This document shows, piece after piece, positions 1 to 64,000 of a stretch of 64,000 nucleotides of DNA. A program made the translations under genes and the position numbers. A model generated the notes under the pieces. It made no database searches, was not told the origin of the DNA, and saw only the letters and a program-made list of their open reading frames with translations. The DNA comes from Paramacrobiotus metropolitanus (taxonomy: Eukaryota > Tardigrada > Eutardigrada > Parachela > Macrobiotidae), in contig NW_026570258.1 of NCBI RefSeq assembly GCF_019649055.1, positions 558,001 through 622,000 on the forward strand, written 5' to 3'. The number at the start of each line of letters is the position of its first letter. Position 1 is the first letter of the stretch.

Positions 1-360
1 ACGCTTTGGACGGTAAAACGTTACGCGTTCACAATGGATTATTCACCATGCTGCAGCTTCGCTTGCTTCCTCGTTGCAGTTGGTTGGCTGCTATTCACGC
101 CTATTCACAGAGACAGGTTGGCTGCTATTCCCGCCCCGACATTTTCCGACATGTTCCGGGTTGTGCCTATCTTGTGCATCAAGTACTCGTACCGATATAA
201 TTGCTTATTATTGTATCCCGCAAAGCCGGCTGCCCGCGAGTGCGAATACCGCTTTTACTGCAAATCAGCACATCACTTCGATCTGTTCGCGCTGTTTCCC
301 GCTGATTTACAACCCGTATAGTATCATGCTGATTAATACCTGGTAATCCAGTTTATTAAA
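1..360. other. Window edge, no gene seen
   Basis: Short overlapping open frames are present, but none has a start context, splice partner or family resemblance I can support. A short motif around TTGGTTGGCTGCTATTC recurs at about 80 and 117, so part of this is a small local duplication. Confidence 0.4.
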
Positions 361-374
361 GCAGGATTCTCTGT

Positions 375-970
375 GCGGGACTGATCCCGCCTCCAAATCT
401 GATTGGCCAGAACCAGTCCTACCTTTTTGATCGGCCAGAACAAGACTTACGTTTCCGATTGGCCAAAACCAGCCTTACGACTTTCAAGCTTTTAACGTTT
501 CTAAGCTTTCTAAACCTTAGTGCCTGTAGGAACTTTTGCCTGATAAGCTATAACAACCGATTCTACCTTCTGCTTTCGACAGTACTAAGGTTTCGAAACC
601 TTAGTGCCTGTACGAACTTTTACTGTACATGATCAGCCAGAACCAATAGATTTACCAGATTAGCCAAAATTACCAGATCAGCCAAAACTACCAGATCCAG
701 CTTTACCTGGCCAGAACTACCAACCAGCCTTACATTGCTGATTGACCAGAACCAGACGTTCGGCTTTCAAGCTTTAAGTTCTTACTAAGCTTTCGAAACC
801 TTAAAGCCTATACGAACTTTTACTTGATCAGCCGGAACTGCTAGATCTGCCAGATAAGCCAGAGCTCCCGGATAAACCTGAACTACCAGGTCAGCCAGAA
901 CTGCCAAATCTGCAAGATCAGCCTGCACTACCAATTCTTCCAAAAATTACGCTTCCAAACCCATTAAGCT
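375..970. repeat. Degenerate interspersed tandem repeat block
   Basis: Many imperfect copies of a unit like GATCAGCCAGAACTACCAG occur here. Between them lie three longer related segments (about 490-545, 575-625, 775-835) around AAACCTTAGTGCCTGTA and GAACTTTTAC. The copies are too diverged to give one exact period. No coding potential is visible. Confidence 0.7.
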
Positions 971-1205
971 TTCAAAGCTCAGTAAAGCTAAGCTTTGGAA
1001 AACTTAGTACAACTAGGCTTTTGTAACCGGAAAGACACGCGTGCGGTACCCGCCCTAATAAGCCTTTGGTCACCTAAATCCACGCGTGCGATACCCGCAT
1101 AAATAAGCCTTTAGTAACCGAAAGCCTTTTAAGCCTTTGGTCACTGAAGGCCACGAGTGCGGTACCCGCCTTAATTAGCCTTTGGTTGCCGAAGCCTTTT
1201 AGGCC

Positions 1206-2020
1206 CTTGGTCACCGAAGACTTTTAAGCCTTTGCTCAGCGAATGTTTTGTAGCTGAAAGGTGCGTGTGCCGGAGGAAACCTTTTCGGCTTTGTAGCTGA
1301 AAGGTTAGTGTTGGGGATCCACACTTTTAGGCTGTGTAACTGAAACGTGCGTGTGCAGGATGAAGCCTTTTTGGCATTGTAACTGAAAGGTGGATGTGAT
1401 TCATACTTTTAGGCTTTGTAACTGAAAGATGCCTGTGACGGTTGAAACCTTTTCGACTTTGTAACTGAAAGGTGAGTGTGAATCATACTTTTAGGCTGTG
1501 TAACTGAAATGTGCGTGGGCCGGATTAATCTTTTTAGGATTTGTAACTGAAAATGCGTGTGCGGGAACTATACTTTTAGGCTGTGTAGCTGAACGGTGCG
1601 TGTGCCAGACGAAACCTTTTTGACTTTGTACCTGAAAGGTGCGTGTGCGGGAACCATACTTTTAGGCGGTGTAGCTGAAAGGTGCGTGTGCCGGGTGAAA
1701 CCTCTTAGGCTTTGTAACTGAAAGGTGCGTGTGCGGGAGCCATTTTTTGGCTTTGTAGCTGAAAGGATGAAACCGAAACCTGAAACCGTGTGCCCGATGA
1801 AACCTTAAAGGCTGTGTAACTGAAAGGTGCGTGTGCCGGATGAGACCTTTTAGGATTTATAACTGAAAATGCGTGTGCAGGAACTATACTTTTAGGCTGT
1901 GTAGCTGAAAGGTGCGTGTGCCAGATGAAACATTTTAGGTTATGTAGCTGAAAGGTGCGTGTGCCAGATGAAACATTTTAGATTATGTAGCTGAAAGGTG
2001 CGTGTGCAGAAGTTACTTTA
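1206..2020. repeat. Minisatellite, period about 43 bp
   Basis: About 18 imperfect copies of a unit containing GTAGCTGAAAGGTGCGTGTG followed by a CCGGATGAAACCTTTTAGG-like half. The last two copies (about 1930-2005) match almost exactly and give the 43-bp period. The left edge (1020-1206) grades into a related motif around ACGCGTGCGGTACCCGC. Confidence 0.85.
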
Positions 2021-2244
2021 TAGTCTTCCGCAATCGGAGCCTGTCTGTGTCAACTTGGCCTCAGCGAACGTTATTCCGATTCTACTGAAATTCAGAAAAC
2101 CTGATTACTTCGAATTGTTTAGCAAAATCCCGCTGTTGACCGAGATAGCCTTTGCACTGCAGCGCGGCGCGTAAGCGCTGCGCGCTGTGCTTGTCTTACA
2201 TATTAAGCGCCGGATCTTGTAACGTTCCCGCCTCCAAATCGCTC

Positions 2245-2880
2245 TCATTGGTCAGAACCGAAACACTTACTAAACAAAGTGAACCTACTGAACAAACTCA
2301 CAAACTATAGTGAACCTCCTGAACACACTTACTAAACAAAATGAACCATGTGAACCGAACCTAATCCTTAGTTAACCTCCTGAACCCAACCAAAACCTGA
2401 TTGAACCAACTGAACCCAACCGAAAAGTAAGCGAACCGAATGAACCCAAGCAAAACCTTACTGAACCAGCCGAACCTAACCTAATCCTTAGTGAACTGAC
2501 TGAACCTAACCTAAACCTGATTGAACCAACTGAACCCAACCGAAAAGTTAGCGAACCGACTGAACCCAACCGAAAAGTAAACGAACCGACTGAACTCAAC
2601 CAAAACCTTACTGAACCAGCCAAACCCAACCTAATTTCAGAGAACCGACTGAACCCATCTTAATCATTCATGAATGGACAGAATCCAACTGAACCCAACC
2701 GAAACTTTAGTGAACCAGCTGAACCCAAACCATATTGAACGAAATGAATCTAACCCAATCGTTGTTGTACCAAGTCAACTCAATCGAAACATTAGTGAAC
2801 CGACAGAACCCAACCAAAACCGAGTGAATCTACTGAACGACCTTATTAAACCAACTAAATCAGCTAAACGCACTTATTAA
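2245..2880. repeat. Minisatellite, period 30 bp
   Basis: Roughly 20 copies of a 30-bp unit of the form GAACCGACTGAACCCAACCG plus AAAACTTAGT. The period is a multiple of three, so long open frames appear on both strands with repeated LGSVGS-like residues. I read these as a by-product of the repeat. The unit is low in G on the plus strand and has one A/C-rich strand. Confidence 0.9.
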
Positions 2881-2904
2881 GCGAAGTGTACCTACTGAAC
2901 CAAT

Positions 2905-4020
2905 TTAATGCGTAACATAACCGCAAGAGAGCAAGTGGCGCAACGTAACCACAAGAGAGTGAGCGGCGTAACGTAACCATAAAAGAATAAGCGGCACAAT
3001 ATAACTACAAGATAGTGAACGGCGTAACGTAACCACAAGAGAGTAAGCGGTGCAATGTAACCGCAGGAAAGTGAGTGGCGTAACGTGACCACAAGAGAGT
3101 GAACGGCGCAAACCGCGCAACGTAACCGCAAGACAGCAAACGGCAAAACGTAACCAAAAGAGACTGAACGGCCTTACGTAACCACAAGTGAGCGGCGTGA
3201 CGTAATCGCAAGTTTGCGAGCGGTGTAAAGTAACCCCAAGGAAATAAGCGGCCCAACGTAACCAGCAGAAATTGTGCGGCGTAACATAACCACAAGAGTG
3301 TGAACGCCGTAATGTAACCACGAGAGATCAAGTGGCGCAAAGTAAGCACAAGAAATAAAGCAGCGTAAGGTAACCACAAGAGAGTGAGCGGCGTAACGTA
3401 ACCGCAAAAGAGTTAGCAGCGAAAAGTAACCACGAGAGATCAAGTGGCGCAAAGTAAGCACAAGAAATAGAGCAGCGTGACGTAACCACAACAAAGTAAG
3501 CGGCGTAGCGTAACCACAAGAGTACGAGCAGCGTAACGTAAACACAACAGAGTGAGCACCGTAACTTAACCACAAGAGAGTAGGCGGCGTAACGTGAGCA
3601 GAGGCAAGTAAGCGTTGTATAGTAACCACAAGAGAGTGAGCGGCACAAAGTAACCACAAGAGAGTGAGCTGAGCTGTAAGGTAACCACAAAGGGAGTTAG
3701 CAGCGCAAGTAACCACAAGAAAGTCAGCGGGGCAAAGTAACCACAAGAGAGCAAGCGGCGTAACGTAACCACAAGAGAATTAGCGCAAAGTAACCACAAG
3801 AGAGTGAGCGGCGCAAAGTAACCACAAGAGAGTAAGCGGCGCAAAGTAACCACAAGAGAGTGAGCAGCGCAAAGTATTTATAAGTGAGTAAGCGGCGTAA
3901 CGAGAGCAAGCGAGAATTAGCGGCGTAACGTAACCGAGCGAGACTAAGACATATAACGCAAGCGCGCGAAAGTTAGCAGCGCAACGTTACCACGCGACAG
4001 TAAGGAACCACACAAGAGTA
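2905..4020. repeat. Minisatellite, period 28 bp, about 39 copies
   Basis: Tandem copies of a 28-bp unit GTAACCACAAGAGAGTGAGC plus GGCGCAAA, about 1.1 kb in all. Between 3640 and 3870 the copies are nearly identical; towards both ends they diverge. All three reverse frames stay open for long stretches because the unit lacks stops. This does not indicate a gene. Confidence 0.92.
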
Positions 4021-4047
4021 AAGGCGGCGCCGCAACCTTCGGTGGAA

Positions 4048-4071
4048 ACCGCGGCGCGTAGCGCCGCGGTC
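4048..4071. other. GC-rich perfect hairpin
   Basis: ACCGCGGCGC and its exact complement GCGCCGCGGT are separated by three bases at the right edge of the 28-bp minisatellite. It may be a boundary structure of the array; no function can be read from it. Confidence 0.6.
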
Positions 4072-4717
4072 GTTGCTAGTTATTATTACTTTTTTCGTCA
4101 CTGCATGGACATTTCATAACATAATGATTTAGACTTAATGTACAGGATTTCGTACTTAATGCAGTATAATTTTATTTATGTACGTATCTATATAATCTGC
4201 GATTCTGCACCCTCGTTGCGCTAATATTCCGTTTACATAACACTCTTTTATTTTTGCATTCTCATCGTCATCGTTGATAATTTCAGTTCAATAGCGCAGA
4301 TTCTGTTTTATGGTAGGCTAATTGCCAGATTAACAGCGGCCTTATAAGGCTCTTCTTTTATTTACCGGGAAAATCAATACCGTATTCCGCTATCAGCGTC
4401 GTTCCGCTTTCCCTCGCTGCCTTTTATGTATAACCAGTGCGTAGTAGGAGGCTTATCAGGGTCAGGAAGCGGAAGTTGACCGGTTTACTGTCCTTGTGTC
4501 GCGACATGAACATCCGCGCACCGGTAAGACTCGTGTGATTGACTTGGCGATAATGTTTCTGGATATCTCTTAACCTATATGATCGTACCATTCCCATCAC
4601 AAGACTTGTATAAAATCGCTGCAATCAAAATAAAAATCCGGAAAGATTTGAATAGTTGTGTTGGGCTGTACTTTCTAGTTGCTTTGCGGACAGCCGATTG
4701 TTTCTAATTTTTTTAAA

Positions 4718-5616
4718 ATGGAGAATACCACAGACGCATGCGGTCTCCCTGTGCTCAGTTACACTATCAAGAATGCCGCCTTGCGGCGCCAGACGCTGTG
4801 TCTTCTTTCCAAGGATGAATGGACGACCTACACGTTCCTCGTGCTTTTGTTCATGGGATCATTGGGAAACGGATTTGGTATCCATATTCTGCTGCGTAAA
4901 TTCCGCAGGAAGACCAAGAAAGACCAGGGAGTCGCTGCACGCCGGTTGAGCAGCCGGGAGATATTTCTAATGGCATACTTGACCATCCACTTCCTGTTTT
5001 TGTAAGTTTATTACAGTGGCGAAATTATTATCGGAATTTGTGGTAGCAGACGGCTTTCCTTGTGCATATGGAATCGCTTTTTGCTGCTGCTGGCGTCACA
5101 CCGACTTGCGACAGCGTTCCTCTGTTTGGAGGAAGGCAATGCTCTGATACAGCACAAAATCATTTTAATCTTTCTGGAGGCCTGCATAATGCAGGTGGCC
5201 CAAGGGTATGAACAGCGACTTGGTTATTCATGGATTGCTGACAGAGGAATACAGTAAAATTTTGTAAATAAATGGCAATATTTTCTATAATTTAATCGCG
5301 CAGTGTTCCCGAGTTGCAAATACACCTACACGTTATAGGACTCTGGCGACCTTTGCGGTGGACCGTTTCCTCGCGGTCTTCGCGCCGACTCGTTATCGGA
5401 ATGATCCGTGCGCATTCCGATAACGGACCGGCGCGAAGGTCGTTTTTCCGCTGGCTGGCTCTAGGCTACTTTGTTTTCGTCGGAGCATTAGTGAGCGTGC
5501 TGTTAGTTGGGCGCTATGGGAGCGTCGCTGTGATTTCTTCTCCATGGGTTGCAGACTGGATGTTGGCTTATCGCTGGATTCAGGCAAGTGACATTTCACA
5601 TGGGAAATTTGCCTGA
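4718..5616 (+). pseudogene. Broken rhodopsin-like GPCR gene (C1)
   Basis: Three splice-compatible exons can be read: 4718-5001, 5050-5194 and 5304 onward. The first encodes a Met start (MENTTDACG) and TM1 (TFLVLLFMGSLGNGFGIHIL), and ends at a GTAAGT donor inside TM2. The second finishes TM2 and reaches TM3. The third contains LATFAVDRFLAVFAPTRYR, an excellent match to the TM3/DRY loop of rhodopsin-family GPCRs. A few codons later the frame hits TAA, and a TM4-like segment (RRSFFRWLALGYFVFVGAL) continues in another frame. A 12-bp inverted repeat (CGTTATCGGAAT and its complement) sits exactly at the break, at about 5393-5426. TM5-7 are not found downstream before 5660. I read this as a frameshifted, truncated relative of the intact GPCR at 42.1 kb. 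Family assignment is fairly secure; exon ends are inferred. Confidence 0.55.
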
Positions 5617-6157
5617 TAGTTTTTCACAGCAGTGGTGCAGAATATTACCAGTCAACGTTTTACCCGTCAATGACGCAAAGGCTCTGCTTTTCGTAAGGGA
5701 AAGTGTTATATGAACATAATGACGCGCTTCGAGGCGTCAAGCAAATTGAATTCTCTTTATCATTCTTGAGTCTTGACGAAAGCTTACAACAGCATCTCGC
5801 TGACGAGCTTATAGAGAGAAGTATGTGATAACACCCTGAAGTTGTAACCGCTGGAGCGTGGTTGCGCCGTGGTAGCGGGCGATTCCCTCCCTTGGTGATT
5901 GCTGTGTTAGACCAGGCACGAAATGCATAAATAAACACGAAGAATTAATCTTGCTTAATGCACAAACACAAAACTTCGTTCATAAGGGATTACATAAATA
6001 CACCAATTTATAAATGAACAAGCGAATAAACGCAGAGTTGCTTAGATTTAGCAACATAAACACACGAATGTTTTCAGTGTGACACACGGAACTTGTAATT
6101 TCAATTCCCAGTCCTAAGATCGTTAGTACCGTAAAAAATTGTATTGCTCCAGTTTAC

Positions 6158-6257
6158 CGTTATGGCGGAGTGTAGTTTTGAGGCAAAAGTCATCGGTGGT
6201 TAGTGGATTTGGTGTGGCAAAGGCGTTTCCCATGCCGCGCAGTGCGTCGGCATTTGC
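6158..6257 (-). pseudogene. Stray exon-11 relic of the A family (A0)
   Basis: On the minus strand, reading from about 6257 downward, the translation ANADALRGMGNAFATPNPLT followed by TDDFCLKTTL matches exon 11 of A1 (NADAVLAAVGKAFADANPLT, then VDDVYLNVTL) both in residues and in DNA. No exon 12 follows and no exon 10 precedes it within 1 kb. It is therefore an orphan exon left from a further copy of the array, downstream of A1. Confidence 0.6.
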
Positions 6258-6920
6258 AGTCACTCAAGTGACAACTATGATACAACCGTCCAGCAACCAG
6301 ACATGCCCAAAATGGCCAAAAACACACTCCGATAATGCAGTATATCGAGGCCAAGCTAATCAGGTTGACGACCAAAGAGGCGTGGCTTAGGAAAAGCGAG
6401 GTCTGGAAGAAGGTGGCCTCGTACTGTGACGGCCCGAAAGCGACTTCGATGATTGCTGAACGGCACGTGACAGCCGGAACCAGATAACATAAAGTAGCGT
6501 TGCTAACGGTGAGCGCAGAGTAATGGATAGGGATACCATTACACCAGTTTCGTGTGAGAAAAAGTAAGCGTCTGCGATGCGGCGTGTCCGTTGGAAGCAC
6601 GCACTGACGCCTGTTCATTGAGTGGCGATGGAAACGGCCGCGGCTAAGATCACCATTTAACCAAACTCGGAAGTGGGAACAGGTGTTCATGAAACTGTTC
6701 AGCGTTCCGATTAGATGGTTGAGGAGCAACAGAGTAGCCCCGAGGCAGAGACACAGGCGGCCGAAAACGATTAAGGTCACGATCCACAAATACGAAATAA
6801 TCGTCGAGAATACGGATGCGTCGATAGTGCCCGCGGTTAAGGGGCGCAGTCCGCTGATTTTAAGTCAGAGCACCGAAAATATTATACAGACATCGGAGGC
6901 TGTACTGCAGTTTCGTGTGA
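6190..6920 (-). pseudogene. Possible decayed multi-TM receptor
   Basis: The minus strand has a 199-codon open frame (6789 down to 6190) with several hydrophobic stretches, such as IVTLIVFGRLCLCLGATLLL and SLVVNLISLASIYCIIG. A neighbouring frame holds DRDLNRFRPP, which could be a DRY-loop remnant, and another reads MVSLSITLRSPLATLLYVIW. Hydrophobic segments scattered over frames would suit a decayed 7TM gene. No clean exon set can be built, and the 3' end overlaps the A0 relic. It could also be chance. Low confidence. Confidence 0.25.
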
Positions 6921-7316
6921 TGTTTTTTTATGACGGATAATGCGTTGGTGATCATGAATTTGCCGATATGACGAAGAGTGCATGTTTCGATAAATATAAA
7001 GTCTGCAGCGGGCGGTCTCGTGGGTGCGTCACACTTTTATGTTCGATGAAGGAAAGCAGGGATGCCTGCAATGGTAGTTTCCGGAATCAGTGAGTTGCTA
7101 TGCAAGACACATGTGGGACATTGATGTACACAGTGATCGCGTAATCGATGAACGGTAATACTCACTTTGCTTTAAGCTAATTTGCACAAGTATTTTTGCG
7201 TGTTTCAAATATGAGAAATGATTTGGAATGTATCCCTAAGAACCAGTACACATCGTGCGTAAGAATTTTCGTGCAGCTAAGCATATATAATTTGCAACTT
7301 AATTATCATCGACGCA

Positions 7317-10300
7317 TTATGGTTCCTGTCTGACAAGAGCGGCACTGGCGTTGTTATGCAAATACTTGTCCATCATTCCGTAATCAGGAATTCGCCAGAG
7401 ATTCCAATATTTGTCGGTGCCCATTTCCGGATACGTCAAGGTAAACTCGAATTTCTCGACTGTTTCCCTGTAAATCATACATATATTACTGTATATGGGC
7501 CATTCGATGCCGAAATAAACGTTATTCTGTAGACTGTAATAGAAAACTTGCCCTTGAGGCAGCACAAAGTCAGCGGAATGTCCGGTGAGTGTGACGTTCA
7601 AGTACACATCATCCACAGTTAGCGGATTGGCGTCAGCAAAGGCCTTACCAACCGCCGCAAGAACAGCGTCGGCATTCTGGAAATAAGGAAAGATAATCCC
7701 GAATTCGTTAGGTGACACGCTTGGTTTACTGTTGCATGAAAAAACTGTTTCCTTATCAAATATAATCCGCCATCATTCGTTTCACTTTCCGCGGATGGAG
7801 GAAAAAAGTCTGCTACAGCTTTTCTCAAATACAGCGACAAAGTACGGGGTATAGGACAGCTGGCTGATCCGGGTAATGACTGGTTGACGCACGTTGCCGG
7901 TGCCAAGCGAGATTTCGGCTGACGGGTGAAGCTGACGGCAGATTTCGCTGCAGAGATAGGATCTGATGTCTGTGGGGAGAATTGTCGGTGCTCCAGGGCA
8001 TCATAGATTCGTTGGCCCAGCAGCGACGCCGGATCCACCATGGCTCCATCGCGCATATACAAAAAGTCGATCACGGTGCCGTTGAGGACAGGATTGCAGA
8101 CGTGGACATCTAACAAGAAGGGCGCTTATGCGGTACCCGCTATCACACTGTAAAAGATCTCATCGTCTTTTCAGATTTGTATGCATTATCCTAGAAACCA
8201 TTAATTTATGTGCGCACGGACAAAGAGTTATAAACGCAAAAGGCAAGTTAATATCCGATAATCATGAAGCTATGCTTCACCAGTTTCTATGAAAACCATC
8301 CTTAATCAAGAGCAGATGTTTTCTTCGAATTTCCAAAGTTTACAATTGAAAATCAATAATTATTAGGACGAAGCTTTAATAATCGCTGATAGTTCAATAA
8401 ATATGAATTAAATATTCATAAGTAAATCAGTTCTTTGTAATATTGCCAGAAATTGTTTGATTTAGGATCGCTTCATTATGAAGCGAAAAAACATATATGA
8501 AGCCTTCATATATGTTTTTTATAGCAGAGTTTCTAGAAGATGGGCGTCTAACACCTGAAGCCGAGTATCGCTGCGTGCGTACGTAAACCAATCATTCCAA
8601 GAATTAAACCCAGCTATGTACTATGACTGATTTCTTACCAGCCTTACCATCAGTTAACCAAAGTTGGATGAACTTTTCAAAAGCCGGCAATAGCTGATAA
8701 TTGATCGGCGGATCCGGGTAGACACGAAAGAGATACATGTCGTTTAACTGGACGGTGTTCCTACAATAAATCGGGCGTTTAAATTATGGTATGCGATGAG
8801 TTCACGTACAATATGCAGTCGCGTAACTGGAAGTCAGCAAACCGCCATATGTGCTCGATGCGACCTCGGGTCGAGATGGGCGCCGTAACAGCAATGTCGA
8901 AGCGGGTGACCGTGTACCTATTGGTAAAGTAAACGCTAACTGATTTAATTCCAACCATGGCACAATTTAGCAAAAGCGGAGTACCCTCGCACGGTTCGCA
9001 ACTCCTTAAGTTCCGTGCGGCTCGTTATGGTAATCTGATATTGTATTCCCTCCAGTTTTACTGGATTACTTGCGGACAACGCGCTGGTGACCTCTGACAG
9101 AATGCTTTCATTGGACTGCAAAGGGATATAATTAATCACAAACGCAAATTAAGGAAAAATTATTAACTAACAACTACTAGAGCATCAATTTTAAAATGCA
9201 TGATAATAGTTATAAAACTTGACGTTTTTTGCATTTGCGAAACTTTCACAATATGGATTCGCTACCGGACACCAGAGACACGGTACTCCCTGCGTTGTGC
9301 CACAGTAAATAACCTGCTATTTTTTTCCTGAATCTCGTGTACAAGGTTGTATAAAAACAGTACTTATCACGTAATGAAATTGTAAAGTTTTTGTTATGCA
9401 GACCAACATGGAGAATACCGTGCCTCTGGTGCCCGGTACGCGAATCCCAGTAGTGAAATTGTCGAAGGAAAAAACGTCCATGTATTGATAGTAATGTATA
9501 CTAATGTTCAAGGCAGTTAATGATTGAAATTCTATACCAGTGTTTGATTTGGTGGTGCCAGGTAATGCAGCGCAAAAGCATCACGTAACGGGCAGCCAGA
9601 GTATGTGAAATCAAAGAATTTCCGTCCCTCTTTGCAGTCCGCTTGAAAGGCCTCCCACTCGGTGTCGTTTCTACGGGCGGGTGGTGTGCGGGACAGAATG
9701 CCGTCAGCAGGCCCGAAATTCGTCTGTTCTTCTTTAAGATAGTACCGCCCGGCTTCCAGCCGTTCGTATAGCCCGTCCGCATATAACATTCGGGAATCCA
9801 GATCAGTATACCGGTCGTACTGATCCGTCATGCGGACAAAGAAATTGATGGCGGTACCGTTCTCCACGTCCGGATTCCACAATATCACCACCACCTTCTT
9901 CGGCAGGATCTCCGCTATGGTAAATACAAAACGGTTGTACGGCTTTTTCTTTTTTAGAAGTACCGAAATGAGCATATAAAAAAATTGTGAAATAAAAATT
10001 GAAAAACTTATTTACGGAAAAGCCCGGCGTGAGACCAGGCCGCTGCGAGGAGACGTGCTTTGGTTAATCCACTTTCCAGTTGACGGACCATCTGCGTTTG
10101 AAGGTTGGGCAGACGCTGCATGTTGACCGGTTCCGGTGCATATAGACGGAAGGAGAATTCCGGATCGGCGGCGTAGAAACCGCTATCGATTTTCTCGCCT
10201 ACTTGTGGGAAATCGGACTGCACGTATATCCTATCGTCCACAAAAGGGGCGAAGTTGACGTAGGTCATATCCGAGCTGAAAAAGAGGAGCAGTTTTCGAT

Positions 10301-12128
10301 CTTTGTGCAAAATTCGGGAATAACGTAAGGAACGCTTCAAAAGAGACGGTACGGAATACAGATTGCGAAATACATCCGACGATACGTTAAATAAATTTCG
10401 ACAAACGTTTTTGGAAGTCTTTTTGATATTATACAATGAATTGTAATAGGTATTATATTTAACATTTAAAAAATTATTATAAATGAAGGTGGATACAATA
10501 AATTCCGAAACTTGCACAATTCATTTTCAGATATCAGAGAAACAACTACAGTCGTCTCCTGGGATGCGTGCGATGTAATGGGCCGTCTCGCTTAGTTTGT
10601 GAGGTAACGAACAATGCAACCTACCCGGTTTTATAAGGACCCTGAGGCTGGGTGTCAGGCAAGCGCACGCGTGGATGTATGCCGGCAATGCGCACGTCCA
10701 CTTTCCCCCTTTGCACACACGGTGGATCTGAGCCGTTGGGCATAGCTTCCATGTTGCGCTGTGCGTCGCCTCGGATACGGTCCAGATTAAGCGGGCTTGG
10801 AGGGTCTCGTATCAGAGCTTTCACAGCCCAAATTACGGTCTGATCGTAGACATTAATGCCTTTCTCCGACAGTTTCTCTATGAACTGTTCCTGGTGCGGA
10901 GGTGATATTCGCAATCTTGGAATCCTGCTCTCAGACGACCACCGAGCACCATCAGTCTGATTGGAGGCGTTTGACATGACGATGGTGTACAGTATGCGTG
11001 CCACCGGCAACCTGCAATAATATTGCACCCAAAGTTTCTTCTAACCTGGCAGTACATTCTGCGTGATAAACCGAAAATACGACACATTTCGTTACGCAAA
11101 TACCCGGTCACGGTCAACGTGTCCCCGGAATTAAGAAAGGTCACTAAGCGTACGTGCGGTGAGTCGGTGGGTGATGCACTCGGACTCGCGGCGTATTCGT
11201 CTGTAAATATGGTGACTATGATTAGAAAGGCATTCTTGTGCTAAATGTGGGCCACGCTGGATTTCGGGTATGGATTTGCATTAGTGAAAACTTGAAACTG
11301 TATTACTTGACTAAGTAGGTTTGGATTGTTTAACTTGGGATTGGATATTTTAAAGCAGCATTACTAATTTTCAAATCATATTCCTTAACTTGGATTTGTA
11401 AACTCATTTCTTAGTTTCTGAGGTTTTAGGTTAAGCCTTACGCTCTTTCGACTTTTTAAGTTTGTAAAGCTTCTAAGATTTTTAAGGTTGTTTTTAAGCT
11501 TCCAGAAGTTCCTTAAAAAAGTCGAACAAATTCAAAACCCACAGAAACTTAAGAAGGCCTATAGCAAAAACGACCTTATAAGCTAAAATCCCCTGCAAAA
11601 CTAATAAATTTGGTTAACCGTGTGTTACTGTAATTCTTTACCGAAGGCCGACTTCCATGCATAGTTCAGAGCAGCCTCGATTTCCGACACCGAGAGATTC
11701 ATCGAGTGAACTGTCACTCCGTGGTAGCCCATACGATACGGTGGTAGCGTAATCAGTTTCTCAAACGCACTCAGCTGCCAAATCAGTTGCAAAGCGAGAG
11801 GCACGTTGTTCCGCTGCACATAGAACCCGACGCCCTCGCCATCCAGTTGCGGCAGTGTGTTTACCGCCGTTTTCGCTGTACCTGACGACTGTGCTGTGTT
11901 GTTCTCGGAACACAAGCTGAACGCGATGCGGGTGTCGTTGATGACTACAGCCAAGAGATTTTATGAAAAAAATAAATAGTGCAGCCAATCAGCACACAGC
12001 TGAGTGAAGATTCGCTTACGTAAGGCGGACTGCTGATGAGCGGATGGAATTTTTAGGTTGTTTGCGGTTCGTACATGGCACTGCACTACTGCCGCTAACA
12101 TCAGCAGTAGCAACGGACATCGTAACAT
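7317..12128 (-). CDS. Secreted modular protein, family A copy 1
   Basis: Twelve exons join in one frame: 12128-12020, 11944-11642, 11200-11104, 11011-10625, 10275-10016, 9914-9538, 9115-8985, 8917-8810, 8760-8648, 8109-7757, 7676-7552 and 7467-7317, about 837 aa. Residues 1-20 (MLRCPLLLLMLAAVVQC) form a signal peptide, and no later membrane segment is visible, so the product should be secreted. Exons 5-8 and 9-12 encode two homologous halves, each with a WNPD/NGT..NFF-type strand, a CPLR/CPIP motif, an A(N)P helix-strand element and a terminal W-R-[FI]-P/A-D motif (HIWRF, NLWRIPD). Two oddities: the exon-10 donor found in other copies as GTAAGG is ATAAGG here, with an in-frame GTAAAC 27 bp on, and intron 11 starts GCAAGT. 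I chose the start by homology to A2 and A4. Function is not recognised; a SEA-like fold is only a guess. Confidence 0.72.
8469..8520. other. Two adjacent palindromes in intron 9 of A1
   Basis: CGCTTCAT-T-ATGAAGCG (8469-8485) is followed directly by a second near-perfect palindrome (8486-8520) whose arm is AAAAAACATATATGAAG. Together they form back-to-back hairpins. Possibly the remains of a small inverted-repeat element. Confidence 0.55.
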
Positions 12129-13400
12129 GAACATGATGATTCGGGGATTAAGAACAGTAAAACGCCGACGCGATCGTAGAACAACAAAGTACAATTAATA
12201 CGCTGTTTATATGTGAATGCTGCTATTTGAGCCTTACCATGGTGGTATTGGCAATGCCCGATTTGTAGCAGGACTGATTGTGAACAGGTAGGACAAAATA
12301 TTGAAACGGTATGTAGGACGAACATGACTGTGCATAACGCCAACTTTCCCACTGACAGCGACAAAAGAGTCCAATTGCCAGATTTCTTATCGTGATCGCT
12401 TTCACAGCTTTCAGCAGCCGGTTTAAGACTTTGCCTTGTTATCTAACCTTTGTCGTGTGCGGCAGTCAGTACAACGAAGCCGTTTCGGCTTTTAAATGCT
12501 TTGATACAAAAGGTCTTTTCCCTCAATGGAAGCACAAAAAAACCTGAACATACCGTCATCTGATACAGCCGCGCTTCTTCAATGTATACACATGTGTAAG
12601 TATAAAAAGAAAACCCTTGCAGCCATAATTATATGATAAAAACTGCAGCAGGTGAGCAAAAAAACCGCATGTCAAAGAGTGTGACATCCTTAAAAACTAT
12701 TTTCAGCGCCAGTAAACCTGGCGCACGTGCTGATGTCTTGCTACTGTAAGGTTTCTGTGTTGGTGATAAATTAATACAATTAAATTTTATAAAACAAAAA
12801 CAAACCACTAATTAGGGGTCTAACTGACCATTGGGATGCCTTCCACCACGAGCATGAGCATCGTTGCGCAGAACAACTAGTCAACGACGTGTAGAACAAG
12901 GCCTTATGTACGACAAGACCATACGAAAATTTAGTTAAACCCCGGAATTTCTGAATATATGATTGTGCCAACAAACAGCCACAGAAAATCACGCTTATCG
13001 CGAAGATTTGCCATTCGTGTGCTGCGAGATCGAGCCGCTCTTCTTCTCAACAGTTTCCTCGGTACATACAAGGATACAACTCTGCTCTATGTAGTAGCAC
13101 CGGTAATGACGAATTTAATTTTTGATTCAAAATAAAGTAATTGGTTTATTTTATCCTGGACATACACACACAAGCTATTTGTGTAACAGCCAAGTTATGG
13201 AAAAGCGATGTACTCGCATCAGCAGAGGACATACACCAGCGATTTCGCAGCAGTAATTGTAGTTTTTTTCTAAGCTCCAAGAAAGCGGCGGCCTGGGGTA
13301 TTCGATCACATCAATGGAGATTTTAGTTGCCGAATCCATTAATTATCTATAAACTGTACATCATCTGCAAAAAAAAAGCCAGTCAGCACATGTATAACCA
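12129..13400. other. A1-E1 spacer, partly duplicated at 25.8-27.4 kb
   Basis: No gene is seen. The part next to A1 (12180-12400) is similar to the DNA upstream of A2 (25770-25960), and 12950-13330 is similar to 26830-27310. Both spacers therefore belong to the duplicated A+E block. This region should contain the 5' untranslated region and promoter of A1 and the 3' end of E1; no motif is clear enough to name. Confidence 0.55.
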
Positions 13401-13401
13401 T

Positions 13402-14367
13402 TTATAAATTTTTGTGGATACGATGCAACGAATTTTTCATACCATTCCCGGTCACTTTCCACGATGGCTTTCCTTTAATACCGCGCAGGTTATCGGAGTG
13501 TGTCTGAGCACCAATATACGTCTTCCCGGCGGACGTGTCAATGGATAGACCACGGCAGTTCCAACCTTTGGCTTTGTCGTTGTCAAAAGCGCACGAGCCC
13601 AAGTATGTCTTTTTGTTCTTGGGCACATCTTTCAAAGTATCGGTAAACGTCACGGCTGTAAGAACATGCAGTAATGAATTAATAATCGGCGGCAGGCCGC
13701 AGTAACTGATACACAAAGTATTTTATAGTCAGTAGTACAGTCAGTAGTCGTAAATTAGGATGACTGTAAATAATTTATGGGGATTTTCGTAGTTTAAAAT
13801 AGCCGGTTTTACCGACGCTGGTTTATGAATGATTTGTAATAATGGCTAATAATTTTTAATTTAGAATAATTATTAATAATTTATTCTAATTGAATACTAC
13901 TCGCAGTCTGCCCAATTTCGACTTACCAAAGTCTTGCTTGGATTTGATGTCCCATTTGCTGGTGACGGGGGAATCGCTGCACTTATAGGAGAGGAGAGGA
14001 TCGATCTTGATGTCGTCTATCTGTTTTTGCGGAATATCATTGGATGCCGGGCGGGCCTTGATTAATTTGTCGGTGTCCGCATTCGATGCGGCTGCGCATT
14101 TCTTCTGGCAGCCTTTTTCACCATTACTGTAAAACCGGCAAACGTAAGCCACCGGCGTCGCACTATCCACCAGTGCCGTAGCACAGACTGCAATAAGATC
14201 AGTGTAGTGGCTTACTGACCAACTTGTTAACTGCTGTCTAAATAACTAGCTAACTACTTGATTAACTAATTTTTCATTATAAAGCGTAAACCAGCGAAAC
14301 GTTTTCTTGCTTAGATGAAGTTTTTCTTACCGCTTAAAACGACGACCATTCCGATCAGCTTTGCCAT
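13402..14367 (-). CDS. Small secreted cysteine protein E1
   Basis: Three exons: 14367-14331, 14187-13927 and 13655-13402, all with GT-AG borders and phase-1 introns, giving 183 aa. Exon 1 is only 37 bp and encodes most of the signal peptide (MAKLIGMVVVLSVCA, cleavage probably near VDSA). The mature part has six cysteines (CRFYSNGEKGCQKKC in exon 2, a YKCSDSPVTSKW stretch, then SCAF and NCR in exon 3) and ends in a Lys-rich, Trp-containing tail (KPSWKVTGNGMK) plus eight extra residues that its paralogue lacks. Spacing of the six cysteines suggests three disulphides. I do not recognise the family. It lies upstream of A1 in the same orientation, and a second copy lies in the same position beside A2. 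Confidence 0.78.
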
Positions 14368-14544
14368 GGTATTGCAATACAGAAAACGAGGACGTCCAAC
14401 GGTGAAATCGACACCAAGATAATCTTGGAAACTCAAGTGAAAACGCCGGTTTATATCGGCGAAGCGATTATGTTTTCACCGCTGCAGGGTTTTTGTTTAT
14501 TCTGGATGGTCGTTATAGCTGACAAGTGGCGGTTGTATAAGACT

Positions 14545-16165
14545 GATAATCAGAGCCTAAAATCTTCAAAATCTATGTGAGCACACTTAATTTCGCAAAG
14601 AGGGGGGTATTGATTATTTGCTATGTATTTTCATACTTACTGACATAGCCACGACGCACGAGTGTGTATGCAGATAGAATTCGCGTTGGTAAATTCACAG
14701 AAAATTTTAGGGACATGCGTATCTAGTAAAACTGACAGTTATTGCAAAAAAAGTGAGCTGTGAAAAGGCGAAGTTGTTCGTTTTTTTGTGCAAATGGTTT
14801 GTCAGTACTACAATGGATTTTTTCGTGAATGCTTTGAGTCTGCATTAAAGCCTCGCGCGAAGCGCGAAGCCGACGGTGCTTTTTGACAAGAAAATACAAG
14901 AAATCCAATAAATTTACGTTCTTTTTTCAGAAATATTTCGGTTTGTCAAATTTGTTGAATAGATGTATATAATATATATAAAACTAGCGAAGGTTTTGTG
15001 TTGCGATTCGTTTTATCCCGTACTCTAAACATGGCAGGGGCCAGGCTGCATTGATGACCTTACGGTTGACATTCAGCAATGGTGTCCGTTTTGGACCAGG
15101 CGAACGGGTCTTTGATAAAGAGGAAGTAAACTAAAATAACCTCGAGCTTGATCGTTAAGATATTCTAATGGTTGACTGACATTCCAAGTGCTGCGACTAG
15201 CAGCTGTAAAACTATCGACAGGTAGATATCTGTATATATGCGCCACTACCCACCACGTTTAAACGTTATCATTTATACAGTAGACACTGGGCAAGTTTTA
15301 AAGTAACCATACTTCTGGCTATAACTCAAATGCACTACTGTGCATTTGTTGAACTTAGTAATAATGCTGTTTCGTAGGATGAATCCAACAGCGGAAATGA
15401 GAAAAAAGTAGATTAGCAATTTCGAAAAATGTAGTAATAAATGTGGCTATAACAAGATCCCTATAGTTTCCATTACGCAGGTGGCATTCCCTCTTAAACT
15501 CTCTCTGTAAATGAACACATTGTTGCTGGAACAACCCTTAGAATACCGCATGTCTGGCCAGAAAGGTCGTTCTCTGAGATGACTACAAGATCATCCCCGT
15601 GAAAGTTGAAGCATACGATACTTGTCCAGGAAATGACACAGTCACCGCGAGCAAATGCGCGGCTTGCGTAAATTTTAGATTTTCCACCCGACCCTGCCAA
15701 CTGGAGGTCAACTAAGACAACGTAACCATTTCTCTGGGTTTGCTGATTAAAGATTGCTTTTCAGTATTATACGACCCTATGCACGCTACAAACTGCGTAC
15801 GAAAAACATTTACTGTATAAGTGCTAACGGAAACAGCGCGGGTGATGTTACTACGGTCAACAAGACCACTATTGTGCACGAAAGTTCTGCAGCGAAAGAA
15901 GTGTGATTACTATGTATAAGACATGCCCACTGCCACATCTCCCACTGAAATTTAACGTTGCACGCATTGGCTTGTAGCTTTTTCTTGTTTGTTTGCGAAA
16001 TTTTTTGTTCCCTCAAAAAAAAAAAGTAAAAAATCAATTTAGAAGCCGGTTAATTACACAGAAGGGGGGAGTATTGACAGTTTTCAAGCACAAGTTCCAA
16101 TCTATGTGAGCACACGCACCTTTATGTGCGCACATTTTGTGCTATGTAAGCACAAGTTTTTAGGC
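14545..16165. other. 1.5-kb insertion between E1 and its 5' flank
   Basis: The flank of E1 matches that of E2 up to about 14540 and again from about 16165, whereas E2 has only some 30 bp between the corresponding points. The extra DNA carries a 17-bp direct repeat AATCTATGTGAGCACAC at about 14571 and 16099, and a second imperfect direct repeat (GGGGGGTATTGA / GGGGGGAGTATTGA). No convincing reading frame is present. It may be a solo insertion or a deletion in the other copy. Confidence 0.5.
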
Positions 16166-16179
16166 CCTGCTGATAATTA

Positions 16180-16550
16180 TGATAATTTGTGTAAGATGGA
16201 TGGTACGCATGCTGGATTGCCTGCTGATTTAGAACCACAGCAACCGGTTCGACCGGCCGTTGTAGTTGAAAACGGAATACAGTCCGTACAAACGAGCAAA
16301 CCGACTCATGGAAAAAGCGTTTTTGTTCCGGCTTTCACGTTTGTCTGCAGCCTGTTTTAGCGAAGACAGTATAATTGCAGTGCATAATCTGCTCAAAATC
16401 TTGGATAATTAATGACTTTGAGAATTTGGCACCAGCTGTAGTCAAATCCAGTCACTGCGTCTGGAAATCGGCAACGGTACATGTGATCCGTTCCACCGTA
16501 ACAAAAATTTATTGAACCGTAATAGAGCATCGATTTCAGCAAATACGTAA
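16180..16550. other. Paired conserved block F1 (unknown exon?)
   Basis: Matches 28480-28830. On the minus strand the shared piece reads RFPDAVTGF(D/R)Y just before a TACAG splice-acceptor-like site, and the plus strand shares ADLEPQQPV. In F2 one minus frame stays open for 190 codons; here the frame is broken. It may be an exon of an unrecognised gene upstream of E, or simply duplicated flank. Confidence 0.35.
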
Positions 16551-18689
16551 TAATAAATAATTATTATTCTCTATATAAATTTTAATTTTATTGTGGTCAA
16601 AATATAATTTAACGTTAAGAAAAATGCGGGTGGTTGATACTCATGAAATTTTTTTTACAGTGTACCTACAGTGCCGGCTCGCAGTAACTGTCGTCTACAA
16701 TTCAGCACAAAATTCTATAGAAGTTATTGTACACCAAGCTACTCATCGACAATCGACACCTCAAAGAAAAATACATCGTCCAGAGATCTTGTTCTATTTT
16801 TAAAGGAGAAGAGGATTAACATTGTCAAAATCGGCTTTAGGCCACGGTGGTGAAATATGTAATATTAAACCGTTTGGGATTCTTTGCAGGATTTTGTACT
16901 GCTCTTAATTGCGTTTGTTTTGCGATGCGTGAGCAAAACATGAAAACGTAAACTTAAAGCGAGCAAAATACGAGAAAACACGAAGTATAATGTTAATCTG
17001 GTAAACTGTTGCGCTTATCCTTTTCCTGAGTTACAGGTCTGTTATGCTGTCTCTCGAGGTCTTTTTCTGGGATTCTCTAATATTCCGGAAATTCACCACA
17101 CACGAAATCAGTGGATGCATTTATAGTTTACACAACCAGACGGTCCAGACGGTTTTGAACCGTATCTCCGATACCTTCAGTAATCATAGTACAAGTGCTA
17201 TGTTTGTGCGGCTGCAGTCCTGCACCATCGAAATTCACTTAATAACAGTTTTCGTGGTGTCCTTAGAATTCCTGTTTGACGAGAACAGCGCTGGCATTGT
17301 TCCGCAAATACGCTTCCAATGTTACGTTATCAGGAAAACGCCAGAGATTCCAATATTTTTCAGAGTCCATTTCCGGATAAGTTAGGTTAAACTCAAACTT
17401 ATCCACCGTTTCCCTGTAGAAATACATATTGCCTTATATTATTTATGGGTCATTGGTACGCTGTAACCGCCAGCATGCCGAAATACAGTATAAGTTACTG
17501 TGCAAGTTGTATCTTGCAGAAAACTTGCCCTTTAGGCAGCACAAAATCAGCGGAATGTCCGGTTAGTGTGACGTTTAAATACAGATCATCCACGGTTATC
17601 GGATTGGAATCGGTAAACGCTTTATCAACCGCCGCAAGAACGGCTTCCGCATTCTGTAATAACGATTCTACGGTGACGTGCTTGGATCGATGGTGCTTGT
17701 ATAAGTCTATAAGATATTGATTTATATTACCAAATTCCATCCGCTCACATCCGTTGGTTTTTCGGTAGACTGAGTGAATTCCGGTTCAATTTTCATTAAA
17801 TACAGTGCAAACGTGCGGGGCAAGGGACAACCGGTTGACCCGGGGAGAGACTGGTTAAAGCAATTCGGTGCTGTTATGTTGGATATCTTTTTAGGGGTGA
17901 AGCGCACACCGGGTACCAGAGGATTGAGATTAGCGGCTAATGTATGTGGGGATAATCTCCGGCGCAGCAGGAAAACATAGGTATATTCTCCCAGCTCATC
18001 CGTGGGATCCACCGTGGCTCCATTGCGGATAAACAGGAAATTAATGGCGGTGCTATTGAGAGTAGGGTTCCAGATGTGGACTTCTAACAAGCAAAGCGTT
18101 TGATCACGCAATAATCAGAACATATTTGTGAAACTAATTTCACTTTGTAAGAAAGACTGTAAATTCTCCTTACCATCGACTGGAAAGGAGATTTTGAGGA
18201 AATTCTCGAAAGCCGGCAGGAGTTGATAATTGATTGGTGGATCTGGGTAGACGCGAAATACGTTTTTCAGCTCGACGGTGTACCTAACAATGCGAGATAC
18301 TGGCTGGGTGAAAGGCGTTCACGTTTGTCGAACATTCAGTGGCCTTACAAGAAATCTGCAAATCGCCAGACGTGCTCGATGCGGCCTTTCGTCAAGTCGG
18401 ACGCCGTGACGGCCATGTCGCAGCGGGTGATCGTGTACCTATTGGTTATTAAATTGAATTAATTTATCATAACCACGATGCACTTTATTCTAGGTGAGCA
18501 CCCTCGTGTTGTGCGAAGCGCAGACAGTTCCGTCAGATTTGTTATCCTAATGTTGTATTGAACGCCCTCAAGTGTCGCGGGATTGTTGGCGGACAGCGCT
18601 CTGGTAACATTATCCATTATGGCTTCACTTGACTACAAAAGAGCATTATTATTTTGACAATTTAGTAAAGTACTATGTAAATAACTATT

Positions 18690-21439
18690 CGAAGTGGCTA
18701 TTTTGCCGCAGTGTTTGTGGCTAAATAGCCATTTGGCTATTTTGCCGCACTAGGGTGGGCGAAACAGCTTGTTGGCTGTTTTACCGCACACTGCGTTAAA
18801 ATAGCTGCTCAGCTATTTTGTCGCACTATGGTAGGCAAAATAGTCAGTTGGCTATTTTGCCACACCATTATTGCAGCCTGTATCGCCAGTCGCCGCGTAT
18901 TTCAAGGCGCTCTGTGCGGTAAAGTGCTGGAAGTTCTTTAAAATAGCGTTACTTACTTAAAGCAGAATCTTACAGAGCGTTACAGAGCAACCAAACACTC
19001 CAGCTCAAAATGTGTCACTGTTAGTCGAATTAAAATTCATTTTCAAAAAAGCCATGCTTCGAAGGTTTTAGTCCAGCATTCAGTACTGTTATCAGCAGCA
19101 CAACATAGAGGCTAACAATTGTAAACAGCTTTACTGGGAAGTCACTAAACTGCAGCAAACAGGCAGCACGAAAATTCCTATCTGGAGCTATCTGCAGCGT
19201 GCCTGATGGTTGTAGCGCTGTGTTTTACGGTTTCATCCGAGCAAAGCCCGTAGGTTCACTTCAACCACCAGGTTACTCCGCGTGAGGGTCCCACTAACAG
19301 CCGGCATCTCGAACTACATATCCAGTCCGGTAAGAAATCGTGATTGTCTAGGATCACTGGCTTCCAGGACCTGTGTGGGGTATTCTCGGTTGATCCGAGT
19401 CTGGGTCCATACTTCCGGGGCTTTTTGGCTTTGGTCGGGTCCAAGCTCCACCGTTCGGAGTTCTTCGCTCGTACCGTACGAATACTGTTTCTATAACGGG
19501 TAGTGTGACATTAGCTCAAGGTCCCGTTAACAGCTGGTATGCTAGGTATGACTATTTCAATCCGATCGTTACGAGTCGATTATATAATTTCCCTGTTATG
19601 AACATCCTTCTGAGTGATGGAGGATAAAACCTGTCGTTCTGCCGGGACAAATAAGGAGGTATCTCTTCAGGAGTAATCCCGGTCCGGAAATATAGTTCTC
19701 GTTTGACCATCAGTCAACAAATGTCCAGGTTACATATCTACCTGCATACCCCTAAGCCGGACTTGTGATCACTGTGGAAACCAGGCATTTTTGTTCGATT
19801 ACCTCCGGCGGAAACTGCGGTCGATGATTCGTAGGGGGCCAGACTTGAAATTCGTATGTGCAGGGATCGTTTGGGTAGGTAGTAGGTTGTGGCTAGAGGC
19901 CGCAATCTGCGGCAAATTAAGTTCATCACATCCCCAATTTGGGATGTGTTAAATTAACATGATGATTCGGTGAGGTTCGTCGCAGTCCATAGTGGGCTGT
20001 CGGCATGTCTGTTTACCGGTTTACGGTGTGCTGTGTCTTCTAATGGCATCCGTCACATCACGGTTCGCCTGTGGTGCCCCATATGCCGGTAAGCTCGGAG
20101 TCCGTATGCTGCCTGGGTCTCCGAAGTCCGACGCAGCCCTCGAGGAACCGAGACACCGAGAGGACGCGTTATTATTTGACTGGGTGGCATAGTAGCGTCG
20201 AGCTAATCTACTGGCGACGGTGTCCTCCCGCTCCTGGGTCCCGACGGCTCGAACATCCGGAACGATGGCGATATTTTTGCCATCGGCGCCGTTGATTTCG
20301 GCCTCCGCGCCGACTGCGAGGTTCCAAACCGGGTTGTTGTGGTCGCTATTGGGTCACTTTTCACTGATAATCTAGTCATCGGGATGACCCTGTATTAACC
20401 GGTAATCTCCTGGTTCTTGTCGGTAAAATCGCGAATTTGAGGGGTGCGATTGGGGTTTTGGTGGTTTTTAGATTCACCAACCGGTGTATGGCATCACCTT
20501 GGCCAAGGCGCTGTGAGTTGGGCCCATGGTACTGGAACTTAGTAAAATCTTTGGTTTTAGTCTAGACCGGAACTTCTTTCGGTTATGAACCGGATCTGGA
20601 TCGCGGGTCGATGCTGGTCAGGTCTGCTAGAGCTCAGGTTTAGCAATAGCTCGCTATGGCCCTATGCTACGTTGCTGACCAGTGTGACGTCACGTACTTA
20701 GTGGTCTTGCGATTAGCTCTACGTCACGGGTGGCGTGGCCACCTGCGTGCAGGCGATAGAGCAAGCCACAAGAGGTGTCAACCGCCTCGAGTGTGCGGTC
20801 TCTGAAATTAGCAACACTTATAGTGGTCTTCTTCTGTCCCAGCGCTTTGGTCGGCTTAATGACGAACACGTCCGCCGAACGTGTTTGCTTGCCCAGACGT
20901 TTTAGCCGGGTGTACACGCAAGACGCCGTTCACACGGACTGCCGCTTTTATTGCTTGACCACATGCCGGTGACCATATGCACGTTTCATAGCAATACTCC
21001 CTGCATCCGTTTTTCGCGCTCTTTTGGTGTCGCTGTTTACTGTTTGTGTGAGTTTTTGGAAAAAGTCCGGCATAGCGTTCTTTGTCGTTGTTGTCGCGCT
21101 GGCTGGTAAATGCAAATTGTGGTATGAATGAATATAATTGTGATGTACAATTTTTGTTCCCCGGTTGCACCAGTGATGCGCTTAAAGGTGGTTTCTGGCA
21201 CTAGCATACACGCGGGAAGATGTTTCGGTCCCCCGACTTGCTTCATTGCAGTTGCAAGAGTGCGGCAAAATAGCTGGCTAGCTATTTTAACGCAGTGTGT
21301 GGTAAAATAGCCAACAAGCTATTTCGCAAACCATAGTGCGGCAAAATAGCCAACTGGCTATTCTGACGCAGTGTGCGGCAAAATAGCCTGAGGGCTATTT
21401 AGACCCTTATTGTCATACTGCGGCAAAATAGCCATAGCC
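18690..21439. mobile_element. Foldback element FB-a with 9-bp target duplication
   Basis: Flanked by ATAACTATT at 18681-18689 and 21440-21448. Both ends are arrays of palindromes built on GGCTATTTTGCCGCA and its complement (18694-18870 and 21250-21435). The 2.3-kb interior has only short frames and no transposase I can name. Repetitive inverted ends plus a 9-bp duplication are the known structure of Foldback and Mutator-like elements. It sits in intron 6 of A2. Confidence 0.7.
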
Positions 21440-21462
21440 ATAACTATTTCATGTAAGTGTTA

Positions 21463-21626
21463 CTGTAGCGGCTCGATCAAGTGGCACCACAGAGTCTGTG
21501 TACGGGAAATCAGCACTTGCAAAATGTACACAGCCCGTGCTTGCAAAGCGCATGAGCGTGCACACGCTGCTGTGTGCTGTTTTTCGCACACCAACCCTGT
21601 GGTGCCACTTGATCGAGCGGCTACAG
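21463..21626. mobile_element. 164-bp hairpin element flanked by TA
   Basis: The ends CTGTAGCGGCTCGATCAAGT and the complement of CTGTAGCCGCTCGATCAAGT differ at one base, and the inverted arms run on to about 30 bp. TA dinucleotides flank both sides (21461-21462, 21627-21628). This is the form of a Tc1/mariner-type MITE. It lies 14 bp beyond the right duplication of FB-a, in intron 6 of A2. Confidence 0.75.
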
Positions 21627-22318
21627 TATATGATGTTCAATAAAATGAACGGTCGCTATGCCCTACCAGTTTCTGATTGGGTGGTGTCAGATAATACAGC
21701 GTAAAAGTGTCGCGTAACGGACAGCCAGAGTGTTTAAAATCCCAGAATTTCCGTCCCTCTTTGCAGTCCGTTTGAAAGACCTCCCACTCGGTGTCGTTTT
21801 TGAGGGCGGGTGGTGTGCGGGATAGAATACCGTCAGGGGGCCCGAAAATCGTCTGCTCTTCTTTAAGGAAATACCGCCCGGCTTCCAGCCGCGCGTATAT
21901 TCCGTCCGCATACAGCATCCGGGAGTCCAGATCAATCGCCTGGTCATCTTGATCAACCACGCGGACAAAAAAATGGATGGCGGTACCGTTCTCCACGTCC
22001 GGATTCCACAGTATCACCGTCACCGCCTTCGGCTGTCGCTCTTTGTGTGAAATACAAAACAAACTTTTATGCAAATAAAAATGTTAAATAAACACAGGTT
22101 ACGGGAAATTTTGGAATTAGGCCAGATGGATCCCAGGGGACGGTCGTCACTTAATCCGCTTTCCAGTTGGCAACCTATTTGTTTCTGTATGTCAGGCAAA
22201 CGTTGCATGTTAACCGTCTCCGAAGCGAATAAACGGAATGAAAATTCTGGATCGCCGATAGAAGGGAGTCCTTGTATATGCTGTGATTGCGCATATATTG
22301 TTCCCTCTACGAAGACGG

Positions 22319-24151
22319 GGCAGGGGATAAAAGGTGGCAGTGGCACCTGCCACTGGCAACTGCCACCGGCAGTGGCAGTTGCCACAACGCGTTCTGGCAA
22401 GCGATAAAACGTGGCAACTGTTAAAAATTCAGAATCAGCTTGAGACAGTTTTGCCATCCAACGATAAGTTTTTGGGAGTATTAAATGAGTGCTGTTTTGG
22501 AGACGCAGCTGTCACAGAATTCACTCAGAATCAGTGTCGCTCACGATCGAAGCGCGGTAACGCTGCAACGCTGTTTTGGAGACGCAGCTGTCACAGAATT
22601 CACTCAGAATCAGTGTCGCTCACGATCGAAGCGCGGTAATGCAAGGTATCGTAATTATAATGCGACGGTAAAGCATTCAGCTAAGAGCAAGCTATCTCCA
22701 GAAATCGTTTGATTTTGGATACTACATTACACATAATGAAAAGCTAAGCTACAGGCGCGTGGCTGTAGGGCTGAGTCTGACGCTGACTACTAAACAGAGA
22801 CAGACTATTAAAATTGGTCTTGTTAATTTTTATCGTTATGTTAGGGTTTTCTTAATTTTAAATTTCTTTGTTTCTTGGATTTCTTAGGCTTTCTAAAAAC
22901 AAACAAACCAATAACTCTATGCAAACCTAAAAACCCTAAGAATTGTAAGGAACGCAAAAAGCGCAAGAAACCATAAAAAAAATTAAAAAGTCATAAAAGG
23001 CTTAAAAAATGTTTTGTCTATGCGAGTCAGACTCCAATGCCACGGCAGACACAATGCAAGCCGAATTGCAAGCGTTTCTGTCCATTGATGGATGTGGCAG
23101 ATGTGACGGTGGCCGCATTGAAGTGCCCAACACCGGCTTAAAGTCCTCAAAGTCTTCCATTACGCCTAACAAACTATTAGACAACGAAAAGGTAAAGGCC
23201 TGCTCGGTTGACTCTGCCAAACAAAGAGCGCGTCTGGATTTAATTCTTTATGAATCTACGCTGTAGGTAGTCACTAGGTACTACAGATTTACTCGGCTTC
23301 CTATTATTTCGTCCACCATTCACTTTGTCTACCATTCATTTCGTCCACCACTCACTTTGTCCACTAATTATTTACGCAATTAAACAGCAGAGAACCGTTT
23401 AAACCGAAAAAAAAACCATTAAAACCTAAGAAAACCAGCACATAAGAAATCTACAATTACATAAGAATTACCTAAGAAACCCAAGAAATCCTGAGAAAAC
23501 CTAGAGCATTGTAATTGTCTTCAGCATAATGTTTGGTGCTGTAATAATGTGTGTTGCATAATGTTGTAATCGTTTCCTAAAAAAACCAATGAATGAGTTG
23601 CGGAAACCTAAGAAAACCTAAAGCACTGTAGTCGTTTTCAGTAGTGTTGACGGTTGCGTCAGACCTACCGAAGTAGGTGCGGTAGTGTGAATCGAACCGT
23701 ATGGTGGACAAAATGTACGGTGGACAAAATGAATGGTGGACGAAATGAGTGGTAGACGAAATGAGTGGTGGATAAAATGAAGGGACACCCGGACACGGAT
23801 TTACTCGGTGTGCAATATTTTTAATTCCGTTTGTTTTCGTTTTTTATCTTTTGTGGACAAACCCTGAGCGAACACTAGGTTCGGTACCCCTCGTACTAAT
23901 TCGCACAAAGAATGTTTTTTATAATCAGGATTCACCATACTTGACGTGGACCATGCACGTGCCCGCTTTCAAGAGTTTAAGGATCTTTGAGCTGTTAATA
24001 AGGAGAAAAGTGGTGCCTTCCTTCGGTATCTTGATTTTCGAATTTTTAACTGTTGCCACGTTTTATCGCTTGCCAGTACGCGTAGTGGCAACTGCCACTG
24101 CCGGTGGCAGTTGCCAGTGGCAGGTGCCACTGCCACCTTTTATCCCCTGCC
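22319..24151. mobile_element. Long-TIR element FB-b inside exon 5 of A2
   Basis: Nearly perfect terminal inverted repeats of about 113 bp begin GGCAGGGGATAAAAGG and contain a (TGGCAACTGCCAC)-like palindrome run. The 9-bp CGAAGACGG occurs on both sides (22310-22318 and 24152-24160). Removing the element and one duplication restores an uninterrupted exon 5 reading NMTIVNCAVF then VEGTIYAQSQ. Inside are a 79-bp direct repeat (22491-22642) and an inverted pair around GTGGACAAAATGA (23300-23370, 23700-23785). An 85-codon frame at 23009-23266 has no recognisable homologue, so the element is probably non-autonomous. Confidence 0.85.
22491..22642. repeat. 79-bp direct repeat, two copies
   Basis: CTGTTTTGGAGACGCAGCTG and the following bases to GAAGCGCGGTAA are repeated in tandem almost without change inside FB-b, implying a recent duplication. 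Confidence 0.85.
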
Positions 24152-25769
24152 CGAAGACGGCGCAGTTCACGATTGTCATGTTCGACCTTTCAAAAAGAGA
24201 AAATTACAAATCATGGCCAGCTGTTGTGTACTTCCGTGCTTATAGAAAAAAGAACAAAATGTTAAACTACGTGGTATTAAGTGACGGCTTGTTGTTCGAA
24301 GCTACGTACGAATTCGGATACGGACCATAAGACTGGGTGCTGGGCAAGGCAACACGTGGGGTCGCGCCGGCAATGCGCACGGCAGCGTTGTGACTGCAGT
24401 CTGACTCTGAGCTCAGTGGGTCTCGGTTAAATAGAGCGTCTAGCTGAAGGAGATTCTGGACACTGCTTTCTATTCGTAGAATGTCCAAATTCAACTGATT
24501 TGGAGGAATTCGGAAAACAAACGGCACAGCCGGAACAACTGCCTGATCGTAGACACGCACACCCTTTTCCAACAGCTTCTGCATAAATGTCCCCTTATTT
24601 GGATGGGGAATGCGTAGTCTTGGCAGCGCGCTCCCAGATGACTCCGTTTTGATAGCGATCAGGTTTGAGATATTAGACATAAATGTCTCCTTAGTTGGAT
24701 GAGTAATTCGGCGTTTCGTCATCGCAGGCGTAGATGGCTTCGCTTTAGCACCGCCCAGGCTTGAGACATTAGACATGACGATAGTGTAAAGGTGTAAAGT
24801 AGGCGCGCAACCGGCAACCTGCAATAATTTGGAACCGCAATACTTTTAACTGACAGTTCGAACAAACAGCGCAAAATGCACGGCACTTCGTTACACAGTA
24901 AAAATACCCTGCGACGGTCAACGTATCCCCGGAATTCAGAAAGGTCACTAGACGGGCATGCGGCGCGTCGGTCGGCAATGCACTCGAACTATTGGCGTAC
25001 TCATCTGTAAGCATGATAAATTGTGTAAACGATTCTTGATGCTTGCACATGTAATCTAGGAGTTTATTTTCTTTCCGCCTGACTAACATTTCAAAGGCTA
25101 AGCGGATCTACACTTTGTTCGCACAAAAATTAAAACCGGTTTCTTTCTCTCCGCTCAGACAACTTACGTCGTACGCTTAATATGAACATAGAAGTTAGAA
25201 CCATTAGGTTGAGCTTCAAGAACTCATATGTGGTGAAAAGGGAATATTGTCATTAATTGCAGGTTTATAAGTGTCTTCTGCATTTTACCGAATTGTGCTT
25301 TCCATGCATGATTTAAAGCAGACTCCAATTCCGGCACCGAGAGATTGGCAGAGTGAATGGTCACCCGATGGTAGCCCATACGATCCGGGAGCGCGAAGAG
25401 CTGCTCAAACGGACTTAATTTCCAGATCAACCAGATCCAAAGGAGCATTCTTTCGCTGTACATAGAACATCACACCCTCGCCATCCAACTGTGGTAGTCG
25501 ATACATAGCCGATCGTTCGGTGCTGTTTTTATCGGAACACAAGCTGAACGTGACCAGCGTATCGTTGATTTCTGCAATCAACAGTTTCGCAGTTTAACAG
25601 CGCCAGCCAATAATCAAGCCACGGAGTAACGGCTGACTTACGTGAGACGGATTGCTGAAAAGCGGATGGAGTTTGTAGGCCATTGGCTATTCGTACATAG
25701 CACTGTACCGCTTCAGCAGAAAACCACATTAACAGTAGCCATAACTGCAGTTGTGATCTCAGCATGATG

Positions 25770-27440
25770 GTCGGGAAATGTTATTATTAGAGGAATTGCC
25801 AAAAGATTCAAAGACCGTAGAAGCAACAGGTAAAATTTGTGCGTCTTGAATTACAACAAATTTTACAGCATGAATGAACCAGCAGGAAAAGACGGTTAGG
25901 TCAACCTGCCACGGAAGAACGATGGTGCGGAACGTCAACTTTCTCAGTGCCTGCGACAAAGAATAATTATGTTCACTAGCGACTACCTGCTTTTTTTAGC
26001 TGGTAGTTGTTTAGCTGGTTTAAGATCCTGCCTGCTTACCTGGAATCCTCTAACCTGTTGAAACAAAGTTAGAATTAGAGTTAAGAAGCTGCTTCGGCTT
26101 CAAACACTTTGGCACAAAAGGTCTTTTCGAAGCCTGATCGAACCAGACAAAAGCTACCACAGCCTTGAATATCAAAAGAACCATTTCTGGTAAGTTAAAA
26201 AAGCCGTTCAGGCGTTGCAATAAAACCAGTATGTGTAGATCGACGTGAAGTTAGTTTCATTTCAAAGAGCAATGTTTGCAGCATATACAAGTTGAGCTGT
26301 GCCAACGATGAACAAAAGTATTATGGTTTTATAAATTATTTTTAAAAGCAGGGTGGGGTTGGAAGTTGGCCGGAATTAAAAAACCCGTACTTACCCATTT
26401 CTAACCAACAATTCCTGTGATTGAACTATTCACAAGATTTTATGTCACGTTGCTGTTTCGTGTAGGGGTGTTGTTTCTGGTTTTCTACTGTAAAGAGCTG
26501 CGCTGTCATGTTTGGCCAGCAAACGGCAGAACTGAGAGCTCGGACATTTGGTTCTCGTGAAATCCGCAAGTTGGACCAACGCCTACCAACCCAATTTCGT
26601 GTTTTGCGGCTTGCGCAAATTTCGACACGAATTTAGTTGTCTACAATGTAAACTAGCATGCTTTTTTTGCTAGAACACGGTTTGATGATTTTGATGGCTA
26701 TTAAATTTTTTATCGAACGGTACCTAGCTAGTTACTGTAAGATGAGTGATTCGCGAGAAAGAACCGAAAGAGTAGAAGGCCATTGTGTTCATCCACCCGG
26801 TATGACTGACTGTGCCAACAATCAGCTACCCGTATAGCGAATCACGCTTACCGCGAAGATATGCTATTTGTATGTTGCCGGTGGGGCCCACTCTTCTTTT
26901 TAACAGCGCACCAGTGGCGATCTACGGAATTCACTGTTTGATGCAGTGATCTGTACTCAGTGCGGTATCTCTTTATGTCTAAAAATTCGGAGCTAATATT
27001 ATTTCGCTGTCTGTTGTCTGTTTTGCTAAATTTCACAAAACACAGACTCGGTTTTTTAGCGCTGTTTCCTCGGTACATACAAGGTGACAACTCTGCTCTA
27101 TGTGACAGTACCGGCAGTGACGAATTTAATTTTTGATTAAAAAAAGCAATTGTTATTTTCTCCTGCATACATCACACACACAGGCTATCTGTGCAACAGC
27201 AAAGTTAAAGAAAGCGATATACGAATCAGCAGAGGACGTGCACGAGCAATTTCGCAGGAGCAACTATGATTTTTTTGTTAGGATCTAAGAAAGCGGCGGT
27301 GTAGGGTATTCCATCACAGCACATAGAGAGTTTAGTTGCCGAAACCATTAATTGTCCACAAACTGTACATCGTCTGCAAAAGGAAAAGCCAGTCAGCACG
27401 TGTGCACCTTTGACGCATAAGTGCGGATACGATCCAAACG
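25770..27440. other. A2-E2 spacer
   Basis: No gene is seen. It is the counterpart of 12130-13400: the piece upstream of A2 shares GAAAGTTGACGTTC-like sequence with the A1 flank, and 26830-27310 matches the 3' flank of E1. A roughly 700-bp part around 26.1-26.8 kb has no counterpart that I could align. Confidence 0.5.
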
Positions 27441-27442
27441 TA

Positions 27443-28284
27443 TTATTTCATACCGTTTCCGGTTACTTTCCACGATGGCTTTCCCTGAATAGCGCGCAGG
27501 TTATCGGAGTGCACCTCTCCGCCACTGTATACCTTTCCGGCATCCTTGTCAATGGACACAACGCGGCAACTCCAGCCTTTGCCTTTGTCGTTGTTAAAGG
27601 CGCACGATCCCAGGTATGTCTTCTTGTTCTTGGGCGCATCCTTCAGGGCGTTGGTGAACCCGGCCGCTGTATAAACCATACAATAATTGGATTAATAAAA
27701 ATCAAGGGGGTGCAGAACGGGTTTAACCGACACTTGTATATAAAGGATTTGTTAAAATTACCAAAATTTAGAATAAGTGATGAAAATAATTTATTATAAT
27801 TGAATACTACTCGTAATCTGCACAGTTTCGACTCACAGAATAACTGCTTGGATTTGACATTCCATTTGCTGGTGACCGGGAAATCGCTGCACTTATAGAA
27901 GAGGAGCGGATCGATCTTGGTGTCGTCGATCTGTTTTTGTGGAATATCATTGGATGCCGGGCGGGCGTTGGTTAATTTGTCGATGTCCGCATCCGATGCG
28001 GCTGCGCATTTCTTTTGGCAGCCTTTTTCACCGTTGCTGTAAAACCGGCAAATGTACGCCACTGGCACCGCACTATCCACCAGTGCCATAGCACAAACTG
28101 CAAGAAGATCAGCGTAATGGCTTACTGACTACAGTAGCTTGTTAACTGCTGACTATATAACTAGCTTACTACTTGATTAATTAATTTTTCTTTATAAAGA
28201 GTAAATCAGCGAACGGGTTTCGGTTGGTTTGATGAAGTTCTTCTTACCGCTTAAAACGACGACCATTCCGATCAGTTTTGCCAT
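27443..28284 (-). CDS. Small secreted cysteine protein E2
   Basis: Three exons: 28284-28248, 28097-27837 and 27666-27443, phase-1 introns and GT-AG borders as in E1, giving 173 aa. It has the same 37-bp signal-peptide exon (MAKLIGMVVVLSVCAMALVD) and the same six mature cysteines. It stops directly after WKVTGNGMK, eight residues before E1 does. Between the copies exon 2 is highly conserved (RPASNDIPQKQIDD intact in both) while exon 3 shows charge changes (GEVHSDNLRAIQG versus AQTHSDNLRGIKG). Both copies are open with intact splice sites, so both are probably functional. Function is unknown; the mature protein is basic, small and disulphide-rich. Confidence 0.8.
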
Positions 28285-28479
28285 GGTACAGCGGTACAAG
28301 AAACGAAGCAATTCGGCAACGAAATCGACACCAAAACAATCTGGGAAAATTCAGATGGAAACGGCGGTTTATAACGGCGAAACGGTTATGTTTTTCACCG
28401 CTGCAGGGTTTTTGTTTATTCCGGATGGTCGATCGTTATAGCTGACACGTGGCGGTTGTGTAAGAAAGTTAATTACATA

Positions 28480-28941
28480 TGATAATTTATGTAATATGGA
28501 TGGCAAGGATGTAAAGTCTGCTGATTTAGAACCACAGCAACCGGTTTTAATTGGCATTTCTTGTAGAAAACGGCATGCAAACCAGCACATCTGTACAAAC
28601 CAGCACATCTGCTCGTGGAAAAAGCTTTTTGTTCCGGCTGCCGCTGTCGCCTTTAGCCAGCTTTTGTCAGTTAAGTAGTTGTAGAGTGCAGTCTGCTCGA
28701 TAACGCATACGAATTTGGCATCAGCTGTAAAATATCGGAATCCAGTTACCGCGTCCGGGAATCGCAGGTGCTGCAGATTATCCGTTGTTCCAAACCAAAA
28801 ACTGTTGAATTGCAATCGAACTCGGACTGCAGCAGATACCATAATTAAATCTAAATATATATAAATAATAAATTTCTTGCGGTCAACAAACACATAATTT
28901 GCACTTAAAAAAGGCTTTTTGCTAATTATTTGCTGTGCCAC
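28480..28941 (-). other. Paired conserved block F2 with 190-codon frame
   Basis: Counterpart of 16180-16550. The minus strand is open from 28941 to 28369, with NSFWFGTTDNLQHLRFPDAV matching YGGTDHMYRCRFPDAV in F1, then TGF(R/D)Y. There is no signal peptide and no recognisable domain. It may be an exon of an upstream gene or a relic. Because the frame is not kept open in F1, I do not call a gene. Confidence 0.35.
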
Positions 28942-29021
28942 GAATGTTGGCTCCCAGCAAATTGATATCGCCTAAAATTAAGCATAATCTTCCATACTGG
29001 ATGTATTGCTATTTAAAGCTA

Positions 29022-29068
29022 TAATAAATACGCATACATTGCAAATCGTAATGTATGCGTATTTATTA
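29022..29068. other. Perfect 19-bp stem hairpin
   Basis: TAATAAATACGCATACATT, nine bases, then the exact complement. It lies in the otherwise empty A3-F2 spacer (28945-29360). Stem and loop size would allow an RNA hairpin or a small inverted-repeat element; nothing else indicates transcription. Confidence 0.6.
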
Positions 29069-29364
29069 TCACGATTGTAGAAACTGTAAAATGCGACAAA
29101 AATTAAAACCACAGTGCGACGCGAAAACTCTCTGCATAGAATGCTGAAGCTGGCCTTGAATTAATTAAAGTTCTTTCTCGCTTGCAAAAAAGCGAAACTT
29201 GAGTCAAGTGTTCTAGCGGCGACTCTTCTACTCTGTAAGTGACATTTCGTGGCCTTTCAACTGTCAAATCTTGTATTGTGCTAGTGGTTTTATTTAAACT
29301 GTACTAGCTCTATTTGGATGTTTTCTTGGACACTTCAGCCTACACATGTACATTAAGGCGGTGA

Positions 29365-32300
29365 TTAAGCAGTAGCGTAAACAGCGGACGCCTGGTCCCG
29401 CAAAGAGATGTCCAACATTGCGCGATCTGGCAGGCGCCACACGTTCCAGTATTTGCCCGAGTCCGTCTCCGGATACGTCAGCGTAAAGGTGAAGTTTTCC
29501 ACCGTTTTCCTGTATGCGCATTAACAGACTCCGTTTACAGTGTTACCACTTTGCCTTTGTCCCAACAGCCGCACTCTTTCTACAAGCTCTACGTACCCGT
29601 CAGATGTCACATTACCTCTGGAATGCCCGGATAGCGTAACATTGAGGTAAAGATCATCGATGGTCAGTGGATTGGCTGCGGAGAAGGCGTTGCCCACGGC
29701 ATGCAAAATAGCGTCCATATCCTACCAATCCAGTTAATAACGAATTTATGCGCGTAGTACGAGTCGATACTTCAGGAAAATATCGATCACGGAAGCGTTC
29801 TTGTTTGCCCGGTTCCAACATACGGTTTTCCATTACACAGTTCAATCAGTGCAGCTAATGAGTTTCCTTACCAAATTCAATTCATTGTACAGTTCTTCGT
29901 CGCTGCTGCCCATCTTGGCCCAGAAAGAAAACGTTGCCGGCAGCGAAGATGTGCTGCGTGCGAGTGTCGACGGATTATCGCATAGTTTCCTTGATTGGTT
30001 TATGGTGCACGTTGTCTCTGGACACTTAAATTCCACCAACTGTGCCAGTGCATTAAAGAACGTCTCTGTCATATTTATACTACGGCACACATGGTCGTAG
30101 ATCCTTGTGCCAAAGTCTGAACCGGGATCGACGGCCAATTCTCGAGTATTACCATAGACATCGGCTCCAGCGAGCAACACGTGAAAATCAATCACGTTTC
30201 CCGTAAGGTCACGCTGCCATACATGCACGTCTAGAAAACCAGCGTCCTTGTTTTGATATTAATAATAATGTTCTACTTAATAAACAAACAATCAATCAAC
30301 CAATACAAGGAAGTATACATATATTATATACATATGCTGATATGCATAATACCAAATTAATATTATGCACTTAATTAATGTATTAATGCACATACGCGAA
30401 CGCGCTTCTAAACCTTGCATTGTTTTATGACATTCTCTAGATAAGTGAATTTTCTATACAGCAGTAGTGTTGTACGGTATACAGCGACGTATAGCATTAG
30501 CAGCGTAATGTGTATCATACTCCTTGGCGAGGCTCTCAAACATCGGCAATAGCTGATAATTGACTGGTGCGGTTGGATAAACGCGAAACGGTTGATAAGG
30601 CTGGAAAATGCCTCTGCAATATTAAATGGACACTCACTCGCAGGTTGCACCATTAATTGTAAGGGGAATATGCGGTACAGTATATGGCAGTATCAGCCAC
30701 TGAATAATAATATCCAGTTACGCAGATATACTGCTATACTCCTTAATATTTGCAAATATATGTACATCGATTTTTCTCATATTTTGCTCACTTGTTTGAT
30801 GACATTCTCTAGATAAGTGAATTTTCTATACGTACAGTACTCTCTATATAAGACCTTTCTATGTAAGTTGCACAAAGCAGATTCCTAAGCAGAGAACGGT
30901 ACTGACGCTAAAACCGTTTTGCTCACTTTAATTATATGGTGTCATATTTTGTTCACCAGCACAACCCCCATACGGCATGCTGTATCAATAACTGCAGATT
31001 TCTGATTGTACGACTAGCCTTTCCATTTGGTTTTTCGCTGCTATGTATTCTTATAACAAATCGAAATTGCTGAAAACTAAAACTACGGTAGAAAACTAAA
31101 ACTACTGTTGAACTACGGTAGAATGCGTGGAAGATCCTTCTCCATTGCTCCGGTCTACTTCACGTTGTTCCTTTTGTGTTTTCATGAAAATTTATTGATG
31201 TTTATGCTTCAAAAGTAACGGAAGAACGTTTTACTATGAAAATTAGTCTGTAAGTAAGTTTAGTTTCTGTAGTTTAGTTAGGGAATTGTAACAGCTGGTG
31301 AGAAAAATTTGAAAACGTAAACTTACTGTGAGCAAAATATGAGAAAAATCGAAGTATAATAAATACTCCATGTTTAAAATTTAGACAATAAAGAAGCATC
31401 TCTGTCTTCTCTCGGGTTATAAGGTAATGTACTCGAAGTTAAAGCAGCCGTAGCATTCCCGTTAACAACAGCTACTAGGAAAGAAACACAAACACAATAA
31501 TAATCAAAACACTAAAACATTCTTACGGTGAAGTGGGAAATCGCCATATATGTTCAATCCTTCCACTGGTCAAGTTGGACAGGGCGAAGGCCATGGTAAT
31601 GCAGAAGACTATATATCTATTAAAAGAGCGGATAATTTTATTCAGAGATTGGACACTTGACACCGAAGCCGGGTACCCTCGTATGGTCCGGAATTGAGCC
31701 AGTGGTGCGTGACTGACGAGACTGATCTTATACCCTGCACCCATGACTGTCAGAGGATTCGCGATGGCAAATTGCTTCGTCACATTGGCCAGCACCGTTT
31801 CCATGAACTGCTCTTGAAGAGTGTGAAGATGGTATGGATTGAAAGTACCTGACTGAGGTGCTAGTGCGCTATTCGGTGGCACGATATAATGCAGAGCAAA
31901 TGTTGGGCGTAACGGACATAACCAACCGTATGTGAGATCCTGTAGTTTCTTCCCTTCATCGCAGTCCGCGAGAAATCGTTCCCAATGTGGGTCGGATGGC
32001 TGGACGACCGGTGCGCGCGACAGGGCAAACGATCCGCGGAGCCAATCAGGTCGAAAGCGAGCCTCTTCCAACCGCTTATATATACCGTCAGCATACAGCA
32101 TGCGAGAATCCAGATAGATGGAGTGTCTGTAGCTTTTTACCAACCGAATAAAGAAATTAATAGCAGTGCCGTTGTCGACGTCAGGATTCCACATAAACAC
32201 CATCAGCGACTGCTTCTGAGTGTCTAAAAATTGTGATATTGTTATTGGTGTGATGCTTGTTATTGTGTGATTCATGAATTCTATCAGTGATTGTTGTGCC

Positions 32301-35112
32301 ATAGTATGGCGTCATTCGACCGTTTTGCCGCACAATACGTCAAAACAGCCTTATTTGATTTTTACACACCTGTATCTGTAGCTGACAAAACCCAGGAGAA
32401 AATTGAACAAATTAAAAGTCTTAGAACGCTAAAAAACAGAGGAAATCCAGGAAATAGAGGAAATCCTTAGCTATTAATATTAAGAAACCAAAGTATCTAA
32501 AAAAGAGCCAATTGTCTATTACACCGGCAATGTTGCTGCAGAATTGTTAAACATAATTTTGGCGCAGTGTTCGGCAAAAATCGCCACTTCAAGCAGTTTT
32601 GCTTAGCTTTCGGCTAGATTAGTTTGTTTGTTTGTTAACTGTTGTGCTTTGTACCATACTACTAAATGATCTTCTTGTCACGCCAAGGCACGCCGTATAG
32701 ACCTTGCCATTGGGCACTGCAGATTTACTGGAAGCTGGCCAAGCTGCTGCCAAACCTGACTTTCGTTTGGGGTCTTCGTTTATTAAGTTTTCCTTTCTTG
32801 ATTTGGCCAAGTGGCATTTTATGCGGACGTCGCACCGCTTACAACACACTCGATAACCCACCATACCCTCGAAAACCCTCGATAACCCGATAACCCTCGA
32901 TAACCCACCACCTTCCGACTGCGGTAGTCGGAAGAGTGGAGTAAGCTCTGGACTTCGTGAGTGGCCGCACACAATGCTCCCACTTCCGCTAGGCACAATC
33001 GGATGTCGTGCCTGGCGGATGCTTGTTTTTTATGGTTTTTAAAACAAACTGAGCTAAACCCAGGTAAACAGCTTGGCCAGTTTACAGTTATGATGGTAAG
33101 CTGGCCAGAACAGGAAGCCACAACATGGCGAACCACTTAAACAGTGCTTTAGTATCAAGGCCGTGTTTATGGCTTACCTATAAAGGATAACAGGATCTTC
33201 ATGATCTGCTTCTGGAAATATGGTAGATCTTGCACAGTAATGGGTTTGGGGGAAAATAAACGGAAGGACCATTCTGGACTGGGCTTTGCATCCTGTGAAT
33301 CGTCAGCGGTATCTGACAGGTTTTCCGTCGCGTTCATAAGAAATTTCTCGCAGTTAAATCAAAAAATCTTTGTAGATGAACAATTAATATAAGAATGCAA
33401 GAAACGTAGGATACGAGTACGACTGCCATGAATTAACGATAAATACTACTGTTCAGGTGCGCGTACTGTGTACTTGGTCTTCTTTCAGATCTAGATTGCC
33501 GGCGTAATTCATCGGTTTGCACGCCGGGTGCGTCGACTATGAACGGGATGTCGCTTATTATTTCACCCATGATCAAACAAGGATAATCATCTGGCGGCAT
33601 CGGGAAAACCGGAGGCGTCGTTTCATTGTACACTTGTACGCCATGTTCACGCAGTTTCAGTATGAATTCGTATTTTGGTGTAGGGGCTATTTTGCGAGGG
33701 CGAATCGTTGTAGCATGCACTGCAGTCGCCTCAGCAGAATGCGAAGCGTTCGACATGACGATGACATAGAGTATTCGTGTTGCCGATGAACTACAACAAT
33801 TCGTACCATACATCGTTTTATCTGTTCAATATTATGCCACTGCCGGCGGCAAACTATTGGTAAATCGCTGCACATCGCAAAATTCTTGTTAGGACATTCT
33901 ACTTCAACGTATGGGTTAGCCACTCGATAAAATAAATTTTATTTTGGAAAACAGTGTACGTAATCTTGGTCCTAATATATACACACGTGTATCGAAAAAG
34001 TGACAACAACTTACCCGGATTCAGATATCCCGTCCTGGGAATTCAGCATAGATAACATTCGCACACGTGGCGCGTCCGTTGGCGCAGCGTTTGGACTGCC
34101 GGTAAATTGCTCTGCAACTGCAAGCGTTAGTTTGGTTAGTTTTCCCTCCCGTATGCCTTTTGTTTTATTACGGGAAATAACAACGGGATTTTTTAGCGTA
34201 CAGTAAACTCTGTGAGATTGAACAACTGCGAATAATGGACGAAAGCAACTGCGAATATTGAACAGTTGCTTACATTGAACACTTTGAAGGAACCGTAGGT
34301 GTTCAAATTACACAGATTTTACTGTACTGGTAATTTTTCACCTATGATCAGGCCGTTACTTTCAAGGCGGTTTTGTCGACTAACAGCTCCAGGAAAATCT
34401 ACCGGTTCATAAAACCAGTCTTCTTCAGATTGAACACCCAGATAAGTAATAACGAGCGTTTTTGCACCTAACCGGTGTGCCACGGTCTTTTTCGAATTTT
34501 GCAGGGCTTTATAAAAGTTTTGAATGTCATTGTGCAACCGGAAGAAATATCAGAAATTTTGGTTCACCCATGTACAAAGTGCCCGCCCACTTTCCTTAAA
34601 CTGAATAAATTTTATGCTCCATTTCAGTGTGAAATATCGAACCCCATTAAAGGTGGCACTATCACCGGGCCGAAAAAATCAATTCAAAATTTTCGATCAC
34701 AGAGTACATGAGTATATTGTTCGGTTAATGCATAAGCCTTTACCGAAGGCTGCCTTCCATGCATGATTGAGCGCGTCCTCCAGTTGAGAAACCGATAGAT
34801 TTGTTGATTAAATGACAACCCCATGGAGTCCCATCCGGCGTGTCGGTGACAGTAATGTTTTAAGCTCATCCAAAATATGGAGAAGCTGCTGATCCAACGG
34901 TATATTCTTCTGCTTCATATAACACGTTATACTGCTCAATGCCGGCAGTTCAGCTGCAAAGAAGCCTGTTTTGTCGAGCCACCATTCAGCAACTAATCGA
35001 AATAGCTAAGCTTGCCTGTCTTCAGACCGTTGGCTACGCGTACATGACTCTGCGCTTCAACTGCCAGTATCCACATAGATATCGGCCAAAACTGCACTGG
35101 TGCTCCCCTCAT
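29365..35112 (-). pseudogene. Family A copy 3, one nonsense codon
   Basis: Exons 35112-35016, 34953-34744, 34111-34015, 33790-33450, 33312-33178, 32223-31677 (exons 6 and 7 fused), 31616-31527, 30613-30483, 30230-29872, 29721-29597 and 29509-29365 join in a consistent phase, about 758 codons. The only break is TAA at 34808-34810 in exon 2, where A4 has a Tyr codon (ATCTACTCCACGAATC against ATTTAATCAACAAATC). Signal peptide: MRGAPVQFWPISMWILAVEA. Intron 6 is gone and an extra segment (QSGTFNPYHLHTLQEQF) joins the two exons; intron 7 is 60 bp. The intron-1 donor appears to be GCAAGC. Closest to A4 (both have NAFSAANPLTIDDL). Either a very young pseudogene or a gene needing an alternative exon 2; I favour the former. 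Confidence 0.7.
32820..33010 (+). mobile_element. SINE-like fragment, second copy
   Basis: The stretch with GAAGAGTGGAGTAAGCTCTG, GACTTCGTGAGTGG and CACTTCCGCTAGGCAC is about 75-80% similar over some 110 bp to the element that splits B3 (there on the minus strand). Left of it are short repeats of CCCTCGATAACCC. It lies in intron 5 of A3. Limits are approximate. Confidence 0.6.
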
Positions 35113-35199
35113 GTTTGCTCTAATTATTTTGAAAAACCGCAACTTCCCTGAAAAGTGACCGGTTAACATTTATATTACCTTAGCTTTATACATATCTCT

Positions 35200-35420
35200 A
35201 CAACTTTTTCCCAACAAACAAGTGATGTATATCAAGAGCAAAGGCGGGGTGATAGTGATCGTTGAGCTGGTTGTCGGGCGAATTTTGGTATACTGAGAAA
35301 AACATCGGTGTTTTCGGTTGCAGCCTCAAACGTTGCATTCTGTAACTGTCTGATTTCACGGCATGATCGCAGTTCTACACTTCGGTTAAATAAATCGGTT
35401 TCCTCACCCTGTGTGTGGAC
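35200..35420 (-). other. Coding-like relic upstream of A3
   Basis: Minus-strand reading gives ELRSCREIRQLQNATFEAAT followed, after a frame change, by DHYHPAFALDIHHLF. A related segment upstream of A4 (41000-40890) reads DHYHQALSRDTHQLS. The FAL..H pattern recalls the end of family exon 6 (RPTFALHY). Probably an old exon fragment duplicated with A3/A4; not a usable gene. Confidence 0.3.
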
Positions 35421-35657
35421 TTTGTGGTGGTTATCCCGTGCTTAATCTGGTTGCATGGCCAACCAAAATGGCACTGTACTGTAACGGAGGTCTTTTCCTT
35501 TTGAATAATTCCAGAAAACTCTAGTGTAGTTACAAGCAAAACCAGTTGAATAGACGAGCACCACGACTTAAGATATACGTAGATAGTATGATACAGTGTC
35601 TGCGTTCATTCATCCAAGGATATATTATTGTTTTTTTTTGCCACTATCGGCAGTTAA

Positions 35658-36338
35658 GGGAAGTGGCCCGGTACATGGTACCAAAATCGCGTACATGCCC
35701 GAAATCTTTCACTTTCGCGCACTCCCAAACCCTTTTTTCTTTTGTTTTATGACCTTCTGTAGTCAGATGACTTGTTTACACAGGCGAGAAAACCGTTTGT
35801 GCGCGCAACATCCGGTTCGGGAGTTATGGCTCTTAGAAAATTCCAAACAGTTTAAATGCATTCAGGTGTACCAAAAGTCTCATTATGGACCGATCTCATT
35901 CTAATTTTGCACGTAAATGCACATGGCCATGAAGATCGTTTTTACACCGATCCAGAGTTCCATGATTTTTTTCAAATTTTAAAACGAATTTAAAAATTTT
36001 TGAAATTCATTTTAAAATGTGAAAAACATGCTAGAACAGTGGATCGGTGTAAAAACGATCTTCATGGCCATATGTGCATTTACGTGCAAAATTTGAAGGA
36101 GATTGGTTCGTAATGAGACTTTTGGTACACCTGAATGCATTTAAACTTTTTGGAATTTTCTAAGAGCCATAACTCCCGAACCGGATGTTGCGCGTACAAA
36201 CGGTTTTCACGCCTGTGTGTACAAATCATCTGGCTACAGAATGTCATAAAACAAGAGAAAAAAGGGTTTGGGAGTGCGCGAAAGTCAAATATTTCGTGCA
36301 TGTACACGATTTTGGTACCATGTACCGGGCCACTTCCC
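35658..36338. mobile_element. 681-bp full-length hairpin element at TTAA
   Basis: The left half and the reverse complement of the right half match over about 330 bp, with an AT-rich centre near 35998. Ends are GGGAAGTGGCCCGGTACATG and its complement, and TTAA borders both sides (35654-35657, 36339-36342). TTAA target duplication with GGG/CCC ends is the piggyBac pattern, so this is best read as a foldback, non-autonomous piggyBac-type element. It lies between A3 and A4. The mirrored open frames in the two arms are not genes. Confidence 0.8.
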
Positions 36339-36554
36339 TTAAAGCAGCTGAGCCACATTCCTCGGAACCGCTGTTGAAATTCACAAGTATACGAAGTTAC
36401 AGTTTAGCAGTGACAGCCATATATATTTCGTTGAACGGTTGAAGAGAGCTGACGCTTAACCGAATACAGCACATTGAAAGGCGATTTGTATTTGTATTAT
36501 GTCCATCTTTTAGATTTCGTGCTCGTGGATTCGGTAATCCAGCGTCCGACGAAA

Positions 36555-39500
36555 TTAAGCACCAACAACAACGGCGGATGCATTGTTTCGCAAAAAACTA
36601 CCCATCACTGAACGATCGGGGAAACGCCACAAATTCCAATATTTTCTGGAGCTCGTCTCTCGATGCGTCAGTGTAAAGTTAAACTCTTCCACCGTTTTCC
36701 TGTACATATTTATTCAATACAGTTACTTTTTCGTTTTCATGATAACGGGTTTCTTTTCTGCAAGGAAAGGCTATACATACCCCTCAGGTGTCATATAGTC
36801 ATCGGAATGTCCGGTTAGCGTGATATTGAGAGAAAGGTCGTCGATGGTTAGCGGATTGGCTGCGGAGAAGGCGTTGCCAACGGCATGCAGGACAGCGTCG
36901 ATATTCTAATGGTAAGTGAAACAAAACCAGTCAATAATTATTATGATGCCGGTCACGAAAGCCGGCATTTTGAGGAAGTACATAACAGGAATTTTGATTT
37001 CTGGACTCGATTCATCTAATAAATTTGATTACCAAATCTGGTCCATCGTGGGGTTGGCCGTTCTTGATGTTTTCTATCTTCATTAGGTGAAGAGAAAACG
37101 TCGAAGGCAACGGGCTGCGTTTGGGCGTCGATTGAGTAATGCACTGCTCAGGCGATTGGTTGTTCGCGCACGATGTGTTCTGGCAGCTAAATTTCATCAT
37201 CACCACCGGCACATCGGAGAAACGTGAGGTCAACTTCATACTGCGGCAGATTTGGCTGTACATCAGTTTGCCAAAATGAGAACTGGGATCAACGAAACCT
37301 GGACCGTTATTAAAGATGGCAGATTCAGTCAGCTCAATGAAGAAATCGACGACGTTGCCCGTAAGATCTGGATTCCATATATGCACATCTTGATCTGGAA
37401 AACAGCCAGCATCTTTGCAGTATCACTTTAACACAGACCGGGTTATTTTTTACAACGCGCTGCTACAGTTTGCGTTCTAACCCATTTTCGTCATAAGTTG
37501 TAATTGAAAGATTAGCCAAGTAATTTTATGTTCAAAAAAGGCGCTTTCGTACGGTGTGAGAGTCAATATGACACACGTAGCGCGAAAACATAAACAAATG
37601 ATTTAAAATTATTAACACCTGCACGATATGCATAGGTACAAACCCACTATGTTGCCCTCAAATTCTCAATACTGCACTAAGTTTTGCATCTTACCGGCCG
37701 ATCGAAAACTGTTCACGTATTCCTTGATGGTATCCTCAAAAACCGGCAACAGTTGATAGTTCATCGGGGTAGTTGGGAACACGCGGAACGAATTGTTGGG
37801 CTCGTAAGCAGGTCTGCAATTTCGACACTCACTGGATAAAACCGCAGCTTTGGGTCCAGCCAATAGTCTTCTTACAGGGTACGAGGAAATCGCCATATAT
37901 GTTCTATCCGTCCTCGGCGCAAGTTGGACACGGTGAAGGTCATGTCACAGCGGGTAAGTGTGTACCTGTTGTTAAATGAACACAAGGCCATTCAGACACA
38001 GACTAGAAAATCGAAACCGAAGTACCACAACATACCCTCGTAAGGTCTGGAAGTGAGCCAGTTGTGTGCGGTTAACGAGGCTGATGTGGTATTCTACACC
38101 GCTGAGGCTTAACGGATTGGCGTCGGCAAAATCCCTGGTCACATTGTATAGCACCGTTTCGTTGGACTGTAAACACAATAGCGATATCGGTTCACGGGAA
38201 TGCGACTGATACAATGAACGCCATAAATGCCATAAATGTGGTTACACCGATAGCCGATAGCATATCATAGCGCTATCGGCTGCCTGTGTAACCACATTTG
38301 CGGCGTTATTGTACACCGTAATAGTAATGTACAGTTCCCGAGATCACATTCTTTTTCGCCGCGGATTATCGCTGTAAGCGCAACCGCATGATCTTCTTCG
38401 TACACACGGTATAATGTAGGGCAAAAAATGTTCTTCTCTGCTTTAACAAGTAGTGCTCAAATGACTGCTTCTCTGTTCGAACCCAATATCAGCGACTAAT
38501 ACTATAGAACAGCTTCTGTTACAGGCTGCTGATGCCTTCAATTACTTCCTACAAATTCTCTGAATCGTGGACCGATTGGCAAGTTCCTATTCTTCCAGCC
38601 CCCTTTTACGTACTAACATATTCGTACGCAGGTAAGACTTTACGAAGAGTACGGAGCATCGAAATACTTGTGGCGTAAAAACCGGTTGTCTGAGTGAAGA
38701 CTGAAAACAGCGATTTCCTTGTGTTACTAAAGTACTCTGTAGATCTGGCAGGGCGTTTCATCGGAAAGGGAACACTGTGGTTAATTGTACGCTCGGCACT
38801 GCAAAATGCAAATCAATACCAGTGTCTCATTCGGCCGCAGAAGATAATGTAGAGCAAACGTAGGGCGTAGTGGACATGGCATGTCGTTGCGATCCCGTAA
38901 TTTTCTCCCTTCTTTACAGTCCATGAGAAACTTCTCCGAGATGAGGTCAGGTTCTCCGGCGAGCCGTACGCGCGACAGCTTAGACAGCACACGATGTGCG
39001 ATATATTTTGCGCCCTCCAGTCGTTTATAGATAGCGTCCGCGTACAGCATGCGCGAATCCAGATCGATATACTGCTGGTAACGATTAATCAGCCGAATAA
39101 AAAAATTGATAGCCGTCCCGTTGTCCACGTCGGGATTCCATAATGCCACCACAATGGACTGCGTCTGCTTATCTGTGAATTATAATATAATTTAATTTAA
39201 CTTTGACTGTCGACTGTGGAGTATTGCGAATCGCTCAGCGTGAGCTAGATTGACCTTTACGTTTAGTATAAAACAGATGTTCTGAGTCTGAGAGTACCAG
39301 GGCTCAATTTGTGACTGACCTAATGCGGTTTCCAGTGTTTGAACTATCTGTCTCTGCAAATTTGGTAAATTTTGCAGGTTTACGGGTTCGGAATAGAATA
39401 AACGAAAGGACCAGTCAGGATCGGTTGTACGCAAGGGGGCATCCTTCTGATCGTTATTAGTTGACGACAGGCTGTCGGCTTTGGGTTTGATAAACACCTC

Positions 39501-40789
39501 CTCGCAATTCAACCTACGACTAGATTAGAATGTCCCCGTAATAAATATAAATTTGTAATACTAAACTCAAACGGCGCGCGAAAGCTTGTTACTAATTATG
39601 GAAATAAATGCTGCTGCTACTGCGAAAATGCGTACGTCGGCGAAAATCCTCCATCAAAGCGCGGTGCAGTAGGTTCAGCCCCAGTGGCTTCCGTTACGAT
39701 CGGGATGTTGGTTCCGGCTTCTCCCAGATGTATATGACAGGCAGGAGGACTACTCCCAATCGCCGGTAATATGGGCAGTACCGTCTCATTGTACACGTTG
39801 ACACCTTTTTCCTGCAGTTTCTGTTTGAGTTCATCCTTTGTCGGAGGAATCATTTTGCGGATCCGAATATTCGTTGTAGCCGGTCCCGCATTGGCTTTAG
39901 CTTGATGTGAATCGTTAGACATGACGACTGTATAAATTATCCGCGCTACCGATGACCTGCAACAATGCTAGCCATACATACGTGAGGTTATTTTTACCAC
40001 CTAGGTACACCATGAAATCGTCTGCATTTTCATGGCCGTATAAATTTAAAAATCTTAATCGTACTATAATAACATCCGTTAGCAAATTGGTCTGCGGTGA
40101 AGAACGCGTTAATTTATTAACATGCTGCTTTAAGAATTCAGACGTTTGGAGGTTTGGTCAGAGGGGAAGACGTACCTTGATTTGGATGGTACAGCAGAAT
40201 TCACAATCGACATTAATCGCACATGCGGCGCATCCGTAAGCACGCTGCTGGGACTACTGGTATACTGCTCTACAAGCACAAGAGCCATTTTCTAAAAGCT
40301 TTTCTGTTTATAAGTTCATGTCTTATTTCTGTTACATAACTAAGCAAGGTTCACTTACTGAACGCTTCCGCCCATGCATAATTGAGCGCGTCTTCTATCT
40401 GGGGAACCGAAAGATTCGTGGAGTAGATGGCCACTCCATGGAGGCCCATGTGGCGTGGTAATGGCAGCAGCCATTTAAACTCCTCCAGCCAGTAGATGTA
40501 CTGCTGGTCCGATGGTGTGTCTTTCTGTTTCAGGTAAAACATGATGCTTAGCGACTGTTCATGCCCGTTTTCGAAATGCCGGTTAGGAAGAGAAAGAGCA
40601 TCGCTGTTGGCTGCAACCAGCATATTTGGCAAATGCACCATCCAGCAACCAAACAAAACATAAGTTTAACTCACATAAGACAGGACGCGAAGAATTCTGT
40701 ATGCCATTGGTTATGTGGACATGGCCCTGCACCTGTACTGCTAAGAACCACATACACACCGGCCATAATTGCAATAATGTTCCCGGCAT
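36555..40789 (-). CDS. Secreted modular protein, family A copy 4 (intact)
   Basis: Exons 40789-40675, 40610-40359, 40269-40176, 39956-39621, 39513-39320, 39172-38820, 38166-38036, 37965-37876, 37813-37695, 37394-37033, 36905-36781 and 36699-36555 join without a stop: 771 aa. All donors are GT. Residues 1-22 are a signal peptide (MPGTLLQLWPVCMWFLAVQV); there is no TM segment later. Exons 2-4 form an N-terminal region; exons 5-8 (residues about 266-521) and 9-12 (about 522-771) are homologous repeats. Matching motifs: FSFRLF/NSFRVF, NLPNLQRQI/QLLPVFEDT, WNPDVDNGTAINFF/WNPDLTGNVVDFF, CPLRPTFALHY/PLPSTFSLHL, NPLSLSGVEYHIS/NPLTIDDLSLNIT and GRIEHIWRFP/RKYWNLWRFPD. The sequence is rich in N-glycosylation sites. 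This is the reference copy of the array; function unknown, extracellular role inferred. It might be a distant SEA-like ectodomain protein, but I could not show this. Confidence 0.85.
38212..38311. mobile_element. 100-bp hairpin element flanked by TA
   Basis: Outer arms CAATGAACGCC / GGCGTTATTG and inner arms AATGTGGTTACAC / GTGTAACCACATT, with a CGATAGCCGATAG / CTATCGGCT core, give a long stem. TA dinucleotides flank both sides. It sits in intron 6 of A4, just before exon 7, without touching the splice site. MITE-like. Confidence 0.65.
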
Positions 40790-42107
40790 GGTTGGTCTTG
40801 GGAATTTTTGCAAACTCTGAAATGTTCCCAACAAGTAATAGGCTAGTAATTTTACATGTTGGCCTTAATATGGGGAATTGTTACCGGTAGGATAACTGAT
40901 GCGTATCGCGACTGAGTGCCTGGTGATAATGATCGCAGAACTTTAACCCCACCAGACTAACCTGGCTGTGAGAAACTCGAGCGTTCTCATGATTGCAATC
41001 GGACACGGTGCGCCCTCTTACTGCTCGATTTATCAGCGTGATAGCTTTTGTGCCAGTTAAATAGCTACATACATTACCATTTACTCTTATTTCACACATT
41101 GGCTGCATTGCCTAATGGCTACACTACCAACTATTATTATTTTGCGCAGATGCCGTGTAATTGAAATTGTATGTCAATTACGTGGGATATTTGCCAAAGA
41201 GACTAAGTAACCGCAAACTTTGAAGATACGAGCAAATCTGTATTGGATTGCAGTTCAATCTTCCGAGATTTTCCCCGCCGAGAATTGTTCCTCTTTAGTG
41301 CAAAAAAGGGTGCTGCTTCCGCATGTTTATGCACCCTCGTCGTCGTACAAACTTGAACGTTTTGATTTGCTTGTACAGATTTTTACGCGAACGGCCCATC
41401 CGTTTTATTTCCGAAAGAAGGGCATCGTGAGGGTTAATTCCAAGCGTGCAACGCTACCGGGAAGCCTACGCTTGTTCCTGGCTTGTATATTCATGTCCGA
41501 TTGCCAATATTCAGTTTGTTACTATTACTGCACAATGCACGTCGTCTTTTCCTCTGCCGGCGGAATTATCCCTCTCATACACCTACCACCGTACGTCGAG
41601 TATCCCACGCAAAAACGTGGGATGTGTTATTAAAAGAGAAAATTAGACAGTGCAATGCCGGATGCCAGCATTCCCGGCACTTGTTCCGTTCTTCCCAACG
41701 CGAATAAAACGAGGATGATGGTGCAGCTGCACCCTTATAAGCTTAATATCATTGCGATTTTAACCGAACCCGTCCACATTCAGGATAGTTTTCAGGGAAA
41801 TAATCTCTGCATGAACGCAAGCATTATGTTTTCGTCGCTTTCTAGCTTAATCTTCGTGTACCTACAGACAGCCGCACACGTGCGTCAATTTCGTTGACCG
41901 ACTGTTTGTCCCACGCCTCCCATTCCGTCGTCAGGCTCCATTTTCATTCATATTTGACAGAAATGACAGTGGCTGCTTAGAAACACCATGTTCTGCACAT
42001 CCCATGCAGTTAATTGCGTTCGGATGACCCTTGATAGATGAGTTAAATGGTGTACTGTTTTCTGACTTTCACTGCGGTAGAGTTTTTGTTCCGATATAAA
42101 CTACGCA
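40790..42107. other. Spacer between A4 and the GPCR
   Basis: Contains the relic similar to the one upstream of A3 (about 40890-41000, minus). Otherwise only unsupported frames are present, the longest being 137 codons at 41220-41633 plus, with no signal peptide, domain or paralogue. A 7-bp hairpin TCCCACG-CAAAAA-CGTGGGA is at 41602-41621. Promoters of A4 and the GPCR should lie here. Confidence 0.4.
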
Positions 42108-43524
42108 ATGCCAAATCTTAGCTACAACACCTTGCTCAACCGTACCGATGTCTGGACCAATGGTTCGAGGTCAAACGATACCGTTACGCTTCTTCCTTTC
42201 GGCTGGATTTTTTCGGTGACAATCGGAGCATCCACCAATGCCGGTATCTTGGCCATGGTCCTCTTCGCCCAGCGTCACGTCTCCACGTTCAATGTCTACC
42301 TCATTAACCTGTTACTGGGAAATCTGTACCACAATGTACCACGCCCCTTAATGCTGCTTCTCATGACGTATATTAGCTCAATGCGGAGAAGTCACACGTG
42401 CTGCACGTTAATGCTATACTTTCAAGGTATGGTTGAAAACACGCTTCATACGTTGCTTATTTGGTTCTTTGTTTATGTGACTTTATTTTTAATTTGAAGT
42501 TCTTTTTATTTTAGCAATGGTTATAATTATTACTAAGATATAATAAGATTAAATTCTAATTCACTCATAATCAGATTTACGTGTAACTGGGGTTACAACT
42601 TTTTCTATTGAAATTAATTTTGTTAAAATACCACAAGGCAAAATAGATGAAAATGGAGATTTATCTAAATATTTAAAACCAAAAGCGTGAACGAAATTCA
42701 TAGTAACTTATAGTACCTATTTGTTAATTGCTGACCTTTCAACCGATTTTGGTATAAAAAAGCTAAAACTTTTTTGACTTTTTTTACAACTCAAATTTCA
42801 TTTCAAACCCTTTTAAAAGTGGCTCAAAACTATTTTAATTTGACCCCCTTTTCAAGGTTCGTCCATGACCGTGCTGAGTTTATCGCATCTGCTCATCACC
42901 ATCAACCGGCTGTGGGCGGTGTTCTCCCCGTACTCATACCGTGCGAAGCATACGCGCCGTCTGGCCATCGGATTATGCATCGCCGTCTGGCTCAGCGCCA
43001 ATACATCGCAGAATGCCGCGCTGATAATGGATGTGCTGTACTATCGCGAGAAGACACCCTTCCTGACCGGGCACTGTTACCTGCACAGTAAATCCATGAA
43101 GGAACTGACCGCGGTTAACTATACTGTATTTTGGATCGTACCCATGTTCGGGATACTGATCGGCTTCTGCGCTGTCTGGTATGTTCGACGACAATTTCTC
43201 CGCCGCATCGATGCAATGGTTCCATCTAGCCAGATGACCGATGCGCCGCACAGCCGCAGTGAAGCGGGAACTAAACCCTCCAAAAAGACCACAGATCGCA
43301 ATATCTACCGGACGTACTTTTTCATGACTATGTGGACGATCGTGTGCTGGCTGCCCATCGCCGTAGCACAGGGTCTGGCGACCTTCAGCCCGGTGTCGCA
43401 ACAAACGGCGGTCAACGTGTTCCAGGTGTCAGTGTTAATTTTTTACGTGGAGACCATCGTGGATCCGATTCTGCTTTTATGTGTTAATAGAGACTGGAAG
43501 ATGCGCGTATGCCGGCGATTCTGA
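42108..43524 (+). CDS. Rhodopsin-like GPCR (C2), orphan
   Basis: Two exons, 42108-42426 and 42857-43524, phase-1 GT-AG intron, 328 aa. N-terminus with several Asn-linked glycosylation sites (NTLLNRTD, NGSRSNDT), TM1 around WIFSVTIGASTNAGILAMVL, TM2 FNVYLINLLLGN, the TM3 cysteine region CCTLMLYFQ at the exon junction, then the TM3 end ITINRLWAVFSPYSYR, where NR replaces the usual D/ER. TM5 is YTVFWIVPMFGILIGFCAVW. TM6 carries the classical CWLP (TIVCWLPIAVAQG). TM7 has VDPILLL in place of NPxxY. A short basic tail follows. The changed DRY and NPxxY motifs are typical of lineage-expanded orphan receptors. Ligand cannot be inferred. C1 at 4.7 kb is a broken relative with the same junction inside TM3. 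Confidence 0.85.
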
Positions 43525-44197
43525 ATACGCGAGTACTCGTAAACTGGATAGCTAAACAGTCTTATACTTTGTACGATTTGCTGCAAGACGGCATTTGGAA
43601 CCTTTTGAAATGACAGGTGTTGTGAACGGCATCAAGTTGTAAACTGTAGCTGTTATTTGATTTTATTCCGAGATCTTCGATCTGCGCAGTCACCGCTTTA
43701 TATACGTACTATTTAAAATCATGGCACGGACGATTGTATTTTTCTCTGATGATCATGATGTTTCCTCCAATATTAGCGAGTAAATGAATTAAAAATAATC
43801 CACCGGTGAATTTTTGGTGTTTGTCGCGACCGTGCTTACAGTCGCAAAACATGTTACGCTGCTTATTCGAATAATATCAGTTATAACAGCTGTAGATAAT
43901 ACACATTAAATAATTTTATTTTTCATGAAAAAATAGTAAAAACTGCGGACGCTGTATCATCGTGCTACATGCACGCGCAGCCACGTGGCATTGTGATTTG
44001 CGAAACTAAGGTGCTCAGTGTCTGTTTCTGCTTTTCCTGTGTAGCTTAATGGATTAACTGCTCCACGTTCAAATCACACGGGATTTATGTAAATGGCTAT
44101 TAAGCTTACACCGCTGAGTTACATCCGCTATTTGAGGCGTGAAAATGTTTGTTTTAGCGTAAAACCGTAATACAGCGGCGCCCAGATCAAACAAGCT
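43525..44197. other. Spacer between GPCR and B1
   Basis: No gene. A short stretch at 44040-44090 (GTAGCTTAATGGATTAA, then GTTCAAATCAC) resembles tRNA A- and B-box sequence but lacks room for an anticodon arm. Confidence 0.4.
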
Positions 44198-46129
44198 ATG
44201 CAGCGGCTGTTTTCATTGTGCGGTTGTAATAGTGATTCCACAAACGTTTCCAAAAAGTTTGTATTCATGGCTAAAATCGTACTGAAACAAATCATGAACG
44301 CTTACACAAAAGATGCGCACTTCAACCGAAAGGTCATCAGTCGATGCTTAGACATATACGTCATCGTGTGGAATCTCTTACTAAAGATCAACGGAATTTG
44401 TCCTCTGTGGGCGAATTACAGCAAACAACCGGCATGGAATGCAATTTCTTCTCACTCTTGGATCGTAATATTAACACTCCTTAAGCTTCTGCACGTTGGC
44501 GCTATCGCGGTGCCGCTATTCTTCAGCAGCCTAAATGGGACTTTTGACGGTTTTATCGATAATGTTTGTCTGCGGCAAGGCGACATTATAACGCTGTTGT
44601 GTACACTCCTTATCGCTGTCAAATGGAGCAAGATCTGCGAAACAGTTTCCCGTATCCGGAACTACGAAGCGGAATACTTCACTAAATGGGAGCCACGTTT
44701 GTGTGTTATTTTGTTAGCTGTGACATTAACTTTGTTTTCCGTTTTTCTCTACCAAGTCGTCGGCTTGTTCGATCAACTGATTAAGCGCCTAGCGAGCGAT
44801 GACATGCAGTTTGCGGCCAGTTATTACGGAATTCCGGTACTGCGCAGTCATTACATCCTGTACATATATACCGGCTTCGTACTGGTTCGTTCGTCACTGA
44901 TCTTTTCGCTGTCGTCGCTGTTCGTAATGCTGTTTTTCACCATTGGCCAAATATTCGGCCGAATAAAGCAGCGTCTGTTAGCGGATAACGAAGCCACTCG
45001 ACAACGAGTGATGCGCGATTACTTCGACATGTGCAACTTGGTCACAGCGTTGTCGGATCAGATTGGGATGTTTATCCTCTTGTCGTACATTCAGACGGTC
45101 ATGTGGTTGGTGTGGAATATCAACAGTTTAGCCTCAAGGAGCTCCATGGTTCTACCCACGCAAGTGCAGATTTATACCACTTCCACTCTCTTGTTTCTTG
45201 CAGTTTTGGTTACCATCGCCATGATCCACGTACACGAACAAGTGTGTGCCCAGTACTAGTAGCCGTGTTCGAAAAAAGACATTTACCTTCAGTACGATAT
45301 TTGTCGCATAGGAACGTTTTCGCTGCTATAAGTTTGCTAAATATACCGTGGTATTTCCGTAGCGTTATCAGTTTCTGTAGCGCACAGCTGATTAACAAAA
45401 GCAGATGACAGGAAACAGCGGTTCAATTTTATACTTTTATTTATTCAAACAACCATTTCCTGGACTTTTGAAGGCGTACTCGAGTCTCGAAATGCGTATT
45501 TCAGTAATAAGCTTCCTCGAAAATCATATTTACCAATTCGGTTCAAGGAATTACTTTTTCTGAGCAGAAGAGCACAAATTTTGTGTGTCGCATATTCATT
45601 CTGCAGTCATAAATAATATGGTAGAAGCGTTTGTGATGCGAGAACATCGAAGTAAGCTGCTGTCCAGATACAGTAGAAAATGACAATTACATACGGTGTT
45701 TTCTCCATCCAAAGCTAGAATCGCATAAATAATAATTTTGGATGTTTTTAAATTGCGTATTCCACATGTTTAGGCAAACATTTCTAAAGAAATTCGAGAT
45801 CTAATCGACCGCGAACCAGCCGACAGCGACAAAGCTACGAGGATGTACGCGCATCTGTACCGCGTGACCTCGGATCCACCGGGATTCTCCCTGGCCGGGA
45901 TCGTCCTCGTGGATCGCTCGTTTATTGCCACGGTAACACTACATTTAGCTGCATTTATTGACATTACACAACAAGCATTTCGGTTAAACTCGTCGAAGCG
46001 GCTTTGTATTAACAGGTCGTGGGTGTTTTGTTCTCCTATGGTACGTTTGTTCTGCAACTGAAAGAGAGTGGACCATCCAACACTAGTAGTGCCTTCGCAA
46101 TACCACTAAACATATCTAAAACAAGCTAA
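44198..46129 (+). CDS. Gustatory-receptor-like 7TM protein B1
   Basis: Exons 44198-45241, 45774-45932 and 46016-46129, both introns phase 0, giving 438 aa. The long first exon holds about six hydrophobic segments (for example SWIVILTLLKLLHVGAIAVP, ILLAVTLTLFSVFLYQVVGL, MFILLSYIQTVMWLVWNI). Exon 2 encodes the cytoplasmic loop LYRVTSDPPGFSLAGIVLVD and exon 3 the last TM with SYGTFVLQLKE. A final TM of the form (S/T)Y.....QF/L, preceded by an F(S/T)..G...(D/N)RS.. loop and cut by late phase-0 introns, is the hallmark of the insect-type gustatory receptor superfamily, whose members are ligand-gated channels in chemosensory cells. B1 is convergent with B2 and less similar to it than B2 is to B3. 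Confidence 0.78.
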
Positions 46130-46424
46130 CATATGGAATTTTTAGATGACCATGATAATATCTGCGTTTTTCCGCCTTATTGGAGTTTTTCTAACGCAAT
46201 TCTTCTACGGCGGTAAAAGAAATCGGAATAGGTATTCATAATATCTTTGCTGTATAAGCTGACCAGGCTGACAGTCTGACACTGGATCAAAGAAAAAAGT
46301 ACTCGTACAACGACTTAACGTAACTGGATAAGGGAGAGGTGCTACATGTAGATTACAAATTATTTAGCATATGACCAATATTCTGGACCGTGAAACAGTA
46401 GAATTTGCAACAGAAGCATGAAAC

Positions 46425-47941
46425 TCATCCAGTAATATTGCGCGTCATCGGGGCGTTGTTTCCGTAAGCACTCGATGAATCCAAACCATTTCCACCTCGG
46501 GATTCTTTCAACTGTAAGATGAAGGTGCCGTAGGAAAACAGAACTCCAACTATCTAAAATCAAGCCTTCATGTAAAACAGTCAGGTGTAAATTACGTTCA
46601 TTCAACTTCATTGAAAGCAGAAACGGTGCAATATGATTACCGTGCCGATGAAGGATCGATTGATTAGGACAATACCGGCTAACGACAGGCCAGCGGGTTG
46701 ACGGGTGACGCGGTAGAGATGACCAAGCAACTGCGCGCGTCTCTCGTGATCGCTTTCCTGATCGATCAACCGGTGCATCTCGTGGGACATATCCGCCTAA
46801 ATTAACGTTGACAAACTCATTTGTGGATAACAAGAAGAATAATTTAATTCCATACTTCCTGGCTAAAATCCATAATCTGTGAAAACTTTCCAACGTTGTA
46901 GCTAATTCGTTTGGCACTCACCTGTTCATGCACATTAATCAGAGCCGCTGTTTCGATAATAACAACGTACAACAGGAATAGTACGCTTTGAATTTGCGCT
47001 CCCAGGGCAAGGATGTTGCTATCATTCCCCGCCAGATTGTTGATCAGCCACAAGACCCACAAGACGATTTGAAAGTAGAATAGCAGGAGAAAGCTTCCCA
47101 GCTCGTCCGATAAACGGAAGATCAGATCACACACATTCAAATGATCCTGCATGCGAGCGTTAGGAATGGCTTCATCTTTCCCCAGAGTCAGTCGGTTCTT
47201 GATGCGAAATGCCACCCGCCCGATGATGGAGAGCACTGCGAAACTCCACATGGCGATGTAATACGGTGCACCAATGTGTAGCGCTTGCAGTACATAAAGG
47301 AGGTATAGAGCAGCAGGTTCAGTTTCAAACACGGTGATCCCGTACGCCTTGGACCACATAGTGGCTTGGGTTCCCGCGGTCATTGCCAGCAAATCCTTCG
47401 CGAAGGAAATATTCTGATACAGAAAGATGGCCGCCCATATTACCAACGTCAGAGTAATTTGACTCGCCAATGACACCTCCCATTGGCTGCAGTACGGCGC
47501 TTCGTAGCAGCGGATCTGTTGCACGCAAACCGTTATGCGTTTCCAGTTCTTCGCGGCGAGAAAGGCCGACAAAACGGCAACTACATCGCCCTGCGTATAG
47601 CACAGATTTTGAATGAAGTTATCCACTGAGCCGGTTAATTTCTGGAGGAACAACGGAATTAAGATGGCGCCCAGGTGAACGATCTTAAGCACCGTAAAGG
47701 TCACCACCCAGGAATATGAAAGGATCGTCTGTGTAGTAGACGTGGGCGTTGCGTACAGCGGACACACTCCGGTTATCTTCAACGCTAACACCCAAAAACC
47801 CAGGACGAAACCCAAGAGGCGGCTGATGGCTTTTTTAACGGGATTTTTATTGTCAGCCAATGAGTGTTCTGTGGACTGTCGTGAACCGGATACGAAGCGA
47901 CACAGCGGCGCCTTTCCGGGTAGGGCGTCGTTAAGCATCAT
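46425..47941 (-). CDS. Gustatory-receptor-like 7TM protein B2
   Basis: Exons 47941-46922, 46796-46641 and 46553-46425 with phase-0 GT-AG introns, 434 aa. Start MMLNDALPGK; then a cytoplasmic N-terminus, the conserved KITGVCPLY before the first loop, TM segments including SWVVTFTVLKIVHLGAILIP and LTLVIWAAIFLYQNI, the motif MQDHLNVCDLIFRLSDELG before TM6, an HEQ end of exon 1, the loop GLSLAGIVLINRSFIGT, and the TM7 core SYGTFILQLKE. Neighbour B3 is its closest relative (same residues MAMT..AQA and YGITVFE/Q in loops). About 150 bp of DNA upstream of the start is also similar in B2 and B3, so they arose by a tandem duplication that included the promoter region. Confidence 0.8.
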
Positions 47942-49104
47942 ATTCAGGGAAATCTGTATCTACTCCTTCATTTTGCCATAAATTACTGGATACAATGAGG
48001 AAAATATGTCATAATGTTCCTGAAGCGAAGGAGAGAGCGCGAGAAAAATGCTGTGTAATATGATTAAGTCAACATACAGCGTTGTACAAGGTAAAGTGAA
48101 TGTAAACACGATGAATGTCGCACTACTGTGCAGCTGGGAATAAAATGCAGACGCTTCCTTTGGGATCGATTTCTAGAAGTCCAGAATCTGGTCGTGCGGA
48201 TTGGTAAAAGATTGTGAGAATCAGCCAAATAAATAATCTCTAAGAACCGGTAAACGTTGCACGTTACTTTTTAGAGAAAAATCTATCTAATCCGAAATGG
48301 GCTAACAGAATCAGTTTGATGCGTGCCTTGCGACCAGTTCCGTTAGAAATTAAAATAGACTTCATGAAAACAGTTGCGCCATAAATCGAAAAAAGGTAAC
48401 CAAACAGCGTAAAATTCTTACAATTTTTAGCAGCTTAGAAATTATTAGCAGAACTCGTTTCTAATCCAACAGAAATACTTCTCCTTAATGTAGAAAAAAT
48501 CTCTGTTCGTAGGATACTTCAGGCGGCTTTCTAGTTGCATTTTTCTGCGCAATTACTGTAGAGTAACCGTACAGTTGACGGCTTTTTCTATAGCTTAGAG
48601 TTTAGACAAACGTACGCTGTACGAAGCTAGGAGCACGTTCACCATTCAGCTCTAATGATTTTGGTTGTTTTTTTAACGTTTAAATTTAACCCATTTTAAA
48701 TAGAGTGGATGATGTTGTTTTTAGATCGCTTTAATGGCTAATGGCTAACGCCTTAATAAAAGACTAGTCACATTACCATTCACATACAGCAATAATATGA
48801 TGCCTAGCTGCGTAGTCGCAGGCACTGCAGGCAACCTAAGTATGTGAGCGAAATGCAGTCGGTCCTGAGCCAGTTGAACGTTTTCAAGTACGTACCTAGT
48901 ACAGGGTAGTAGAGCCCATTTCGTACAAAAAAGCTGGCAATTGCAGGGTTTAACGGTCTACAGTACTTTAGCTCGTACATTATGCTTAAACTGCGGCTGC
49001 TGCCAGAGAAAAAAATAATAGCAAGGGTCAGACTACAGACTATCCAGATAGAGTCGCTACTCAAACAACTGGAGCATGCAACAATCATCCACTATTATTG
49101 CGCC
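47942..49104. other. Spacer upstream of B2, shared promoter-side segment
   Basis: 48058-48215 (AAAGTGAATGTAAACACG, then GGGAATAAAA and ATCGATTTC) aligns with 51398-51545 upstream of B3, about 120-270 bp before each start codon. The rest of the spacer shows no gene. Confidence 0.5.
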
Positions 49105-51266
49105 CTAACTATTATTACGTCCAAGATTCGTTCCGAACGAAACAGTTGAAGTCAATCCGCTTCCCTCTCGGGTTTCCCTCACCTGTAGGATGAAAGTGCC
49201 ATAGGAGAATAAAACTCCTATCATCTGCAAGAATTTTTGATTAATCAGTTTACTGAACTAAAAAATGGGATAGCGGTTACCGTGCCGATAAAGGATCGAT
49301 TAACTATAACGATACCAGCCAAGGAGAACCCAGCCGGTTTGTGGGTCACGCGATAAAGGTGACCGAGCAGCTGCCCCCGTCTCCCTTGATCGGTTTCTTG
49401 GTCGATCAACCGGTGCATCTCGCGAGAAATATCCGCCTGAGAAATGATTATGTATGTGTTTTTTAGCAAGAACGCTATTTACAGAGATGTTTGTGAACTA
49501 AATATGTCCACCACGTAAGTTTCCAGTACCTTTGAAAAACATTTCACTTAATAAAGTTGTGGAATTAAAACAGTGTAGTCAACGCTATTTGTTGCGTGAG
49601 GGCAAAAATGTGGTATGTGGATTTATCAGAAGTTACAAACACCTCGCTTTGCCTCATAAAATTTACGGGTTTTAGCATATTCTGCCTGCTGACAAATTTA
49701 TCTACACACGTGAACAATGCTAGACAGAATGCATCAATCACTAAGTATTATACAACGATTTCGGCTTGCTTCAAAAATTGCCTTACCTGTTCGTGCACAT
49801 AAATCAGAACCAGTGTCGCGATAATCACAACGAACGACAAGAACAGTACGCTCTGAATTTGTGTTCCCACTTGGAAAGTGCTACCGCCTTCACCGGCCAG
49901 ATTATTGATCAGCCACAATATTTACGCGCTATGCATAGATTGCGCGTATTACGTACGTACGTGTTACGACGTACGTGTTGCCTGTTCCGTTTCGTACGAT
50001 GTGCTGTTCTTATCTAACGCATTTGATCGCTAATTGCATCCACGATTCTGGTCTAACTGATGAGTCTGAAGTTTCTAACTTCAACTAAATCTGTGAGCTT
50101 GTTTCTAGCTGAAAGGTCGTGTGACTCTAGGTTAGAAGGAAGTTCATATCTCGTTCTGTTCTGTTCTGTTTGTTCGTTCGTTCGGTTTGGTGATTAAACA
50201 TTTGGGAAGTTCCTGAGTGTTTTGGTTTCGGTAACTTTCGTTAGGCACAGCAATCCGCTCGTACCTAGCGGAAGTAGGCAGTAGTACCACTTACGGAGTC
50301 CAGAGCATATTCCCACTCTACCGATTGAGTAGGTTTGGTCATCTAGTGCGGTCGTCGCGGTGCGACTTCCGCATAGCATGTCAATATCCACATCACAATT
50401 TGAAAGTAGAATAACAGAAGAAGACTCCCCAGCTCCTGCGCTAAACTGTCGATCAGATCGCACATGTTTAAATGATCCTGCATGCGGTCACTGGGAATGG
50501 CTTCATCTTTCGTCAAAACCAACCGGTCCTGGATGCGAAACGCCACCCGCCCAACGAGGGAAAACACCACGAAACCCCACATGATAATGTAATACGTCGA
50601 TCCTACGTGCAGCGTCGATTGCAGTGCAAAGTTTAGATATCGCGTTGCGGGTACGGTTTGAAAAACGGTGATCCCGTACGCTTTGTACCACAGGTTGGCT
50701 TCCGCATCCGACGTCATCGCCATCAGATCTTTTGCTGATATAATGTTCTGATGCACCCACATAGTCAGCCACCCTGCCATTATTAAGCTCACCGCGCTTA
50801 TTAACGGCGCTTCGCACTCACTGCAATATTGTTGTTCATAAGTGCGAATCTGCTGTACTGAAACTTTGATATGCTTCCAGTTTTTGGCGACGAGAGCCGC
50901 CGATAAAAAGGCGACTATTTCGCCTTGAATAAAACACACAGTCTGGATGAAGTTATCCAGTGATCCGGTTAACTGCTGCTGAAAAAGGGGAATGGTGATG
51001 GCGCCTAGATGAACGGCCTTAAGGACCGTGAAGGTCACAATCCAGGAATACGACACAACCGTCTGTGAAACAGATTTGGTTTTGTCGTATAAGGGGCACA
51101 CTCCGGCTATTTTCAGCACAACCGTCCAGGAAGCCAGTACGACATCCAGGAAGCGTGTGACAGGTTTTCCGCCAGGCTTGCTTACATCAACTGATCTTGG
51201 AGTTAGTCGTGCATCGGACAGAGAACGACATAGCGGTGCCATGCCGGACAGCGCATTGTGAAACAT
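49105..51266 (-). pseudogene. Gustatory-receptor-like B3, split by SINE
   Basis: Exon 1 is in two pieces, 51266-50382 and 49915-49787, separated by a 460-bp insertion bounded by CAATAT on both sides. Without the insertion the frame runs on smoothly (QIVMWI-LWLINNLAGEGG) to the HEQ donor. Exon 2 (49436-49281) and exon 3 (49224-49105) are intact and end in MIGVLFSYGTFILQVRETRE. The uninterrupted gene would encode about 429 aa, like B2 and B4. With the insertion, translation runs into the element and stops 13 codons later, before TM6 is complete. It is therefore a pseudogene on this haplotype. There are no other stops or frame changes, so the insertion is probably recent and could be polymorphic. 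Confidence 0.82.
49922..50381 (-). mobile_element. 460-bp SINE-like insertion in B3
   Basis: Flanked by 6-bp repeats CAATAT (49916-49921 and 50382-50387). Read on the minus strand the 5' part contains TCAATCGGTAGAGTGGGAAT and GCTCTGGACTCCGTAAG, which look like the D-arm and anticodon-arm of a tRNA, suggesting a tRNA-derived promoter. The body carries short tandem runs (GTTCTGTTCTGTTCTGTTTG, TTCGTTCGTTCG on the plus strand). It has no open frame of note and is similar to 32.8-33.0 kb. The class assignment rests on size, repeats and the tRNA-like head. Confidence 0.6.
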
Positions 51267-51860
51267 GGGAACGAAGGTTTTTCACAGCAACCCAATTTTT
51301 CATCCCCAACCAATAGCATTAATTACGGATACGACCAGGTAGGCCACATTGTTCTTAAAGCCAACGATCGGGCGCGATGAGAATGTTGAATAAGTCAACA
51401 GACATCTTTGCACAAGGTTAAGTGAATGTAAACACGGAGAAGCCGCACACCATGTGAACTGGGAATAAAAACGCATGTGCTTCCAATGGGATGGATTTCC
51501 TGGAGTGCAGATTGTTGTGATACCGTGTGCGAATTGGTACGATACGCGAGAGAAGTTATGATACAGTACACCGTACATTCTATTGTATATTTTGGAAGTG
51601 TTTGAAATACGTAGAACCCGTTGTTCAATAAACCTGGCTTACAGAGAAAAGTAATAGTACTGTATCTATATAGAACGAATTGGTGCAAGCTGTTCAAGGC
51701 ACAGCTTTAAGGTTGCAGTTCTGTTTCGGGTTTATGCACAGCGGTTGCAATACACAACCATTTTTGTAATAATTCGGTAGGCAGCCAATAAAGGAGCACT
51801 TCCTAACAAAGTTTGTGTTTAAATTGAAAAATGGCGAATCCCGTGCTCGCGTCGGCGAAT

Positions 51861-53364
51861 TTAAGTGGTGGTAACGTTCCGTAGTTCAGCGTAATTCAAC
51901 AATTTTCCTTCGTTGCGTGTTTCTTTTAATTGTAGAATGAAGGTGCCGTACGAAAACAGAACCCCTATCATCTGCAAAAACCAGATACAATTTACCTGCT
52001 GAACGGTTACACATGCCGTGCATGCTAAGGCAACCTTTCCACGCAGTATTATGGCATTAAGTGATGTTTACCGTGGCAATGAACGATCGATTGACCATAA
52101 TAATCCCAAACAGAGAAAAGCCGGTTGGTTTGTAGGTAACGCGATAAAGATATGCGGATAGCTCCAAACGCTTTTCCCGGCTTGATTCGCGGTCGGTTAA
52201 TTCTTCGATCTCCGCCGAAATGTCCGCCTGTACAATTAGAAAATACACTTGATAAAGAACATTTAAAAATTTATTAAAGTAATCGTATGTATTTAAAATA
52301 ATGCTTAATCGGAATTGCACGATCACCGTTATTACGTTCATTACCTGTTCTTGCGAAAAAATCATTGCGAAGGTCACAACGGTCGCCAGGTACATAAGAA
52401 ACACGGCGCTTTGGACTTGCAGTCCCGATGATAACACAGTCTTATTGGCAAACTCATTGATAATCCACACAATCCACACCATGATAACAAAGTAGAACAG
52501 GAGTAAAAAAGCACCACACTGCTCGGAAAATAACCCTATCAGATTGCACATTTCCCGATGATCGCGCATCAGCCGAAGCAGCACCACGTCGTCTGGATTA
52601 TCCAAGAGGTTTTTCTTAATACGATAACAGATCTGGCCAATGGTTAAGAAGAGCACGACGCAAAACATCCCGATGCAATGGAAAGCCAGCATATGCAGAG
52701 TGTACAGTGTGAAATAAATGGACTGCATGCACTCCGTTTGGAACAGCGTGATTCCGTACGAGTCTTTCCAATATTTTGCCGCTGTTCCGACAATCGCCGT
52801 AAACGTTGGTTGAGTCGCCCAGGATGTGGTTAACTCGTACAGCCAGATGCCGAACCAACCCAGCACCAACATGCCGGAAGTCACTACCAGCCATGATTCC
52901 TTTCGTTCTCTTAAATATTCCCTTTCAAATATTCGGATTTTTGCCACGCCGTTCCTTATTGCACACCATTTTGTTGCAATGAGAACAGCCGAAAGGAAAG
53001 CTGCGACATCGCCTTGCTTGTAGCATAGGGAATTAAGAATGCTGTCGAGAGTTCCGCTAGCGTCACGGATGAACAACGGGATGGTGATGGCCGTGACGTG
53101 GATGAGTTTCATGGTGGTGAACAGTGCAACCCACGAATACGGGATGATTAATTTGGAACTGGAAATGCCGGCGGGATTATCGCGTAACGGACAAATGCCG
53201 ATGATTTTGAGAAATAACATCCAAAAGTCAATTAGAATATTTAGATACCAGCTAAAGGCGGTTCGGGGTTGTTTGTCGGAGTTTTTGGCGCCACCGCCTT
53301 GTGTATACAAGATCCTCATGGTTTGACCAGACATGCGATGGAAAAGTATTCGAATCCTACGCAT
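51861..53364 (-). CDS. Gustatory-receptor-like 7TM protein B4
   Basis: Exons 53364-52345, 52227-52072 and 51971-51861, phase-0 introns, 428 aa. Intron 1 happens to be open, so the frame runs through it, but the HEQ/SQEQ donor (GTAATG) and the acceptor before ADISAEIEEL match B1-B3 exactly. I chose the start at 53364 because it makes exon 1 the same length (1020 bp) as in B2; in-frame Met codons also exist at 53469, 53334 and 53319. Features: KIIGICPL, SWVALFTTMKLIHVTAITIP, YGITLFQ, MRDHREMCNLIGLFSEQCG, loop GFSLFGIIMVNRSFIAT and TM7 SYGTFILQLKE. It is the most diverged of the three minus-strand copies. Predicted chemoreceptor channel subunit. Confidence 0.78.
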
Positions 53365-54712
53365 GCCTAGTGATACACACCCAAATCTAATTTCTTTGCT
53401 GATTAATGACTGCTGACGTAAATCAAGTAGCATACAGAACTGCACTGTTATCTTCGCAGTAGTGCGCAACGAAATTTCGTTGACAATTTTGCTATGGTGT
53501 GACCTGCGTATACGCGTTGTACTGCTCTGTGCAGCGCTGCAACAACCGTCCTACGCAATCTGCACACGGCACCATCACAATTAAAACGTGCAACTCTCTA
53601 GGGAATTTAAAGCATCCCTCAGTCTGCGAGCGATGCCGCTATGGGGCTCCCGTTACTAGTGGGAGCCGTTCGAAGCAGTACCGACACTGAGAGCCGTTCG
53701 GAGCAGAAAACCGACAGAAGTACCGCCACTGGGGACTTCGATCGAGCTCTAAGAAGGGACCACACGGCAGACCTTGCCCCTACAGAGAGCCCAAGAAAGC
53801 TCGATGCAGAAAAATTCATGGGCGTCCTTGATAATTAACTGATGGACTACTGGCTACATGTTTTACGGTTTTTGCTGAAGCCTTTCATGTAAGCGCGTTT
53901 CCGTACACAGGGAAACATTAAGCAATCGGTCAATCGATCCACGAGAGAAAACGATCGCGGCCATGACGTCTCGCGATACTGTACTACATTTTACACAACC
54001 GCTCATCTTGGAGGTTGTGTTCCCACTCCTCTCTCTCATTCAGTTACGCGTCCAGATTTAGCCGCAAAACTGGTTTAGGCGTATATACATTCGAAATTTC
54101 CTTCCGTTAAATTAATACAAGTTATTGCAACTGCGATCAGAAGTTTATCACATAACACGCCGCATGGAAGCCAGCGGTTGTTAGAAAAGCAATGTACAGT
54201 TATACCGGTTGTTGAGAAATACCAAAGTGCAGATACGGCCACTAATCCATAATATATTCTTACTTACGTGCTGCATTTCTGCGAGTACTTACTATGCATG
54301 AGCATTAACAGGTTAGTGGTAATCAAGACGGTAATGGTATTAACCATGGTGACTAAAGGTCAGGGCGATCGTGTAAAGTACAAAGAAGACTGTGTCACAA
54401 AGCGCTTCAGAGTGCAGTTGTTCCGCGCACGGCATGCCTGGACAGTTTCAAAAGGTTCAAAAGGACTGCGCTCAGGCACTGTAGTAATTAGATTGTTTTG
54501 CTGATAATCACAAAATCAGGAGGTTTAAAGTTTAAACCGAGAAAATACCATTCTAAAGTGTTGCACGGCAGATATGCGTTCGTGCACAGTTACTACTGTA
54601 GTAATAAAATTAGACGACCACTTGCATGGTTTTATCAACGACTGCCGTATTTTCTTTCCCTTTGTATAAATAATTAATTGTTAGGAGACGCATTTCCACT
54701 TTCTGCGGCATC
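53365..54712. other. Spacer between B4 and A5
   Basis: B4 and A5 diverge from this region, so it should contain both promoters. Short repeats GAGCCGTTCGGAGCAG / GAGCCGTTCGAAGCAG-like occur near 53660-53720. No gene is supported. Confidence 0.4.
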
Positions 54713-55227
54713 ATGGAAAAAACAGCAACATCAACCATGATATTAGTGGTTTTCAGCAGCGTTACTGCACCTGTACATTGTTATGTGCACACTCTTGATC
54801 TAATGATAACTCCTCCCGAAAATCTTTCCCGTTACAGAATCAGCGGTAAAATGAACTGCAGCTTAATAAGAATTGGTATGTATTGCAAGTGCTTTTATTT
54901 TGTAGAATTTAACGAAAGCCTAATAACTACCAGCCTATGTGTGGAAGGAAATTTAACCCGTGACCAGCAGGAGCGCCTCCAGCGCTTTTCAGACTATGAG
55001 AAAACAATGGGCTACGTCGGGTTTGACCTGATGGCACACATTACTGGTCCGTCTTCAGAAGCGCAAACGGAGCACCTCATGGAATTCGAGGTCCTTCAAA
55101 AGCTGCCAGCCAGCATAGGCTGGCATGATGTCACGGTGCTGTCCAGTAATCATTCGATCAGCGAATTAGAATCCGCACTCGAGTATGCCTGGGAAATTCA
55201 ATTGGGTGAGGAAATACAGTTTGGTTA

Positions 55228-58200
55228 GGCCAGGGTCAAAAAGAGGGAGGGAAAACTAAAGGAAGGGATTTTGAGTGGTCAAAAAGAGGGAGGGAAAACT
55301 AAAAGGAAGGGATTTTGAGTGGTCAAAAAGAGGGAGGGAAAACTAAAGGAACTGGATTTTGAGTGGTCAAAAAGAGGGAGGGAAAACTAAAGGAAGGGAT
55401 TTTGAGTGGTCAAAAAGAGTAAGGGAATTTCTATGGTAAGAAAAGGAAGGGAATTTGGGCGATACTAAAATTTGAAAAAGTACAAAGCAAGCAAAATTTG
55501 AGCAAAACAAACTTTTCAAGTACTACCTCCGGAAGCTGTTACTGCGTAATAGCTTCAAATATAGTGGTAGTCTTCCACTTTACAAAAAAAGTTATGTCAG
55601 ATTTTCTCCGCAGGTTTGGTTTTGGATGCTATAATTATGGAACGTTTTTATGTTCAAAAGTAAGTACTTACTTACAAAATAGACACATTTAGCTCGTTTT
55701 GTAACTACGCACCCGAGCGAAGCGAGCTTTTTTCTTAAACAAGCTGACGAGCAAAACGAGCCCGCGCGTCTAATTGATGACATTTGAGTACCTTGTTCTC
55801 TCAATCGGAAAATACCCCAGAACTTTGGGTCACTGCGTGACCTTTGGGTCGCCAACGATTTTTTTAGCTGATACGCAACTGCAGCGTGCCGTTTCACTCA
55901 CGTTTTGATCAACACGGAATTCACAAGTTCTAAAGCAGCCATTTTTTCTCCAGTATTCATCCGCATTAATTTTGTGGTTTTGTTGGGCTTTTGGCTTTAT
56001 TGCTTTCACAATAAAGTGTGCGTTTGGGTGCCCTCTGCGTCATGTTCTGACAAAACGAAATATCTAAATGTATAATATACTCTGTACCTATTCATCTCAT
56101 CATTCTCATTACTTATATAAATAGGTAATCTGATTTCCTCACTAACAAAATACTTCCCACTTTCATATCTAAACAAGCAAAAATGTTCACTAATAAGAAG
56201 CTCTACAGATCTAAGTACAAAGCTACATCTTTGAGCATATGAGCTGTAAGGTACGTAAAATTTACGTTCTGTACTGCTCAAATGCGCTGATTCAATATAG
56301 AAAAAATAAAAAAAAGGGTTACTAGATACCCAGTTGTTAAATATTGAAGTATAAGACAATTAGACAATCCTAGATATGTAGATTTAATCATTCAAAAAGC
56401 TTAATTTGAAAAAGCTGATAAGCTTGATTTCTAATTACCAGTACAGGCTAATTTGAAGTTGTTTTTAAATTCACAAATCGACCAGCATTTTTAATACTTA
56501 GATCAGAACATTATAAGTTTGAAAACTGATTGCGAAACTAAAACAATAAATATATCTAGAATTATGGTGCAAATTCCGAAATTAATTTGGCGTGTTAAAC
56601 GTGAAAAACATACAGGGGTGCTACGCGAAGTTCGGGCAGTTGGATAAAATAAATCCTACAGTATTCCAGTTGGTCTTTTAGTTTTCTGTTTTGCACTTTT
56701 CTAGTGGAACTTTTCATGGCAGATTTAATGATACCAAAATTGGATCCGTTGAGTCTGTCAGTAACGAGTTGGGCGCTTAATAACGGGGAGGAGCAGTGGG
56801 CGTTTTAGGGATGGTTATTACAGCCTTTATAAAAAATTCCCCAAACGATATTTTTGCACGCCATTTTCTGGAAACGTTTGAGTGGTCCAACGGTGTCTTT
56901 TTTGGGTTAGGAAAAGAATCTCGCGTCATCGGTGATCGAGATTACCTCGACACAACTTGTATCTCCCATAGACTTATATGTTGTAACGTACCTAACGAAG
57001 GATGGGGTTGCCTAGCACAGAGACTTAAGTAACTTCGAGCTGACATATTTCGTGGGTGGAACGTGGTCCACATTAAACGATTTTAACGTTTTAATGCATA
57101 TCTACTGCTGAGGTGGGGAGAGGAAAGCGCCAGATAATTGGAGGCAAAAGCTAACAAAGCGACTGGGAAAAAAAGTTATGGTTGCCGTTTGAGTTTGCTA
57201 GACCAGCTTGTCTCTGGCAAAGTGGGTGGATTGAAGCATTTAAACTATCTCTCAGTATCCTAGAGATGAGATTTTGCAAAAAACAGTCGTCGAAAACTTC
57301 ACTGGGTTGCAGGGCAAGCGTGCACAAAGGGTCACTCTCCACTTTTACTATGCCCACAGTTACATCGCAAAGGTCACGTAAATTAGGTTGTAATCGAACG
57401 ATCTGAGATACATTTCGCAAGAGCCTTAAATGGCGAACACGTCAGACGTATGTATTTTGGATAAAAATGTCAACGGAATTTTTAAACAAATTATAATTCG
57501 GAGGAAGACTCTCACGGTACATGGGTCCAACAGAATTCTAAAACTGGTCTGCTCTAGTTTCGGACGCACTGCAATTCGAAACACGCTCTTAGCGTAAGGA
57601 ACGATAATCCAAAAGATGGTAGACACATACGGCAATACTATAAAATTGTAATGATTCAGTCAATTGTGATGGGTGACCTGTGGTAGATTTCGGAAAAAAG
57701 TGCCCGAACTTGGCGTAGCACATATGTATATAACGTAGATACAGAATGTATTGAAAAAATAATATAAATACCAGATTTTGGTTCGAAAATTACCTGAATG
57801 CTTAAAAGTTGATTTAAAATAAGTTGATTTAAAATCAATTGCCAATAATTTTTAGAAAGTAAAACCTTCAAATTAAAAATTTGAAGCCTAGCCTTCAATT
57901 TTACCTAGCCTTCAATTTCACTTTGATTTCTACATTTTATACCGGCAGACAAAATTTGATGGACATCATTTTTTCTGAATTACGAAATATTTTAAAAAAT
58001 CAAAGTCACATAAAAAAATCATGTTCAAGTGGTTTTTTGAAAACTAATTCAATGACCGAAAAATATCGGCTACGATTCTTGACTCGTGTGCGACGATCTC
58101 CTATGCAGCCCTAACCCAATACTGCGGTTTTAACCTTGAGTAGACTGTTTAAAAATTTAGGGATGTCAGGAGTACTTCAGTTCAACTTAGCAGATCAAAC

Positions 58201-58911
58201 TGCGTATATACAGTGGAAACATTGGTGCCGACCTCGGGTACCCAGGTTTGAGGTCACCTGGTGCACCAATTTGTAACGGCGCTCACGTTTATGCATACAG
58301 AACTCTTTGACTCTTACAGAATTTAAACTCTTACAGAGTCTGACTCACCATGTTTATTTACGTAGGAATAAAAAATCGTTGGCGACCAAAAGGTCACGCA
58401 GTGACCCAAAGTTCTGGGGTACTCTCCGATTGAGAGACCATTCAAATGTCATCAATTAGACGCGCGGGCTCGTTTTGCTCGTCAGCTTGTTAAAGAAAAG
58501 CTCGCTTCGATCGGGTGCGTAGTTACAAAACGAGCTAAATGTGTCTAATTTGTAAGTAAGTACTTACTTTTGAACATAAAAACGTTCCATAATTATAGCA
58601 TCCAAAACCAAACCTGCGGAGAAAATCTGACATAACTTTTTTTGTAAAGTGGAAGACTACCACTATATTTGAAGCTATTACGCAGTAACAGCTTCCGGAG
58701 GTAGTACTTGAAAAGTTTGTTTTGCTCAAATTTTGCTCGCTCTGTAGTTTTTCAAATTTTAGTATCGCCCAAATTCCCTTTCTTTTCTTACCATAGAAAT
58801 TCCCTTCCTCTTTTTGACCACTCAAAATCCCTTCCTTTAGTTTTCCCTCCGTCTTTTTGACCAAAGAAAATCCCTCCCTTTAATTTTCCCTCCCTCTTTT
58901 TGACCCTGGCC
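55228..58911. mobile_element. 3.7-kb foldback element FB-c with 9-bp target duplication
   Basis: GTTTGGTTA flanks both ends (55219-55227, 58912-58920). Termini are GGCCAGGGTCAAAAAGAGGG and its complement. The arms, 55228-55865 and 58370-58911, are inverted copies of each other; each starts with tandem 43-bp units around GGTCAAAAAGAGGGAGGGAA (five on the left, three on the right), which explains the unequal length. The interior (55.9-58.3 kb) is AT-rich with no transposase that I can name. Arms made of tandem repeats plus a 9-bp duplication match the Foldback/Mutator-like structure. It lies in intron 2 of A5, 22 bp after the donor. Confidence 0.88.
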
Positions 58912-61900
58912 GTTTGGTTATGCTAAAAACGTGGGTGACAACTGACAGGTAATAATGTTATCATGCCTGATGCATATTACAACACTCCGACATTAGTGCC
59001 CCGTTGAGGCTTTATCACACACAGTTTGATACGGTTTTCACCATCGACATGCATTTTGTCTTTTTGAGTTTACTTCATACGAGTATATACAAAACACAAA
59101 CTTCGTACAAACCAACTGAATAAGAACACGAACATTACGGTGCACTGGTCAAAATTTGGTAGTTTAGTATGAAACTGCTATTAAAATTTCAGCGAAGTAT
59201 GATTTTAACCAAGATAATCACGATAATGCGACGTACTTGTAATTACAGCTGCCTATGCGACACAGCACAATATCAGCCGTGACGCCATTGTTATTCGTAT
59301 CCTTTGGCATGCAAACGAAGGCTACAGACTAACGAGTTTTGGGTAACGTCAGTGTCGAATTAAAGCTGTAATACTGGGTTTCCTCTGCGATATGGGCTGT
59401 AAAGCGCTGTAAATAAACGCTGTACAGTCTATTGCTGTAAAACATTCTAACTTTCGTGTCACAGACATCCCGTTACGAGCATCACCTACTTCGTGACAGT
59501 CTCAGATACACTCAGAGATTGGCTACACGAAACCACGCCCACCGACGGCATTTAGCGTATTATACAGCGTATTCCACATCCTTCGAAAACTGTTTTCTCC
59601 GTGCGTCTGAAAGAAAAAGGCATACAAATCTACGACCAAGAGCTCGTCGACGCAGAGCTCCTTGTTGTTAAAGGTCACCCACAAGACTTGAATATGTCGC
59701 AATTACGAATAGAATTATTAGCCGAATTAGGAAGCTCTCGGGATGCCTTAGAGCCTCCCTGTGCGGCTTCCGGGAATTGAACGTTCTTATCGGCAGCGAG
59801 ATTCACCATGTTCTTCTTTTCAACAACACTAACGGGTCTTACTCTCAGTAAGCCAACAAGTATACGCACCGTCGAGGATTGTTTTTCATGTTGTTTTACA
59901 ACAGGGGCGATTTGACCCTGGTAAATTACCAGTCCACAACCAGTGATAAAGTTATCATTAATTGGAAATCGGAACGAGGACCAAACGCTAGCCAAATAGA
60001 GCGCGTGTCAGAACAAGAACTCTACCAGCGTGAAAGCCTGAACCGTTCGTTCAGTTATCACAACCAGCCTGGATTATCATTCCGTATGTATACCTCGGCA
60101 CCGGTTAATCTCCAGTCATTCCCGCAAATTCAGGACGATATTACCAAACGACTGAGTCAGAAATTAGGTAAGACACTTTTCACTTTTCCGACATGCGAGC
60201 AGCGACACACTTTCGAAAAAGACACAGCACCAAAACGCAAAATGCACTGGTGGCGAATGTCAAGCTCGTGACGCAATTGCTGCTGCGACGCGTTCCAAAA
60301 AAGTTGGGTTTCACGCGAAGTGCCAAGCCGACGCGCCTTTTTCCTGTGAGATTTGCTAGATGCTCTCTGAAAAACAGTAAACTTATTAGGAATTCTATTT
60401 TTTTCAATATTTTTTTAAATTTTTAACAGACCATCCTTCAATTTTTTTTAACCATTTTGAGTTTTTTAAATCTTGCAAACTTAGACAGCTAAAAAAAACT
60501 ACACATTACACGTTTATCACTACGTACACTGAGCGTGTATCTCTAACGTAAAAACAGTGTACATATATGAAAACAGAGCGTGTATTACTAAAAGTAGTGA
60601 TACTCATATTATTTTTATGAGTCAGCGTCTCTTTTCAGTGTCGGTGCATACTCTTGTTTTTACATTAGACTCGCATTCTCCCGAAACATAAATCTAAAGC
60701 CACTAAAAACTGAAATTATTTAGTGGGAGCGGATCGGTCCGTGCAGGTCGTCATCTGGAATCTCGATATGAACAACACCAGCGTCGTTCATTTCTTCGTC
60801 GTGCTGGAAATTCGAGGTGAAGCAATCTTCGCTTTAAATCCCAACCTGTTCTACGCCGAGCAAATATATCAGCACCTCGAAGGACTGAAGACCAGAGTGG
60901 AATGCTGTAGAAGCACTGTTGATTGCTATCCGGATAACGTCTTCTTAAGCAGGCATCGAATTCCCGAATCGATGCGTTGTCAATCGGAGGATTTTCTAAA
61001 TGACTGTCAAGCAGGCCGGATAACCTATGATCGCTCTGGTAAAATCGTTGACTGTCCATTGCAAGAACTCTTTGCAATCCATGTACTGGCGCTTCTAAGT
61101 GAATTACCGGTAAGACTGACTTGCCGTAGGGTGGGCTTGGTTCAATTGGCATTGAATATTTGCTTTCTATGTTAACAGTCGGATGCGAAAATGGAAAGCA
61201 GCTTTTGCCGAAGCTAATCCTTTGACGATTGATAACGCCCGCTTCAGTGTTGCCCTCACAGGGCAACAGCCAGTTTTCAAACCCTTATACGGAATTTATT
61301 CAAATGCTCCCATAACAGTGAGGCATCTGCAAAAGGTGCAAGCCCATCCGGACAAAGTGGCAAACGTGTAAGGCGTAAGCGGAGAGAATCAAACGCATGG
61401 GTGCATACGCCGTAGAGCTGAAACTAGAACGGCATGCCATACCACAGCGTAATCGACAGCAAAAGTAATGTACGTAATACTTCTACTGTATTTGTACTGC
61501 ACCACGAGTCTGCCTTGTATTACTCTACGCAATCTATTTATTTCGGAGGTTCACTTAAAATAATTTTTGTAACCAATAACTAATGTTATTATAAATTATA
61601 AACCTAAATCTCTCTTCGGTCGGACATAACTGTGGTTTTTTTTATAGTGACCACGCTGCCCGCTACAAATTCTCACTGTCTTTTACCAACATGCGAGACA
61701 CCAGAATTCAGCATTTATGGAAATTTCCGCTTCAGTTAATTGCTGAAAAACTTTCTGCGTATGATTCTGACGTGTAAGTATTCGGCCAGACAGTAGAATT
61801 GCAGTGCATTCGTTCGAGACCGATTGTATGTGTAGAAGGTTACCACTCTGTCCACTTTTCGCTAGTCGATCGTACTTTTTGCCCACTTCACAAAACCTGT

Positions 61901-61996
61901 TTTCTACACTTAAAAATATTTTTATTTTTATTTGTTTAATTTTTTAAATCCTGATATCTATATTACTGTAATTATGTGTTCTACAGTAGACGTGTG

Positions 61997-62560
61997 TTAT
62001 TTATTAGTAACAGTAAACCTAAGGGAAATGTCCATAGAAGCAAATTGGTGTATACATAGCAGATTTCGCTTTTTCCGCTCACTCCTAAAAACGTTTGGTA
62101 GCCAAATGATAAGTAATGACATTCCGCAGTTAGGTGATAGATATACATTACCGAGTCTACCGTGAAAAGCGCTTGTCTGCACAACATCTAGTTGAAAATT
62201 TAAGTGTGAAGAAAAATTCAAAAAGATTTGAACGGAAAAAGGTTTATTAAACTCTTCGTTTTCGACTAGCCTTTTCGAATCGGCCCGTAAAGACACAGGA
62301 ACAAAAAAGTGAGTCTGAGCCAAAAAAGAGCCATTATTTTTTAATTTAAAGTGAAGTTCGAAATACAGGGAAAACCGTTGCGGACAAAACTGCGCGTAAG
62401 GTGCAGGTCCGTAAATGACCCTGTAGCGAAGTTCCGCAACACTAGGTTGTGTAACTTGTGTTACTTGTAGACAAAAACTTTGAATACGGAATGGCAGAGG
62501 TACGGCCCATATGACCAATTGTAAAAGCAAAAGCGCGCAAAAAGCGAATGTTGGATGCAA
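61997..62560 (-). CDS. Hypothetical secreted protein nested in A5 intron 8
   Basis: A single open frame of 187 codons on the strand opposite to A5. It begins with an excellent signal peptide (MHPTFAFCALLLLQLVIWAV) followed by about 165 residues with three cysteines in the first two thirds, alternating hydrophobic/polar patterns suggesting beta strands (RFSLYFELHFKLKNNGSF, FSVQIFLNFSSHLNFQLDVV) and two Asn-linked glycosylation sites. The family is not recognised. Support is the length, the signal peptide at the very first Met and the lack of repeats; no paralogue is seen in the window. It could still be a chance frame or one exon of a longer gene. Confidence 0.45.
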   Translation of the reverse strand: MHPTFAFCALLLLQLVIWAVPLPFRIQSFCLQVTQVTQPSVAELRYRVIYGPAPYAQFCPQRFSLYFELHFKLKNNGSFLAQTHFFVPVSLRADSKRLVENEEFNKPFSVQIFLNFSSHLNFQLDVVQTSAFHGRLGNVYLSPNCGMSLLIIWLPNVFRSERKKRNLLCIHQFASMDISLRFTVTNK

Positions 62561-64000
62561 GCGAAATTAAAACCACGTCCCTTGACTGTAAATAAAGTCC
62601 CTTGTTTTCAGCATGTTATTCCACCCCGATGCTTCGTACCGCCTGTTCACCAGTCCGCCAGTCAGCCTGCAGTCGCTACCGGCCATTAAGAGATAATCAG
62701 TCAACATGCTGCAGGTGAGATTCGCAAGTCGTATCTGTAGTGCGGCTATGTACGATGATTGCTCTCAGCATTTACTGATGTGTGCCATTCGGCGAAGTGA
62801 CCATTGAGTTTTCTAAATTTCTGTATAAGGGACTTCTTGATTACACCACGTTGCTTGCTGGTTACGTTCGGATAAACGCGCGGCCCGTAGTGCACCACGC
62901 CCGGAAACCTCTTCTCAACATAAGCGTAATTTATCTGGTTGCGGATAACATCAGTTTTCTCACGAACATATTATCCGAAAGGTAAGGCTTTTGGTTACTG
63001 TGACGGCAAATTTTCTTGCGGTTTATACAGGAAAATAGATCAGACGCTGTGTACTCCGGGACGCGCAATACAAACGTACTTGTGTAACGTAATCAGTAAG
63101 TAGGTGAGAAAATTTACAGTTCTCTAAAATTGACCTACCGACAACGGTGTCGGAGTTAGCGCAAGGTAATCTAAACGGAAACATTGCCTCGGTTTGCTTG
63201 AAAGCGGAACACTCCAAAAAGAATCTCTACCATTTCTCACACGGGAACTGTTTCTAGTTGGACTATCCTTCCAAATTTTTTAAGCCAAGTGACTGTGAAA
63301 ACGGTGGTGACAGTACCGTCTACCAGAGATTGACTTGGAAATTAGCTTTCCCGTGTAAATCTCTGATGTCCCATTCTGGTCGAATGGTTACCACGATCAG
63401 CTTTTTGCCCCGTTTTCGTACCGTCAGTCCTTTCCAATTAAAGCGGCATACTCGTATAAAAAGTGAACTAAACCCACGCGCTGTGTTTTGTTGCAGTTTC
63501 TGATATCATCGTCTGGATTCCTGAGAACTAATATTTTACCGGAAAGACAGTGGATTTCTTTATTGTCAACCAAAGACTGATACCTTCACAGTCACCACGG
63601 GGTCAAATCATTTATGAGCAGATTTTTGATGGAATGATCCGAAATCATTTTGTATCGAGTACTCCGGACGATGGCGGTTTCCAGTACGGAGGCGTCCAGT
63701 TCAGCCGAGATGGGTATAATTCCACGGAAACTAGCCCGGTGGACTGCACCACTAATCCAACATATTATACTGAACGGTTGTACGCTTGTCCTCTGCCACG
63801 AACATTCATTCTACCAGTTATGCGCTCGTATATCGACAAGAGCGGACGTTTAAAACGGGGAAGAGGTTCGGTGAGTGTTAGACTAAGTACTCCGCACCAA
63901 TAGAATTCATCAGTCGGTGACATCTGCCCCATGGTACCTTTCTTTCACCTACACTTTTAGAAACTTCACTACACAGTACGGACTCACGGTATTTTTGCCA

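Follow-up and report, generated by a model that had tools for sequence, protein, structure and literature searches.

The window, a stretch of 64,000 nt from the genome of the tardigrade Paramacrobiotus metropolitanus, has four two-unit genes on its minus strand; a fifth, on the plus strand, lies mostly within it (A1 to A5, Table 1). A4 runs on the minus strand from 40789 to 36555 and was predicted from the sequence to have 12 exons with 772 codons and a stop. Its 11 introns are all of the GT-AG type, with lengths of 44 to 653 nt. The phases entering E1 to E12 are 0,1,1,2 / 2,1,0,2 / 2,1,0,2. A purpose-written spliced aligner returned the same model in a self-match. The weakest splice sites are the E4 donor (CCGAC/GTACGC) and the E12 acceptor, which has a poor pyrimidine tract; the junction of lowest certainty is the entry into E5. 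A preliminary description of this DNA had proposed the 12 exons with the phase series 2,1,0,2 occurring twice, and the GT-AG reading bore this out. The motifs that it listed (WNPD..NG..(N/D)FF; CPLR/PLPS; NPL; HIWRFP/NLWRFPD) are also present in A4.

Table 1. Predicted exons of A4 and two-unit paralogues in the window (positions are those of the window).
Feature	Position	Strand	Description	Basis or remark
A4 E1	40675..40789	-	start codon and hydrophobic, signal-peptide-like N-terminus	hydropathy
A4 E2	40359..40610	-	entering phase 1, N-terminal region	matched in A1-A3 and A5
A4 E3	40176..40269	-	entering phase 1, N-terminal region	
A4 E4	39636..39956	-	entering phase 2; start may be part of a third, older module	
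A4 E5	39320..39513	-	unit 1, entering phase 2	
A4 E6	38820..39172	-	unit 1, entering phase 1; WNPD...NFF, C...CPL	
A4 E7	38036..38166	-	unit 1, entering phase 0; ADANPL	
A4 E8	37876..37965	-	unit 1, entering phase 2; HIWRFP	
A4 E9	37695..37831	-	unit 2, entering phase 2	
A4 E10	37033..37394	-	unit 2, entering phase 1; WNPD...DFF	
A4 E11	36781..36905	-	unit 2, entering phase 0; SAANPL	
A4 E12	36555..36699	-	unit 2, entering phase 2; NLWRFPD, C-terminal tail, stop	
A1	7332..12116	-	two-unit paralogue	homology model, ends approximate
A2	17278..25750	-	two-unit paralogue	homology model, ends approximate
A3	29368..35112	-	two-unit paralogue	in-frame stop in E2; no clear E6/E7 intron
A5	55049..64000	+	two-unit paralogue	last two exons beyond window end

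The stop in A3 lies at 34808-34810 (minus strand). With this stop and no clear E6/E7 intron, A3 is perhaps a pseudogene or the product of mis-assembly. A stray E11-like match at 6168-6254 (minus strand), with 57% identity to A4 over 30 residues, is perhaps the remnant of another copy.

When the genome was searched with the A4-type E6, at least 34 places were found at E up to 10. A search with a single-unit E6 gave at least 35 places at E up to 1. Counted by hand over both lists with a cut-off of E 0.001, E6-type exons occupy at least 39 distinct places, spread over 13 contigs, and two of the 39 have an in-frame stop. These places are often clustered (contigs C38, C6, C36 and C19). Relatives were sampled in 13 further genomic stretches, L001 to L013. 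Two-unit genes were read in L001-L004 and L006, with L003 only partial. The single-unit loci are L005 and L007-L013, and each of these eight has one run of unit exons (tblastn with 27 units, E 1e-4). The single-unit genes reach a stop at most 13 codons beyond the modelled end, and no second unit was found downstream of any of them within the 2.8-3.8 kb examined. In L003 (C6:2510501-2519000), E9 is present and E10-E12 were not found in the following 3.3 kb, so that the gene is either truncated or carries a long intron. We calculated dN/dS on shared exons for four pairs, all of which are given here: 0.27 for A1-A2 (279 codons), 0.29 for A3-A4 (205), 0.21 for L001-L002 (322) and 0.34 for L005-L007 (209).

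E5-E8 and E9-E12 had been described as encoding homologous halves of about 250 residues, and a profile-profile alignment of the halves had been suggested. In A4 the halves are residues 261-516 (unit 1, U1) and 517-772 (unit 2, U2), with 22.9% identity across 245 columns. They match each other in blastp with E 1.7e-14, a value from one pair and without composition correction. Profiles of U1 and U2 from A1, A2 and A4 matched in hhalign with E 1.2e-17. With the family profiles (10 U1 rows against 9 U2 rows), the E value was 4e-40 over 215 columns and the score was 263.6. The reversed control gave E 0.32, and the top score in 30 column shuffles was 18.4. The homology of the halves thus stands. The profile of the single units (S) matches both halves, with 7.5e-46 for U1-S and 9.9e-48 for U2-S. 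At the exon level, the cross-matches in the window are weak but collinear, pairing E5 with E9, E6 with E10, E7 with E11 and E8 with E12 types; the best E values in this order are 0.002, 0.031, 7.9e-4 and 0.23. No likeness was found between a unit's two parts. By eye, the tail of E8 resembles the C-terminal tail in six genes, as a relic of a lost stop would. This likeness is not above chance, as 198 of 2000 shuffles score equally well.

Intron positions were compared on an alignment of 27 units (10 U1, 9 U2 and 8 single) that was built from the proteins alone. A phase-1 intron at the E5/E6-type border is present in 10 of 10 U1, 8 of 8 S and 7 of 9 U2. It falls on columns 51-54 in U1, 54-65 in S and 53-72 in U2, where the alignment has a gap. 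A phase-0 intron lies on column 311 in 8 of 10 U1, 8 of 9 U2 (A5 is off by one column) and 6 of 8 S. A phase-2 intron lies on column 361 in 7 of 10 U1, 5 of 9 U2 and all 8 S. The misses at these common columns belong to A3, A5, L001 and L004 in U1, to A1, A2, A5 and L006 in U2, and to L005 and L010 among the single units. Some of them are evident errors of the models, the read-through intron in A1 being one, and others could be genuine. Models of the relatives were built by homology to A4 and its paralogues and are thus not fully independent. In most members, the two halves agree in the columns and phases of their inner introns.

The unit of A4 is bounded by one phase, with phase 2 before E5 and again before E9. 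At the entry of unit 2, a phase-2 acceptor lies 19-37 nt upstream of the core in all 10 two-unit genes, and it is the top-scoring site in 9 of them. The aligner's own entry phases to unit 2 differ in A1 (phase 0) and A3 (phase 1). The entry to unit 1 is harder to place because the linker varies. Here the aligner gave phase 0 or 1 in A2, A3, A5, L001-L004 and several single-unit genes. We read the deviating phases at unit entries as errors, only part of which are settled. By hand, phase-2 acceptors of unit 1 were placed in A4 (-100), A1 (-118) and A5, L001 and L002 (-169), and those of single units in L005, L007 and L008 (-187) and L010 (-190). A conserved upstream peptide begins at the hand-placed acceptor in seven genes, four with a single unit and three with two. 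A phase-2 entry to unit 1 or to the single unit is settled only for the nine genes in which it was placed by hand.

A maximum likelihood tree of the 27 units was built on 221 of 442 columns. The tree is unrooted, and supports were taken from the Newick string. It has three clades: U1 (92.9/94), U2 (98.5/99) and single units (96.2/98). Four groups are found in U1 and again in U2: (A1,A2), (A3,A4), (A5,(L001,L002)) and L004 with L006. The pair (L001,L002) is weakly supported in U1 (52.6/70), and the branching order among the recurring groups is unsettled. A tree of the C half agrees with the full tree (U1 94.3/90, U2 84.1/75). In a tree of the N half, the U1 clade is weak (51.4/29). Given the matching subclades in U1 and U2, the simplest history is a single duplication that preceded the split of the two-unit genes. 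Without a root, the tree by itself is silent on whether the single-unit genes are older.

We conclude, with a probability of about 0.86, that A4 belongs, as a two-unit member, to a large and probably secreted family in which the unit was duplicated once within the gene and one-unit relatives persist. That a unit of four exons was duplicated inside the gene is in itself very probable. The comparisons show a four-exon unit with phases 2,1,0,2 that was copied once inside the gene, and one-unit relatives that are still present in the genome. Both borders of the unit are at phase 2, so a second copy stays in frame and the old last exon turns internal. The outcome is a predicted protein of 772 residues carrying two homologous units. 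The preliminary description had derived the gene as a whole from duplication of a four-exon unit. For the two-unit form this agrees with the sequences, the intron positions and phases and the single-unit relatives. It does not extend to the whole gene, because the N-terminal part and one unit are already together in the single-unit genes.

The single-unit genes could instead be secondary. A deletion in a two-unit ancestor, with one end within unit 1 and the other within unit 2, would have fused the first part of unit 1 with the last part of unit 2, and the duplication would be older than all the members that were read. The identities have the pattern expected of such a deletion product: in the N half, single units are nearer to U1 (mean identity 0.310) than to U2 (0.243), and in the C half nearer to U2 (0.384) than to U1 (0.288). 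The pattern reflects either a deletion across two units or faster change beside the new junction, and the latter accounts for it equally. In the trees of both halves, the single units form a clade of their own and are not nested in U1 or U2. This favours the faster-change reading, without proving it, and a loss would have to have taken place before the two-unit genes spread. In addition, E5 of the single units is equally near U1 (0.327) and U2 (0.330), whereas an origin from U1 predicts that it be nearer U1. We consider secondary loss unlikely.

Less likely still is a fusion of adjacent single-unit genes via read-through, with the N-terminal exons of the second gene skipped or lost. Partners for read-through are at hand, as the members are clustered and often same-strand neighbours. 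However, the E8-E9 intron, in which such exons would have lain, is 44 nt long in A4 and shorter than 150 nt in A1, A2, L001, L002, L003, L004 and L006. In A3 and A5 it is about 0.8-0.9 kb long, and E1-E4 of A4 have no match there at E below 0.5. Later deletion of the N-terminal exons would explain their absence under this reading. Convergence or low complexity as the source of the likeness between the halves, with a chance agreement of the phases, has a negligible probability: three matching internal phases alone would occur by chance 1 time in 27, but the score of 263.6 compares with at most 18.4 in the shuffles, the reversed control has no comparable match, and most members have their introns on shared columns of the alignment.

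Duplication of the unit within the gene may have a longer history. E1-E4 could represent an earlier and by now eroded copy of the four-exon unit, so that the gene has three units and not two; we hold this reading tentatively, at somewhat less than even odds. The family would then have grown by four exons at a time, from 8 in the single-unit genes to 12 in A4. The count of 8 is predicted, as the first exon of the single-unit genes was not found. The phase-2 intron between E3 and E4 lies in a motif T..G.PV.RI.Y, and those of E7/E8 and E11/E12 lie in T..G..V.RF.F. By hand count, the codon interrupted by the E3/E4 intron is one for Gly in 11 of 18 genes (Arg in A4), and the phase-2 intron of the unit likewise interrupts a Gly codon in 18 of 27 units. 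In hhalign, the N-terminal part of 15 genes matched the E6b-E8 region of all units with a score of 23.95 over 77 columns. This score is above 40 of 40 and 200 of 200 shuffles (maximum 18.2 in the 200), and the reversed control scored 12.07. The combined profile followed weak first tests, so repeated trials have to be allowed for. In the hhalign alignment, the split Gly codons and the phase-2 introns of E3/E4 and E7/E8 fall on the same column.

Other comparisons speak against a third unit. The phases are 1,1,2 in the N-terminal part and 1,0,2 in the unit, so that one of three differs. No likeness was found between the front of E2 and E5-E6, where 49 of 100 shuffles were equally good. A shorter N-terminal stretch alone gave a weaker match, with 5 of 300 shuffles equally good. 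Against whole-unit profiles, the N-terminal part scored inside the shuffled range for U1 and S and just above it for U2 (22.8 vs 22.4, 20 shuffles).

A4 has a hydrophobic N-terminus, no clearly membrane-like stretch elsewhere by hydropathy, and 14 sequons. It is likely a secreted glycoprotein; the reading of secretion rests on the N-terminus and on the absence of a clearly membrane-like stretch elsewhere. Each unit has two conserved Cys columns (26 and 24 of 27 units) and two conserved Trp columns (25 and 27 of 27). The second Cys column is Ser in unit 2 of A4 and of A3, so that any disulphide at this place would be absent from some units. As a working idea, the unit may be a small extracellular domain whose doubling made a two-headed binder with higher avidity. 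We regard this as improbable; one of the two Cys that are conserved elsewhere is missing from unit 2 of A4, which lowered our estimate. The size and clustering of the family would fit a role at the animal surface or in a body fluid, which is a guess.

The family had been called unrecognised, and the searches agree with this. A4 had no Pfam match at E up to 10. Ten of the 27 units were scanned as well and gave three sub-threshold matches, in one member each, with a best E of 0.064. A PDB profile search gave two matches, the best with E 0.084, and neither was significant. A search of bacterial and archaeal genomes with one peptide pattern, which has limited sensitivity, found no relative. No paper on the A4 family was found, going by titles or abstract openings. 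AlphaFold gave a mean pLDDT of 52.4 for E6-E8 of A3, where a 60-nt in-frame intron was read through, and 40.6 for E10 of A4. The order of strands and helices is similar in the E6 and E10 models, which says little at these pLDDT values. Foldseek with the low-confidence A3 model returned nothing at E 0.001 or better.

Two known protein families were compared with the unit. By eye and in poor models, parts of the units seem to have a strand-helix-strand-strand order like that of the SEA domain (PF01390). Neither A4 nor the 10 units searched matched it in Pfam at E up to 10. The best PDB profile match was tapirin (PDB 6n2b), over residues 5-66 of the unit. Its E values, 0.084 with the whole sequence and 1.6 for the stretch, are not significant.

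Internal tandem duplication of exon sets with symmetric phases is a known general process. A4 resembles it in that the run of exons is bounded by phases 2 and 2 and is repeated in frame. It differs in that the repeat includes the old last exon, and in that one-unit and two-unit forms both survive, clustered, in one genome. As the process is well known, the interest lies in a clear case and an orphan family and not in a new principle. What is new here is the single-unit relatives (8 of 8 distant members) and the three-clade unit tree with matching subclades. The A4 family would thus record the step from one unit to two in a probably secreted protein, with both forms in one genome. As both forms are alive, the fate of the old last exon and the later change of the two copies are open to study. 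It is also a large protein family without a match in the Pfam copy used.

Bivalent spider toxins are reported to have arisen from a secreted single-domain ancestor by one old duplication, which gave a two-domain form within an expanded gene family (PMC13172734). The A4 family is like these toxins in its change from one unit to two by one duplication and in its expansion. In the toxins, the duplication is reported to lie inside one exon, without introns (PMC13172734), whereas in A4 four exons were repeated together with their introns. We found no link between the A4 family and spider toxins, and nothing points to A4 as a toxin.

Several other features were noted in the window. Between A3 and A4, at 35654-36342, lies an inverted repeat of 271 nt with 93% complementarity and an inner palindrome, like a fold-back element. 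At 55228-58911, within the long intron that follows A5's first modelled exon, there are inverted repeats with arms of up to 406 nt, 94% complementary and about 2.8 kb apart. Long arrays of tandem repeats, with unit lengths of 43, 30 and 28 nt, lie at 965-4033. Four long frames share a GVCPL/GICPL motif (44171-45256 on the plus strand; 46847-47959, 50346-51281 and 52060-53550 on the minus strand), and by eye they look like a membrane receptor family. Also by eye, 42081-43521 (plus strand) looks like a rhodopsin-type receptor. Elsewhere in the genome, PF00775 intradiol dioxygenase, which is unusual in animals, has eight exon-sized matches on contigs C54, C71, C96, C102 and C224, and seven of the eight are above the curated cut-off.
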